From Acholoe squamosa (lineage: Eukaryota; Annelida; Polychaeta; Phyllodocida; Polynoidae), in assembly GCA_949317995.1 (NCBI GenBank), contig OX439038.1, forward strand, positions 36,275,113-36,339,112: a stretch of 64,000 bases of DNA. Reading direction: 5' to 3'. How positions within the stretch are numbered: the stretch's first letter is position 1; the number at the start of each line of letters is the position of its first letter. A program made the position numbers and the translations under genes. The notes beneath the pieces are model-generated. The model was not told where the DNA came from and made no database searches. It saw only the letters and a program-made list of their open reading frames with translations. This document shows, piece by piece, positions 1-64,000 of this stretch.

Positions 1-203
1 ACTGGAGGACCGGTTCTGGCGGGATACGGTTGAAGCTGGTTGGGAGGAGTGTAGGGGTTCGTTCCCCCGTCGGGTGCGCAGAGCCTTCAGAGGGACTGTT
101 CACTTGGTTGTGTCACTCCCCCTATGTATACCATACCGATTCAGGGTAGTTTGAAGGTGGAAATGTCAGTGGGGCCGTGTTGGTGACAGGGTATGTCAGG
201 CCA
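1..203. other. Unassigned flank
   Basis: No convincing gene, repeat or element end is visible in this stretch. It is GC-balanced and leads directly into the tRNA gene. It may be the edge of an element that lies outside the window. Confidence 0.4.
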
Positions 204-274
204 GGGGATGTAGCTCAGCGGTAGAGCACTCGACTTGCAAGCGAGAGACCCGGGTTCGAATCCCGGTGTCTCCA
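204..274 (+). tRNA. tRNA-Ala (anticodon TGC)
   Basis: The sequence folds as a 71-nt tRNA. The 7-bp acceptor stem pairs 204-210 with 267-273, the D-stem is GCTC/GAGC, the T-stem is CCGGG/CCCGG, and the discriminator base is A274. The anticodon loop CTTGCAA gives TGC, which reads alanine codons. G at position 3 faces T at position 70, the G3:U70 pair that defines alanine tRNAs. The internal Pol III A box (TAGCTCAGCGG) and B box (GGTTCGAATCC) are intact. A TTTT terminator follows at 282-285. The last anticodon-stem pair (31:39) is an A-G mismatch, so a slightly decayed copy is possible. Confidence 0.85.
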
Positions 275-302
275 GAAGACGTTTTCACTGACCACTACAT
301 AT

Positions 303-709
303 TGTAATAAACATTGGCTGGCGGCTCGGCGGCGGCCACCGAGGCTCGGTGGCCGGTTCCCGCGGTGACTGCTAGGTGGCGCGTCGGCGGTGACGTCACA
401 GCCTTGTGATGTCACCGTCGGCGGCCGGGGGCTATAAAACGCGGTGTCCGGTGGTTTTATGGCAGACGCGATCAGACACTCAGGTGGCCTATGTGTAAGC
501 TATCTTAAGGGAGTTCGGTGGCTAGTCCTAGTTCACGAACAGAGTGGCGTCTCTAAGCAAAGAATCAGTATAAGTACAAGTATCAGTATAAGCAAGTAAC
601 TGATGACCAGTGACTGTTAGTCCTTAAGGCTCCTAAGAAATAAAACAACAACAACGGCTGTAACTTTATATTCCATTCTTTATACACGGTGTCGACTCTG
701 GTTATTACA
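303..709 (+). mobile_element. Solo LTR with 4-bp target duplication
   Basis: A 407-bp segment begins TGTAATAAAC and ends TTATTACA. It is bracketed by ATAT at 299-302 and again at 710-713. Inside are a TATA box (CTATAAAACG, near 431) and a polyadenylation signal AATAAAA (near 640), in the order expected for U3-R. No primer-binding site follows it and no polypurine tract precedes it, so it is read as a solo LTR left by recombination. It does not resemble the LTRs of the other elements here. It lies 28 bp beyond the tRNA gene. Confidence 0.55.
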
Positions 710-717
710 ATATATAA

Positions 718-960
718 GGCCGGTTCGGCGGAAACCGGGACTCCCCACTAGATATGAAAAGTATGATGGAGAATATGATGAAACCTTTTAGGGAGGAGAT
801 TGAGAATCATCGGTGGAATAGGCCCCGGTTTGATAAATCCAGGGTCAGATGCTATAGATGTCAAAAGATGGGACATATTGCGTATGATTGTCGGGCTCCT
901 GAAGCGGTAGCTCAGAATGTATCTGGTGTTGAGGAGGTAGATGAGAATTCGGAAAATTAG
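718..960 (+). pseudogene. Element A gag, 3' fragment with zinc knuckle
   Basis: Only the end of gag survives. The key sign is a CCHC zinc knuckle, C-x2-C-x4-H-x4-C (CYRCQKMGHIAYDC), preceded by a basic stretch. This nucleocapsid knuckle binds the element's RNA in retroelements generally. It lies in the same place as the knuckles of B (54536 on), C (21124 on) and E. The fragment ends at the gag terminator at 958-960, directly after a slip-site-like GGAAAAT. Upstream gag is missing, and the solo LTR duplication abuts it. Confidence 0.75.
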
Positions 961-993
961 AGAGGGTTGGGATTATGGTGAAAGACTCAACCC
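951..993 (+). promoter_or_regulatory. Element A gag-pol frameshift signal (candidate)
   Basis: GGAAAAT (951-957) is followed immediately by the gag terminator. After a 6-nt gap, GGGTTG (964-969) can pair with CAACCC (988-993) around an 18-nt loop. The protease frame downstream is -1 relative to gag. The same layout is found in B, C and E. Confidence 0.55.
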
Positions 994-3875
994 ATAGAAT
1001 TAATGTAAGCCACAGTACTGTCCACAGTAAATCGTCTGAAGAATCCGAGATGAGTACGTCTGGCAGAGTAGGTAGGGAGGCTGATCACCTCTCTCTTCTC
1101 GGGGCCACAGACCCTAGTGAATCAGTTGATAAAGAGATTGAGAACGTACCAGTTACCACTAGGGAAGAGGAAGGGCCGTCGGTTCAGGAACTCGCACATG
1201 CATGTGTGGCACACCATCCCCCGGATCACCCCTGTTTGAAGCACATACAACAACGAGGGTTGGATCTCGGCATTTCGGAAGATTTTGATTAGTTTACTGG
1301 GAACTCCTCCCCACTCGGATGTCGGACTGGAGAATTCTTGGTAGACACGGGAGCTAGGCACTCATTGGTCTCCAAGCGATTCCTCAGCCACTTGCCTGAC
1401 AAGACTGAGAACCTCATAACGGAGGTAAGGGCTTGTACGGCCGATGGGTCAGATATGCAGGTGGTTGGTAAGACATTTATGAAGGCGGAGATCGGGCTAT
1501 GTCCTATGTCCGATAATAGCTGAGGTGAAGGATGATGGTATACTCGGATTGGACTTCGCGAGTCTTTTTGAAGCTGAGTTGAACCCGAGTCAGGGCATTT
1601 TGAGTATTAAGAAACCGTATGATATTCAAGTTGTATGTTTGCTCCGTCAGATCAGTTCAGTAGCCAGCGTAGTGGACACAGTTAAGATCCCTCCGGGTGT
1701 TACCTGTGATGTGCTATGTACTACTGACAGGTCTCTGAAAGGTCAGGAAAGTCTGTTTGAACCGGATCCTGTCCACCTGGCCAGTATCGGATTGGAATTG
1801 ATGGATACCCTAGTGGGGAATCCATTTTGGAATGTGCTCCCAGTCATGAATCGGGGGATGGACACCATCTATCTCATGAAAGGTTCGGAAATTGGGGCAA
1901 TGACACTGGTAAATATGGTTGCCCAGTCGGCTAACAAACCGGAAAAGGAAGTGGTTCTACCGGGAAAGGTGAAACTGAATGAGCAATTCGATAAGATCAT
2001 TGAGGAATCTTCTTTGGAGAATAGTTACCAGACGATGGAAGCGCGGAACCTGTTGCGGAAGTATGAGGAGGCGTTCGGTTACTCGGGTGGGCCCCTAGGT
2101 CGGAATGATAAGGTGTTACACCATATCAATACCGGAGATGCCGAACCTTTCAAGACTCCGTACAGACGACTGCCTCTGAAGAAGAAAAATTATTTGTGAA
2201 AATGAGATTCTTGATCAGTTGGAAAAGGGGGTAATAGTACCAACTACTAGCCCCTGGTCCAGCCCGTTCGTCATGACCACGAAAAAGGACGGTAGTATCC
2301 GATTTTGCGTGGATTATAGGAAGTTGAATGGAATGACTATGAAGAATTCGTACCCTCTTCCGAGGGTTGACGAAACCTTGGATGAGTTAGAAGGGAACAA
2401 CTGGTTCTGTACCCTGGATTTACAATCCGGGTACTGGCAGATTGGGATGAACCCTAGTGACGTAGAGAAAACGGCATTTTCTAGTCATTTGGGATTGTTT
2501 GAATACAAGGTAATGCCATTTGGGCTGTGCAATGCGCCAGCCACATTTGAGGCCATGATGGAAGCTCTGTTGAGTGATCTGTTATGGAAGAAATGCTTGG
2601 TATACCTGGATGACGTAATTGTTTTTGGTAAAACATTCCGTCAGTGTCTGAATAATTTGGAAGAGGTTATGAAAAGACTAATGTCCAAGGGATTGCGTCT
2701 GAAAGCTAAAAAGTGTGAGTTGTTTAGGAATTCCATTACGTATTTAGGAAGAATAATATCTCCGGAAGGGATTAAGGCTGATCCTGAAAAGAGTGTGCGG
2801 AACTGGGAAAGACCTGTGATTGCTAAGCAGGTGAGGTCATTCTTAGGCTTTTGTAGCTATTACAGGGATTTTATTCCGGGTTACTCGAGACTGAGTTTTC
2901 CCCTACAAAACCTTGAACACTGGACACCCGGAAGGTCCAAGGAACCTTTCCCGTGGGGGGGAGGATCAGGAGAAGGCATTTGTTAAGTTGAAAGATTTAT
3001 TTACGGATACTCCAGTGTTAAAGTACCCCACGGCAATGGGGCACTTTATTTTAGATACAGATGCTAGCAACGACAGCATTGGAGCCGCACTGTCTCAGGT
3101 CCAGGATGGTGTTGAGGTTCTGATCGTGTTTGCTAGCAACACTCTGAATAAGGCTCAGAAGAACTACTGTACCACTAAGAGGGAACTCTTGGCGGTGGTA
3201 GTGTACACTAAGAAATTTAGACATTTCTTGTGGGGGTCAGATTTTACGTTACGGACTGGTCATTCATCACTCCGGTGGCTACTTAACTTTAAGGATGCCG
3301 AAAGAATGATGGGAAGATGGTTGGCCCACCTTTCAGAATTCAGATTGGAGAACAGTCAGATTCAACATAGATCAGGGAATAAGCATACGAATGCTGATGC
3401 CTTGAGTAGGAGGCCCATTAAGAAGTGTAACCGGGAGGATTGCGACGACTGTGGGATGCACAACGCGGTCATTGCGGATATAAGAACAACATATAGGGAT
3501 CATCCGGAAACGCTGATTGAGTGGTCACCCGAGACTATTCGTCAGTTTCAGAATAAAGACCCTACCACTAAGAAGCTCCTGGAAACCGTTCCATATGGGA
3601 TAAAACCTCTAAGGCCTGCTATTAGTATGGAGAATAGAGAGATGAGGAGATTTTTAGCTCAATGGACCGAGTTGGAAGTCCGGGATGGAATTCTATGTAG
3701 ATGGAAGATAAGTCCGATTAATAAGGTGCTTCAGATTTTCATCCCGAGTGCTATGCGTCGGGATGTTATGTATTATTGTCATGGCCACGTTACAAGTGGC
3801 CATTTTGGGAAGAATAGATCTCTGGAAAGACTTTGCCGGAGATACCATTGGCCAGGGATGAGTGGAGATTTACTA
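961..3875 (+). pseudogene. Element A pol, first part (protease, RT, RNase H, start of integrase)
   Basis: Aspartic protease is seen around 1338 (VDTGARHS) and 1540 (GILGLDF). Reverse transcriptase lies at about 2219-2986 and has the LDLQSGYWQIG motif, the FGLCNAPATFE motif and the catalytic YLDDVIVFGK box. RNase H follows (LDTDASNDSIGAALSQV, near 3050), and then the zinc-binding front of integrase (HGHVTSGHFGK, near 3780). In a live element these would process Gag-Pol, copy RNA to DNA and insert it. The region is broken by several changes. It stops where the PIF/Harbinger element enters the integrase reading frame. Confidence 0.85.
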
Positions 3876-4118
3876 TGGGGGTATTCCACCAAAACCAGCA
3901 GAATTGTCAGCCCAATAGTGGGTTTTTGCTATCGGCAACGGTTGTCGGGCGCGTCAAATTTTATCGGGGACAGTGAAATCGGGTCTCAAAATCACCAAAA
4001 AATTCACTCTTCCACCGAGGACAAAATTGTCGGATTGTCATCGCCGACAGTCATCGCGGATGGTTCCACCCTCTTCCACCAGAGGCCTCTTCATCGGCGA
4101 TGACCTAGTATCAACCAT
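3876..4118 (+). repeat. Left terminal and subterminal region of the Harbinger element
   Basis: This holds the left inverted repeat, then a GC-rich run with recurring TCGG/CCGA words. The 9-mer RTCGGCGAY appears at 4093-4101 and on the other strand at 4040-4048. Similar words fill the right end. In Harbinger elements, subterminal motifs are bound by the partner protein that recruits the transposase, so these are candidate sites. Confidence 0.5.
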
Positions 4119-6037
4119 ATGAGCAAATCCAAGATGGAGCCCACAGATGTGCTCGTGGTCGCTCACGCCACTTTAATGCTCATGAAACTGGCTGAGGAAG
4201 ATGCTGACATACTTCAGGGCAAGAAGAGGAAGCACAAGTACCACGTGGCTCCATACTTGAAGGACCGGACAGACAATCTGCAGCGAAACACCTTCACTAA
4301 ACTGCACAGGGACCTACTGGAAGTAAGTACTACTCTGTCTTCTTTGTTTACTTGGGGGGGTAGGAGTCAAGGGGTACCGGTCTGTGGCTTCATGTTCCCC
4401 TGACAGGAGTAGAGCTCAATGGGGTGGTGGTGTTTTCACTTATTTTAAAGAGATCAAGAGAAGAGCAGCTCGTGGTCATAAAAAAACAGATGTGAGTCCT
4501 TATTTGTCCAAGATAAAATTTATCAGCGATAAAAATATTATAAAATAATTTCAGATGGACGAGGTGAATGAGTTTCGCCACACTCTGAGGATGGGCCCTG
4601 GAGAATACAAAGAGCTCCTGAGCAAGGTCTACCCCCTGATATACAGGCGTGACACAAACTTCAGAGAGTCTATTAAGCCAGAGGAACGCCTAGACATAAC
4701 CCTACTGTATTTGGCTTTAGGTGAGCTTTTGTTTTATTTTCTATAAAATGTATGATATATAAAAAGTATCCCGTGAAATTTACAAAGGTAGAATATCAAT
4801 GATAAAATGTGTGTTTTAAATATAGCATATTTTTTATTGGGATTTCAACTATCTGAGACACCTGACTTAATTTCTTTTTTATTTTGTAGGAGACAGCAGT
4901 CAAACTCTACACCACGGTCATTTAGTGGGGGGGTCAACAGTCTACCCTATAATAAGAGACACCTGCATTGCCCTGACTGCCGTTCTTAAAGATTTCTTGA
5001 AGGTTTGTTTCTTTGTTTTCTTTTCTATTTATCAAGTGTTTCAATTATAAAATCTTGGATTTCACCTAGCCGAAGGTCTTGTCTGCTACAAAAAAATCTG
5101 GGATATATACAAGAAACATATATTAAATAATTTACATCTTATATAAGCTTTCCTTTCCTCCCTCCAGGTCCCACAAACAGAAGCGGAATGGAAGGAAATC
5201 GCAGATGGATTTTGGAAGGAGTGGCAAGTCCCTCACATGATCGGGGCAGTGGACGGGAAGCACATTCGTATTCGCCAACTCCGGAAGAGTGGAAGCACCT
5301 TCTACAATTACAAGAAGTATTTTAGTGTAGTGTTAATGGCTGTCATAGACGCCTACTACCGGTTCATATATGTAGACATAGGGTCAGAAGGCAAGGCAGG
5401 TGATTCCCGCATATGGAAGGAAGGGCCCCTCTACGCTGACCTTAATGACCCAACGAACCCTCTGAACATACCACCAGCGTCTAAGATAAATGGCATGCGG
5501 GACTTGCTACCTTACTTCATGGTAGGGGATGATGCGTTCTCACTAGCAACCAATCTCATGAAGCCGTATGCGGTAAAAGACCAGGGAGATGAGCAGATAG
5601 TGTACAACTACAGAGTATCTCGGGGCCGTCTCATGTCTGAGAATGTTTTCGGAATTTTTGCTACCAGATTCCGCCTCTTCCTGCGTACACAGGACATGGA
5701 ACCGAAGGGAGTTAAAATGGTAACCATGGCAGCAGTTTCCCTGCACAACTTCCTTCGCACTCGAGCACCATCAGAGTACATCCCAGCAGGATCCGTCGAC
5801 TATGAAGGGCCAGAGCTTGAGGTCCATCCTGGACAGTGGCGGGATGAAGATCATGGCCTGGATGGCCTTGACAGGTCTCATCATGGAAGGAACATGCCTC
5901 AGAGTGCGAAAGCCATGCGGGAAAGCCTGTGCCGCTGGTTCAACTCCAGGCACGGTAAGGTACCATGGCAAGACAAGTACATGCGCAAAAGGCGGATGGA
6001 GGCTGTAGCAGAAGTTGAGGAAGAGGAGGATGACTAA
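4119..6037 (+). CDS. PIF/Harbinger transposase (HARBI1-like), four exons, intact
   Basis: The predicted exons are 4119-4322, 4555-4720, 4890-5002 and 5168-6037. All three introns are GT-AG and the frame stays open across every junction, giving 450 residues. The protein is a DDE_Tnp_4 nuclease that cuts and pastes the element. The catalytic triad is D190 (in GAVDGKHIRI), D282 (in VGDDAF) and E319 (in SENVFG, the hallmark of this family). Exon 3 gives the conserved GDSSQT and RDTC region. The C-terminus ends in an acidic Glu/Asp run. AATAAA at 6305-6310 could end the transcript. The start ATG at 4119 is the first in the open frame inside the subterminal region. No inactivating change is visible, so this copy may still encode an active enzyme. 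Confidence 0.85.
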
Positions 6038-6733
6038 TCTCTGACAAAAAATGTCCAAGATAATTTTATTGGGGACAAACAAATCTGAGATGAGGACTTT
6101 TGGGTTTATGAGCGACATGTATTGTTTCTGTTATATATATATGGAGAATATAAATGTTATCAAAGTCATTGAAGGGAAGAATTAATTATAAAAGTAGAAA
6201 CCTCTTTTTATTGAACACACCACAGTGGATGAACTTTTAACTTTTATGATCTCTTTCAGACGAAGCAACTTTTAACTTGATATAAAACCATGTAGTAAAC
6301 TAGAAATAAAGTCGTCTAGTCTGTTTCCATGATAACCAGAAGGCTTTTTACTTCTCCTTGAAATAAAAAAAAATATTTTCCTTTTCCATGAGGTAATCGC
6401 CTACTACAAGAAAGTACAAAGCAGGTTATGCAAGCCTTGTCTTCAGTCCTTGATAGATAATAACAACGACAGCAACAACAATAGCAACAACAAATATTAT
6501 CATACACTTCCCTCAATCTCTGCGATCCTGAAAAATTGTTGTCGCATATTGTTTTTTTATGCACTAGAACAGAACATATAGCAATCCTCAAGTCTTTTGA
6601 GTCAAGTGCAGTAACAGTAAGAATATTGGTTGAGATCATCGCTCGGATCCTATATAAAAAATGTCTGGGATATATAACTTTTAACTACAAATCTGGGATA
6701 ATTCGTCACGAGCAAAACAGTTTTTTATGTCTT
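6038..6733. other. Spacer between the two convergent Harbinger genes
   Basis: This is AT-rich DNA between the 3' ends of the two convergent genes. It holds an AATAAA on the + strand (6305-6310) suited to the transposase transcript. No other gene is visible. Confidence 0.5.
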
Positions 6734-9082
6734 TTATGGGACCCAGTCCCCATTCACAGCGTCTAAAGCCAAGCTGTGCACGTGTAGCTTAAACTTTTCT
6801 CGTACTCTCTGGTTCATTCTCTGACACTGGAACAAGATCATCTTACTCCAGTGGGAGTCCTCCGTCTCAGGTTCTGCCACAGGAGGAGGTGGAGGGGGCT
6901 GAGCATGGCGTGCTGCAGCAAGCTGGGTCAGCTCTACCACAGAGTTGGTGCACTTCTCAAAATATTGCTCTCGATTTTCAAGGACCTCGGCGACAGTCTT
7001 GTTTTTTTTCTCTCGGAGATGCTGAGGCTCCTTGTTCCTGAAATATTCATTGGAAACCTCCTCATTATTTGCATAGAATTTATCTTTGTCAGCCAGGTAA
7101 TCTGTCCTGTATGTCTCCGACCGTCAGAGGAGGAGGGTCGCTGTACCGTCGAACTGCCTGTGCTGCCAGCCCTTCTGGGGGGGGGGGGGGTTTAGTGGTA
7201 GCCTCAGGAGTTGGCTTTTTTGAAGAGCTTTTACCTGAACCTTTGCCCTTGCCAGAAGAGGGGGGGGTCTTAGATTTACCAATGTTCTGTTTGTTGGGAG
7301 AACTACGCGTCCTGGATGAAACAGCTTCTTCTTCGTATTCATCTGGGATTACATGAGCTTCCTCCAACCCTCCTTCATCAGACTCCAAGTTTTCCTCCTC
7401 ACTACGGCCCTTGTCCTGGTCCTCGTTGTCGACCTCCTGTTCTGGTGATTCCTCCTCTACCTGGGTTTGCTTGAAAAAACAAGAAAGGGGGAAAAGTAAA
7501 TGAGCAGAGAAGATAGCCTGGTAGTCTATTAATCAGGGTAATAGCAAGCAAAAATTATCCAAGATGCATTACTTTATAATTGTCGTTGATTGATTAATTG
7601 ATCAAGGTAGCAGGCAAATAGATAATCAAATTTTATATTGGGGTATTTTGTTTGTGATTATTTTATTTGGGATTTCTTTTTTGGGGATTATTTTATTTCG
7701 GATAATTTTTTGTTGGGGATTATTTTATTTGGGATTTTTAATCATTGGCCTTAAAAATCAAGAAAGGGGAGAACTTACCTTCCTGTAGTTAGTTATGCTT
7801 GCTTCCTTCTTGCAATACGGATCCAAGAAGAAGCAAAGCCGCTTAATTAACTCTTTCTTGTATGGGAGCTTCCCGTCTGCTGCAGAAGAGCCTGACTTGA
7901 CCTTGCCTGAGACTATTTTTTGATAGTCTGTCCTCAGCGAATTCATCCTTGTGTTCACAAAGAAGGCTGAAAAAAATAGAATTTTTTTTTATTTTCATAG
8001 TAATTCAGATTTGTTTTAAACACAAGAGCAAGTAGAAATGAAAGAAAGCTGTTTTTAATAATTAGAATTATTTCTCCCTTTTTTATCTTGGATTTTTTCT
8101 GTTGTCTAGGACGATTTGAAATATGTGGGTCTAGGATAAAATATATTTTCTTGAAAATCTTGAATAAATTACCTGGTATCCCTAAGTCGTCGCCAATTTT
8201 TCCTAAGGCGGCCCACCTTGCTGTCGGGTCCTTATACAGCTTGTGATTTTTGTCATACAGGTATGGAACAGCCTCCCATAGCTCACACAACCTTTCCAAC
8301 ACCGCATTGTCTTTGAAGTACTGTCGGCCACTTCCAGGGGCATCTGGTCTGGACTTTAACTGACCTATAGTTTTTTTAGGAGTAAACTGGCTCTTTTTAA
8401 CCTCCCTAACAGTCTTCTTAGGAGTGACCTCCTCCTGGTTTCTTTTAGTCATGTCAAAGTTTGTGGGGGCTACAGGTCTTTTCTTTTTGGGTGGCTTTAT
8501 GGTAGGGAGGGGATCGTCTTCTTCTTCTTCTTCTTCATTGTCCAAAGAAAATTCCTGTGAATCATAATCGGGGTCCATATACCAGGGATCATCCTCGTCG
8601 TGATCAATAATGATTTCTGTACCTGCAGAGGTAGGGGGGCTCTTAAAAGACTTGGCAGGACGAGGACTGCCTTCTTCCTCTTCATCTTCATTGTTTTCAT
8701 CGTAATCGGGGATGAGTTTTCTCTTGGTTAGGCGGCTGCCACCCATACCTAGCCGTGAGTAGGGACCTTTGGAGTCAGAATAGCCTCCCCTGGAACGGGA
8801 GGAAGGTGTGCAACTTAGGTCTTGGGGCTCATCATTGTCGTCGTCTTCATTGTACTCCTCCAATGCTCCAGATTTACTACCGGTAGTACGGTCGAGAAGA
8901 CGTCGAGCAGATTCTTCATCTTCCTTTGTTATTTCAAGCCTAGGCCTACCTCTTGCCGTGAAACGTGTTCCCTGTCCCTTCCTCGAGGTATCCTCAGGCT
9001 GTTGGCCCTCATTCCCCTCGTCATTTGTTGTATTTACTGGTTTTCTTTGCGTCTTGCGCTTAGTTGCACGCCGTGGAGCCAT
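6734..9082 (-). CDS. Harbinger partner protein with MADF domain, three exons, frame disturbed
   Basis: The predicted exons are 9082-8173, 7966-7779 and 7469-6734, joined by GT-AG introns with matching phase. The front 250 residues are basic and acidic low-complexity sequence. A MADF (SANT/Myb-like) DNA-binding domain begins near residue 255 (ERLCELWEAVPYLYD) and ends in exon 2 (LCFFLDP). The last exon ends in a region resembling a BESS protein-interaction motif (near 6830-6740). In this superfamily the partner carries the transposase to the nucleus and to the element ends. Exon 3 changes frame between about 7195 and 7100. A run of 14 G on the + strand (7177-7190) lies there, together with an apparent second one-base shift. 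This is real decay, slippage or an assembly error. Confidence 0.7.
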
Positions 9083-9470
9083 CTTGGATGTTTTCCTCTA
9101 GTACTGCCGAACTGCAGGTCACGTGATTTCCATGTGATCGGCGACGTGTACGCCCCCCTACCGCCTTCCCCGGAAACTAAAATTGCCGGGCCGACAAAAA
9201 ATAGAAACGATTCCTGGCCGATTTTTTCTGTCTGAACAGAAAAAATCGGGTCCAAAGTGAAACCGTCGGCGATCATTCCCGATGCGTTCCCGACGTGATT
9301 CCGATGGTCTCCGTTTTTTTTCACGACCTCTTCCACTGGACCCGATTCTTGGCCGATGATACCCGATTTCCACCCGATAAGGGTCCGATCGTCTCCGATT
9401 CTCTATTTCTGTCGCCGATGCATCGGAGATGGACTATCGGCCAAGAATCGGTTTCGGTGGAATAAGCCCA
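9083..9470 (+). repeat. Right terminal and subterminal region of the Harbinger element
   Basis: This holds further copies of the RTCGGCGAY word at 9137-9145, 9265-9273 and (reverse) 9411-9419, in a run dense with CCGAT/ATCGG. It ends in the right inverted repeat. It presumably also carries the promoter of the partner gene, whose start codon is at 9082. Confidence 0.5.
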
Positions 9471-9939
9471 TTAGGTGGATTGCCACTTGTCCTGATTGCT
9501 GTAAGAATAAGCCTGGAGAGGGGTTAGGTAAGAATCCCTTGGTTCAAGAACTGTTCGGAGTACGTTTTGCCAGGATTGCAATTGACATCATTAGTGGGTT
9601 TACTACAACCCCTAGGGATAACACTTGCATGGTGGTGGTGTGCAATTATTATACGAAATATACGAAGGTGTTCCCTCTGAAGGATCATAAAGCTGTTACT
9701 TGTGCGGAAGCATTTGTAAGAGGCTGGGTGTTGCAGTTCGGGGTTCCCCTGATGCTTCACAGTGATCAAGGAAGGGAGTTTGAGTCGGAATTGTTTCGGG
9801 AAATGTGTAATTACCTGGCTATCTGTAAGACACGTACAAACCCGCATCGTCCCCAGTCGGATGGCCTGGTAGAAAGGTTCAATAGAACCCTATTACAAGT
9901 CCTGAAACCATTGGTAAATAAATATCAAGATGATTGGGA
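9471..9939 (+). pseudogene. Element A integrase core, middle part
   Basis: This continues the reading interrupted at 3875. It has the CPDCCKNKPG zinc-binding end, the first catalytic aspartate region (IAIDIISG), the second (LHSDQGREFES) and the glutamate region (QSDGLVERFNRTL). These identify a D,D(35)E integrase. The segment ends at the SINE insertion. Confidence 0.85.
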
Positions 9940-10056
9940 GTGAATGAGTAAGTAATAGATGTTTAATGCCATTTCGACAGCTAAGGTCATATCCATGGCG
10001 AGAACGACATTACACAATTTCACAGAGGAATGTGTCGGTGCCCGCGCATATATGCA
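9940..10056 (-). mobile_element. SINE copy 1, 5'-truncated, in element A integrase
   Basis: This 117-bp insert matches the copies at 45476-45657 and 50134-50314. It is flanked by an exact 14-bp target duplication, CAAGATGATTGGGA, at 9926-9939 and 10057-10070. Read on the - strand, its 3' end is ATGGCGTTAAACA followed by ACTC-like repeats. It lacks the distal 65 bp or so of the other copies, which is the 5' end in this orientation, as expected from incomplete target-primed copying by a LINE. Confidence 0.8.
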
Positions 10057-10841
10057 CAAGATGATTGGGATGTTTAATGCGATTTTGTAGTTCATGCATA
10101 TAATAGTACGGTGCATGCTTCTACTAATTGTACTCCGAATATGTTGGTTTATGGTGAAGATATCATAATGCCAGCGAACCTGGTGTTTGGTGTAATCGGA
10201 ATTAGTCCCGAAACTCCCTGTAGCATAATGTTTGTGGAAGCTCTAAGGGACAATTTTAAGAAGGCTTATGAACTCGTTAGGAACCAATTGGAAAAGTCGG
10301 CAAATTGGCAGAAGGTAGGATACGATACTGGATTAAAACCAAGATTCTTCAGGGTAGGTGATAAGGTCCTTAGGTTCTATAAACTTCTTGATAGATTAAA
10401 GGTGGTATGTAGTTAGGACAGCCACTCAGATTATTTCGGAAACCACCTGTTTTATAAAAGACCTGAATGGCAATATGAGAAGATGTCATGTGGAAGTGTT
10501 GTGACCCTATAGGGGTAGAAAACTAGCAGAGGAAATGTACGGAGTAGGTCCGAATGTTAGAGAGTTACCTGAGGTTGTGGATCTACCCGAGTTGGAACAC
10601 TTAACCAACATGAAGGATGAGGATGAAGGTAATGAAGCCATTCCAGATGAAATTGTGGATTCTGGAAAGAAGAAGAAACCTAGGAAAATGCCTATGCTAG
10701 GTACCCGGAAAGCAACCTGAAACCCGAATGACTAAGTCAGATTCCGGGAATCAAACTATGTCACCCAATACTAAGAATAGACCTGATAAGGAGGGCGTAC
10801 GCTGTAGTGCTAGGATCACACAGAGAAGCGGTGTAACCTAA
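10057..10841 (+). pseudogene. Element A integrase C-terminal part
   Basis: This carries the post-catalytic integrase region (VHAYNSTVHAST-like, YGEDIIMPA, VGYDTG) and part of the GPY/F-like module. A basic tail follows, ending in SARITQRSGVT. The ends of B (SPRLLQTAVT), E (SPRLRSAVT) and C (SPRLNPTQ) are clearly related. The segment is broken in a few places. The tail is lysine-rich, but its AT-hook is less clear than in the other elements. Confidence 0.75.
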
Positions 10842-11326
10842 TAAAGCCCTATCCGAAGTTCTAAGAAGTATTGAATCCTGAAACACAACGATGTATTGTC
10901 CTGTACGATGTCTTTATGTCACATGTATGTACTGTTATGTTATGATAGAGGCGGTGTCAACTTTGTTGACAGCTGGAGGAAGAATGCAGTACCGAGTGAA
11001 CAGAATCGCTCTAACCTGCTCTGTTGTCCGCGACTTGATGGTTCCCGTGGGTGATGGACGGATATATCCGACGTGTCAGTATAAGACTACACATACTCTC
11101 CATAGATACTCCTGAAGAGATTAAGTTGAAAGTGGTTATACGACTTTGACAGATCGTTTTGTTTACGAGCGTGCGAGCACGTGTGGGGCCTGACCTAGAT
11201 TCAGGAACGAGGTTAAGAAAGCGGGTATGACCTTTGACCGCGCAATCAGGGTTCTCGCAGTAAGACAACCACTAAGGCTGCAAACTGTCATGCCTGTGGG
11301 TACTTTTGTTTCTGTTGTGCGTTGTA
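10842..11326 (+). other. Element A spacer between pol and the third reading frame
   Basis: About 490 bp without a long frame. B, E and C have spacers of 500-940 bp in the same place. It includes an E-box-like CACGTG within GCACGTGTGG (near 11178). It is a candidate for an internal promoter or splice acceptor that serves the third frame. Confidence 0.4.
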
Positions 11327-11940
11327 ATGGCGCAAAGTATGTTGTCCGAGGAGGTTAAGATGGCGGTTGGAGAGGGCCGGGTCAGTCCGGTCAATTCAAA
11401 AGACGAAAGATTGTTGGAAGAAGCAGCGGCAGTTGAGACGATTGTGGGAATCAGTAGTCAGAACACTAGTATGGACGCAGAAAGAATGGAGATGAGTATT
11501 ACTTCGGATGTTGATGATGGAAGTATGAAGCCCACTATTCAGGAAGATGAGACAGCTCGGAAAGAAACACTCGGAAAGGAAAAAGGTGCGGAGGCTAGGG
11601 AAACCGCCGCCGCCATCTTGGATCCTGAGAGCGAACAGGGATATCTGAATTTCGAGACCGGGGTTATCCGGTTGCTGAATGGTGACAATAGGAATAAGAT
11701 TTGGGATGAAAAATTAAGTAAGCCGCATAAGATAAATAAGAAGTGGAGTCAGGGACATGATTCCTGCCGGTTTAACAATCCCGAGTCTCTGGTATACGAA
11801 TTATATGGACATGGCTACGGGGATGGCGAAATGCTCTATCAGATCTGTGAATCCGTTAAGAAGAGCTGGGATAGTACCCATCCGGACAGGGAGGCTTCTG
11901 ATACCCTGTTCTACCTCGGTGGACCTGGCAGTACTACTAC
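11327..11940 (+). pseudogene. Element A third reading frame (ORF3), N-terminal part
   Basis: It opens with MAQSMLSEEV at the first ATG and is open to the point where element E is inserted. The front is acidic and low in complexity. A more ordered part follows (ESLVYELYGHGYGDG, WDSTHPDREASD), which sits where B has VNAIWECAHPQW and E has a related stretch. No signal peptide or transmembrane helix is seen. No function is known to me. The C-terminal part of this frame lies at 38314-40301. Confidence 0.65.
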
Positions 11941-12304
11941 TGTAATGGTTCGTATCGACTTAAATGTTGGGTGGCTCGTTGGCTCGCTTATCACTAAAGA
12001 CACCAACACAACACGAGAGATTCGGGTTGGGCAAAGCCTCAGATCACCCCTACCGCTCAGGTAGGCCTTTTATTAACGTACTTTCAGTGCCTGTTATACG
12101 TCTTGACTGGAGCAAGTCCAGTCCCCTTCTGCGGATCGTCCGGCTCCTTAGTAGGAGCTGGACGCGAGGCATGGTGCTGCCCCCTCTTGTACCAAACGGG
12201 TATCGCGAAGCGACACCTGGCTGGCATAGAAGGAACGAGCACCACACGAGCACGTCTCTCGGATGATCCACACTAATATATATACAACTATGCCGGCCTC
12301 TACA
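11941..12304 (-). repeat. Element E downstream (3') LTR
   Basis: On the - strand it begins TGTAGAGGCC and ends CCATTACA. It contains a TATA-like TATATATATTAG and a polyadenylation signal (AATAAAAGG). It is preceded on the - strand by the polypurine tract CTAGTGGGGGTGG (12317-12305), which primes plus-strand synthesis. Confidence 0.9.
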
Positions 12305-13052
12305 CCACCCCCACTAGACTTTACCTAGGGTTGGGTGTTAATAAATACCTATTGTTAAAGTTTATACAATAATATATACATAGGTAAGTCTATAACGATA
12401 TGTTCGTATAGAATATATAACATTAAAGGGGCATTATAAATAATATGTACATAATAATAGGCATCGTCGCATATAACCCGAAGTAACTAAATAATAACAA
12501 TATAGGAAGTGGCCCCTTATGCACCATCGACCTATGGTGGTTTATTAATATGTAACAATGTTACAGTGTTATTATAGTTAATGACGTATTAAAAGTAATG
12601 GATTTACATGGAGTGATATAGTAGTAGTAATATTTACATTAGAAAGTACGTGACCCGAGGGGGGTAGATGACCCGAGAAAAAAATTTCGTTAGATTTTTT
12701 TTTTACAAAAATATACTATCGTATAGAAAAATAGATTATACAAAATATAATACTGATTAAATAGGTGTCCTACCAGGGTAGCAGGATCCAGCGAATCTGG
12801 AATAACTGGTTTCTGCAGCTCCATCCGGCGACATACGTGTGGTGGCAAGCCACGTTGCTGTTGTGATGTGCCCTGATGAAGATGGGAAGATGGAGCCCCG
12901 GTTTGGTGTGGTAATCCATTTGGTGTTTCGGGTAGCGTCCATCTTCGCTGCAGGTTTTGGTTCCAGTTCGGCGGGTCCAGTTCGATGATATGAACCTCTG
13001 GCATAGTAAATGCCTTTACCCTCGGGTACGATGCACTCCGTCAGATGGACAG
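12305..13052 (-). other. Element E 3' noncoding region
   Basis: This is mostly AT-rich sequence between the end of the third frame and the polypurine tract, with no credible frame. B has a comparable AT-rich tail after 63640. Confidence 0.5.
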
Positions 13053-16000
13053 TTACAGATCCTCAGGATCAGTGTCCATCTTCTCAGCTGGCTCCGGGTT
13101 GGCAGCAGGAGCCGAGCTGCTGCAGCTACTGGTAGATAGCAGCTTAGGGGTCTTGGTGAAGGACTCGCTGAGCAAGCTCAGCGCACCCATCCCCTCAGAG
13201 GGACTGTCAACTGCCTCGGCTGGGGCACCCAAAGCGATGGACAGAGACGACGTGGAGCCGTCCCATTCGTCCAGGTGCTTACCGAAGCAGAGGAAAAACT
13301 TAAGGTCAGCCTCCTTGTACCTGTGAATCCTTGTACCTTGAACCAGCTTCCATCTGCTGCCTCCGGCAGAATTGAAGGGCCTCATCGACCTTCTTCCTCT
13401 CCTGCTCCCGGATCTTCTCTTCCTCCCTCTTCTGGATTTCATAAACCAGATTGAAGGTGGCTTCAGTCATACACCGCCAGTAGTCGACAGACTTCTGGCG
13501 ATGAAGTGCCTGCCATTCTGCCATCAGGTCATTCTGGATCTCGGCAGTACGGACGTCGCGGTGGTCGACGAACGTATTCGGATCCTGAAGACCTGACAGG
13601 GTGCTGGCTATGAGTCCCATAACGGGCACCCGAGGTGCCGCTGGTGGGACTATAGCTGGGGGGGTGCAGCAGCCTGCACAGTGACAGGCGGAGCGCCTGC
13701 TGGAGGAACCGAGGGACCCTCAACAGTGGTGCCTCCTCGGCCTCGGCCACCGCCCGGGGGAGCTCGGGTGGACTCTATGCCACCACGGCCTCTACCCCGA
13801 GCCTTGGCTCTGCCCAAGGGGGTTAGGACCTGTGATTCGGGTCCCGCTGGTCCCATTGCAGGGAACTTCGCCGCGTATTCACTGTACGTGGGGCGCTTGC
13901 CGGATGACCCTTCACCGGCCCACCATGCACTGTGCCCGGATGGGGCACCAAAGTAGGTGCTCCAGTCATCCGGACTGCCAGTGGCTTCACTCGGGGGGTG
14001 CTCTGTAGATGCTGGAGGTGGTGTTGGAGCGGCTGCCTGGCTAACCACCCGATGGGTCTGGTTGCCAGACATGTCCAAAGCCGAGACTTGTTGTCCCGAC
14101 TGGCGACGATCAGCTGGGTTACCTGGTCTTGGCTGATCCTTATTACCCGAAGGGCTTACAGATCGGTCCGCGCGGGTCCTTTTGGAGGCACTGGTGGCCG
14201 TAGCCGAACCTCCATTGGTCCCCTTCGAACGGGCTTTGCCTTTCTCCCGTTTGTCGTCGGCCCGCCACTTCTTCACCCTCAGGTGCACCTCGGTGGGCAT
14301 CCCGAACTTGGTGGGTGAGAAGTTCACGGCGAAGTAAACTATGAGGTTGCCACTCCTCCATGAGCAGAATTCGGATTCGAACGCCTGCTCCTTGACATCC
14401 TTAAAGCTCAACGCCGCCCAGTTAGCCAGGAGTTCGTTGAAGCACTTAACGGCTCGTTTCCGGGTCTTCTCCAGGCTGGTACCATGAGCTTTCTGCAAAT
14501 GCAGAGCCATGTCCCGGCGCCGGTGAGTCTTGAACGAGCCGTCGCAGAGCTTACCCGGACGGTCTCCGGGTACGCACCGTAGCAGGGCTTTGTCTCGAAC
14601 GTCTTCTCGCCCGTGAGGGCGAGTTGGCAGGACTCGAATGGGCACCTGCGGCGGTTGCCGCTTGGTCCCCACTGAGTCATTGCCCATTGGACTTTCGTCC
14701 GGGCCTCGTAGTTGTAAATTGACCCCAATTTGGACTTCAGCTGGTCAATCCAAATGAGGTAGAATTTTCCTACTGGCGTATCAGAGGGACCGGACTTCAT
14801 CCACTCCTCGTCATCGCTATCACCATCCTTATTGACGGCGCCCGGGCACATGTAGTGGATTGTGTCATAAGCACAATCCGCGGAGCAGCGTGGGGTACGT
14901 TCTTTGAACCCCTCAGCTGCATTCTTCCACATCCACTTCTGATTGTCATCCTTCGGGACGTCCGTGGTCATTTCTTCCCACGTCGTCACTCCAAATCAGA
15001 TTTGGCTGACGCGGGCAGCTCTGGGTCGCTTTCAGTCGAAGCCTTGACCGAGGTCGTGGCGCTCGTCCCGCTGGTGGTAGCAGAGGGTACTGCAGTAACT
15101 GGGGTGGTTGATGGGGCACTGGAAGTGGAAGCCTTCGGGTCGCCCTTACCCCTCGTCTTGGTAGTGAGGGGTGCGGGCTCCACCGGAGACGCTTTCGCTC
15201 CATTCTTCTTTTTTCCGGCGGCTAGCCTTGGGTGGCTGCGCCGGTACCTCGGGACTCGAATCCGACTGGTGTGGATCCTTGTCCTTTGAACGAGGGCTTC
15301 TCCTGCCACTGACCGGGGAGTCAGAGCCGGAGGCGGAACTCGCTTTGCTTTGAGCCTGCTGCTTTCGGTGGGCCCGACAGGCGGCAGTTAGCTCCTTCTG
15401 TTGTTCAGCCAGCTCGCGACGCTTGGCCTCAACAGCAGCTTGTTGCCGTGAGATGTCCTCTTCCGAGATCTCACCAGCCGCCTCAGGTATGTTGGCGCCT
15501 GGTTCCTCCTCGGTCTTGGACCTCTCAATGGCTATCCGAACGTCCTCCACTTCGAGATCAGACTCGGTGAGAGGGCCCTTCGGTGCTGGCTTACGGCTCA
15601 ATCGCTTGACCTGTCCGGATTCCACCGACGGCTGCGTGACGGTGGAGTCTGTATCCATGTCGGATTCAGACTCTCTTAGCTGGCTCACTTTCCGGGTGAT
15701 ACCTTCGGAAAGCAGCACAGCTCGGGCCAAGCTCTCGTTGACCGCCATAGCCTCCGCCAACCGTTTGTAGTTGCGGAGCCAGGAGACCGGCATGCTCTCG
15801 GCCAACTCGTCCGTGCACGAGTCCATCACCAGAGTTTTGAAATCGTCTGGGATGTTCTCGGCTTGGCCGGGCGTTTCCGCTAAGGGACCGCATCCGAACA
15901 TGGAAGGATGCATGGGGATGTAGGTCCCCCAACTAGTGTACATGACACCTTCCTCCTCGTCCACATGGGCCAGGCGTTCGATGCGTGTTCTGTATCCCGG

Positions 16001-16288
16001 GGGATACAGCGGAATGTCCAAGATATCAATCGAGCGACCCGGAGCCGTTGCTGTAGACGATGGTTCCGGGCGAGGAGGAGGAGGAGGAGGCATCCTATCT
16101 CTGTCTGTGACCTCGGTCGACATCCCAGAGAGAGTGCGAGCAGCCTCTTCGACTTCGGATTCCCTTGCAGGAACCGCCGTTGAGGAGTCCATATTCTCCT
16201 CAATCCGAGACGAGACCGTCGGGTCCTCGCCTTCCTCCAACTGCACGTTGGCGGTTTGACGTGCGGCGTCAATCGTCCCCTGTGCCAT
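13053..16288 (-). pseudogene. Element E third reading frame (ORF3), broken
   Basis: It starts with MAQGTIDAAR at 16288 and reads leftward. In order it shows an acidic, proline-rich front; a stretch with MPVSWLRNYKRLAEAM (matching FPESWLMDYHQMAKGL in B); a cysteine-histidine region (CPFESC, then RRRDMALHLQKAHG); a low-complexity basic region; the motif FPAMGPAGPESQ shared with A and B; and a coiled-coil end with KFFLCFGKHLDEWDG. Several breaks divide it. No membrane segment is present, so it is not an envelope gene. It is homologous to the third frames of A, B and C. Confidence 0.7.
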
Positions 16289-16795
16289 CACAGTGGGACA
16301 ACTTCCAATTTAAAAAATTGGCAACTGTGTTGGACTCCTCCCGAAGGATTCGTCCAACTAAGGTGGGGGATACAATCCACGCAGCTAAAGGCTGCCGGAG
16401 GCCAAACAATAACTGGAGCGAAACAGGTGATGTCTTACCGCCACGAGTCCGCTCTAGTTATGACCAATATGACGTCAGACCTCTCGTCTCGCGAGATCCC
16501 GCGATGGGCTATCCGGTGACCTAGTTCTGCGCTTTCCCGCCGCACCCGCGGCGCCACCTAGCGGTCTAGATCCGAACTAACATTCGACTCGGCATGCGAG
16601 ACGCGGGCTGCTACCCGAGTGCTATCGTCTGGAGCTTGGCGGTATATACAACGCTATCAAGCGAATGTACCGGTTAATCCGTCCGCCGCTCACGGGATAC
16701 AGCTAACCGGGGGGCGCGCGTTCGGCATCCCTAGCCGTGGAATGTATGTTATTCGCCTACGGCGGACAACACACAGCAGCTCGTTGTGTACTGAG
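16289..16795 (-). other. Element E spacer between pol and third frame
   Basis: About 500 bp without a long frame on the coding strand. It includes a CRE-like TGACGTCA (near 16470) and TATATA words near 16640. It is the counterpart of the spacers in A, B and C. Confidence 0.4.
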
Positions 16796-17912
16796 TTAGG
16801 TAACGGCAGACCTCAACCGGGGACTGCGTCTAACGCCTTCGGTTAGCATCTTATTTTTCCCGGCTTTACGTACGGCCTTCTCTGGGTCCCGCCTAGCCAC
16901 GGCGAGACCTTTCCCATACGTAATGCCTTCACTCAGCGAGACATTTTTCCGTTTCTTACGATTAGGCCGTTTCCTGGCCGTCGTCTTCTTTTTAATTACC
17001 CCTCCTGCTTCCGGCACTTTCCTCGGCCGGCCTCTAGGGCGTTTCTCGGGTACCACCACGCTCGGCTTACTCGGCGCAGGCTCAGGTGGGTGGTAACCGA
17101 ACTCCCTCTCCGCCTCTTCGCGTCCCTTCCAGGGCCGAAGTTTTCCGACATTCGTCTTCCATCATCACCATGGACTCGGAGATGATGCGTATAATCTTAA
17201 ATGGACCTTCCCAAGGCGTTACGAGCTTCAACCGTTCGAGTGGCTCGTAGTACCTTAGTACTTTGTCTCCAACATTAAAACGAATTCTTTTGGCATTGGT
17301 ATCATAACCCACCTTCTGCCATTTTGCACTTTTCAACAGTTCTTTACGAACGGCCTCATATGCCTGTTTGAATCTGTCCCTTAACGACTCTACAAACAAC
17401 ACGGTGCAGGGCGCCTCCGGGTCTATCCCAACCACTCCATACACTAAGTCGGCGGGCATTATGATGTCCTCGCCGAACACTAGCATGTTTGGAGTACAAT
17501 TAGTAGATGAATGAACAGTGTTGTTGTAGGCATGTACCACGAACTCACACTGCTCATCCCAGTTGTCCTGGTGGGTATTAACCAGGGGCTTTAGCACTTG
17601 TATCAAAGTTCTATTGAACCTTTCTACCTGTCCATCCGACTGTGGTCGGTATGGATTAGTTCGGGTCTTGCAGATGGCTAGGTAATGACACATTTCCTGC
17701 CATAGCTCTGACTCAAACTCTCTCCCTTGGTAACTGTGCATCATAAGGGGGACACCCAAATGTAGCACCCAGCCTTTCACAAACGCCTCAGCGCATGTGG
17801 CGGCTTTGTGATTGGGAAGAGGAAACACCCGAGTATACTTCGTGTAGTAGTCAGTCACGACCATCATACAAGTGTTATCTCTGGGTGTCATTTTTAATCC
17901 GCTGATGATGTC
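16796..17912 (-). pseudogene. Element E integrase, 3' part with AT-hook tail
   Basis: Reading leftward from the junction with element C it has DIISGL, the D,D,E core (QGREFES, RPQSDGQVERFNRTL), the GPF module (PWEGPFKIIRII) and a basic tail with an AT-hook core (KRPRGRPRK, near 17046-17018). It ends in VRRSPRLRSAVT. The upstream half of this pol lies at 30875-33911, on the other side of element C. It is broken, with about one or two breaks in this part. Confidence 0.8.
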
Positions 17913-18381
17913 TGTGGTGGTCCCGCGTCATCTTCGAGGTACCTTCGTGGTCCTCGTGGGCGACGTCGAGAGCACCTCTATTACCCGACGCCTGGGGGCG
18001 CTGGAGTCCAGCGCCACGTCACCACTTGGTCACGTGGCCCTCGACTCCGGTGTATATAAGGCCGTTGTACGGCCTTCCTCAGGGTCAGTCCAGCCCCGAC
18101 TGACCATTGTGAGCAATGGTCGGCGGCTGCCCGGCTACCATATTCTAATACTCCTCTGTGCTCCTGCACAGAGGGGGTTCATGTGGAATATTAACTCTAG
18201 ACACTAGAAGGCCTAGTGTCGAACCTGCAATAGAGTTCAAAACTCTGCCACCTGTAACTGTGATCGAGAACGGCTGATGCCTATGTGTTATTAGACAATA
18301 AAGTTTTAACTGGAACCTGAATAGTTGTTCTTCGTTGTTTATCGAAAGATTCGATATAACATCGAGTGGTAGAACGCTACA
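17913..18381 (+). repeat. Element C 5' LTR
   Basis: It begins TGTGGTGG and ends GCTACA. A TATA box (TATATAAG, 18053-18060) marks the likely start of transcription and AATAAAG (near 18298) the polyadenylation site. It matches 30407-30874 almost perfectly. Confidence 0.95.
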
Positions 18382-18397
18382 CTGGTGCCGTGACCAG
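18382..18397 (+). other. Element C primer-binding site (tRNA-His type)
   Basis: CTGGTGCCGTGACCAG directly follows the LTR. Positions 18383-18394 (TGGTGCCGTGAC) are complementary to the CCA end and the acceptor strand of animal tRNA-His. The flanks CTGGT and ACCAG are self-complementary, so the site can form a small hairpin. The identical 16-mer is present in B and E. Confidence 0.65.
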
Positions 18398-18441
18398 TTG
18401 TTAACTTTAGTCCGCATAGGTACTGCGAGCTTAAGTTCGAC

Positions 18442-21210
18442 ATGCAGGGTCACTTGGATGAAGATGATGACCCCAATCATCAACATCAAGTGACTACAGG
18501 CCCTTTAGTGGATAGGAATGATCCACTAATTGGTGGTGGTTTGAACCACTCGCTGATATTAGGTCCATCGTCTGACCCGTTGGGCCTGTATCAAAGGAGC
18601 CGGCTACTCAATTGGCGAGTATCGACTCAACTCTCTCCGGCGGCTGAGAACTTCTTGAGGACACAGAGTTTGTCCTATGTAGAAAAATCAGCCTCGCCCG
18701 TGGGAACTCCAATGGGCCTTGGCAGTTGGTCCTTCGAGGGTCCCTCGCCCGTGTCGATACAAGGAAGTATTGACAGTGGCAGGGGACTCAACGAGGAGTT
18801 GCTACAAGAGCAGCAACGCCAACTGCGCCAGGGTCGCCAACAGTTGGATGCTCTCGCGAGTAACACCATGAAAGCTCAGGAGAAGAGTACAGAAATAGAG
18901 CTGAAGTTGGAACAGCTTAGGCAGCAGGCGTTGGAGGCTTCGAACAAGACTCAGATCGCAAATAGAGAGCTTACTGATCTTCAAGAGAAGGTCAAGCAGC
19001 TCTCTAGCGAAAAGGAGTCCTTGCTTGCAACGAAGTCAGAGATCGAGCGTAGTCGGTTGACAGCAATGGATTGTCAATCGCTAAAAGCAAAGATCGATCG
19101 CCTTGCTACAAGCCGCCGAGAATGTGTCGAGAGAGCTCGAAACGATTTTCGGGATGCCCAGCACGAGCAGACGTCCCTTAAACATAAGTTGAAACTACAA
19201 GAAGTAGAAAAGACTATGTTGGAGGAACAACTGCAAGAGTTGTGGCATAAGTTGAACCAACAATCAGCCGAGCATACTGAAGAAGTAGCTGAGCACCTAA
19301 CGGCTTATGAAAAGCAGGTGAAACAGCTACGTCAGGAACGAGAGTCGTTACTCTATCAGATGCAAGCTGACGAGGATGCTCGAGCCAGGGACGAGGCAGA
19401 AATGCGTCGTCGCTGTGAGGAACGAATCGAACACGCAAACAAAATGGCGGAATATCAGGTCTTAATGGAACAAAAAGCGAGGCATGAGGCCGAGCTTAAT
19501 TCCTTGAAGTCTGAATCCCTAGTAGCCCAGTCACTGAAAGATCAGAAGGATTCGGACACTTTGGGAGCCATACGTGGTGAAATCGATGAGCTCCGACGAG
19601 AGATATTGTCTCGCAGAAAGGCTGATGAAGCCAGGGTGAATAAAGAAGTTCGTGATGAACTCGCACTCGAAGAACGTCTGAAGGAGCAGACGGAATCGAA
19701 ATTGCGTACCGCTAGACTTCGAGATAAGCAACAAGGTAGTGAATGCAGCACTACTAGAGTTGCTACTCAAGGGGATCTAGTCGAAAACCCTGACTACAGA
19801 GAGTGGCTTGACCATGCCATGAAGGAGGCCAAGCAACTCTTTGCCATCAGCGAGCAACGAGATCTCTCGAAACCCGAACATGCCCGCCTGGAATTCCTAG
19901 TATCGGAATTGAGACAGGCGGAACGTTCAAAACAGCAGGCGGAGATAGATAGAATGGTGGGAGCAATCGACGACATCTCGAAAGTAGATTCGAGGTCGCG
20001 CCGGACCCAACCAGTTCCTTCAATGCCGCGCACCGATGGTCTAAGTGAAGTGATCGGGCAGTTCTCGACCCCTATCACGACCCAACAACATGTTGATCCA
20101 CCCAAATATAGGGATATCAGGTTCGAAGCTTCACGCCTGAGTGACGCCGAGTCTGGTAACCCCTGGGGGATGAATCACAGTCGTGCAGACACGACTATGA
20201 GAAACATGGGGATGGACCATCAAATACCTAGAAGAGGCACAACATTCGCCCTTGATCAGGTCAGGAGATCAAGCAGAATGTTTGAAAATACCTCTATCGG
20301 GCATGAACCAGCCCGAACTAGGTCAGTCGAGTGCCCTCCATTTACATGGAAGGACGATTGGCTCCGTTGGTACCACGGATTCAATCACGTCCGTCGAGTA
20401 AATGTATGGACCTCGAGTATGGCATTAGCTCAACTCCTCATGTTACTCCAGAATGGCCCGGCAGCTGATACTGTGTGGCTATGGGAGGAGCATGGAGATG
20501 GGACTTTGGAGGGACTGGTCGACATGGTAACGGAAGCCATGACTTCTAGCCTGCAAGACCCCATTGTTACAATGGAGAAGAGACGCCAAGGCAAGAACGA
20601 AAGCATTAGAGCCTATGGCTTTGCTTTGAGACGTCTTGCCGGCGATGCCTATCCAGGTGTGGACTTCTCGGTTGAATGGCTCATAACCAAAGTCAACCAG
20701 TTGTTCATAGGAGGATTGTATGACGTTGATTTACAACAAGACGTTCTTCGGGAGTGGCGTACTTACATGTCCCTAAAGGATCTCATGGACTTGGCAGACG
20801 AGTTGTTGCGGAAACGACAACTCCTGCCGAAGTTAGTGAATCCTACCTCAACAAATGCATTGTCGGCGTTGGCCGACGCCGCTTTGGTTGAGGAAGGACA
20901 GGGCGAAGTCTCCTCATACTCGAAGCCCGGGGCGGGGAGTAAGACTAAGAAAGGTCAGAAATCCGCTGGTAAATCGAAAACACCAAACAAGGCCTCCAAA
21001 CCCAAGGTACAGGAGCAGACCTTCTCGCTGAGTCAATTGAAGAATTTACTCAGGGTTATCGAGGGGGGGGATGTCCCTGGTACTAGCTCGGAGAAGCCGA
21101 GTACCCCTCCGTCTGACGCCAAGTGTTGGAACTGCAAGAAGCAGGGGCATTTCGCACGAACCTGCCCCGAGCCGATTAAAGGACTACCACCTGACGCGAC
21201 GGAAAACTGA
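18442..21210 (+). CDS. Element C Gag with coiled-coil front, 922 aa
   Basis: This is the structural protein of the particle. Residues about 110-450 are a long heptad-rich coiled coil (for example REECVERARNDF-like Glu/Gln/Lys runs), which is unusual for Ty3/gypsy Gag. A capsid-like domain follows at about 630-780 (WKDDWLRWYHGFN, EKRRQGKNESIRAYGF). A linker and a CCHC zinc knuckle (CWNCKKQGHFARTC, from residue 895) end the protein. The start ATG is the first after the PBS. The terminator at 21208 is preceded directly by GGAAAAC and followed by a strong stem-loop. Confidence 0.85.
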   Translation: MQGHLDEDDDPNHQHQVTTGPLVDRNDPLIGGGLNHSLILGPSSDPLGLYQRSRLLNWRVSTQLSPAAENFLRTQSLSYVEKSASPVGTPMGLGSWSFEGPSPVSIQGSIDSGRGLNEELLQEQQRQLRQGRQQLDALASNTMKAQEKSTEIELKLEQLRQQALEASNKTQIANRELTDLQEKVKQLSSEKESLLATKSEIERSRLTAMDCQSLKAKIDRLATSRRECVERARNDFRDAQHEQTSLKHKLKLQEVEKTMLEEQLQELWHKLNQQSAEHTEEVAEHLTAYEKQVKQLRQERESLLYQMQADEDARARDEAEMRRRCEERIEHANKMAEYQVLMEQKARHEAELNSLKSESLVAQSLKDQKDSDTLGAIRGEIDELRREILSRRKADEARVNKEVRDELALEERLKEQTESKLRTARLRDKQQGSECSTTRVATQGDLVENPDYREWLDHAMKEAKQLFAISEQRDLSKPEHARLEFLVSELRQAERSKQQAEIDRMVGAIDDISKVDSRSRRTQPVPSMPRTDGLSEVIGQFSTPITTQQHVDPPKYRDIRFEASRLSDAESGNPWGMNHSRADTTMRNMGMDHQIPRRGTTFALDQVRRSSRMFENTSIGHEPARTRSVECPPFTWKDDWLRWYHGFNHVRRVNVWTSSMALAQLLMLLQNGPAADTVWLWEEHGDGTLEGLVDMVTEAMTSSLQDPIVTMEKRRQGKNESIRAYGFALRRLAGDAYPGVDFSVEWLITKVNQLFIGGLYDVDLQQDVLREWRTYMSLKDLMDLADELLRKRQLLPKLVNPTSTNALSALADAALVEEGQGEVSSYSKPGAGSKTKKGQKSAGKSKTPNKASKPKVQEQTFSLSQLKNLLRVIEGGDVPGTSSEKPSTPPSDAKCWNCKKQGHFARTCPEPIKGLPPDATEN

Positions 21211-21243
21211 GGCGGGCGGCTCGACGTGGCAATCGAGCTGCCC
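21201..21243 (+). promoter_or_regulatory. Element C gag-pol frameshift signal (candidate)
   Basis: GGAAAAC (21201-21207) abuts the gag terminator. After a short gap, 21214-21224 pairs with 21233-21243 in an 11-bp stem with one G-U pair and an 8-nt loop. The pol frame is -1 relative to gag and is already open at this point. This is the strongest of the four stem-loops in the window. Confidence 0.65.
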
Positions 21244-21410
21244 GACCATCGAAAAGCCAAGGTATCAGCACCTCTGGCACTCCTGATCAGACGACAGTAG
21301 ATTCGAGGGAACTAGGTAAGGTCCCGGTAGGGCCGTCCCAGCCCTTTACCACAGCGGCACCGGTTGATCACCGGTCGGGTTCCGAAGATGTCGGTGTAGA
21401 AAAAGCCTCA

Positions 21411-24400
21411 ATGGCCAAGGAACAGGGCGCTGGCAGCCCGAACTCCGAGGTCGAGGGTTCGACTGGATCGAAAGTGAAAGTCGACGCCGGGAGAGAAGCC
21501 CTGATGCGGCAGCTGGCCAGAGTCTGCGCAACAGAGCTTCCCTCAGATGATCCCTGTCTCTCTTTTCTGAAGAGGAGGGGGATCGATCTGAGTACTGACG
21601 TAGGGTTGAGAATGCTAGCAGGAACCGCCCCCTTGTCGGGGAAACGATGGTACCTGTCTGCAGAGATTCGAGGGCGTTCTCTGGACTTCCTGATAGATAC
21701 TGGTGCCAGCCACACCATTGTCTCTCGAGAACTCGCGAAAACGTTAGTGGTGCCGTCAGATAATCTCTACGAGGGAATAACGGCGTGCACTGCGTCTGGA
21801 GCCGAAATGCGGACCTATGGTCGATTGGTTCTACCTCTTAAGGTCGCATCGACCCACTATGTGTTTAGCCCAATAGTGGCCGATGTGGCTGACGATGGCA
21901 TTCTGGGGCTCGACTTCGCGGCATTATACGGTATGATCCTGAACCCAAGGACGGGTCAATTGGTCATGACCGAGCCGGTAGAAGAGCACCATCAGTGTAA
22001 ACTGAAGAGAGTGTCATCGATAGCCTCAGTAGCACAGACCACTAGGATACCTGCCAGACATCGGTGCGATGTCTTGGTAACATCCGAAGGTCTGGAAAGA
22101 GACCGACAGGGCATAGTCGAACCCGACCTGAACACTCTGAGATGTTTTGGGTTGGTTGGTGAGGCTGCCCTTGTCAGCAATGTTCGTCGAACAGTGTTTC
22201 CCGTCTGTAATCCACTGAATCGAGACATTGTCCTGGAGAAAGGCCAGGTGGTCGGTACTATACAGTATGCTGACAGAAACGGTGAACTCTCGTCACCGGA
22301 GGTAGGATCCGTGATGATGCGTCTCGAGCAAGAAGCTGCAGACATCGAGACGGCAGAAATCGCGAGCACCCACACGGGGGAGCTCCCTACCTGGCTGTTA
22401 GACATGTATGGCGACACCCACCTGACCCAGCCAGAGGAAAGACTGAAGCTGTCCGCCTTACTACGTAAGCATGCGGATGTCTTTAAATCCCCAGATGAGC
22501 CGTTAGGGCGCACCGATCGATGTCTGCATAACATCGACACGGGTGACGCACAACCTATCCGAGTCCCTTATAGAAGGATTCCGCTCAGCAAGAAGGCTGC
22601 GGCGGATGAACAACTTAAGGAGATGTTGGATACGGGGGTGGTTAGGCCAAGTACTAGTCCCTGGTCCAGTCCCGTCCAGATGGTGACGAAGAAGGATGGG
22701 ACCATGAGATTCTGCATCGATTATCGATGTCTGAATGGAGTGACTAAGAAAAATGCTTACCCCCTCCCGCGCATCGACGAATCCTTGGATGCCCTAGGAG
22801 GAAACAAGTGGTTTAGTTGTCTCGATCTCCAATCTGGATATTGGCAGATCGGGATGAATCCCGACGATGTCGAGAAAACCGCTTTTTCCTACCAGAGGGG
22901 GCTCTACGAGTTCGATCGCATGGCGTTTGGTTTGTGTAACGCCCCCGCCACATTCGAGCGAATGATGGAGGAGATGTTGAGAGGTTTGCTAGGTAAAAGT
23001 TGCCTGGTTTACCTCGATGATATCATCGTCTTCGGCAAAACGACGGATGAAGCAATGGCGAATCTGGCAGAAGTCTTCAACAGGATTCGGGCGTGGGGAC
23101 TGAAGTTGAAACCTAAAAAATGTCAACTTTTTAGGACTTCAGTCGAGTACCTGGGCCGAATCGTGTCTGAACAGGGTATAGAAGCCAACCCGGGGAAAAT
23201 TAGCGATGTAATGACTTGGGCTAGGCCCACTACAGTGAAGGAAATCCGATCCTTCATTGGTTTTTGTTCCTACTACCGAGAGTTCATCCCGGGGTTTGCA
23301 GAACTCGTCAGTCCTTTGCAGGACTTAGTGATCCAAAAACCTAAAGGTAGTAGAGGTCGTTACGAGGCATTCGCGTGGACGGAGAAAGCCGAACATGCTT
23401 TTGTCGAGTTAAAACGAAGTTTCAGGGAGACACCTGTTCTTCGATTCCCCACACCCGACGGTCGTTTTATCTTGGACACTGATGCTAGCAACACAGCGAT
23501 CGGGGCTGTTCTATCCCAGGTGCAGGATGGAATGGAGGTCCCGATCTCATTTGCCAGCAACACTCTAAGTAAAACACAACGAAACTACTGCACTACCAAA
23601 AGGGAACTGTTGGCAGTTGTCGTGTACACCAGGAAGTTTAGACACTACCTTTATGGTGGTAACTTCACTATCCGCACTGATCATTCGTCTTTGAAATGGC
23701 TCCTAAATTTCAAAGAGGCTGAGGGAATGATGGGTAGGTGGCTGGCCCACCTTTCGGAGTTCGGTCTCGAAAACTCTAAGATCGAACATCGAAGTGGGGC
23801 CAAGCATCTAAACGCCGATGGCCTTAGTCGTATCCCTGTGCGGCTATGCCAGAGGTCGGATTGCACAGACTGCGGCAGTCATAATGCTGTTTTGGCAGCT
23901 GTAAGTGGTTTAGTAGACAGCCGGGTGGGTGTTGCATTTTGGTCTCTCGATGAACTCATTGATGCTCAGAAAGCGGACGCTGACATCAAACGAGTTGCTG
24001 AATGGCTAGTTAAGGGGGCTAAACCCACTAGGCCTGATGTATCGATCGAGAGCGCCGAGGTACGGAAATTAGTAGGGCTATGGCCTCTACTAACCTTCCG
24101 TGAAGGCTTGTTGTGTCGCTGGAAAGTCGAGGCGGGTCGAGCTAGGCGCACGATTCAAGTAGTTGTACCACGCCAACTGAGGGGTGAGGTACTCTCCTTT
24201 TGCCACGGACACCGAACAGCGGCACATTTTGGTCGTAAACGAACGCTCGAAAAGGTGAAAAGGAGATATTACTGGCCCGGGATGGGAAAGGACATAGGTC
24301 GTTGGGTTCGACACTGTCCTACCTGTTGCCTGGTAAAGCCCGGCGAGGGCATGGGTAAGTCTCCTCTGCACCAAGAGTTGTTCGGGGTGAGATTCGGGAG

Positions 24401-25907
24401 GATAGCTATGGATATCATCTCGGGATTTGCACCCACGCCAAACAAGAATACTTGCATGTTAGTAATCCAAGATTACTTCACCAAGTATGTACGCGCTATT
24501 CCCCTACCAAATCACACGGCAGAGACCTGTGCAGAGGCCTTCGTGGACGAATGGGTTTTGACCTTTGGAGTCCCGTTGCTTCTGCATTCCGACCAAGGTC
24601 GAGAATTCGAATCTCGACTCTTCTCTGAGATGTGTGAATATTTAACGATTGTAAAACAGAGAACCAATCCATACAGACCACAGAGTGATGGTCAGGTGGA
24701 AAGGTTCAATAGAACGTTGATTCAGAGTCTGACTATGTTGGTAGACAAACATATGGACGACTGGGATGAACAGGCTAAATATGTGGTGTCCGCATATAAC
24801 AGCTCTGAGCACAGTTCTACTGGATGCAGTCCAAATATGATGGTATTCGGGGAAGAAATTCTCATGCCAGCGGATGTGATTTTCGGCTCAATCGAGAACC
24901 CACTCGAAGTCCCTTGTTCCGTCACCTTCGTGGAACAACTTCGTGACCGATTGAGGGAGAGTTATAGCATGGTAAGGGAAAACTTAGGTAAATCTGCGGA
25001 ACGCCAGAAGGTCGGGTATGACTATGGGCTAAAGCAGAGAAGATACTCAGTTGGTGAACAGGTGGTGAGGTACCACACCCCCCAGGCAGCTATGAAGCTT
25101 GCCCCCAACTGGGATGGGCCGTTCGTTGTAGATTCTGTCCTCTCTGAGTCGACATTATTACTTCGATCATCCCGCGGACGGTTGCAAAAGAGCAATGTTG
25201 ATAGAGTGCGCCGGTGGTTGGGCGTAGAACTATCACAAACTGTCGAGTTGTTGCAACCACAACTTGATGATGATTCACCTTCTCGTAGGGCTACGAAAAG
25301 GGCTAAGTCTGTTTCTGGACAGGTCGAAATAGAGGTCGAAAGGTCGCGGCCGGAAATCCAGTCTAAAGAACAAACTAAGCAGGGTCATCGAAAACGACAG
25401 CAAAAAGCTCGAAAACTGAGCGAGGTGGAGGTGTTGGATGCCAGTAAACCATCAAAGCGGCGCCGTGGTCGACCGGCCCGTCGAGATAAGTCGAAAACAT
25501 CTAAACAGCCTTTGAAGGGATGTCGGAAGCCCGACCCCCCCTCGAAGGTGCGAACGACTGAACAAACTTCACATCGAAACGTTTCGATTGAAGTGAAAGA
25601 TCAGTCACTCCAGTCCGGACCTATGACTCGAGCGAGGCTTAAGCGCCAAGGCTCATCAAAGGAACGGTCAGCGAGTGTCGAGGATAAAAGGAAACCCAGA
25701 GCAAACACTCTGGCTCCTGCATCCACACCGTCACAAGTGATGGGAGGCAGACGCCGACGGAAACGGGTTAATAGCCCGGTCGGCCCGGCCACATCAAAGG
25801 ACGGCGGGCTAGGAGGGAGTAATAGTAACCCGCCCCGAGGCTCAACACTCGTTCCTGTAGTAAAGGTTAAAATCAGGAAAAGCCCTAGATTAAACCCTAC
25901 TCAGTAA
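21411..25907 (+). CDS. Element C Pol: protease, RT, RNase H, integrase
   Basis: The frame from the first ATG encodes 1498 residues. It is open further upstream to the gag end, so expression by frameshifting is likely. Residues from 21411 are the protease D96-T-G-A, the reverse transcriptase with Y534-L-D-D, RNase H (DTDASNTAIGAVL), the zinc-binding HHCC front of integrase (HGHRTAAHFG, CPTCC) and catalytic D1001, D1061 and E1097 with the D,D(35)E spacing. The GPF module follows (NWDGPFVV). A long basic tail of about 240 residues holds an AT-hook-like core (KRRRGRPARR, 25454-25487) and ends in KSPRLNPTQ. No chromodomain is present. Confidence 0.92.
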   Translation: MAKEQGAGSPNSEVEGSTGSKVKVDAGREALMRQLARVCATELPSDDPCLSFLKRRGIDLSTDVGLRMLAGTAPLSGKRWYLSAEIRGRSLDFLIDTGASHTIVSRELAKTLVVPSDNLYEGITACTASGAEMRTYGRLVLPLKVASTHYVFSPIVADVADDGILGLDFAALYGMILNPRTGQLVMTEPVEEHHQCKLKRVSSIASVAQTTRIPARHRCDVLVTSEGLERDRQGIVEPDLNTLRCFGLVGEAALVSNVRRTVFPVCNPLNRDIVLEKGQVVGTIQYADRNGELSSPEVGSVMMRLEQEAADIETAEIASTHTGELPTWLLDMYGDTHLTQPEERLKLSALLRKHADVFKSPDEPLGRTDRCLHNIDTGDAQPIRVPYRRIPLSKKAAADEQLKEMLDTGVVRPSTSPWSSPVQMVTKKDGTMRFCIDYRCLNGVTKKNAYPLPRIDESLDALGGNKWFSCLDLQSGYWQIGMNPDDVEKTAFSYQRGLYEFDRMAFGLCNAPATFERMMEEMLRGLLGKSCLVYLDDIIVFGKTTDEAMANLAEVFNRIRAWGLKLKPKKCQLFRTSVEYLGRIVSEQGIEANPGKISDVMTWARPTTVKEIRSFIGFCSYYREFIPGFAELVSPLQDLVIQKPKGSRGRYEAFAWTEKAEHAFVELKRSFRETPVLRFPTPDGRFILDTDASNTAIGAVLSQVQDGMEVPISFASNTLSKTQRNYCTTKRELLAVVVYTRKFRHYLYGGNFTIRTDHSSLKWLLNFKEAEGMMGRWLAHLSEFGLENSKIEHRSGAKHLNADGLSRIPVRLCQRSDCTDCGSHNAVLAAVSGLVDSRVGVAFWSLDELIDAQKADADIKRVAEWLVKGAKPTRPDVSIESAEVRKLVGLWPLLTFREGLLCRWKVEAGRARRTIQVVVPRQLRGEVLSFCHGHRTAAHFGRKRTLEKVKRRYYWPGMGKDIGRWVRHCPTCCLVKPGEGMGKSPLHQELFGVRFGRIAMDIISGFAPTPNKNTCMLVIQDYFTKYVRAIPLPNHTAETCAEAFVDEWVLTFGVPLLLHSDQGREFESRLFSEMCEYLTIVKQRTNPYRPQSDGQVERFNRTLIQSLTMLVDKHMDDWDEQAKYVVSAYNSSEHSSTGCSPNMMVFGEEILMPADVIFGSIENPLEVPCSVTFVEQLRDRLRESYSMVRENLGKSAERQKVGYDYGLKQRRYSVGEQVVRYHTPQAAMKLAPNWDGPFVVDSVLSESTLLLRSSRGRLQKSNVDRVRRWLGVELSQTVELLQPQLDDDSPSRRATKRAKSVSGQVEIEVERSRPEIQSKEQTKQGHRKRQQKARKLSEVEVLDASKPSKRRRGRPARRDKSKTSKQPLKGCRKPDPPSKVRTTEQTSHRNVSIEVKDQSLQSGPMTRARLKRQGSSKERSASVEDKRKPRANTLAPASTPSQVMGGRRRRKRVNSPVGPATSKDGGLGGSNSNPPRGSTLVPVVKVKIRKSPRLNPTQ

Positions 25908-26849
25908 TCGATGTTTCGCACAATACCAAGCAGCAGCTTTACTAACCTGTGTTTTTAATGAGACTTTAAAATAACGGGTGCCGTTCTTGAGTAAATCTGT
26001 CTGTGGACGTGAAGCCGACGGTGAATAAAAAATTACACAACGAGAAGTCGTACGATTGCCTCTTAGTTTGAGACAAACTGATACTGGAAACATGGAAATT
26101 TGGAGCCTCTGATTTTATTGACTGTGAGGACGGGTTCCCAGCATAGGCTGGTGGATACTGCCCGAAGGGTAGATCCATATTGGAACCATTTTTTTTTAAT
26201 CCCGGTAGTCTGATGAAGGAGGGGGTGCCCAGATTAATCCATGTTAATAGTGTTGGAACCCATAGACCGCATAGGAAATAACGGCATATGCAAACATTGC
26301 GACTGGAGAAGCAGAGCGTGACGGTGAGGGGAGAGTGAGTCGTTCTATTTTTTGAGCAATACCTTATTTGGTCATGGCGTGATGCGCGGTGGACCAATAG
26401 GGTTCGCCCTCCTCGGTCACGTAGTCCCTTCCTCCAATCAGAGACGTGCGCCACAGGGATAAAAGGCCGCGTCGCCCACCACGGAGGTCACATCTGCGCC
26501 CTTCTCGTGAGAGTCGGACGCAGATAAGCTGGACTAAGCCTAGCTTATTCCAGCTGGTACGCCCCGTCTGGGGACTTCCTACCTGAGTGTAGGAGGTCTC
26601 CCCTGCCTAGTGTCGAGGGACACGGCCTGTGTGAGCGCAGGTTCGTGTTCACTCGAGACTCCAGTCTTCGGTCCCTCGAGCCGCCTGAGTGCGGTTCGAG
26701 GTACATCGAAGACACCTTCGAGGCTTCGACCCGCCAGAGTGCGGATCGAAAAACCTCGAAGATCCTCTTCGACGTCTCGTCCCGTCTGAGAACGGTTCGA
26801 GACCCGGAGTCTTCTCTCCCTGGTGGAACCCGGCAGTTCAGGAAGAACC
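25908..26849 (+). other. Element C spacer between pol and third frame
   Basis: About 940 bp with no convincing protein. The first half is AT-richer. The second half contains promoter-like words (see 26394-26466) and then several near-repeated blocks of the form CTCGAGnCnnCTGAGTGCGGTTCGAG (26650-26800) that could form stems. The region separates a 4.5-kb pol from two further frames, so it probably serves their expression. Confidence 0.45.
26394..26466 (+). promoter_or_regulatory. Candidate internal promoter of element C third frame
   Basis: CCAAT occurs at 26394-26398 and again at 26434-26438, followed by a TATA-like GATAAAAG at 26459-26466. The spacing resembles a CCAAT/TATA promoter. The first ATG of the third frame lies about 385 bp downstream. 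No transcript evidence is available. Confidence 0.35.
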
Positions 26850-28685
26850 ATGGGGTCCTCGTCCGACGAGCAGTCAGGGTACAGCTCTTCGGCGAGCCAC
26901 AAGTCGCAGAAGAAGAAGAAGAAGAAGAAGTCCAAGAGGACCAGACCCGAGCAAGAGCTCGAGTCTACCTCGGCTAAGAGTGCAGCCCTTCTGAAGCAGA
27001 TCGAGGATGCACAGAAAGCCTTGGCTGAGTCCCAGGAGCGGGAGAAGGAGCTCCGCCGGAAGGCGAAGGAGGCAGCTAAGCAGCAGAAGCGCGACTTGAA
27101 GGTCGCAGCTGCTGCCGCCTCGAGAGACTCTTCTCCCGATGAGATGGAGGTCGACGAGCCGTCGACGCCTGCTCCATCGAAAAGTGCTACCCCTTCAGGT
27201 TCTAAAGGCAAGAAGCCGACTGAATCGAAGGCATCCAAGGGTACCTTGAAGGATTTCAAGATCCCTAGGGTGCCCAAGAAGGAAAGTAGCAAGAAAGAGT
27301 CCGCAGCCAAGAAGGCTCCAGCCCGGGAGAGGAGTAGCGAGTCTACTGCTCCACCGGAACCTGGAACCGAGCCGTCGGAGGTCGATGCCGGTGCCGTGGA
27401 GAGCACCGTATCCTCACCCCCAGACACGGCCAGGGCTGTCGACGAGTGGAAGCAACTGTCAGCGATCACTGCCAAACGACGTGCTGAGTACGTCGATGAC
27501 AGGCCACTGACAAAGCTTCAGGACTACCGCAAGAATGGTCAAGTGGTACTCCCAAGTCTCGTCGGAAAGGACGGTAGTGACGACGAGGAATGGTATTCGG
27601 ACGACAGTCATGCCATTGACTGGTATGTCTCGATGATCGAGAATGTTACGAATGCCTCAGACTCGTCGGGGGTGTCGCTGCCCGAGCGACAGCGGATTGG
27701 GTTCGCATGGCGCATCTTCAATCCAGGGCAGCAGTGTGCTTTCGAGAACTGCACACGTAAGGGGTTTCCCCCTCGCGTATACGCGACTGACGGCAGGTAT
27801 GCTCGACACTTGGTTGAAGAGCATCGAGCCATCCGTCCGCAGTTCGGTTGTGTTAAGGTGGAAAAGACCATTCCATGTTATCAGGACCCTGATGACCCGA
27901 CCTCTCCTCCTTTCGTGACCTCACGAAGGGGCTTGATGGCGCGTCATCTCAAGTCGTACAAGCAGCCCCATAAGTACAACGCCGAGGGCGCTATCCAGCT
28001 AGTGGAGACACTGGTTGGAAAGTGCGAACGGAATGAGAAGACAGGCGCGCCGACTAGACACTGGATGCGGATGGCCCCCGCACCCCCGTCTACGAAGCGC
28101 CTGTATATCAGACCGGAGCTGATGCCCGCTTTCTACGGTGCCTACCCCGAGTTCAGGGTAGAGCAACGGAAGAAGCGGGAGGCCAGTCGTCCTCGGGACC
28201 CAGGACCTACAGCCTCTACGAGTGGGAACAAGAGGCCCCACTCTACAGAAGCTGTAAAGTCTGCCGGTTCGACTGAACCTAAGAAGCCTAAGCCGCAGGC
28301 TGCTCCCTCGAAGCCCGAAAAGGCATCGAAAGCCGCCCCGGCCCCGGCTCCTAAAAAGTCGAAGACTGCTTCGACCGGTTCAGCCAAACCAAGCACCAGT
28401 GGTGCTAAAACTGGAGGCAAGACGGTGGAAACCCGGAGTGGTCGTGATCGACAACCCAAGGTGACCACCAACTCGTCTCCTGTCAAGCCCCCTACAGCGG
28501 CAGAGGGCAGCACCCCAGCTGCCACGCCGCGTGTCCACGTAGGAGGCGCGACATTGACCTCGGCAGCAGGAGCTAGCTTCTCCAACGTCGTGACAGGCGC
28601 CGACACCCCGACAGCAACCTTGCGTTGGGAATTGGCACAGCCTGCATACGGCGATGGCGTCGAATGTGGGGTCCCGAAGTTGTAA
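26850..28685 (+). CDS. Element C third frame, first protein (ORF3a), C2H2-like, 611 aa
   Basis: The ATG at 26850 has a good context (A at -3, G at +4). A very lysine-rich front (KKKKKKKSKRTR near residue 20-30) resembles a nuclear localisation signal. A Glu/Lys helical stretch and a disordered Ser/Pro region follow. The ordered core (about residues 240-440) contains C-x4-C (CAFENC) with a paired H-x4-H (RHLVEEH), then a second Cys/His cluster ending RRGLMARHLK. These align with the cores of A, B and E. The rest is basic and Ala/Pro/Lys-rich. There is no signal peptide or membrane helix. The likely roles are nucleic-acid or chromatin binding. This is inference; I do not recognise the family. 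Confidence 0.75.
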   Translation: MGSSSDEQSGYSSSASHKSQKKKKKKKSKRTRPEQELESTSAKSAALLKQIEDAQKALAESQEREKELRRKAKEAAKQQKRDLKVAAAAASRDSSPDEMEVDEPSTPAPSKSATPSGSKGKKPTESKASKGTLKDFKIPRVPKKESSKKESAAKKAPARERSSESTAPPEPGTEPSEVDAGAVESTVSSPPDTARAVDEWKQLSAITAKRRAEYVDDRPLTKLQDYRKNGQVVLPSLVGKDGSDDEEWYSDDSHAIDWYVSMIENVTNASDSSGVSLPERQRIGFAWRIFNPGQQCAFENCTRKGFPPRVYATDGRYARHLVEEHRAIRPQFGCVKVEKTIPCYQDPDDPTSPPFVTSRRGLMARHLKSYKQPHKYNAEGAIQLVETLVGKCERNEKTGAPTRHWMRMAPAPPSTKRLYIRPELMPAFYGAYPEFRVEQRKKREASRPRDPGPTASTSGNKRPHSTEAVKSAGSTEPKKPKPQAAPSKPEKASKAAPAPAPKKSKTASTGSAKPSTSGAKTGGKTVETRSGRDRQPKVTTNSSPVKPPTAAEGSTPAATPRVHVGGATLTSAAGASFSNVVTGADTPTATLRWELAQPAYGDGVECGVPKL

Positions 28686-29811
28686 GGGACTTCTACAGAT
28701 GACAGGCAGCCCTGCTATCGACAAGTTCGGTGAGGCATTCCGTGAGGAAGCGAGTGCCTACTTGTTCGGCCTGTTTGATAGAACAAACATGGCCATCCGT
28801 AACGAGCTCCTTCCGGCTCTTAGGAATGAGGCGCGCCAGACCGTTCAGATGGAGATGGACTCTCGTCTGACCGACGTCCGAACGCGTCTCAATAACTTTG
28901 AGGCACAGGCCCAATATGATATTACCAAGAGGGACAGTATCATAGAAGGCTGGGAGGAAATCGACCGCGAATTCTTTAGAGTCTTCGGGGTCCAACTCTC
29001 GGAATGGATGAGGGACAAACACCATGGCGTCCGAACCCTGAAGCCCGTTCGAACCGAGCCCTCTCGCGAAGCGCAGAGGTACCTCGTCGAGGGTGGAGAG
29101 ATTCCTGACGTCAGGACGCTGGCGGCTCAGACGAATCCTTTGAGAGAGTTGTCTCCAAAGATTGACAGTCTGAGCTCGGCTATGACGATGTTGGGCCGAG
29201 AGCAGGTGGTGCAGGACAAGCCTGACACCCCGGGTAGGTCTCTCGGTGCCTCCGTCTACCCGCCAGCAGCCCCGTCTTCCTCCTCGGTTCCCTTGATAAC
29301 CCTCTCGGGAACCACCGAGCCTACGCCGCCACCGGTCCAGAGAATGGTGTCACCGAGGATCCATCCGGATCTTCAGGGCATCACTCCCCTGGCCCCGGCG
29401 AACGTAGCCGTCTGTCCGGACCCGTCGGCTTCCGCCCAAGCAGTAGAACCTGCCGAGGTGGAACAGTCGATGGATATAGACGGGGACGTCGATGTCGTCG
29501 ATCATTCTCCAAAGCCTCCCCCTGACCAGGGAGACAAGGACGACCGTGAAGGTCAGGAGAGCGACGACGACGACGGAAGCGACTCAGCAGACTCGGCCGT
29601 TCTCCACTCAGATGCTGAGGGGGACTCCCGGGATGCACCCGAGACCTCTAACGAGGCTTGGAGTACGACAATGGACCGCGAGGCCCCATTGCCGGAGTCG
29701 CCGACGTTTTCGGGCCAGCTAGCCGCCAGCGCTCCACATGGAGAGGAGCGCACTGACGGAGAGCAGGCCGAAAGCGACGCCGCTACAGGGTCCATCTCGG
29801 AGGATCAGTAG
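28654..29811 (+). CDS. Element C third frame, second protein (ORF3b), 385 aa
   Basis: It overlaps the end of ORF3a by about 30 bp, and an alternative ATG lies at 28699. The first 130 residues are helical and likely coiled coil (RNELLPALRNEARQ, DSRLTDVRTRLNNFEAQ) and end in the motif EFFRVFGVQLSEW. This matches KFFKVFGVIMDNW in B and KFFLCFGKHLDEW in E, where the same region is the C-terminus of one long frame. The remainder is acidic, Ser/Pro-rich and probably disordered. No known domain is recognised. Confidence 0.7.
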   Translation: MASNVGSRSCKGLLQMTGSPAIDKFGEAFREEASAYLFGLFDRTNMAIRNELLPALRNEARQTVQMEMDSRLTDVRTRLNNFEAQAQYDITKRDSIIEGWEEIDREFFRVFGVQLSEWMRDKHHGVRTLKPVRTEPSREAQRYLVEGGEIPDVRTLAAQTNPLRELSPKIDSLSSAMTMLGREQVVQDKPDTPGRSLGASVYPPAAPSSSSVPLITLSGTTEPTPPPVQRMVSPRIHPDLQGITPLAPANVAVCPDPSASAQAVEPAEVEQSMDIDGDVDVVDHSPKPPPDQGDKDDREGQESDDDDGSDSADSAVLHSDAEGDSRDAPETSNEAWSTTMDREAPLPESPTFSGQLAASAPHGEERTDGEQAESDAATGSISEDQ

Positions 29812-30406
29812 TATGAAACTACTGCTCCTCCTCGTCAGTCTGGATCGCTGACATCGAACAGAGTCTCGATGTCAGCACGGAACCCCCGGGAACTCGTTCC
29901 CGGACGACGGTGTACCCTCCACGAGTGGGGGTACCTTTCCTGTCCCCGGACCTCCCTGCGAAGCTGTGTGGATCCGAAGCCACCTTGGTCTTAGGGCCCG
30001 GTGGTGCCACACATCCTCGGCCTCACGGTCGAAGGACCATCATAGTAGTATGGTACGCTATCGATGGGCTTCCTACGCTGGAAGGAGCTTCTCAACGAGA
30101 CAGGGAGGAAACGACACGACCCCGGTTGCCATACCCGGTCGTGCCTCCCTCGGATCGACCAGGAGCAGGTCGTGAAGCAGTGTTTCGACACTGGTCTCCT
30201 ACGTTGGATGGAGCAACGCCTTATAATTTAACTGTGATAATAATTTTTTTTCTACAGTACAGTAGAAACTATATTTCTATATATTCCTCTACTGTTTCTG
30301 TCGACTGTGTCGACGGATCCAGTAGTTCATATTATTATCTAATTGTTTAGACTGATCCGGGATCTCTGAATTTTCAGAGACCTCGTTTCAGTCTAGTGGG
30401 GGGTGG
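29812..30406 (+). other. Element C 3' noncoding region with clustered hairpins
   Basis: Several near-perfect inverted repeats follow one another. They include 29847-29857 with 29866-29876 (11 bp), 29886-29893 with 29896-29903 (8 bp), 30260-30266 with 30288-30294, 30300-30305 with 30309-30314, and 30363-30370 with 30373-30380. The polypurine tract TAGTGGGGGGTGG follows at 30394-30406, directly before the 3' LTR. The hairpins suggest a structured RNA tail. Confidence 0.6.
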
Positions 30407-30874
30407 TGTGGTGGTCCCGCGTCATCTTCGAGGTACCTTCGTGGTCCTCGTGGGCGACGTCGAGAGCACCTCTATTACCCGACGCCTGGGGGCGCTGGAG
30501 TCCAGCGCCACGTCACCACTTGGTCACGTGGCCCTCGACTCCGGTGTATATAAGGCCGTTGTACGGCCTTCCTCAGGGTCAGTCCAGCCCCGACTGACCA
30601 TTGTGAGCAATGGTCGGCGGCTGCCCGGCTACCATATTCTAATACTCCTCTGTGCTCCTGCACAGAGGGGGTTCATGTGGAATATTAACTCTAGACACTA
30701 GAAGGCCTAGTGTCGAACCTGCAATAGAGTTCAAAACTCTGCCACCTGTAACTGTGATCGAGAACGGCTGATGCCTATGTGTTATTAGACAATAAAGTTT
30801 TAACTGGAACCTGAATAGTTGTTCTTCGTTGTTTATCGAAAGATTCGATATAACATCGAGGGGTAGAACGCTAC
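30407..30874 (+). repeat. Element C 3' LTR
   Basis: A near-exact copy of 17913-18381, with one internal difference noticed. It joins the integrase of element E at its right end. Confidence 0.95.
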
Positions 30875-33800
30875 TCGAGCGAACCTGACACCAAATAATT
30901 CCTGGGACAAGGGTAGCTTGCTCAGGCCGGGTCCCGGGCAAGTGGCAATCCACCGAAGTAGGTCGCCTCTCATTCCGGGCCAGTAGTAACGTCTTTGCAG
31001 ACGCTCTATAGACCTTTTCTTCCCGAAATGACCACTAGTTTGGTGGCCATGGCAATAATACATGATATCCCTCCTCATCGAAGTGGGTATCACTATTTGT
31101 AACAGTCTACCGTTGGTAGAAGTGGTCTTCCACCTGCACAGTATACCGTCTCGGATTTCCAGCTCGGTCCACTGAGCTATCAATTGCCTCGTTTCCCTGT
31201 CTTCTAGGGACAACATCGGCCTTGCCGGCTTAATACCTGTCCTTAAGTATTCCATTATGTGCGTAGTGGTGGGATCGGACTGTTGGAACTTCTTGATGTT
31301 CTCCGGGGACCAATCGAGATAGCTGCACACAGCCTCCTCCCAGGGGATTCGGGGGGTGGTATAGTTAAATACCAACCCGGCTACCACAGCATTGTGGGCC
31401 CCGCAGTCTTCACAAGTGGCATTCTGGCACTTTCGGACGGGTCGCCTCGACAAGGCATCCGCATTTATATGTTTAGCACCAGGTCGGTGCTCTATTTGTT
31501 TATGCTCTAATCCGAATTCGGATAGGTGAGCTAACCATCTTCCAATCATCCCTTCGGCGTCTTTAAAGTTAAGGAGCCACCTCAGAGACGAATGGTCGGT
31601 TCGCAAAGTAAAGTCAGTTCCCCATAGGAAATGCTTAAACTTCTTCGTATACACCACTACCGCGAGGAGCTCTTGTTTAGTGGTACAATAATTACGCTGG
31701 GTCTTGCTTAGCGTGTTGCTAGCGAAGGCCAATGGGACCTTGACTCCATTCTGGACCTGAGAGAGCGCTGCCCCAATGGCATCATTGCTCGCATCTGTGT
31801 CTAATATGAAATGTCCCTCGGGAGTGGGATATTTCAATACGGGTGTGTTTCTAAACAAATCCTTTATTTTATTAAAAGATTCTTCTTGCTAGCTGGTCCA
31901 TGGGAATGGGTCCCGTGCCCTACCCGGGGTCCAGTGAGCTAAGCTCACACGAGAGTAATTCGGTATGAAATCACGGTAATAGGAACAAAATCCTAGAAAT
32001 GATCTCACCTCCTTAGCACTCGTGGGCCGTTCCCAATTTTCCACAGCTTCCAGCTTTTCTGGATCCGCTCTCACTCCGTTAGGGGTGATGATCCTTCCCA
32101 GGTATGTAATTGTTTTCTTAAACAGATTACATTTCTTGGGTTTAAGTTTTAGACCGTTGGATAGGATCCGGTCGAGTACCAACTGCAGATTCGCATGGCA
32201 TTCCTTAAACGACTTGCCGAACACGACGTCGTCCAAGTAGACCAAGCACTTCTTCCACAAAAGGTCACTCAACAGGAATTCCATCATGGCCTCGAATGTA
32301 GCAGGGGCGTTACACAATCCGAAGGGCAAGACATTATACTCGAATAGCCCCATATGACTAGAGAACGCTGTTTTCTCCATGTCATCGGGGTGCATCGGTA
32401 TCTGCCAATACCCGGATTGCAAATACAAGGCACAGAACCATTGGTTCCCACCCAAGCTATCTAAAGTCTCGTCTATCCTTGGGAGGGGGTACGAGTATTT
32501 CTTTGTCATACCGTTTAGTTTTCGGTAGTCGACGCAAAAGCGGATAGTACCGTCTTTTTTAGTGGTCATACAAACAGGGCTGGACCAGGGACTCGAGCTA
32601 GGCACGATGACCCCTAGGTCCAACTGTTTTTGTATTTCCTGTTCACATATTAACTTCTTCTTAAGAGGAAGTCTACGATACGGGATCTTAAAGGGTTTTT
32701 CGTTGCCCACATCTATAGTGTGCAACACCTTATCGGATCTGCCTAGGGGTCCCCCTTCCCTACCGAAAGCACTCTCGTACCTCCACAGGAGTCTCGCTAG
32801 GCATTCCTTATCCTCCGTATTCTGTAAATCTGATTTTTCAATCAGTTTCTGAAATTCTTCATCCAAAGGATGCTTACTAACAGGGTTTAATGGTTTATTG
32901 AACCTGGCCTCGGCGACGTGTTCTACCGAACTCATCTCCCCCACACGGTCGCCTCGCTTCAAGTAAACCACTGAACCACTTCGGTTAGTTATGGGTAATA
33001 CAGACCATGCTGCATTAGCCACCAATGTGTCCACTGAGTCCAACCCGATACTTGATAAATATACCGTGTCGGGTTCAAAGACTCCGGTTTCACCCTTCTG
33101 GGCCATTGATCCGCCACAAAGGACATCGCAAGTGGTACCCGGAGGGATCTTCACCATGTGTATCACCGATGCAACCGAAGTCTCAAAACGCACTGGACAT
33201 GCAAGCCATACGGGTTCCGGATACTCATCATACCATCCCTTGGGTCCAAGATGGCCCCGTACAAGCTTGCAAAATCCAATCCGAGGATTCCGTCATCACT
33301 AACCTCTGCTATAGTCGGTGAAAGAACGAACTCTTTGCCTCCTATACGGATAGGCATAAACGTCCTACCAAAAGTCTGCATACTGCTTCCGTCGGCCGTG
33401 CAAGCATTTACCCCCGTTTTGAGGTTCTCATGACTGCTGGCCACCGAGTCGAAGAATCTTTTGGACACACAGGAATGGCTAGCTCCAGTATCCACTAAGA
33501 ATTCTCCTACCCGGCCTTCCACAGATATGGGTACATACCACCGTCTCCCCCCCAAAGGGGATGGGTTGCTGGTAAACTGGTGAAAGTCTCCCGAATCACC
33601 AAGATTCAATCCGAGCCCTCTCAAAAATTCCAGGCACGGATGACTTGGGGGAAGGCGTGTCCCACACACTTGAATCAACTCATTGATCCATCCTTCCTCT
33701 CCCCCAGTGCGGCCACTCGCCTCCATATGCTCGCCACCGTACACATAAGCACTAGGGTCCCTGGCCCCGGCCGTAGTGCAGGGGTGCGCACCCACAGCCA

Positions 33801-33911
33801 CCCGGCCTCCAGGTGAATTTGATTCGAAATCTTCCACCGGGTTACCCCCGATGGCTTTTTGGCATTCGTTCACTCTTGGGGTTATACCCAATGCCGTGGA
33901 TACAACCCCCA
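30875..33911 (-). pseudogene. Element E pol, first part (protease to start of integrase)
   Basis: Reading leftward it has the protease (LVDTGASHSCVSKRFF, GILGLDFASLYG), the reverse transcriptase (YRKLNGMTKKYSYPLPR, LYLQSGYWQIPM, YLDDV region), RNase H (LDTDASNDAIGAALSQV) and the zinc-binding integrase front (HGHQTSGHFGKKRS). It runs to the QELFGVRFAR stretch, where element C enters. The pol frame is -1 relative to gag. It is broken, with about three breaks in this part. Confidence 0.85.
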
Positions 33912-33921
33912 CTAGTTTCCC
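33878..33921 (-). promoter_or_regulatory. Element E gag-pol frameshift signal (candidate)
   Basis: On the - strand GGGAAAC (33921-33915) is a canonical X-XXY-YYZ slip site. It is followed at once by the gag terminator. Next, GGGGTT (33909-33904) can pair with AACCCC (33883-33878). Confidence 0.65.
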
Positions 33922-34765
33922 ACCGTATACGTGGAATCCGTAGTATTCTGGCTATCCTCGCCGTTGACTTCGGCTTCATAGAAAGCCGCCATTACTGGCT
34001 TTGCAGCAGTACACTCGGATGAGTAGTGTCCCATGCATTGACACCTGAAACACTTAACCGTCCGGCGGTCCACTCTGGGTCTCTGCCGACTGGCTTGAAG
34101 GGCATCTGTAATCTTTTTACACATCTCCTCCATCAGTTTGGTCATGTCCGGAGACTGACCCCTCGCTTTATCAGCGCTGTCAGAGGGCTTAGTAGCTTTG
34201 CTACCAGCTTTCGAGTCACCTCTGACCTTGGATGGCAATTTAGAATCCTTAGATTTACTAAACGCCTTCCTTGGAATATACTTCCTACCTGAAGTGTTTT
34301 TCCTAAGCTGCATCAAGCAAAAGGTACCGTCCTCTTGCTCGATGTCTATTAGTTCAAAGTCATCCGGGGTACCGTCTACCTCGGATCGCTGAACTACGGA
34401 TGACACTGGAGTCGATCCCGTGCTGTTCGGGATGTCTCCAGCCAACATTGTTAATTTCTTCACAGCCATATCTATGCCATTAAATACGCCATGCAGTGTT
34501 ATACCTTCCTTCCAGGCATCCCTAGCAGCAATCTGCTCATCTCGGTCTCTCAGACCCTTGACGAACTGAGTAATCAACTCGTCCATATACCAGTCTTGGT
34601 TTTCTGTACCCAGTCTGGCCTTACTTAACAGAGCATGCAGTTCCATACCGTATGCCCTGAAAGCTTCATTAGGCTTCTGGGTCCGTTTTTTAAAGCGGAC
34701 CATCGGATCCTCCTTGACCATATTACACAATAGTCCGCTAGCAGATTCGACTAACTGGGATAGAG
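33912..34765 (-). pseudogene. Element E gag, C-terminal part with zinc knuckle
   Basis: It contains the end of the capsid-like domain (VRFKKRTQKPNEAFRAYGMELH, paralleled by FTKRTQKPKESAKVFGLECQ in B), a Ser/Lys linker, and a CCHC zinc knuckle (CFRCQCMGHYSSEC). The LINE fragment separates it from the N-terminal part. It ends at the slip site. Confidence 0.8.
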
Positions 34766-35659
34766 GGGAACGAAGCTGCAGACCATGCAGCTAAGAAAGC
34801 CCCTCTTCAGACCTGCTCCCTATGGCCAAGGAGTTCATAAAGAAAGAGTGGCAGAAAAGATGGAGTTCTGACCACAACAACAAGCTCAGAGCCATCGGAC
34901 CTTCGATTGGCAAAGAGCATGACCACACTGGCCTGACCAGGAGGGAATCGACAAGACTGACCCGTCTTTGGATAGGTCACTCTCTGCTGACTCACGGACA
35001 CCTCATGAAGGGTGAAAACCAACCCACGTGTCAGCAATGTCAAGTACCTCTGACTATGGAACACCTAGTGCTCTCATGTCAGGCAACAAAGAGGAGTAGG
35101 GACAAGCACCTTCATGGTTTGTCCATGAACAGTGTGTTTACCAGCACTGTTAAGAAAGAACTTCTGACCTTCCTCAGGGAAGTGAAGATGTTCGAGAAGC
35201 TCTGAAGCGGGGGGAAAACACCTCCCCTCAAGTATCGGTCAGGTGGGCTGGGGGAATGATCCTCCGGCCCAGCTGGAAGAGTAATCTTGCAGCTAGGTTG
35301 GAAAGTGGCTCTCTATGCTCGTCAGTCCGTGGTAAGCTGGCCCGATTGGTATAGAACCACGACTGTCCGGCCGGTGTCAGGATAATGGACCGGTCAGATG
35401 ATGTGTCAACAGTCTGCGGCACAGCGTCTGGGTGAGGCAGCACGATAAAGAGGGGCCTTGAGCCACGAGCAGTGTCTCACTGCTACGAGCCGTGTCCCAC
35501 TGCTACAAGCAGACTCCCAAACACACGCACGCGCACACTCACACACACACGCAAAATAAGTTTGAGAAAAGAATGGACTAAATGTCTGATAACCAATGAG
35601 GCAGTCCCATGAGGCCTACGGCCTTAGGACGTTAAACAAATCAATCAATCAATCAATCA
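34766..35659 (+). mobile_element. 5'-truncated LINE inserted in element E gag
   Basis: Only the 3' end of a non-LTR element is present. It begins inside an RNase H-like end (GNEAADHAAKKA). The C-terminal domain follows to a stop at 35205 (RLTRLWIGHSLLTHGHL, then the zinc-like C-x2-C-x7-H-x4-C in CQQCQVPLTMEHLVLSC). This is the layout of RNase H-bearing Jockey/I-like clades. There is one apparent frame change near 34810. The 3' UTR includes a CA-rich run (35520-35560) and ends GGACGTTAAACA followed by AATC repeats. The boundaries are good to a few bases. No clean duplication was identified. Confidence 0.75.
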
Positions 35660-37918
35660 TTCCGACGAGACCGTACCAGGTGCACCATTGCTCCACGGCC
35701 ATACGACCCGGCCCACCTTTTAGGCATCTCACAAGATGCGGCTTGGCCTCGTATGGGGTCCAACCATTGCAATTCATCACATCGATGAAATCTTCAAACC
35801 ATTCTTTCCATGGCCGAGTAGCGTCGTATTCCTTCGGAATGACAGCTACCCTTCGGGCTGAATTGTGAGCATACATCAATCTAGTGCATTGTTGTTTACT
35901 CCATTCAATCGCCTTGGTTTCATTCAAGGTTCGATTGCCTCCCATCCCACCAAAGCTTGTATTGTTTGGTGGTGGTGGTGGAGGTGGTTGGTTATACGTC
36001 CACTGTGAACCACTGTAGTTCGTATAGCCTCCACCCCCTTGGTTGGGGCCGGTACCTGAGGCACCATCGCTACCTGCGTTGGGGCTGTTACCCGAGGCAC
36101 CATCCCCACCCTGTGCACTAGCATAGTTAGCGCCGCCCTGATGACCATCATTAGGCGGCGGACTAGCCTGGTTTGGTTGGTTGCCACTGCTAGGTGGATT
36201 CTGTTGGTTGCTGGTATTACTCGCTCCCAACCCGACATCATCTGTCTGGTCCACATGTATGTGGAATCCACTCGTTTCCGCACTAGTGTCGGAACAATCC
36301 CTAGGCACGAAGTCCGGGTCTAAATTGTGGACTATCGGGACCTCACTTATCCGGACTCTACTAGTTCGGCCGTGCTTATCTTGGGTTCTGATATATACTC
36401 CCCCTTGATCTACATTCCGTGTCGCATTATCATTGACAAATGGATTATACGCTGGATGCTTCGGAGTCGAGCAGGAAACTGGGTCTCCTTGCTTGACCAA
36501 TGTCGAGTTAGGATTTTGGTCCTTACTCGCTGGGGGAATATTCGCATGCTCTTGTTCCTGTAAATAACTCTCCATGGCGGACTTATTTATTGTGAGGGTA
36601 GCTACATCGGTAGTAAGATTTCGCTGTTCCTCCCTTAGCTGTGCATTTTCGGATAAGATCTCAGATCTAATCTTTTCATTATCTGCAACAGCTCGGTTCC
36701 GTTCCTCTTGGGCAGCCACTGCCTCTCGCTTTAAAGTATCCTTTAATAAGCGATACTTCTCACTTTTTTCCTTTTGAGACCCCTGATATTCGCTGGTCTC
36801 CCTTCGGATCTCGGCCTGTTCCGAGACCAACCTGGCTTCTGTCTCCTCTTTACGGAGCTGAAGTTTCTTCAACTTTTCCTCCATGGCATGCAATTTGGAT
36901 TGTAATCTGCTTATGTCCCGGGCCTTAGCAACTTCCTCTGCTCTAGCCTTGTCAATTGCTCTGAGTCTATTGGCTTCCTCGAGTTCTAGGTCAGCCAACT
37001 TACTTTCTTTTTCCCTCTCGTCTTTCTCTTTCAGCTCCAATCGATGGGCTAATGAAGACAAGCGATACTTGAGGTCGGATTCTTTTAGAATCGCCTCCTG
37101 CTCGACGGAACAGAGCTTACCGATCCGTGCCTTCGTCTCCCCCTCTATTTTATTTGGGCAGCTATGAATTGTTCATGCTGTCTCTTAGCCTGTAGCTCTA
37201 CCTGCTCTTTGGCTTTCAAATAGGCCGAGGTAGTTTTATACCCGGGGCCCATCCGACGTCCGTATATAGACCTGCGGCTGCCTCCAGGGTTAAACATGGA
37301 GTCAGACAAGCCTTCATCTAAAGATAGGCCCAGAGAGTGCCTTTCCGAGCTTCTCGGCAATGTCTCTCGGGGCTTAGTCTTCGGGGTTGCTGAGGGAACC
37401 TTCGGATCCTTTACAGCCTTACTATCGTCGCTATCATGATCAGACAATGTCATAAGTGGGGCCACCCCGGTTGCCCCATCTAGTGCAGCGCCCATAGGGG
37501 TCGCAGTACGCTGCATTGGGCCTTGGGCTTTTGGTGTATCCAAGGTACTAGCCGAGCCTGCCGGGATAATGGGTCCCAGCTGGCGTCTGCTAGTCAATAC
37601 TTGGGACCAATCGCTCAAGTTCAGACTTGGGGGCCTCAGTACCCCCCTGAATAATCCTGTATCCGTGGCGAACTGTTGAGGTGTGCCCGGATACAACTTA
37701 ACAATACCGTCCCCATTTCTGGTGGCACCGTCTGTTAGACCGGGTGTCGAGAAAACAGTCTGGACACCCTCCGGGTTGAACACATGTTGTTGACCCGGTT
37801 TCCAGTCTAACAACAAATGCTGGGATGTGAAGCCATCCTCTTCGAATCCCTCCAGCCCAGGGCTCGAGGGATCCGCATCGGGTTTACCGAGGCTTTCGGC
37901 CGTTTGGCCGCGCTCCAC
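35660..37918 (-). pseudogene. Element E gag, N-terminal part with coiled coil
   Basis: Reading leftward from the first ATG after the PBS there is a disordered front. A long coiled coil follows (for example EKDEREKESKLADLELEEANR is the style of the region, about 37060-36560), then a Gly/Asn/Pro-rich linker, then the start of the capsid-like domain (ARRVAVIPKEYDATRPWKEWFEDF). This domain matches NPARRVAKIPTPFNAKNPWKEE in B. About one break falls within this part, besides the LINE insertion. Confidence 0.75.
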
Positions 37919-37929
37919 CCCCGAACCAA

Positions 37930-37945
37930 CTGGTCACGGCACCAG
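37930..37945 (-). other. Element E primer-binding site (tRNA-His type)
   Basis: On the - strand CTGGTGCCGTGACCAG directly follows the LTR end ATTACA. It is identical to the sites in B and C. Confidence 0.65.
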
Positions 37946-38309
37946 TGTAATGGTTCGTATTGACTTAAATGTTGGGTGGCTCGTTGGCTCGCTTATCACT
38001 AAAGACACCAACACAACACGAAAGATTCGGGTTTGGCAAAGCCCCAGATCACCCCTAATGCTCGGGTAGGCCTTTTATTAACGTACTTCCAGTGCCTGTT
38101 ATACGTCTTGACTGGAGCAAGTCCAGTCCCCTTCTGCGGATCGTCCAGCTCCTTAGTAGGAGCTGGACGTGAGGCATGGTGCTGCCCCCTCTTGTACCCA
38201 ACGGGTATCGCGAAGCAACACCTGGCTGGCATAGAAGGAACGAGCACCACACGAGCACGTCTCTCGGATGATCCACACTAATATATATACAACGATGCCG
38301 GCCCCTACA
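37946..38309 (-). repeat. Element E upstream (5') LTR
   Basis: 364 bp, matching 11941-12304 with about 14 differences. It is followed on the + strand by the CTAC target duplication (38310-38313), after which element A's third frame resumes. Confidence 0.9.
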
Positions 38310-38313
38310 CTAC

Positions 38314-40301
38314 GGAGAAGTTGGATGAGTTGATAGCGGAAGCAACTCCTGTAGGTCGGATGAGTATGAGGTCTTCTACCATACCTTATGATCCGTCTTT
38401 TACCCAGTTAGGAGAAACCGAATTACAGAAAGAAGAAAGACGGATTAAGAATAAGTCAATTTGGGATAAGGAACTAAAAAGTAAGATTGAGGAGCAGGAT
38501 GAGGTTCTTCTGAAACAGAAGAGTGAGTTGGAAGCAATCAGAATGGACAAGGAAAATAAGTCAGACATGGCAAGGCTCAGGCTGGCACGGAACCTGACTA
38601 CCCATGGGGCCGCTAAGAATCTGTCGGATGAGGAATTTAAGTTGACGGTTACCAAAAGAGCTAGGAATCTGTTAAAGAAGAGAATGAAGGAGGATAAGAA
38701 AAAGCTTGAGAAAGAGAAAGTTGAGAAGGAAAAGACTGAGGGGGATAAGCCCGGAAATCAGAGCAAGGACACAGTGTCCAACTCTAAATCGGAAGCTTCG
38801 GGAGATCTGGAAGGAGAGACGGATGAGAAGATGGATACAAGATCGAATCCGGATTGGGATTGGACCGTCGATATCCAGCATCCGGAGCAGTACGATAACG
38901 ATCCGAATCTGACCATAGATGAGAAGAGAATCCAGGCCAACGTTAAGTCAGGTTTCAGAGATTTTGTTCCAAAAAGTCTGCTTGAATGTAAGAGAAATAA
39001 GTATTTCGGGTGCCCTCCTCTGATAGATGCAAATGGTGAAGACGATTTGGAGGAATGGATGAAGATGACTAGGAAAGATGAGAATACCTATATGCTCTAC
39101 GTCAATTGAGTTGAACAAACTCTGGATAATCGGAACGATAAGTACTACGACTTCGACGCCTACAGCAAATTGAAATGGGCGATCGATATGTGGGACGAGA
39201 AGGTCAACGATAAGTGTCCGTTTACGAACTGTAAGGGGATTCCGATCGGATTTTCTAGTCATATCAGATTCATTAGGCATATCGTTGAGGAACATATGCA
39301 CCACCATCCGGTATATCTGTTACATGGATAAAGGTTGGACGGGAGCTGTGTGTTCCGGAATAAGAACGTGTCGGATGAGTGAGTTAGTAAGACATCTGAA
39401 AGCAGACCATCAGATGTTAATAGCTAAGTGGGATAGTTGGAAGATTGAGAACTTTGGAAGTCTGACAGCTAAGGTTACGAAATTCTGTCAGGTAACTAAA
39501 CACTCGAATTCGAAATTCGAAGCCGCATTTGAAGTCAAGATGTGGTCAGGTCCGTTAAACATAGATGGGGATTAGTTTGCAGAGATGAGGAAGTACAGAG
39601 GAGATGTGGCTTACCGTGACGTTAAGGGAGCCACTGCTGCTAAGCAATGGCGTACAAAATCAGTTGGAAAGTTTAGTTTCCGGGGTATCCAAAGACCAAG
39701 CCCAGCTCGGTTCTCGGGTGTTTCGGAAAGAATCCCCAGTGAGAGTCCCTCACCAGTTCCGTCCACATCTGGTCTGGAGCATCGCTCCCCATTGAGTAGT
39801 CTGAAGGGTGCAGCTCCACCTAAATTCGATGAGGCAAGTGAGAAAGACTTCCCTATGCTCGGAACACCTGGTAAGGAGAGTCAGACATTAGATCAGTACG
39901 GAAGAAATAGGAGAGAAAATGTACCAGCACCCACGGCCCCTTCCGAATTCAAAACACCCCGGGACGTTTGGTATGCCTCACAAGACATATGATATAAAGA
40001 TACGAGTGCCACATCAGGAGAAATGTTAAGTTCAGTAGTAAGTTCAGGATCAAGACGCCGGAAGCATCCTTCAGAATCTTCTGGTCCGGAATCAGATAGT
40101 GGCTCGTACACCGTCAGAACTCCGGAAACTAAGGATGCCTCGGGGTACGCTCTGGATAAGATGTCGGATGAATCATTTAAAATTCAGGAAAACGTTGTTC
40201 GCAATTGGCAGCAGCATCATGAAGAGAGGTCAGTCGCGTATCTGGAGCTATCCCGGTTAGAGTGCTTTCCCTCCTCTGGCTCCGAGAACTTACATAGGTA
40301 G
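38314..40301 (+). pseudogene. Element A third reading frame (ORF3), C-terminal part
   Basis: It continues the reading from 11940. It has a strongly charged helical stretch (38400-38760, Lys/Glu-rich), then a core with DDLEEWMKMTRKDEN and CPFTNC followed by RHIVEEHMHHHP. In B the equivalents are EDMEEWLRKKLSD, CPFQRC and RHLVEVHMHQRP. The motif FPMLGTPGKESQTLDQYGR follows, matching YPAMGPPGPEMQIFDQYGR in B. The end is Ser-rich and partly helical. Several breaks are present. Confidence 0.7.
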
Positions 40302-40490
40302 CTCACTGTCTGATAGTCTGAATACTCTGATACGGATACCTCTGATACGGGTACCTTTGCATTCGGAAACCTTTAGTCTGATTGTACGTAGGATCCTGAA
40401 TAAAACTTGTTGCCTCTTCTCTACCGGAGATTGTCGTTTGGTAGTCCTTTCCGGATTAGAAACACAAACTCGAACTCGGAAAACATGACC
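40302..40490 (+). repeat. Element A 3' noncoding end and LTR remnant
   Basis: Short repeats of CTCTGATACGG lead into a segment with CCTGAATAAAACTTGTTGCC (near 40395). It ends CATGACCATTACA at about 40490. That end resembles the right end of the F LTR (CCGAATAAAACCTGTTGGC to AACCATTACA). The LTR appears incomplete on its left side. Confidence 0.5.
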
Positions 40491-41447
40491 ATTACAATAC
40501 TAAGAAGTTTAAACATTTCTTATGGGGAACTGATTTTACATTACGTATGGATTACTCCTCTTTAAGATGGTTGTTGAACTTCTGAGATGCTGAAGGAATG
40601 TTAGGCTGATGGCTGGCCCATTTGTCTGAATATGGACTAGAACACTGTCAAATTCAGCATAGACCCTGAGTGAAGCATATTAATGCTGATGCTTTATCTC
40701 GGCTACCAATTCGGAAATGTGATAATCAGGATTGTACTGATTGTGGAGCACACAGAGCAGTGTTGGCTGGGGTTCGAATATCATTCGAAACCCGGGTTGC
40801 CAGTGTATTGGATTGGTCCATGGAAACCATAAGACAATTCCAAGAAACTGACTCGGTAACTGCTAAGCTATTACAATTGGTACCAAAGGGCATTCGTCCA
40901 GCTAGAAATGAGAAGATTTCTTGCTCAGTGGACTGCGCTGGAAGTCCAAAAGGGTGTTTTGTACTACTGGAAACCATGTAAAAATGGTGTGAATCTCATG
41001 CAAGTGGTAATTCCACATGTAATGAGGCATGACATTATGTACTATTGTCATGGTCAAAGGACTAGTGGTCATTTTAGAAAGAAACGATCTCTAGTTCGTT
41101 TATCTAAAAAAATACTACTGGCCTGGAATGTCCCAGGATCTATTAAGGTGGATCGCTACTTGTGCAGATTATTGTAAAAACAAACCGGAATGGGCAAACT
41201 ACCGCTCTTACAAGAGTTATTCAGGGTAAGACTTGCCCGAGTTGGAGTAGATATTATAAGTGGATTAAATAAAACTGCTAATGAGAACACATGCATGATG
41301 TTGGTATGTGACTATTATACAAAAGTCTTCCCACTACCGGATCATAAAGCTGTGACATGTGCTGAAGCCTTTGTTAAAGGCTGGGTGCTGACTTTTGGTG
41401 TACCACTGTGTTACATTTATAAGCAACTTGTATTTGAACAAGTGTGA
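40491..41447 (+). pseudogene. Element F RNase H-integrase fragment
   Basis: RNase H (HFLWGTDFTLR, SSLRWLLNF) is followed by ADALSRLPIRKC, the HGQRTSGHF zinc-binding region and the first part of the integrase core (VDIISGLNKT, TCAEAFVKGWVL). It stops in the core. Many breaks are present. Confidence 0.75.
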
Positions 41448-42291
41448 GTTACAGTTATGGTACTAGTTTGCTAATACATGTATTGATGTATTGAGTATCC
41501 ATACCCATGAGAAAGAAGAGGGAAACCATGGTTTCTATAAGAAACTGGGTTTAGAGAACCAGAGAAATTGAAGAATTTTGGACCATCCAGACCTATGTAA
41601 CCGCAACAAGGTATGTCTAATCAAAGTGATGAACCCCTTGAATGTATAGACCACCTTATTTTGATTGGATGTGTCCCACATTAATGTGTAAGGCTGTAAT
41701 ATAGCCACCCTCCTGTGACTGTTGAGACTGTCAGATAGTGTACATGTATAGTACATGTAGTTTATATATGAAGGTCTGTGGCAATGTACTGTCAAAGTAG
41801 TAGCCTCAGCAAGTGTGTGTGGCACTGTATTTCTGTATGATCATGATAAAGGTTAAATGCTAAATGTGAGGCATAATTATAGACACTATGGCTGAGTTCT
41901 GTCAGTGTTAAAGTGAAGATCCACATGTAGGCCCTAATAAATGTATGTGTAGTTGAATCTACCTAAGCCTATGTGTGAGGAATGTATACCGGTATGTAGA
42001 AATATATATCACAGTGCTAACCAATGGCAAATATAACTATATGCAAGTAGTTTATGCACCAATATGTGTATTGGTAAATCTGATTACACTATGATCCTGA
42101 ACAAAATGAGTCATTGCTATTGACTAAGATAGGTACAGCTATTGTGTTATTCAGCTGTCAAAGGTGTAAAACTGTATACTTAAAGAGACATTATATTCTG
42201 ATTACAGTTTTTCACGGTGTTTATCTATGGTGTTTATATCCCTATATAGTATCTAATAGTTATAACTCCTACCTATTGTCTGGGGGAGTAG
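41448..42291 (+). other. AT-rich interior of element F
   Basis: No frame or motif is recognisable except a polypurine-like GGGGGAGTAG at 42282-42291 just before the LTR. It may be the decayed 3' noncoding region of F. Confidence 0.45.
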
Positions 42292-42633
42292 TGTATAGGC
42301 ATATAGTTATACCAGTAGTATTTAGTGCCGTCTGGCGTGGCAGGTGAGTCCTGTCACCTGATGTTCCTGAGGCTTCGGATAGGTGGCAGCACCGACATAC
42401 ATCTGGCGACATACCCTGGGGTACCTATATAAAGCCCCAAGCTCACCTGCTACGTCAGAGGCCAGGTAGGCCTCCATACATTACCCTTGTAGCAACATTG
42501 CTTTCCTAAAGAATAAAGGGTAGCTGGAAAGTGTGACCCGAATAAAACCTGTTGGCATACACTCGGAATACTGTCTGTGTTTCTTTCGAATAACAAGACT
42601 TGAACCCCCGAACTGGTAATACAAACCATTACA
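42292..42633 (+). repeat. Element F 3' LTR
   Basis: It begins TGTATAGG after a polypurine tract and ends AACCATTACA. It has TATATAAAGC (near 42427) and AATAAA (near 42513 and 42541). The right end resembles the LTR remnant of A. Confidence 0.65.
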
Positions 42634-42935
42634 CTTGTACCCCGAAAAGAAATAAAAAATTTTCGGCAGATGCTAGGTACCATAAATTCTCTGCAGATGT
42701 TAAGTAGTAGTATAGTCCTATACTTTCACAAGACATCTGCTTCGAGGGCCAGATGCTACCCATGCTGAGTCAGCATTGCACTACACAAAAGGGCGGGAAA
42801 ATTTGATCAATGTTGATCCATAAATCAGCATCGCTATACCTTCACCATTGCACTCAAAAGGGTCTCATTTCAGCTGCTCCACATCACACATACCCTGCCT
42901 TACATTTTCACTCATATTTCAACTAATCCTAAACT
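42634..42935. other. Unassigned intergenic DNA
   Basis: AT-rich sequence, with no gene or repeat end recognised. Confidence 0.5.
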
Positions 42936-43248
42936 CAGGGGTGTGAAATCCCGAAACCCATTTCCTCTGAAGTGTAATATACGGCTTGCTAGTTAATGCT
43001 TTTATGTAGGATAAAGCTTAATTAAAGTGATTTTAATGTTATTTGGGCAAAATAGGGATGTTTGGAATAACAATTGGGAGGCGAACAATTCTCAATCTGG
43101 AATGACATTGGCAGACATTCCAACTCAGACCCCCCCCCCTACAAATGGTAATTTCTTTTCTCAGTGGATTTGCATAGATCTCAAAAATGGTCTTTCTGAG
43201 CACCAAAAACGCGGATTTCCGCGTTTCCGCGGAAATTTCACACCCCTG
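42936..43248. mobile_element. hAT-like MITE, 313 bp
   Basis: The ends are inverted repeats: CAGGGGTGTGAAAT at 42936 and its complement at 43235-43248. CAGGG ends are typical of hAT transposons. The direct repeat TAAACT lies at 42930-42935 and 43249-43254, a 6-bp duplication. There is no coding capacity, so it is a non-autonomous derivative. Confidence 0.65.
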
Positions 43249-44209
43249 TAAACTTTAACCTTAAATGAGTATTCCTCCTTTATCCTGACATACATAGGAT
43301 GCAGTGAACATGCATTTGATAACCACACCGACTTTTAAAACCTTTTTTCGACGCTGAAGTTGACCATCTCATCAGGTTTCTACACCCCCAAAAACTCTTA
43401 CTACTGGTCTGCCAACCCCCATGCTAATAACTCTTTTCGAGTTGAATGATACAACACAAGAGATCCAAGTTGTCAGGGATTTCCCTGAAAATAGGGAATT
43501 GAAAAATGTTAAAATTTATTCAGAATAAGGATATTCAGGGCCTTCAGGGACAGAATGTATTCACAGCCTTCTTTCCCTAGTCATTTTCTTCACACAGACC
43601 CAGTCCTCAGTAGTCTAATTCAACTAGGGACTCCACTAAGCCCCCCTGGTGTAAGCAGAGGGACTCACTGGTCCAGGGGAGACTCTGGGCAGGGAATCTC
43701 AGGGGCAGACCCTCCCAGGGAGAAATGAAGGCAATGCTGCTCTCTGATTGGTCTAAAATCATTAGTCAGCAACATAGTACAATTGTTTAACACCAGGGGG
43801 CGCCATGATGCTGTGCTGGTCAGAGTCTGCCCTGAACACTCTGCTTGTATTAGGGGGTCTGCCAACTCTCCCAGTGTTGAGATAACAGCTTTTCAGGGAT
43901 TTTCCCAGTACCTGACTTACATCTCTGTACAACATAAAGGCAGCATATGTACCACATGAATTCAGGACGGGTGTGGCAGGGATGAAGTGCAGATGCAGCA
44001 ATGGTGCAACATGGACCAATGAAGCCAATTTATCTGAGATGACCATCATCATCTGTTACGCACGAAGTGCGTTAGCATGTAGCGCCTCGTTTTTCGTTTA
44101 CCACCCTTCTCCACTCTTTTCTATGATGAACATACTACCGTAATACATGTATTGCATTATTACCTTGTTGAACAGTTCACTGGTGTGGTTTATATAGCAT
44201 TCTCCCAAT
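43249..44209. other. Unassigned intergenic DNA
   Basis: AT-rich with short homopolymers. No exon, RNA gene or element end could be supported. Confidence 0.5.
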
Positions 44210-44356
44210 CAGGGTTTAACAGTACCTACCCTGAGCCTTCTGTGCTTCAATACACAACACCCACTGGTGTAAATCCGGTATCACCAACAGACACATAGAA
44301 ATTGGGTGTTGTGCATTGAAGCACAGAAGGCTCAGGGTAGGTACCGTAAAACCCTG
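44210..44356. repeat. 147-bp palindromic element
   Basis: The left arm 44210-44263 (starting CAGGGTTTAAC) is nearly the reverse complement of the right arm 44303-44356, leaving a 39-nt centre. The arms are about 54 bp with few mismatches. This looks like a foldback MITE. The CAGGG ends are again hAT-like, but I see no clear duplication of the flank. Confidence 0.6.
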
Positions 44357-44850
44357 TAGGGTCACATATTTCACATTTTCAGGCTTTTTTGTCATCCCCA
44401 TGACCTTCCCATAGTTCCATCCATCCATTGAAGTCCCAGTGAAGGGTACAAATTCTGTGCTCTGGTTAGTTTATAAATAAAACCATGTGGATACCCCTAA
44501 CGGACAGCATGGCTGTCCACAGACAGGGTGTTGTGTAATATGAGATAACAACCATCTTAATTTCAGACGGTTGTCCTTACTGTGGACCAGATTATATAAG
44601 AACAAAGAGAAATATTTATTCTCCCGCCAGAGAGGGCGTAGGGCCTATGGGGAAATGGATGGGTGGTTGTCACTTGATGCTTTTTTTAACTTGCAGTTTT
44701 GAAGGTGAAAACTAGCGGTATAGACTCAAGGGGGCCCTGAGCCAAAAACAAGTAAATTATGGGTTGCAGTTGGTTTATTTTTCATTCTTGACAATTGACA
44801 GATGCACCTACCTCTTTTCCTGATACTGACAGTAACTTTTTTTTTGTTAA
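44357..44850. other. Unassigned intergenic DNA
   Basis: Nothing supported by the sequence apart from AT-rich filler. Confidence 0.5.
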
Positions 44851-45003
44851 TACTGTATTCGACCTAAGGAGCGCCCTTCCCCTAATAAGCGCCCCTGACC
44901 CTTTTAGGTGTCTTTTACAGACCAGAAAAAGGCTTATTTTCACGATTTTGGAGGCAGTTAAACTCTTAAGTATTAAACAACCTGGGCGCTTATTTGGTAG
45001 TAT
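44851..45003. mobile_element. Decayed MITE with GCGCCC inverted ends
   Basis: The left side reads TACTGTATTCGACC then AAGGAGCGCCC, with AATAAGCGCCCC soon after. The right side reads GGGCGCTTATTTGGTAGTA. The arms are imperfect complements. It is similar in layout to the MITEs at 47758-48521. Confidence 0.4.
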
Positions 45004-45475
45004 ATTGTATACAGTCTCAGTGGGGTCAATGTTTTAGTGATTTATCAGTGAACTGGTTAAATACTGACTTATACCGTTGTGGCATGTTTTAGCATTTTTC
45101 TCCCTTTTTAGTGCAGGGTAGTAGATGGTTACCAAATTCAAAAATCACAAATTTTTATACTTTTACCCGGTGTATCTTTATACAAGCCAGGTCTCATATG
45201 AACGTAGGGTAAATCAGAGGCTGAAATCTGTTGGGTCAGATTTTCATACAAGAGATATTGTGTTTAACAAATTCCAAGCTGACAGTCTCTATGACAGTAT
45301 TATTAACTATGGGCCGGCTGAAACCTAGAATATGTGACCATTTATATATACTACTTCCCCTGGCAACAATCACTTACACCAGTACCACCTATCTATCATA
45401 ATATATAACCCTCTAGTGCACCCATCTATAAACTGGCGCTCTGTATCATTCATGTATCTTAAATGTTTTACACGT
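45004..45475. other. Unassigned intergenic DNA
   Basis: No supported feature. The 12-bp target duplication of the adjacent SINE occupies 45464-45475. Confidence 0.5.
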
Positions 45476-45657
45476 GAGTGAGTGAGTAATAGATGTTTAA
45501 CGCCATTTCGACAGCTGAGGTCATATTCATGGCGAGAACGACATTACACAATTTCACAGAGGAATGTGTCAGAACCCGTGCATATGTGCACCACACACAT
45601 CCTGAGGGGATAGGAAAGACGAGAAATAGACCCTTTTAAGTGGGCTAGGGAGGCCCG
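45476..45657 (-). mobile_element. SINE copy 2, full length
   Basis: A 182-bp unit flanked by an exact 12-bp duplication, TGTTTTACACGT (45464-45475 and 45658-45669). Read on the - strand it starts CGGGCCTCCC and ends ATGGCGTTAAACATCT, then ACTC repeats. No tRNA-like head is apparent. The partner copies are 9940-10056 and 50134-50314. Confidence 0.85.
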
Positions 45658-46220
45658 TGTTTTACACGTACCATAAGTGTTCTGGAGTGAAATTTAAAAC
45701 TACATTCTTATTAAGTATGGCACCCGCAATATTTCTACAAAGGGCAATACTCATGATCAAAGAATATAAGAAAGCAATTTAGGTTTGGGCTGATCCCCCC
45801 CCCCCTCTCGTTATATTTATTTCTTTTGCATGGTTGATGTACTGTGAACAATCCTATGGACCGTCTCACCCCAGCAATATAATTTCACTCAGCAAATCGT
45901 TTTGATTGAAAACTTATTAATTCTTTCTTGGATATCAAAACTTCAATTATTTAGTTTTGGTTTTCTCATACCTTGAGAGAATATCAAATATTTTTAACCT
46001 CAGAACAAATGTGCAGAAAATGTGCACATGGGCCCACATCCCATACGAAGAAAATATATGCGACCTATGTTACATACTTTTCTTTTGCTGACACAGTTGG
46101 GTGTAGCAAGACATACTGAACAAATACTTATAAGAGACCATGATTTTCAGCAAACCGTTCTGAGTATGCCATCATTTAAATAAATTGTTCACATCGATTC
46201 TTCTTTTATTCCAAATTTAA
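45658..46220. other. Downstream flank of the CFAP90-like gene
   Basis: On the - strand this follows the stop codon. It has AATAAA (complement of 46205-46210) only 10 nt after the stop, a likely polyadenylation signal. Nothing else is supported. Confidence 0.5.
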
Positions 46221-46388
46221 TTAATGGTCGTCTGGGTTGATAATCTCATTTCGTCGGAAGAATTCTGCCTTCACACGAGCGATTCGTACATGTTGTCTGG
46301 TAGGAGCATCTAGATCTGAGACTCCCTTGGTTGGTACTTTCTGTCCATAAACAGTGGAAGACAACGTTGGCACATCTTTGGTTTTCTC
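46221..46388 (-). CDS. CFAP90: CFAP90 (C5orf49)-like gene, last exon
   Basis: This is a 55-codon terminal exon with a good acceptor (TTTTATGCAG, just above 46388), ending in TAA at 46221. The protein reads PTLSSTVYGQ, then RVKAEFFRRNEII. It resembles the end of vertebrate CFAP90 (C5orf49), which as I recall has SSVYGKR and a VQADFYRKND-like stretch. Joined in phase to the exon at 49279-49398 it gives a continuous match. CFAP90 is a small protein of motile ciliary axonemes. This is the only host protein gene I can support in the window. The upstream exon(s) are not visible. Confidence 0.75.
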   Translation of the reverse strand, partial: EKTKDVPTLSSTVYGQKVPTKGVSDLDAPTRQHVRIARVKAEFFRRNEIINPDDH

Positions 46389-47211
<823 letters not shown>

Positions 47212-47757
47212 TTCTGATTCCCTGAGGTTGTTTAGGAGTTCTTTCATTTCTATTGTGTTAAAGACAGCATTCAGTGTTGTTGCATTTTCAGATATTTTCT
47301 TCTGCTGCTTTCAGTCCCACTGAGCAATATATGTTTAACTGTGAGATCAGTGTTGTATTATTTCAATCGAGGGGGGAAATGGATAAGTGTCAAAATAATT
47401 TCACAAAATATATCTATCTTTGTATTTTCCATGACTTTCCCTGAGATATGATGACATTTCTTGTAATTCCATAACATTCCAGGGTTCCTCAACAACCCCC
47501 CCCCCTCCCGACAATACCCCTTAAATACGTTGTAACATAGAGCTGACACCTACTTTCCAAAGCTGGATGCTATTGTGACACTAAGATGTGACATGGCAAG
47601 CCTTGCATCCAGTTGGCAATCACCCTCATAGAGTCAGTGCCCCCTCCCTTGTTCCATGTTTGTACAGCAGGTTATAAGGACACAATGCCTAAAATGCCAT
47701 TCACACCAGACAGGCCCTTTATACATGGACACCTGCAAAATCATTAAAAGAACATAC
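47212..47757 (-). other. CFAP90-like last intron, middle part
   Basis: Intronic DNA with a C-rich run near 47503. No gene or element end is recognised. Confidence 0.45.
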
Positions 47758-48521
47758 CATAAAACACCACCTACAAGTCGACCCCCAAACTTTCAATTAC
47801 ATTTCGACTTATACAAAAAAAATAATGCAAAACTAATAAATTGGGACGGAAATTACAAACTATTTTTGATAGGTATATCATAACTTGAACTTAATTTTTT
47901 ATTTCCACATGAAAAAGGGTTTAAATGTAAAATTTAAGTACCAAATATCCTAACAACTACATGTATCATAATTAAGTGGCCCTATCTTATAGCTCATACC
48001 ATAATCTCTCATGTATAAGGCGCAGCTCGCCTATACGGCACATGGCTATTGTATTATTGACCAATGGGAGGCATCCCTGGCATAAACTGCGGAGTCGGGG
48101 GCTAAAGGTGTTAGTCATAGTGGAGTCGGGGTCTAATGGCGGCCCCCAGCTGATAATGGCTATGTGAGCTATAAGGCACACCCCCAACTCAGGGAGATCT
48201 GTTTCATGTATAAGGCGCACCTCTGAGGGCAGATTTTTTGTTAGTTTAGTACTGTTCTATAGTAAAAATATCCCCCCCCCCTATAAGGCGCACCCCAAAC
48301 TCAAGGCAATGTCCCTCCCACGTATAAGACTCAGTATCATTTTGTTTGGTGTATAAGGCGCGCCTTATACGCGAGAGATTACGGTAATCAACTTTTTATT
48401 TGTCAAAACCCCACCTATAAGTTGACCCCACTCCTTGGGCTTGGGAAAAAAATTCGACTTACATGAAAAATAAATACAAAAAAAACAAAACAACAATCAA
48501 CTTATAGACGGGATTTTAAGG
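47758..48521. mobile_element. TA-flanked MITE (outer), with a second MITE inside
   Basis: The left end reads CCATAAAACACCACC then AAGTCGACCCCC. The right end read on the other strand is CCTTAAAATCCCGTCTATAAGTTG. Both abut TA (47756-47757, 48522-48523). The imperfect inverted repeats and TA flanks suggest a Tc1/mariner-type or similar non-autonomous element. It contains the inner element at 47999-48384. Confidence 0.45.
47999..48384. mobile_element. TA-flanked MITE (inner)
   Basis: The left end CCATAATCTCTC and the right end read in reverse, CCGTAATCTCTC, both continue into GTATAAGGCGC. TA lies on each side (47997-47998, 48385-48386). Four or five internal repeats of TATAAGGCGCACC fill the body. 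Confidence 0.6.
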
Positions 48522-49278
48522 TAGTCCAATAGACCCGCTAGTCAACCTTGTCTTGACACAACACATGTAGGGGAACAATTTGGGGTCATTTATGAGTAGT
48601 GCATACTCATTTGATGGTGTTTAATTCAATGTGATACCTAATTGTTATGAAACAAGCAAGCGTAGCAAGCATTCACGACTTAAAACTGAAATACTGTAGT
48701 CTTAGAGACTTTAAGATATGAGGAGAGTTCTTCTTTCAAGACTAGTACTAACATACATTGACTAATTGCTGACAAATAGCGAGAAAGTACTGACACATTG
48801 TTTAATTGCTGACAAATAGTGAGTAAGTACTGACATATAATAAACTTCAGAAGAATTTAGAAGTCATATTTTGCCCCATTTCAAGGTCGTTAAACTATAA
48901 TTTACATGTTTTAAAACCTCCCTCATAAGCTGACCCCCAAACTTAAGTAAATGCTGTAAGTTCAATTTGGGCTCAAATCCCAAATTCTGGTCTGCTTCTG
49001 AGGGAGGCTTTATGGCACAAAAAAACAACTGAGGATAGAAGATAAGGAATGTTGTTGCTTTTTAGTCCAAAGCTTATATTCTCAAAATTTGGAGAAACAT
49101 GGAAAAGGCTCTGCAAATGATCTAGGGAGACCCTGAGCGAATTAAACATGGTCAAAGCTAGGGCTAAGCTGCATGTACTTGGTGGACTTTCAAAATGCAA
49201 AAGGCTATGTTAGTGAAGCTATAATAAGCCTCTCTCCCCATTCATGGATGCAGATTGAGAATAATAAATATTATATAC
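48522..49278 (-). other. CFAP90-like last intron, 5' part
   Basis: AT-rich intronic sequence. It contains a 2-copy tandem repeat (48763-48838) and a short piece resembling the outer MITE near 48910-48950. Confidence 0.45.
48763..48838. repeat. Two-copy tandem repeat
   Basis: A 36-bp unit starting TAATTGCTGACAAATAG is repeated at 48763 and 48803, with a 40-bp period. Confidence 0.8.
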
Positions 49279-49398
49279 CTCATCATTAACAGCAAGCCCG
49301 TTTGCTTTAGCATGTTCTCTGTCACAGCGGTGAAGCTTGTTGTTGTATCCAAAGTCTTGGTGGAAGAGGCGGTCATATGTAGAGTGTGAATAGCGCTC
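49279..49398 (-). CDS. CFAP90: CFAP90 (C5orf49)-like gene, penultimate exon
   Basis: A 40-codon exon between an acceptor (TTTTACCAG) and a donor (GTATAT), with phase 0 at both ends. The protein contains YDRLFHQDFGYNNKLHR then DREHAKANGLAVNDE. The remembered vertebrate CFAP90 has YDCIF, KLHRDDREHAKSLGL and VNEEE in the same order, which is the main basis for the assignment. It splices over a 2.9-kb intron to 46388. The N-terminal exon should lie upstream, beyond 51522 or outside the window, possibly on the far side of element B. Confidence 0.8.
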
Positions 49399-50133
49399 CT
49401 GGTAAAATAAGAGAAAAAGCTAGATGTCTACAGCAAATTATGAATATCCAGAGGCATAAAACTCCCACTAATAATACATTAACATGAAAAAAAAAAGGCA
49501 AATGAAGCCTTACAGCGTCCTCCACTGGGCCCTGGCCTAGAATCAAACACGTCACCTTACGGCTTGGAGTCTGCCGCGCTGCCGACTGCGCCATGCTGAC
49601 TGGCTTACATTGTCATTCCATTATTGAGACCTTATTGCTTACAAAACGGTGTCCTAATCTATAACCAATATTTTGGCATTCCAGAAGAGTAGTTGAACTT
49701 TTAGCATTATATACTTTATAAATTGATCATTTCTGGCTTTATAATGCAAATAGCGCATAGTAGATTTAATTTCTAATGGACTTTATGATATAATGTGAAA
49801 GATCTACTGAACAATATCTCTTCATATAGACTATAATGCCCTCTGGTGGAGGTTGGAGAAACAGTGTTTTGGCAATGTTTCTAATATCCCCATTTCTGGA
49901 AGCTCTGCCAGCATTGGCAATTATCTGACGTTGAACCAACCTCAAATTTGCCAACATTGGTGTGATGTCAGACTACCAATGTTGCTAGCTGGGTAATTAA
50001 TTACTTGATTCTTTTCATTAAAAGTGTCAAAATAATCATATAATACAGGGTAACATACTGATATGAAGAAGAAAGCACTGTGGTGTTTTATGTTCATCTC
50101 CATTTGCCCCCTAAATGAACATGATACCTCCAG
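49399..50133 (-). other. CFAP90-like upstream intron
   Basis: Intronic DNA with a tRNA-Trp-like fragment (49533-49600). No other exon is recognised. Confidence 0.45.
49533..49600 (-). pseudogene. tRNA-Trp-like fragment, pseudogene or SINE head
   Basis: On the - strand it has an A-box-like TGGCGCAGTCGGCAGCGCGG and an anticodon-arm-like CAGACTCCAAGCCG, whose loop would give CCA (Trp). A degenerate B-box region follows (GTGTTTGATTC). The acceptor stem does not pair, so it is not a working tRNA. It may be the head of a tRNA-derived SINE. Confidence 0.5.
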
Positions 50134-50314
50134 GAGTGAGTGAGTAATAGATGTTTAACGCCATTTCGACAGCTAAGGTCATATTCATGGCGAGAAAAAA
50201 ACATTATGCAATTTCACAGGAATGTGTCAGTGCCCGCGCATATGTGCACCACACACATCCAAGGGGATAGGAAAGAGGAGATATAGACCCTTTTAAGTGG
50301 GCTAGGGAAGCCCG
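50134..50314 (-). mobile_element. SINE copy 3, full length
   Basis: A 181-bp unit flanked by an 11-bp duplication, GATACCTCCAG (50123-50133 and 50315-50325). It matches 45476-45657 along its length. The orientation, judged by the GTTAAACA and ACTC tail, is on the - strand. Confidence 0.85.
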
Positions 50315-51018
50315 GATACCTCCAGGCTCCAGGTGCTTGGGTCTGAACTTTCTACAAGATTACATGTAGCAGAGATATCAGTTGGGTGTTGGTCCAACCT
50401 CTAAAAATTTAAGGACCCTTGAGGATTTCACAAGTGAAAGGCTTTCTCAAAGTATAAAACTGCACTGAAGTCTAAATTTGAGTCAAATCCAGTCCGCAGA
50501 CAGACCCGACTCAATTGGCCATTCCTGATGATCGGAAATGTCTGCGCGGGCGTCCAATTGAGTCTGACAATATCAAACATGTCTGATGTCCCCCATCTGA
50601 TCGGTGCCACTCTCCCTAACTATCAATTGGATCTGGCCCAACTGCAGTTGCCTTAGTTTAGGCCTAATCAAATTCACGGGAGCCTGGACCCACCTCTCTC
50701 CCATAACTTTTTCAGAGTTAAAGACAAACGCTGCGCGGTACACAGAAGCCACCTGGTGGCAGAAATCAAAACCCATCAATTATACTATTTTGATGGTATT
50801 GTAGCGGAATTCCCCGCAAAGGGGTCTAGTACTTCTCGTTGTGTTCTTAATAAAAAGGAAGCTGGAAAGCTCCAAGTTCAGACCACTAGGATGGCATTAA
50901 CACTAGGTCAAGGACAGATGATGACAAGGGAAATACAGTTCAATATATTTTATTAAAAAAGGAAGTGCTCAGTATTTGTCCACAAAATCTATGAAAATAA
51001 TTGAAGTTAAAAGTTAAT
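50315..51018. other. Unassigned DNA
   Basis: No exon or element end could be supported. Confidence 0.4.
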
Positions 51019-51195
51019 GGGCCAGGTCTATGCTAAGCCCATATGTACATGTGAAAATTAAAGTAGAGGGGCCAGGACTCCGCTAAGCCCAAACGTATAT
51101 ATATGAAAATAAAAAGGGGGGCCAGACCATCGCTAAGCCCACACATATGTGATAACTATCAATAGGGGCCAGGTCTCCACTAAGCCCAAACGTAT
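51019..51195. repeat. Four-unit tandem repeat, about 50 bp period
   Basis: Units start near 51019, 51069, 51119 and 51166. Each opens GGGCCAGG (or a close form), then a CTAAGCCCA core and an AT-rich tail with GTATAT or similar. Confidence 0.7.
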
Positions 51196-51522
51196 ATCGG
51201 AGGACGGGTGTGAGACCCGACCACACCTCAACACTACCTTGCTTCTTATGGCGCCGTTGCCATGCTCGCCTCACCTTATCAACTTCCGTTGTCAAGGTGG
51301 TCTCCAGGGGGACCATTGTCATGAGATAACAATGATGCATCATCACCTTGGATACATAGACTTCCTGTGTATCCCCAGGGCTCTGGAGGAGTGTACACTC
51401 TCCAGGTCCTAGACTTAAACTCCAAACATTTATTTGGAGCATATTGTATATATTTGTAGGGGTATGGTATTTTACACTTTAACGTTCATGCACCCGTGAG
51501 ACTCAGACCTAGGTCCTTCGGG
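51196..51522. other. Flank of element B
   Basis: A mixed sequence with an open stretch on the - strand that I could not assign. It leads directly to the LTR of B. The target duplication cannot be tested because the right end of B is not in the window. Confidence 0.4.
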
Positions 51523-51872
51523 TGTGGTGGGGGAATCCGGATGGCAGGTGGCAGCACCTGCCTCTGGGTTCGTATCCACTACACCAGGGGGCCTACCACT
51601 CGTCCGCCACACGTCACGTGGCCGGTCTGAGTTTCGCGGGCTTTTCCCCTATATAAGGCTGGTCCTAGCCCTAGGTTCCTCAGTAGTGGTTTACCCACTG
51701 CTCAACCAGGTTGTTACCCGAAAGGGTAACCGAATGCACTAGCAGCATGTAGTCCTCTGAGGCTGTGATCGTATGTAACGCAAGCTCTGAAATAAAAGCT
51801 CGGTTGCCTACCCGGAAACTTTTCTCTCTCTTCGTTATGATTTAATCTAACTTAACGAGACGAACCACTACA
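51523..51872 (+). repeat. Element B 5' LTR
   Basis: It begins TGTGGTGGGG and ends ACCACTACA. It has TATATAAGG (near 51651) and AATAAAAGC (near 51792). The boundaries rest on the TG and CA ends and the PBS. Confidence 0.85.
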
Positions 51873-51888
51873 CTGGTGCCGTGACCAG
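51873..51888 (+). other. Element B primer-binding site (tRNA-His type)
   Basis: CTGGTGCCGTGACCAG directly follows the LTR, identical to the sites in C and E. Twelve bases match the complement of the tRNA-His 3' end. Confidence 0.65.
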
Positions 51889-51915
51889 TTGGTCTTCGGG
51901 TAAGCGCAGTCAGAA

Positions 51916-54657
51916 ATGACTGAGCTGAGCCCAGTTAGGGGAAATGGCTCAAATCGTGAGCTAGACTCCCCGATGGAGGATGGTGAAATCAAGTCACCAC
52001 CCCAAGGTACGGAGTGGAGGGATCCACTAGAACACTACCCTGATGGGTTAGAAGATGTAAGAAGAAACTTACATCATGAACTGGATGAATTTGGAGACTC
52101 CTTATTCATGCCAGGAGGTACTTCGAAACCTGCACCAATGCATAAAAGTACTGCTCAATTTGGTAAATTACCATTTGAGGTACCAAAGCCTAGTGCAGGT
52201 ATGTTTGAAACTCCATACAGTTCTCGAATTAAACACCAAAAATGTGGATTCGAAAAGAACAAAATGGACGAGCTTGAAGACATGAGAGCTGAATACGAGA
52301 AGATCCAGAAGGATCTTATTACACTGACCGGAACCCGAGACAAGATTCTGACTGAAAACAAACAGTTGATATCGGAACGTCTCGATTACGATCAGAGTTG
52401 TAGACGCCAACAACAATTGTTGTTGGATCAGATGGAGAAAGAAAAGCAAGATTTTCAACTCCAGCACGAACAGTATCGTGATGCACTATATACGGCGGAT
52501 CTGGAATACAGAGCCTCGTATGATGAGTTGAATAGAACTAAACAAGAGTTAAATTCAACTCAATCGGCCTACGGCAAGTATCAAGAAGAGCTGAAGAAAA
52601 TAGAATCAGCCTTCAAAGATGCTCGGGAAACGTACCAAAAACAGACCGATGAGCATGAAAAACTCAAAGATCAATTGATACGCGAATCCACAGATTTGGC
52701 TGTTAAACAGACTAAAATGATGGATGATTATTCCGAACTGGAGGCTAAAGCTATCCAGATGTCAAAGTATCTAGAAGATACTGGTCGTGCAGTAGGCACT
52801 CTTGAATCAGACTTCACTGTTTCAGGAATTGCCCTAAACACGACAAGTAACCAGATGTTCTCTTTGAGGGGCAATGACGGGGTAACAGAGACAACTGTAC
52901 CTCGTTATGAAGGAGTAAAGAGTCATCAGGTTAGATTTACAGATAATACCTCTAAACCTCTTGGTCTAGGTACGGGAAATAAAGGGGATAATTCTGCGAG
53001 TGGAGCTAAACAAAGCCGCTCTGCAGGAAGCTCCACCTTTGACGGCGGATGGCCACAACAGTCACCTTTAGGGGGACCAAATGGCCCGTATGCCCAGTAT
53101 GGATGGAATCAGTCCCAAACAGGAACGAATCCGTCCAATGGTAACACCCGGAACACGTCCGGAGGAACAACCGGACGAGCACCCGGAGGTTCCAGTACAG
53201 CTGGGGGGCAATCCGGATGTGATCAAGGATCCGGACCCTCAAGCGATCGTTCCAGGAGCAGACCCTCTGCCAGTGGGACTGGTTTCAATAATGGAAATCA
53301 GTCGTATGGAACAGGAGGAAACACTAATCCCAATAGTGGTTTCTTTAGCTTTGGTGGAAATACACAACCCACCAATGGTCCAGGGCCGGCTCCCCAAACC
53401 AGTGGATACACCTTTTCACAGGTGCCTCCATACGGAGCAGGGGGATCAGGAGGTGGAGGAGGACCACCATCCGGAGGCTTTGGAAGTACTTATGGTACGA
53501 ATCCTCCAAGGAAAAAGAGACTCAGTCGCCGAGTATCTCTTTCTCCAGGGTTACAAGCACTGCATGATTCTAATGCAGCGATTGCTAACTTAGGTGTTGA
53601 TTGTTACAATCAAGGTCTGGACGATACGGAGATCATGGAATGGAGTAAGGGTTTAACCCTTACTGGATCCACGAATCCGGCTCGTAGAGTAGCTAAGATA
53701 CCTACCCCCTTTAATGCCAAGAACCCTTGGAAGGAGGAGTATCAAGGCTGCGCGGATGTCTTTAACTGCAATGGATGGGGTAAAGCGGAAGCTCTGCCTT
53801 ATTTAGTATGCTGGTTAAAGGAAGGCGACGGAAAAGGAGCCGTGGAACAATGGAGAGATTCTCAAATAACAGGACTCTCAGCCCATATGAAGTATGATGA
53901 ACTCATAGAGATTGCTTCATATTTATATGGGAATATAGTTGGAGAAGACCCTTGGCTGACGTTCACTAAAAGAACACAGAAGCCCAAGGAGTCTGCCAAA
54001 GTGTTCGGCTTAGAATGTCAACGACTGTTGCATAAAGCCAGACCTCAATGGAGACTAGATGATGAATGCTTCCTAGATGAGATGTTTAAACAATTCATTG
54101 AAGGATTGCGGAATCAAGAACACAGGACAGTAGCCTGTGAAGCTTGGAAGAATGATGCCTCTTTGACAGATTTGTTCCAGTCCCTAGATCATTATGATCG
54201 AAAGGCCCGTATCTTTGCCGGGAAGGTACCCCAACGGGTGTCAGCAATGATAATCCCGGAGGGAATACCCGAAACCGATTCATCCGAATCAGGGGAACCT
54301 GACGAAGATGAAAACGTTGGGGCCATTGGCCAAGGGAACCCCCGGTACAACCGGAACTGGGGAAAGAAACCGGGTTACGTCAAGGAGAAAGTGATCACTT
54401 CTAAACCTCCTGTGACTCAACCCGATACCAAACCCACGACGGGTCCTTCTTTATCAGAGGACCTGGTTAACAATTTGGTAAAGAAGATTACTGAAAATCT
54501 TAGGAGGCCTAAGCCTGATAGGACTGTTGTGACATGCTTCCGATGTCAGGAAACTGGGCATTATGCTGCCGAGTGTGAGGCAGATAAGCCAGTTTATAGA
54601 AACACTCGTTACCGGAGCAATCCGGGTAAGGAGGACTCAGTGAAGAAGGAAAACTGA
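51916..54657 (+). CDS. Element B Gag with coiled-coil front, 913 aa
   Basis: In order there is an acidic front (1-110), a long coiled coil (about 115-300), a Gly/Ser/Asn-rich linker (about 350-545), a capsid-like domain (about 570-760; NPARRVAKIPTPF, TFTKRTQKPKESAKVFG), an acidic linker and a CCHC knuckle (CFRCQETGHYAAEC, from residue 874). It would form the particle and bind the RNA. The coiled coil is shared with C and E but is not usual for the superfamily. It ends at a slip site and stem-loop. Confidence 0.85.
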   Translation: MTELSPVRGNGSNRELDSPMEDGEIKSPPQGTEWRDPLEHYPDGLEDVRRNLHHELDEFGDSLFMPGGTSKPAPMHKSTAQFGKLPFEVPKPSAGMFETPYSSRIKHQKCGFEKNKMDELEDMRAEYEKIQKDLITLTGTRDKILTENKQLISERLDYDQSCRRQQQLLLDQMEKEKQDFQLQHEQYRDALYTADLEYRASYDELNRTKQELNSTQSAYGKYQEELKKIESAFKDARETYQKQTDEHEKLKDQLIRESTDLAVKQTKMMDDYSELEAKAIQMSKYLEDTGRAVGTLESDFTVSGIALNTTSNQMFSLRGNDGVTETTVPRYEGVKSHQVRFTDNTSKPLGLGTGNKGDNSASGAKQSRSAGSSTFDGGWPQQSPLGGPNGPYAQYGWNQSQTGTNPSNGNTRNTSGGTTGRAPGGSSTAGGQSGCDQGSGPSSDRSRSRPSASGTGFNNGNQSYGTGGNTNPNSGFFSFGGNTQPTNGPGPAPQTSGYTFSQVPPYGAGGSGGGGGPPSGGFGSTYGTNPPRKKRLSRRVSLSPGLQALHDSNAAIANLGVDCYNQGLDDTEIMEWSKGLTLTGSTNPARRVAKIPTPFNAKNPWKEEYQGCADVFNCNGWGKAEALPYLVCWLKEGDGKGAVEQWRDSQITGLSAHMKYDELIEIASYLYGNIVGEDPWLTFTKRTQKPKESAKVFGLECQRLLHKARPQWRLDDECFLDEMFKQFIEGLRNQEHRTVACEAWKNDASLTDLFQSLDHYDRKARIFAGKVPQRVSAMIIPEGIPETDSSESGEPDEDENVGAIGQGNPRYNRNWGKKPGYVKEKVITSKPPVTQPDTKPTTGPSLSEDLVNNLVKKITENLRRPKPDRTVVTCFRCQETGHYAAECEADKPVYRNTRYRSNPGKEDSVKKEN

Positions 54658-54692
54658 GAGGGGGTGTCCACAATGGCAACCGGATTACCCCC
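54648..54692 (+). promoter_or_regulatory. Element B gag-pol frameshift signal (candidate)
   Basis: GGAAAAC (54648-54654) abuts the gag terminator. GGGGGT (54660-54665) can pair with ACCCCC (54687-54692) across a 21-nt loop. The pol frame is -1 relative to gag. Confidence 0.6.
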
Positions 54693-57600
54693 AGAGTGAG
54701 TGATTGCCATGACTGCCAGCCTATCGCAGCTTGCGGTACTGGCAAGAATCCTCTAGCGATTTCGCCCAGCAGTGAAGCTAAGGAGCCTGATCAGTTCCTT
54801 ACTCATGAGGCTGGGGAGACTGATAGTACACCAGGTGTCAAGAACCGGCAGAAGAACACAGAGGGGAAACCCGATATCAGTCCAGAGGGAGCGGCCAATG
54901 AGTTGGCCAGGGTGGGGTGTGCCCAGTTCCCCCCGGGTCATCCTTGTCTCGAATTCTTAAAGGGATGTGGATTTGACCTCGGCGCTAAGACGGAACTTGC
55001 TAAGTATGCAAGTAGTCCTACCTACTTGAAAGGTAGGAGGTGGTACGCAGTTGTATCTGTGAGTGGTAGATCCGCTGAGTTTCTTGTCGATACGGGTGCT
55101 AGCCACTCCTGTATTGCTAAGAGATTCTACGATCTTTTGCCTACGAATCATGAAACTTTCACAACGGAAGGAAATGCTCGTACGGCCGACGGTAGCATGA
55201 TACAAACGTTCGGTAGAACATGTATGAGGTTCAGTCTACAGGAAGATAAGGACTTCATCCTTACCCCTACTGTGGCGAACATCGCGGATGATGGTATACT
55301 CGGTCTGGATTTTGCTGCATTATATGGAGCAAGGTTAGATTCCCAGAGGGGAATATTGGAAGTGAGAGACCCGTACCATCTCGAAGTACAATGTGTACTT
55401 AGGCAAGTAAGCAGTGTAGCCAGTGTAGCCCAGACTGTTAAGATACCACCAGGCACAGCCTGTGATGTCTTATGTCGAGCGGACAGACAGTTTTCAGGAA
55501 AAACTGGAGTTGTAGAGCCAGACATGGCCATGTTGTCAAGTATCGGATTGGAATCCGCTGATGTTCTAGTAGCTAACGCTGCTTGGACGGTGGTTCCTAT
55601 ATCCAATACCGGTAACAAGACTGTCTATGTACAGAAGGATACGATCCTTGGATCGGTTGTCTTATCCGAATTGATAGAAGACTGTAAACATGTTTCGGCA
55701 CCCGGAGCCCCTTCCTCACCCGAAAGGAGCCCGGAACTAGACACTCTAGTAGCCGAAAGCCATGTAGAAAGTGATGAACAACGTGAAGCTCTAACTGACT
55801 TGTTGTACAAGTACCGTAAAGCTTTTGCAGCACCGAGTGAACAATTGGGGCGTACCGATAAAGTACTGCATACGATTGACACTGGTGAGAATGAACCTTT
55901 TAAGATTCCTTATAGAAGACTCCCACTAGCCAAAAAAAAAGGTAGCTGAGGAGGAGATAGCTAAAATGCTTGAACAGGATGTAATAATTCCATCAACCAG
56001 TCCTTGGTCTAGCCCTGTGTGCATGGTGACCAAGAAAGATGGTAGCATCCGTTTCTGCATAGATTACCGGAAATTGAATGGTATGACCAAGAAGAATTCA
56101 TATCCCTTACCACGGATCGATGAGACTATAGACTCCCTTGGAGGTAAGCAATGGTATTGCTCTCTAGACTTACAATCCGGGTACTGGCAAGTGGGTATGC
56201 ATCCGAAAGATATGGAGAAGACGGCCTTTTCCAGTCATATTGGATTATTCCAGTATAATGTGATGCCGTTTGGATTGTGCAATGCACCGGCGACATTTGA
56301 AGCCATGATGGAAACTTTATTAAGTGACCTTTTATGGAAGAAATGTCTCGTCTATCTAGACGATGTGATTGTCTTTGGAAAGACATACGAAGAATGCTTG
56401 GAAAATTTAGGTATGGTCCTGGAAAGGATCATAACTAATGGTTTGAAGCTGAAACCCAAGAAGTGCGATCTTTTCAAAAGATCTATTAATTACTTGGGGC
56501 GAATAATCTCGAATGAAGGGATTAAAGCCGATCCGGAGAAACTGGATGCCGTGTCAAATTGGCAAGCACCCACGAATGCGAAAGAAGTTAGGTCCTTCCT
56601 CGGATTCTGTTCCTACTACCGGGACTTTATCCCAGGATATTCAAGGGTTGCCTTTCCTATCCAGAGTTTGTCCCACTGGACACCCGGGATCAGAAAGGAA
56701 CGATTCCCTTGGGGACCCGAGCAAGACGAGGCCTTTATGAAAATAAAGGATTTGTTTGCTATCACACCTGTGTTGAGATACCCCACGGAGAATGATCATT
56801 TCATTCTAGATACTGATGCTAGTAATGAAAGCATAGGAGCCGCCCTTTCTCAGGTCCAGGATGGGGTCTAAGTTCCTATAGCCTTCGCTAGTAACACGTT
56901 GAGTAAATCTCAAAGAAACTATTGTACCACTAAACGTGAGTTGTTGGCTGTGGTGGTCTATACGAAGAAGTTCAAGCACTTTTTGTGGGGGAGTGATTTC
57001 ACTCTACGGACTGATCACTCTTCCCTCAGATGGTTATTGAACTTCAAAGATGCAGAGGGGATGATAGGTCGCTGGTTAGCGCACCTATCCGAATTCGGTC
57101 TAAATCACAGCCAGATTGAACACCGAGCCGGGGCAAAGCATTTGAATGCAGATGCTTTGTCTAGAATCCCAGTGAGGAAATGTGCAAATGCTGAGTGCAC
57201 TGATTGTGGAGCACACAATGCTGTGTTGGCAGGGGTTCGAGTTCCATTCGAAACCCATCCGGAACATGTCTTGAATTGGTCCTTGGAGACCATCAGGCAG
57301 TTCCAGAAGTCTGATGCAGTCACATCACGTTTGATTAAATTCCTTAATCAGGGTATCTGTCCCCCAAGACCCGTAGTGTCATTGGAGAACAGAGAGATGA
57401 GACGATTCTTAGCTCAATGGGCCGAGCTAAAAGTCCGGGATGGTATTCTGTTTCGATGGAAGAACCATTCTAATAGGAACAAAACCTTGCAAGTTGTCAT
57501 ACCTAGTGCTATGCGACGAGATATTATGTATTTCTGTCATGGACATAGAACTAGTGGGCACTTTGGAAAGAAAAGGTCTCTAGAACGTCTGACCAGACGA

Positions 57601-58890
57601 TACTATTGGCCCGGCATGAGTACAGATCTCACCCGATGGGTGGAGACCTGTCCCGAGTGCTGTAAGAACAAACCAGGACCCGGGTTAGGCAAGCTGCCAT
57701 TATCCCAGGAACTGTTTGGTGTAAGGTTTGCTAGAATAGCTGTTGACATTATTAGTGGGATTCCCCCCACTCCTAGTGGCAACACGTGTATGATGGTCGT
57801 GTCTGATTATTATACCAAGTACACCCGAGTGTTCCCTTTACCGGATCATAAGGCTGTTACTTGTGCTATGGCCTTTGTAAAAGGGTGGGTGCTGCACCTA
57901 GGTGTCCCACTCATGTTACATAGTGACCAAGGCAGAGAATTTGAGTCTAGTCTGTGGCAGGAGATGTGTAATTGTCTGGCGATCTGCAAGACAAGAACTA
58001 ATCCCTATAGACCACAGAGCGATGGACAAGTAGAGAGATTCAATAGGACTTTGATCCAAGTATTGAAGTCTCTGGTAAATGAGCAGATGGATGATTGGGA
58101 TGAACAATGTGAATTCGTGGTACATGCCTATAATGGCACTGTGCATTCGAGCACAAACTGTTCTCCTAATCTCCTCGTTTTTGGAGAGGATTTGATTATG
58201 CCAGCCGATTTGGTGTTCGGCGTAATAAGAATGAATCCGGAAGCCCCTTGCCAGGTGATGTTTGTAGAATCCCTACGGGATAATTTCAAACAAGCCTATG
58301 AGAGGGTTAGAGACGAGTTGCAGAAAACTGCGCGTTGGCAGAAAGTTGGCTATGACACAGGTCTAAAAGCTAGATTTTTTAATCTAGGGGATAGAGTACT
58401 GCGTCTACACCAACCTCTAGCTAACCTGAAATTAGCCAGTAATTGGGATGGACCTTTCACTATAACTCAGGTTATTAGTGATTGCACAGTGATTATTAAA
58501 TCACAGCTTGGTAAATGTTACAAGTCAAATGTAGCGAGACTACGCCCATGGAGGGGGAGGGATACCTCCACCGAAATGTACGGCGATGGTCTATTGGAAG
58601 TAATGGAACAGAGTCGTGTTAAGCAACTCGAAGTGGTACCGACCCGAAAGCGAGGACCCGGGCGGCCACGGAAGGTTGCAGACCCGAAGAGGGTGGTGCC
58701 CCCTGTCGTAACATCCGGAAAGCAGGGGAAGATACAAAAAGTCTCGGCAGGCGCAGGTAAAAATAAGAGGAAAGGTCCCTCTAAGGCTAAGAAGACCTTG
58801 GAAAAGGCTCTTATGGATACCAGGTCAATAAAAGAGGCCTCAAAACCTCTTAGACGCAGTCCAAGGTTGCTACAGACTGCCGTAACCTAG
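54658..58890 (+). pseudogene. Element B pol: protease, RT, RNase H, integrase with AT-hook tail
   Basis: The protease is at about 55090 (LVDTGASHSCIAKRF) and the reverse transcriptase at about 55966-56600 (LDLQSGYWQVGM, FGLCNAPATFE, YLDDVIVFGK). RNase H (DTDASNESIGAALSQV) and integrase follow (HGHRTSGHFGK, CPECC, VDIISG, LHSDQGREFES, QSDGQVERFNRTL), then the GPF module (NWDGPFTITQ). The tail carries an AT-hook core (KRGPGRPRK, 58648-58674) and ends RRSPRLLQTAVT. It is almost whole, with about two breaks. Confidence 0.9.
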
Positions 58891-59444
58891 CCTGTTAACA
58901 CAACGAGTGTGTTGTCCTGTACTGTGTACTGTTATATGTTGTAACCTAGTTCAATGTATATTTGAGCCGGTCAAGAGTCTCTGGAAAAGGTCCTATGACA
59001 ATGAACCCATGGTTTTGGACGGATAATCCGGTGGATATGCTTATGCTATCCATAAACTCCAGAATACCTAGCGAATTGTCATAGTCGAACCCTGAGTACG
59101 GACGGACGACCGATCGGGTATTGTATTGTTTTTATGTAAGGGCGCGTGACCTAATTAAGGGCACGCGGGAAAGTTGTTGACCCATTTTCGAATGGTCACG
59201 TGAGGCGCCGGTTTGATCATGCGCAGCGATTCAAGTTCGAGTATCCCGCCATATTGTCTTATTCCTGCGAAGGAAGAAGACGTGGCCGAGGGTGGTCTTG
59301 CTCTTGTTGGAGTCTGATAGCCCGTGACAGCCATATTCCGAGGTGTGCCCTCGTTAAAAGGCACCCGCCTTTCACTGGGTAAGCAGTACTCACTGCTTAT
59401 CCGGTGGATTGGGATATTTTATCCCCGAACAGCCACTTCTGTCG
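58891..59444 (+). other. Element B spacer between pol and third frame, promoter-like
   Basis: No protein is encoded. The right part carries words common in TATA-less animal promoters: an E-box TCACGTGA (59196-59203), an NRF1-like CATGCGCA (59218-59225) and a YY1-like CCCGCCATATTG (59245-59256). These sit about 200-250 bp before the third-frame ATG, so an internal promoter is plausible. Confidence 0.4.
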
Positions 59445-62400
59445 ATGGCAGAAGAGGCCGTCCGTCTTGGCGGCGGTGCCGGTGCCAGCACCCCGCCAGA
59501 GTATGGAAGTGGTTCTCCCAAGAGTCCCACTTATACATACGACGATCAGCAATACGATGCTGATTGTGATCAAATGGATCAACAAATGAATGTTGATCAG
59601 TACTTCTCTGGAGTAGACGATAGCGACGTAGAATCGTTCTACGACGCATCCGACAACTCCAGACAAGTTAGTCCTGAACGCCGAGGCGTTCAACAACAAA
59701 TTGATGTAGGTGAGCCTTATGTAGCCCCTCCATCCGAAGGTTTGAGTGGAGAACCGGCAGGAGCCCAGTCTCTTGACAGGGCTCTGATGCCACCTCCCCC
59801 TCAACTGCCGCCCCGTCTTGGTGGGAGTACCTCATTCGGTGCTTTGGGACCTGCTTCTCCGGTTGACAGGCCAATGCACCTAGAGCTGCCCTTCCCAGAC
59901 AGTCCCGAATGGCATGATGTAGCCGGTCCATATGACGGACGGATGTTAGCAATTTCCGAGGAAATGCTGATACCCACCTGTTATGGGACGCCCAGAGAGG
60001 TTGACGAGCGTGTTGTCAACGCAATCTGGGAATGTGCTCATCCGCAGTGGGCTAATACCTTTCCGGAGTCCTGGTTGATGGATTACCATCAGATGGCCAA
60101 AGGATTGGTAGTCCACTTATGGTTTCGTAAAGCCGTCTGGGACGCAGAAATGGCTTTCCGAAGGAATACCTCTTATAGGCCTTCCTATGTGTCTGACAAA
60201 ACGGGTTACACCGGTGTCAAGGCAGATGAGGTCTCTAGATACATAGACAGAGACCAGATCCTACTGTTAAGCACAGCGGATGAGTATGAAGCAGCAGGTA
60301 ACGCTGTTGTGGATTACTGTCCAGGGGTCCCTATTACGTCTCAAACCATTGAGGCAGAAGAGGCCCGTATTGGTGTGTCTCCACTAGACAGACTCGGGGT
60401 AATACAAGACCTCGTAGTACGTCTATTGGAGAGACAGTATGCACTGGCGCATCCGGAGTTAGTACCCGGACCCGCACCCGTGCAAGTAACAGCCAAGATG
60501 GCCGATCGGATGGACCGTCTCATGTCTCCTGCTGAAGCTCCCACCTTGGGAGACGCAGCAGTAGTACCTGAGAAGGCCCTACCTGATGCAGATGTTTCCC
60601 TTAAAACTGCTCAGTCTACCCCTACGAAGACTGAGCAAGTAAAGGAGAAAGCAGCTGGTGGAAAGGGTAAAACAACCCCCACCAAAGGTAAGGGTAAAGG
60701 GAAGCGGTCAGGAACCGAACCCTCTACCAGCACGAGTGTGGACGACAGTACCCGAACCCGTCGGGTGTCTCCACGCTCGGCCAATAAGAAGGGCGCTAAG
60801 GCTTCGGATGTCTCCGGCAATGAGACGGACGCATCCGAGCCTGGCACTTCTACTAACGGCAGATCCCGCAGGAGGAATAAGAAGAAGGTTGACCAACGCA
60901 AACCTGAACCTATCGAGGTAGACGTTCAAGCTGATAATACAGAAGCTGAACCGGCTGTCCCAACCGTAAAAGTTGAGCTCGGTGTGCCAATCGTCAAGCT
61001 ACACGACGTAATGGCCGATTTGAGTGGAGACGCTCAAGATGCTGCAGCCCAGGTCCTCGCGGGTCAACAACCCGTTGTGCAACCTGTGGATGTACCATCC
61101 GACCCGGAGGGAGAGGAGCCGGTTGACCCAGTTGTGGATGTCACTCCGACTGACGAGCAAGAGGCTGCTATCTGGGCTAACGCCAATAGCAACTTTGCCG
61201 ACTTCATTCCTCTACACAGGGGACACCTGAAGGGGAGTAAATCCGTATGGAGACTGCCCCCTCGGATCACCTGTGAGAGGCAGGAAGATATGGAGGAGTG
61301 GCTTCGCAAGAAGCTCTCTGATAGAAAGCCGGCCAATATGTACTGGATCTATTGGGAATTCGTTAAGAATTCGCCCAATGGTCTGTACAATTATGACCAG
61401 AAGGGCAAGCTCAAGTTTGCTCTAGATGAGTACTACGGGGAGGGTCGTAAGGATTGTCCCTTCCAACGTTGTACTCAAAGTGAGGGTGAGGTTGAATTCT
61501 TCATCGAGAAAGACGCGTTCCTTCGTCATCTCGTGGAGGTTCATATGCACCAGAGGCCGGAATATGTCTGCGACCGAGAGGTTGGCAAGAAATGTGCTAA
61601 ATGCACAGGATGTGTCACCCCCCGACGCGGAGACATGGTCCGGCACTATGTGACTTCGCATGGAGAGGGCCTGGAGGCAGCCATAGATCGGGTGATGAAA
61701 ATTCACTCCGAACTCTATGGCAACCTTAGGGGCCTCAATGCAGAGAAGTTGGCTTCCCTCACACCGAGTACGAAGCAGTTTGCGCCTACGGTTCCTGGTA
61801 CTAACCAGAAACTAAAGGCTCGGTTTGCCCAGACTCCCGGGTCCGGCAAACTAGAGTACGCTCAGGAGGAGTACGATCTGTTAAACGAATGGAGAAGCAA
61901 CAAGGCCCGCCGTCGTGGTGGGGCTTATGTAACTCCATCCGGAGAACAGGTCCGAAGCCGCAGGGATTACCGCCAGGGACCCTCTGTAGCAGATAGGAAG
62001 AGACAGGCGTCTGAATCTCCAAGCCGAGCCAGGTCACCACTGGAGGCGCTGGAGAGACAGACAAATGGGGGAAGGAAGAAGCCACATCTTCCATCTCCTA
62101 CTGGAACTCCTTCCCATTATGGGCGAGCACCAACTCCACGAGGTGCACAGAACCCGACATTCTTTGGTGTCAGTGGACCGAGTGGCCAGTCCGCCCGGAA
62201 ACACGCGCCTTTGAATGTCAAAGACCCGAAGCAGTACCCTGCTATGGGCCCACCCGGACCAGAGATGCAAATCTTTGATCAGTACGGGAGGGTCAAGCAG
62301 GAACTGCCGACAGTAGGAGGTCAAGCTCCCCGACCTACAATGAGTGCTGTGGTGAGACAACGTCCACCCGCACCATTGTTGACGGCCAAAGACCTTAGAA

Positions 62401-63122
62401 GGGAATTGTCACGGTTGCCCCTGGTTCAGGGATTACCAACTCAAGGCCCTTCTTCGACCACTGCTAGTGCGGTTACTACTGCGGTTGCTTCTTCGCACAC
62501 GCAGGTAGCTGTCACTGCGAGCGGGTCTGGAGCACAGCCGAAGCCTCAGGGTCAGGTACCCCCACCTGGTGCTGTGGTTCATCGGCCTAAGCTGATCCAG
62601 ACAGTGGAGACCTTCTTCAAGAAGGAGGACAAATTGTCTTGCAATATCCAGAGCAAACAATTTGAGACGCTACAGCACCATCTGGAAAACCTCCACCTGG
62701 ACATGTATCGTCGGACCGTGTCGAGCACTCTCCAGTGTATTGACGCGATCCAGAAGTCAGAGATCAACCGAATCTCGACTCAGATCAAAGCGGATGTTGC
62801 CAAAGATAAGCAGGAAGCTGCTAATCTGCGGCAGGAGGCCCTATCCGAGAAGGAAACAGCTTCTCAGATGCTCGACCTAGAACGAGCAACGAACATGAAG
62901 AACCAGCAAAAGTTCTTCAAGGTCTTCGGAGTTATCATGGATAACTGGGACGGTACACCTGAGCATGCTTTGAAGCTGTTCGAAGCACGCCAAAAGGTGA
63001 AACTTACACCTGCTGTCCCCGCATTGGCACCTACGGATGGAACTGGTATGAACCCCCCTGTTCAGCCACTGGCTCAACAACCGGGTCCAAACCAGCCACC
63101 CGAGGAGAACATGGAACAGTAA
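59445..63122 (+). CDS. Element B third reading frame (ORF3), 1225 aa
   Basis: The ATG at 59445 opens MAEEAVRLGG. The front 130 residues are disordered. A helical part follows (NAIWECAHPQW, FPESWLMDYHQM), then Lys/Ser/Pro-rich linkers. The core has EDMEEWLRKKLSD, then finger 1 (C671-x4-C676, H695-x4-H700) and finger 2 (C720-x2-C723, H734-x4-H739). After another basic linker comes YPAMGPPGPEMQIFDQYGR, shared with A and E. The end is a coiled coil (HHLENLHLDMYRR onward) closing with KFFKVFGVIMDNWDG. There is no signal peptide or transmembrane helix, so it is not an envelope. It sits at the env position. The likely role is nucleic-acid or chromatin binding plus self-assembly, by inference only. 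Confidence 0.8.
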   Translation: MAEEAVRLGGGAGASTPPEYGSGSPKSPTYTYDDQQYDADCDQMDQQMNVDQYFSGVDDSDVESFYDASDNSRQVSPERRGVQQQIDVGEPYVAPPSEGLSGEPAGAQSLDRALMPPPPQLPPRLGGSTSFGALGPASPVDRPMHLELPFPDSPEWHDVAGPYDGRMLAISEEMLIPTCYGTPREVDERVVNAIWECAHPQWANTFPESWLMDYHQMAKGLVVHLWFRKAVWDAEMAFRRNTSYRPSYVSDKTGYTGVKADEVSRYIDRDQILLLSTADEYEAAGNAVVDYCPGVPITSQTIEAEEARIGVSPLDRLGVIQDLVVRLLERQYALAHPELVPGPAPVQVTAKMADRMDRLMSPAEAPTLGDAAVVPEKALPDADVSLKTAQSTPTKTEQVKEKAAGGKGKTTPTKGKGKGKRSGTEPSTSTSVDDSTRTRRVSPRSANKKGAKASDVSGNETDASEPGTSTNGRSRRRNKKKVDQRKPEPIEVDVQADNTEAEPAVPTVKVELGVPIVKLHDVMADLSGDAQDAAAQVLAGQQPVVQPVDVPSDPEGEEPVDPVVDVTPTDEQEAAIWANANSNFADFIPLHRGHLKGSKSVWRLPPRITCERQEDMEEWLRKKLSDRKPANMYWIYWEFVKNSPNGLYNYDQKGKLKFALDEYYGEGRKDCPFQRCTQSEGEVEFFIEKDAFLRHLVEVHMHQRPEYVCDREVGKKCAKCTGCVTPRRGDMVRHYVTSHGEGLEAAIDRVMKIHSELYGNLRGLNAEKLASLTPSTKQFAPTVPGTNQKLKARFAQTPGSGKLEYAQEEYDLLNEWRSNKARRRGGAYVTPSGEQVRSRRDYRQGPSVADRKRQASESPSRARSPLEALERQTNGGRKKPHLPSPTGTPSHYGRAPTPRGAQNPTFFGVSGPSGQSARKHAPLNVKDPKQYPAMGPPGPEMQIFDQYGRVKQELPTVGGQAPRPTMSAVVRQRPPAPLLTAKDLRRELSRLPLVQGLPTQGPSSTTASAVTTAVASSHTQVAVTASGSGAQPKPQGQVPPPGAVVHRPKLIQTVETFFKKEDKLSCNIQSKQFETLQHHLENLHLDMYRRTVSSTLQCIDAIQKSEINRISTQIKADVAKDKQEAANLRQEALSEKETASQMLDLERATNMKNQQKFFKVFGVIMDNWDGTPEHALKLFEARQKVKLTPAVPALAPTDGTGMNPPVQPLAQQPGPNQPPEENMEQ

Positions 63123-64000
63123 AAAACTGTTGCATGAAGATCGGACATAATTGTGTGTCCCGGGGTTCTATTACCCATGCATTGTTGGATAAGAAACCAT
63201 TTTTTTATCCAACCCGTATTGATTCGGGTACCAAACTGTACCCTAATCCGGAAACTGAAAACAGAAGGAGAAAACAAACAAGTCACTCTGGAGGAGGAGT
63301 ACGAATGCTGTAAACACCATAATTGTACTGTGCCACAATGTAATGACTGTGCCTATTATAAAATCATGGACAATTTACACTAATATGGACTTTTGAACTA
63401 CAAACCGGATTTACTACTACACCACTACTATTTGTGAGCTAGCACTACAGGCATCAGGGTTTAGCTACGCCCATAGAGTCCATCAACAGTCTACAACTGG
63501 ATCTACTATAACCTCCAGTTAGCTAGCACTACAGGCATCAGGGTTTAGCTACACCCACCAACAAGTTTTACTATAGCACTTCAGGCATCAGGGTTCAGCT
63601 CGCCCATACCAAGCCATCAGCAGCATCCGACTCCTGTTACATCCTCCAATCATGAAAACAAGTAACTTTGTTGATATTATTATATTGTATGTAAAATTGT
63701 ATTTATAACTATATAATATCTTTTATAAAGATATATTATTATATAAGGGTACCTATAAATATACTGGATCTGCGAATCCTAAAAGTTATTTAAGGTAATC
63801 CTAGACCTATAACTGTCTATATAGGTCATTCCTGGTCTCAATATATTAAGAGACTATAATTCTTCTGTAACTTGTAAATATAAAACACTAAGGTATAAAC
63901 TGAGTTGCGTCTCAAAAGTATAAATATTTTTCTATAAAATAAGAGAAGGTCCAACGGATTTCTCTAAACTTAGTATTGTATTACTCAGGTTAATACCTAA
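63123..64000 (+). other. Element B 3' noncoding region with hairpins and direct repeats
   Basis: Two hairpins come first: 63184-63192 with 63205-63213 (9 bp) and 63226-63231 with 63238-63243 (6 bp). Three copies of a roughly 34-nt unit, AGCACTACAGGCATCAGGG and what follows, lie at 63438-63473, 63522-63557 and 63574-63606. The last 350 bp are strongly AT-rich. The polypurine tract and right LTR are not reached. Confidence 0.6.

Follow-up and report, generated by a model that had tools for sequence, protein, structure and literature searches.

A conserved third gene, apparently not an envelope, with a core that reads as two zinc fingers in a discrete lineage of Ty3/gypsy-like elements

The window analysed here is the whole stretch of 64,000 nucleotides from Acholoe squamosa (contig OX439038.1, positions 36,275,113 to 36,339,112). 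Towards its end lies a Ty3/gypsy element, E, which carries 3′ of gag and pol an intact third frame (ORF3) of 1225 codons, or 1237 aa if counted from a TTG upstream at 59409. The longest open run in 500 dinucleotide shuffles of the ORF3 stretch is 223 codons. The parts of E are listed below; blocks were compared across elements by eye, from translations.

51874..51891, + strand: primer binding site, TGGTGCCGTGACCAGTTG, which we take to be that of tRNA-His
51916..54657, + strand: gag, with a CCHC knuckle
54696..58890, + strand: pol, with one frameshift and one in-frame stop
59373..59407, + strand: hairpin of 15 bp, some 40 nt ahead of the ORF3 ATG
59445..63122, + strand: ORF3, from the first ATG (59445) to the end of the stop (63122), 1225 aa
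60060..60140, + strand: N-terminal block SWLxxYxxxA, common to E and B; weak, two elements only
61293..61436, + strand: pre-finger block, a D-x-E-x-W region and an aromatic, helical-looking stretch, common to A, B, C, E and a fifth element, L001
61455..61544, + strand: putative finger 1, C-x4-C-x18-H-x4-H, CPFQRC...RHLVEVH (motif only)
61569..61661, + strand: putative finger 2, C-x7-C...RRGDMVRH-x4-H, linked to finger 1 by H-x3-RP-x3-C
62235..62291, + strand: PAMGPPGPEMQ block, near-identical in B, degenerate in A
62910..62954, + strand: C-terminal motif FFxxFG...WDG, with weak held-out support

The elements lettered A, B, C, and E in the first-pass annotation were assigned to those described here by matching of letters. 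The first three are nested, C within B within A, and their treatment as separate loci was rejected on that account. All three carry a diverged ORF3 in the same place as E, which agrees with the long frame in the env position that the annotation had claimed for all four.

within 1179-10549, + strand: pol pieces of A, the outermost element
11330..11940, + strand: putative ORF3 start of A before the B insertion, from position and open frame, with no sequence match of its own
11941..12304, − strand: 3′ LTR of B, 95.9% identical to its 5′ LTR
13056..16291, − strand: ORF3 of B, decayed, in several frames
17913..18380, + strand: 5′ LTR of C
18442..21210, + strand: gag of C, with its own CCHC knuckle
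21411..25907, + strand: pol of C, fully open (protease, RT, RNase H, integrase)
26630..26830, + strand: tandem hairpins before ORF3 of C
26850..28685, + strand: ORF3 of C, first part, with both putative fingers
28654..29811, + strand: ORF3 of C, second part, in a different frame, with the FFRVFG motif
30407..30874, + strand: 3′ LTR of C, 99.8% identical to its 5′ LTR
37946..38309, − strand: 5′ LTR of B, ends set by eye (BLAST alignment 37946-38313)
38314..40298, + strand: ORF3 of A after the B insertion, decayed

Assignment to Ty3/gypsy follows the order protease, RT, RNase H, integrase found by Pfam in pol of C and L001, and the LTR pairs of B and C. According to the frame coordinates, gag and pol lie in different frames, and pol is separated from ORF3 by several hundred bases with stops. 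A CTAC target duplication flanks B (38310-38313 and 11937-11940), and no clean one was seen at the ends of C. L001 comes from outside the window, from a contig of eukaryotic origin wrongly binned with a bacterial MAG, and has an intact pol and an intact third frame of 1051 aa. ORF3 is thus intact in E and L001 and split into two overlapping frames in C, and its core is present in all five elements of the lineage with readable DNA 3′ of pol (A, B, C, E, and L001). As for pol, the proteins form a discrete, unclassified Ty3/gypsy clade with almost no named members (1 of 42), which upholds the discrete lineage proposed earlier. Within the pol tree E, C, and L001 each fall in a separate subclade, and since ORF3-bearing elements thereby occupy three subclades, ORF3 is probably ancestral to the clade.

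Conservation of the third gene across diverged elements, the main claim of the first-pass annotation, is borne out by two kinds of search. A tblastn search of the window with the E frame detects the copies in A, B, and C (1.6e-15 to 6.4e-7), and leave-one-out profiles recover the held-out intact cores of E, C, and L001 (1.8e-7, 4.1e-13, and 8.3e-14, respectively; best decoy 0.31). Pieces of B and A holding the second cluster alone score at decoy level in these profiles (0.075-0.34 and 0.89); they are nonetheless matched by BLAST. Individual blocks fare unevenly. As claimed, A, B, C, and E all have C-P/A-F-x-x-C, and exact copies of FFxxFG occur in B, C, and E. R-H-(L/I)-V-E-x-H occurs in A, C, E, and also L001 and was not found in B, where the frame is broken. 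All four elements retain a recognisable second Cys/His cluster, with a degenerate copy in A. B and E match PAMGPxGPExQ exactly, and A has a degenerate version (PMLGTPGKESQ). The short C-terminal motif reaches 0.0044-0.25 for B and 0.34 for E in held-out profiles, which do not recover it in C and L001, and the N-terminal block, present in E and B only, gives 1.7e-4 and 3.6e-4 with blastp and 0.026 and 0.39 with single-sequence profiles. A host gene captured once was rejected, because five diverged elements carry ORF3. We are highly confident that ORF3 belongs, as a genuine accessory gene, to one Ty3/gypsy lineage and is passed on along with the element.

By its Cys/His pattern, the core appears to be a pair of C2H2-like zinc fingers. 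A C2H2 unit has the form C-x2-4-C-x12-H-x3-5-H; in ORF3 the loops are longer, and the Cys residues of finger 2 stand further apart. The three intact cores (E, C, and L001) share the tandem Cys/His arrangement with an H-x3-(R/I)-P-x3-C linker, which recalls the TGEKP linker. Pfam C2H2 models gave one match among 7 pieces, which at 9.8 bits falls short of the cut-off of 27, and no PDB profile match reaches significance (CcmL first at 0.44, the C2H2 protein TZAP second at 1.9). Other sub-cut-off Pfam matches were not believed: GEMI5_RBS (0.027, N-terminal piece of B), Mgr1 (0.078, C-terminal piece of E), and DUF7528 (0.096, L001). Overall, the product is a mostly low-complexity protein with a conserved two-finger core and a C-terminal helical-looking segment. 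Runs of K/R occur in C, L001, and B, with none of at least 4 in E or the scanned A pieces, and L001 also has SPRR repeats.

No significant match to a known family was obtained with Pfam, PDB profile, or protein searches. Protein searches with E residues 560-1210 and 571-760 returned no ORF3 homologue; they need shared 5-residue words and scored the best 7999 candidates by shared words and 75 candidates, respectively, so a missing homologue here is not proof of absence. IMG/VR gave no relatives for the pol of C, the pol alignment, the ORF3 core alignment, or the L001 frame, and Rfam matched tRNA only. Among the titles and abstract openings listed from freely available literature, none showed a comparable third frame with zinc fingers.

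The annotation had also argued for selection on protein function. Of 8 core pairs, 4 have a finite dN/dS, in the range 0.21-0.51, which points the same way; because synonymous sites are saturated, selection on the ORF3 protein is suggested only.

Between pol and ORF3 of E, windows at the hairpin rank 2nd and 5th of 293 in the element by folding z-score. The best window over the tandem hairpins of C ranks 2nd of 298, and the signal in L001 is moderate (best rank 23 of 264); the ranking covered these three elements. The strong hairpins that lie directly ahead of ORF3 in E and C could be the RNA target of its product. Splice-donor-like sites in the leader, judged by eye and unscored, are good in E and L001 only and poor in B and C, and they are too unconvincing to support a claim that an ORF3 mRNA is spliced.

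In the preferred reading, held tentatively and by analogy, ORF3 may act in nuclear export of element RNA, as CERV does in Cer1 and Rev in lentiviruses. Rev is small, arginine-rich, and without zinc fingers. The ORF3 protein would be made from its own, probably spliced, mRNA and enter the nucleus, where its fingers would bind full-length element RNA and its C-terminal segment would multimerise, and unspliced element RNA would thereby leave the nucleus for translation and packaging. That the protein binds zinc and RNA, resides in the nucleus, comes from a spliced mRNA, multimerises, and exports RNA is inferred, as is the nuclear or particle-associated site that the annotation had proposed. On the side of export stand the tandem Cys/His pattern with its linker, the K/R runs, the SPRR repeats, the parallel with CERV, and the pre-ORF3 hairpins; on the other side stand the sub-threshold Pfam and non-significant PDB matches, the lack of a long K/R run in E and A, the weaker L001 hairpin, the poor donor-like sites of B and C, and the different primer site of Cer1. 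It is rather doubtful that the product recognises hairpin arrays between pol and ORF3 and drives export as a Rev/CERV-type system on a C2H2-finger scaffold with an origin independent of Cer1 and retroviruses.

Fingers of the C2H2-like kind bind DNA as readily as RNA, and tandem ones with a TGEKP-like linker usually bind DNA. ORF3 might accordingly be a DNA-binding or chromatin factor, controlling transcription or directing integration by binding host chromatin or the LTR of the element itself; SPRR repeats, too, resemble DNA-binding tails. However, there are two fingers only, oddly spaced, and the repeats are restricted to L001, and we regard this role as less likely than RNA export. Suppression of host silencing (piRNA or RNAi) by a fast-evolving counter-defence protein appears improbable: the core does change faster than RT (pN 0.40-0.59 vs 0.15-0.29; 1.6 to 3.9 times on four like pairs), and the linkers of ORF3 copies are not alignable, but low-complexity linkers commonly evolve fast, and no known suppressor domain was matched in Pfam.

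Still less probable is a structural particle partner, a second nucleocapsid-like protein. The zinc-finger-like core and helical-looking C-terminal segment would suit one, whereas gag of E and C already has a knuckle of its own and the stop-containing gap separates pol from ORF3. As for a degenerate or unusual envelope, the position 3′ of pol is what speaks for it. A membrane helix scores about 1.6 on the 19-residue Kyte-Doolittle mean; the highest means over eight ORF3 pieces, a set without the further broken A and B frames, are 0.24-1.16. Since hydropathy shows neither a signal peptide nor a membrane segment in the scanned pieces, and with no env or fusogen match in Pfam and PDB searches, the sequence supports the earlier view that ORF3 is not an envelope; the envelope reading is strongly disfavoured and very improbable.

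Env-position frames with unknown function are common in LTR retrotransposons. Because diverged members of a single clade retain the same non-envelope gene, with a recognisable core, the role of ORF3 can be tested. Should it export RNA, systems of this type arose in retroelements more than once; should it counter silencing, it is the mark of an arms race.

For RNA export, the preferred reading, the closest functional parallel appears to be CERV of Cer1, a Ty3/gypsy element of C. elegans. CERV is found in the nucleus, contains a Cys loop that is essential, and is needed for the export of genomic RNA (PMC10309623). Like ORF3, it is a large non-env frame between pol and the 3′ LTR, with a Cys-rich region, possibly a zinc finger, and predicted helical and multimerising domains; it is highly divergent between species, with no obvious homology beyond nematodes in that account (PMC10309623). 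In a comparison by description rather than sequence, CERV differs in its possible C4 finger, where ORF3 has C2H2-like fingers, and in its G-like domain, and Cer1 has no stop between gag and pol (PMC10309623); in the elements described here, gag and pol lie in different frames. Cer1 primes from tRNA-Pro, TGGGGGCCGAACCG (PMC3315495), in contrast to TGGTGCCGTGACC in B, C, and E and TGGTGCCGTGAACC in L001. The likeness to Rev is confined to the proposed way of working (PMC10309623).

In plants, the accessory TRP28 frames of Retand also lie between pol and the 3′ LTR, with a supposed DNA-binding, regulatory role; they are described as mostly antisense with a TRP28 domain (PMC11963269), whereas ORF3 is sense and reaches no Pfam threshold. 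Bdelloid rotifer LTR retrotransposons (Juno, Vesta, and TelKA) carry diverse ORF3s 3′ of pol, several of them non-envelope; the term zinc finger is absent from the text on these ORF3s, which names DEDDy exonucleases, GDSL esterases, coiled-coil or TM proteins, and a paramyxovirus-like env (PMC5408684).

The third frame (ORF3), which lies 3' of gag and pol in the env position, was followed in the four Ty3/gypsy-type elements of the window (A, B, C, and E), whose features are as follows.

1179-3872 and 9398-10549, forward strand: decayed pol pieces of element A
5237-6037: DDE_Tnp_4 transposase frame inside element A pol, Harbinger-like
7955-9082: MADF/Myb-like frame inside element A pol (21.8 bits, cut-off 22)
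About 37946-38309 and 11941-12304, reverse strand: LTRs of element B
17913-18380 and 30407-30874, forward strand: LTRs of element C
Near 51873: end of the 5' LTR of element E
51916-54657: gag of element E
54696-58890: pol of element E, with one frameshift and one stop
59445-63122: third frame of element E, intact

A Harbinger-like frame pair (5237-9082) separates the pol pieces of A, and the insertion of B interrupts the third frame of A at 11940. Element B is flanked by a CTAC target duplication and its LTRs are 95.9% identical (368 bases aligned by BLAST), while its integrase is interrupted by element C, which has open gag and pol frames and LTRs with 99.8% identity (468 bases). No clean target duplication is seen around C (17912 / 30875), and about three residues of B seem to be lost there in comparison with the E protein. 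Elements B, C, and E have a common primer site, TGGTGCCGTGACC, which we take to be that of tRNA-His. For E, no 3' LTR was found up to the window end; short direct repeats of the GCTAGCACTACAGGCATCAGGGTTTAGCTA type lie 3' of its ORF3 (63434-63623). An additional pol fragment at 40499-41408 comes from a different copy.

The third frame of E has 1225 codons from its ATG, against a maximum of 223 open codons in 500 shuffles. The corresponding values are 611 against 342 for C, whose third frame is split between a 611-aa and a 385-aa frame that overlap; the split may reflect mutation or a programmed shift. Third frames of B and A are broken, and the remaining pieces show 24-37% identity to the E core, the conserved segment with two C2H2-like zinc fingers.

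An independent copy comes from a search with element C pol (residues 380-1260), which returned 4740 proteins among 8000 scored candidates. Among the best 120 of these, at least 42 belong to the lineage (P0001-P0044 except P0003 and P0041), with 54-82% identity to element C pol; the 2 exceptions are from Cordylochernes scorpioides (45% and 41%, respectively). The lineage proteins lie on contigs of 3.5-60 kb, 39 from ENA and 2 from JGI, and the only named one, P0042, is on a 13,374-bp contig (L001) filed under a Calditrichota MAG. L001 carries gag, an open 1586-aa pol, and an intact 1051-aa third frame (longest in shuffles, 318 codons), and its ends (1-13374) are identical, with an exact 91-bp overlap; we read it as a mis-binned eukaryotic retroelement. 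Its third frame matches that of element C over 152 aa (30%, E = 2.5e-14) and that of element E over 67 aa (34%, 4e-5).

Profiles built from two of the E, C, and L001 cores were searched for the remaining one among 2978 ORFs (window and 15 loci) and an equal number of reversed decoys. The held-out cores were recovered at 1.8e-7, 4.1e-13, and 8.3e-14, respectively, the best decoy for any profile being 0.31. With the profile of all three cores, the broken frames are also hit, at 9.4e-11 for B and at 1.2e-7 and 5.2e-5 for A. Pieces holding just the second Cys/His cluster did not rise above decoys (B, 0.34; A, 0.89 with one profile), and 14 gypsy contigs outside the lineage, of which 6 have at least 1.9 kb after pol, scored 0.76 at best.

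All 3 intact cores have a D-x-E-x-W block followed by an aromatic, helical-looking stretch, a first Cys/His unit (C-x2-4-C ... R-H-(L/I)-V-E-x-H), a linker (H-x3-(R/I)-P-x3-C), and a second unit (C-x7-12-C ... R-R-G-x-M-x-R-H ... H). Regarding the motifs listed in the first-pass annotation, FFxxFG is present at the C-terminus of B, C, and E as claimed, with WDG 3' of its position in E, B, and L001, whereas PAMGPxGPExQ, claimed for A, B, and E, holds for E and B and is degenerate in A. Held-out support for the C-terminal end is weak, and the low-complexity sequence outside the shared blocks could not be aligned. The view that ORF3 is not an envelope is borne out by the 8 pieces scanned, which have no membrane segment; Pfam, PDB, and protein searches gave no significant relative.

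Selection on protein function had also been suggested. For 8 core pairs pS is 0.65-0.84 and pN 0.40-0.59 (RT, 4 pairs: 0.81-0.85 and 0.15-0.29). Core dN/dS is finite in 4 of the 8 pairs (0.21-0.51). Given saturation at synonymous sites and the use of local alignments, which are biased towards conserved parts, these values are compatible with purifying selection on the core but are no measure of its strength.

For the RT tree (quick search), the length filter removed P0055 and P0045 and left 123 of 125 pieces. The tree has 75 rows, namely those picked by rank (up to P0060 plus 12 later ones) together with the 4 elements and L001; with no reference Ty3/gypsy clades among them, the tree gives no placement among named clades. 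Elements A, B, and E fall in a single clade of 26 rows (SH-aLRT 100), C groups with P0001, P0002, and P0054 (99), and L001 is joined by P0040 and by P0042, which is its own copy (100). All three clades lie within a 47-row group (80), inside groups of 49 (86) and 56 rows (98). All 5 members with readable 3' DNA have the third frame, which is most simply read as an ancestral third gene.

The closest functional precedent is CERV of Cer1, described in PMC10309623 as a nuclear protein in the env position, made from a spliced mRNA, with an essential Cys loop, and needed for genomic RNA export. By analogy, we propose that ORF3 may do CERV-like work in such export; DNA binding, suppression of silencing, and a particle role are possible alternatives.

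Windows at the pol-ORF3 junction are among the most folded of their element in E, where they rank 2nd and 5th of 293, and in C, with rank 2 of 298; in L001 the rank is lower (23 of 264). With 40 shuffles per window the median z is below zero in every case (-1.35 to -1.81), so ranks are the safer measure; coding windows rank equally high (first are 59914 in E and 20781 in C), and the folds of A and B come from a single run without a control. Directly 5' of ORF3, element C has a tandem hairpin array (26630-26830), whose hairpins, compared by eye, resemble one another in their loops and differ in their stems partly by compensatory changes.

Outside the lineage, a eukaryotic-looking contig filed as Limnohabitans (L006) carries a gypsy element (gag 160-1539, pol 1551-5315; no LTR pair seen) followed on the same strand by frames of 502 and 726 aa (5461-9457). 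The latter has a Tudor match (E = 3e-11), a RING match below cut-off, and no PDB match, and may be a captured piRNA-pathway-like protein or an adjacent host gene.
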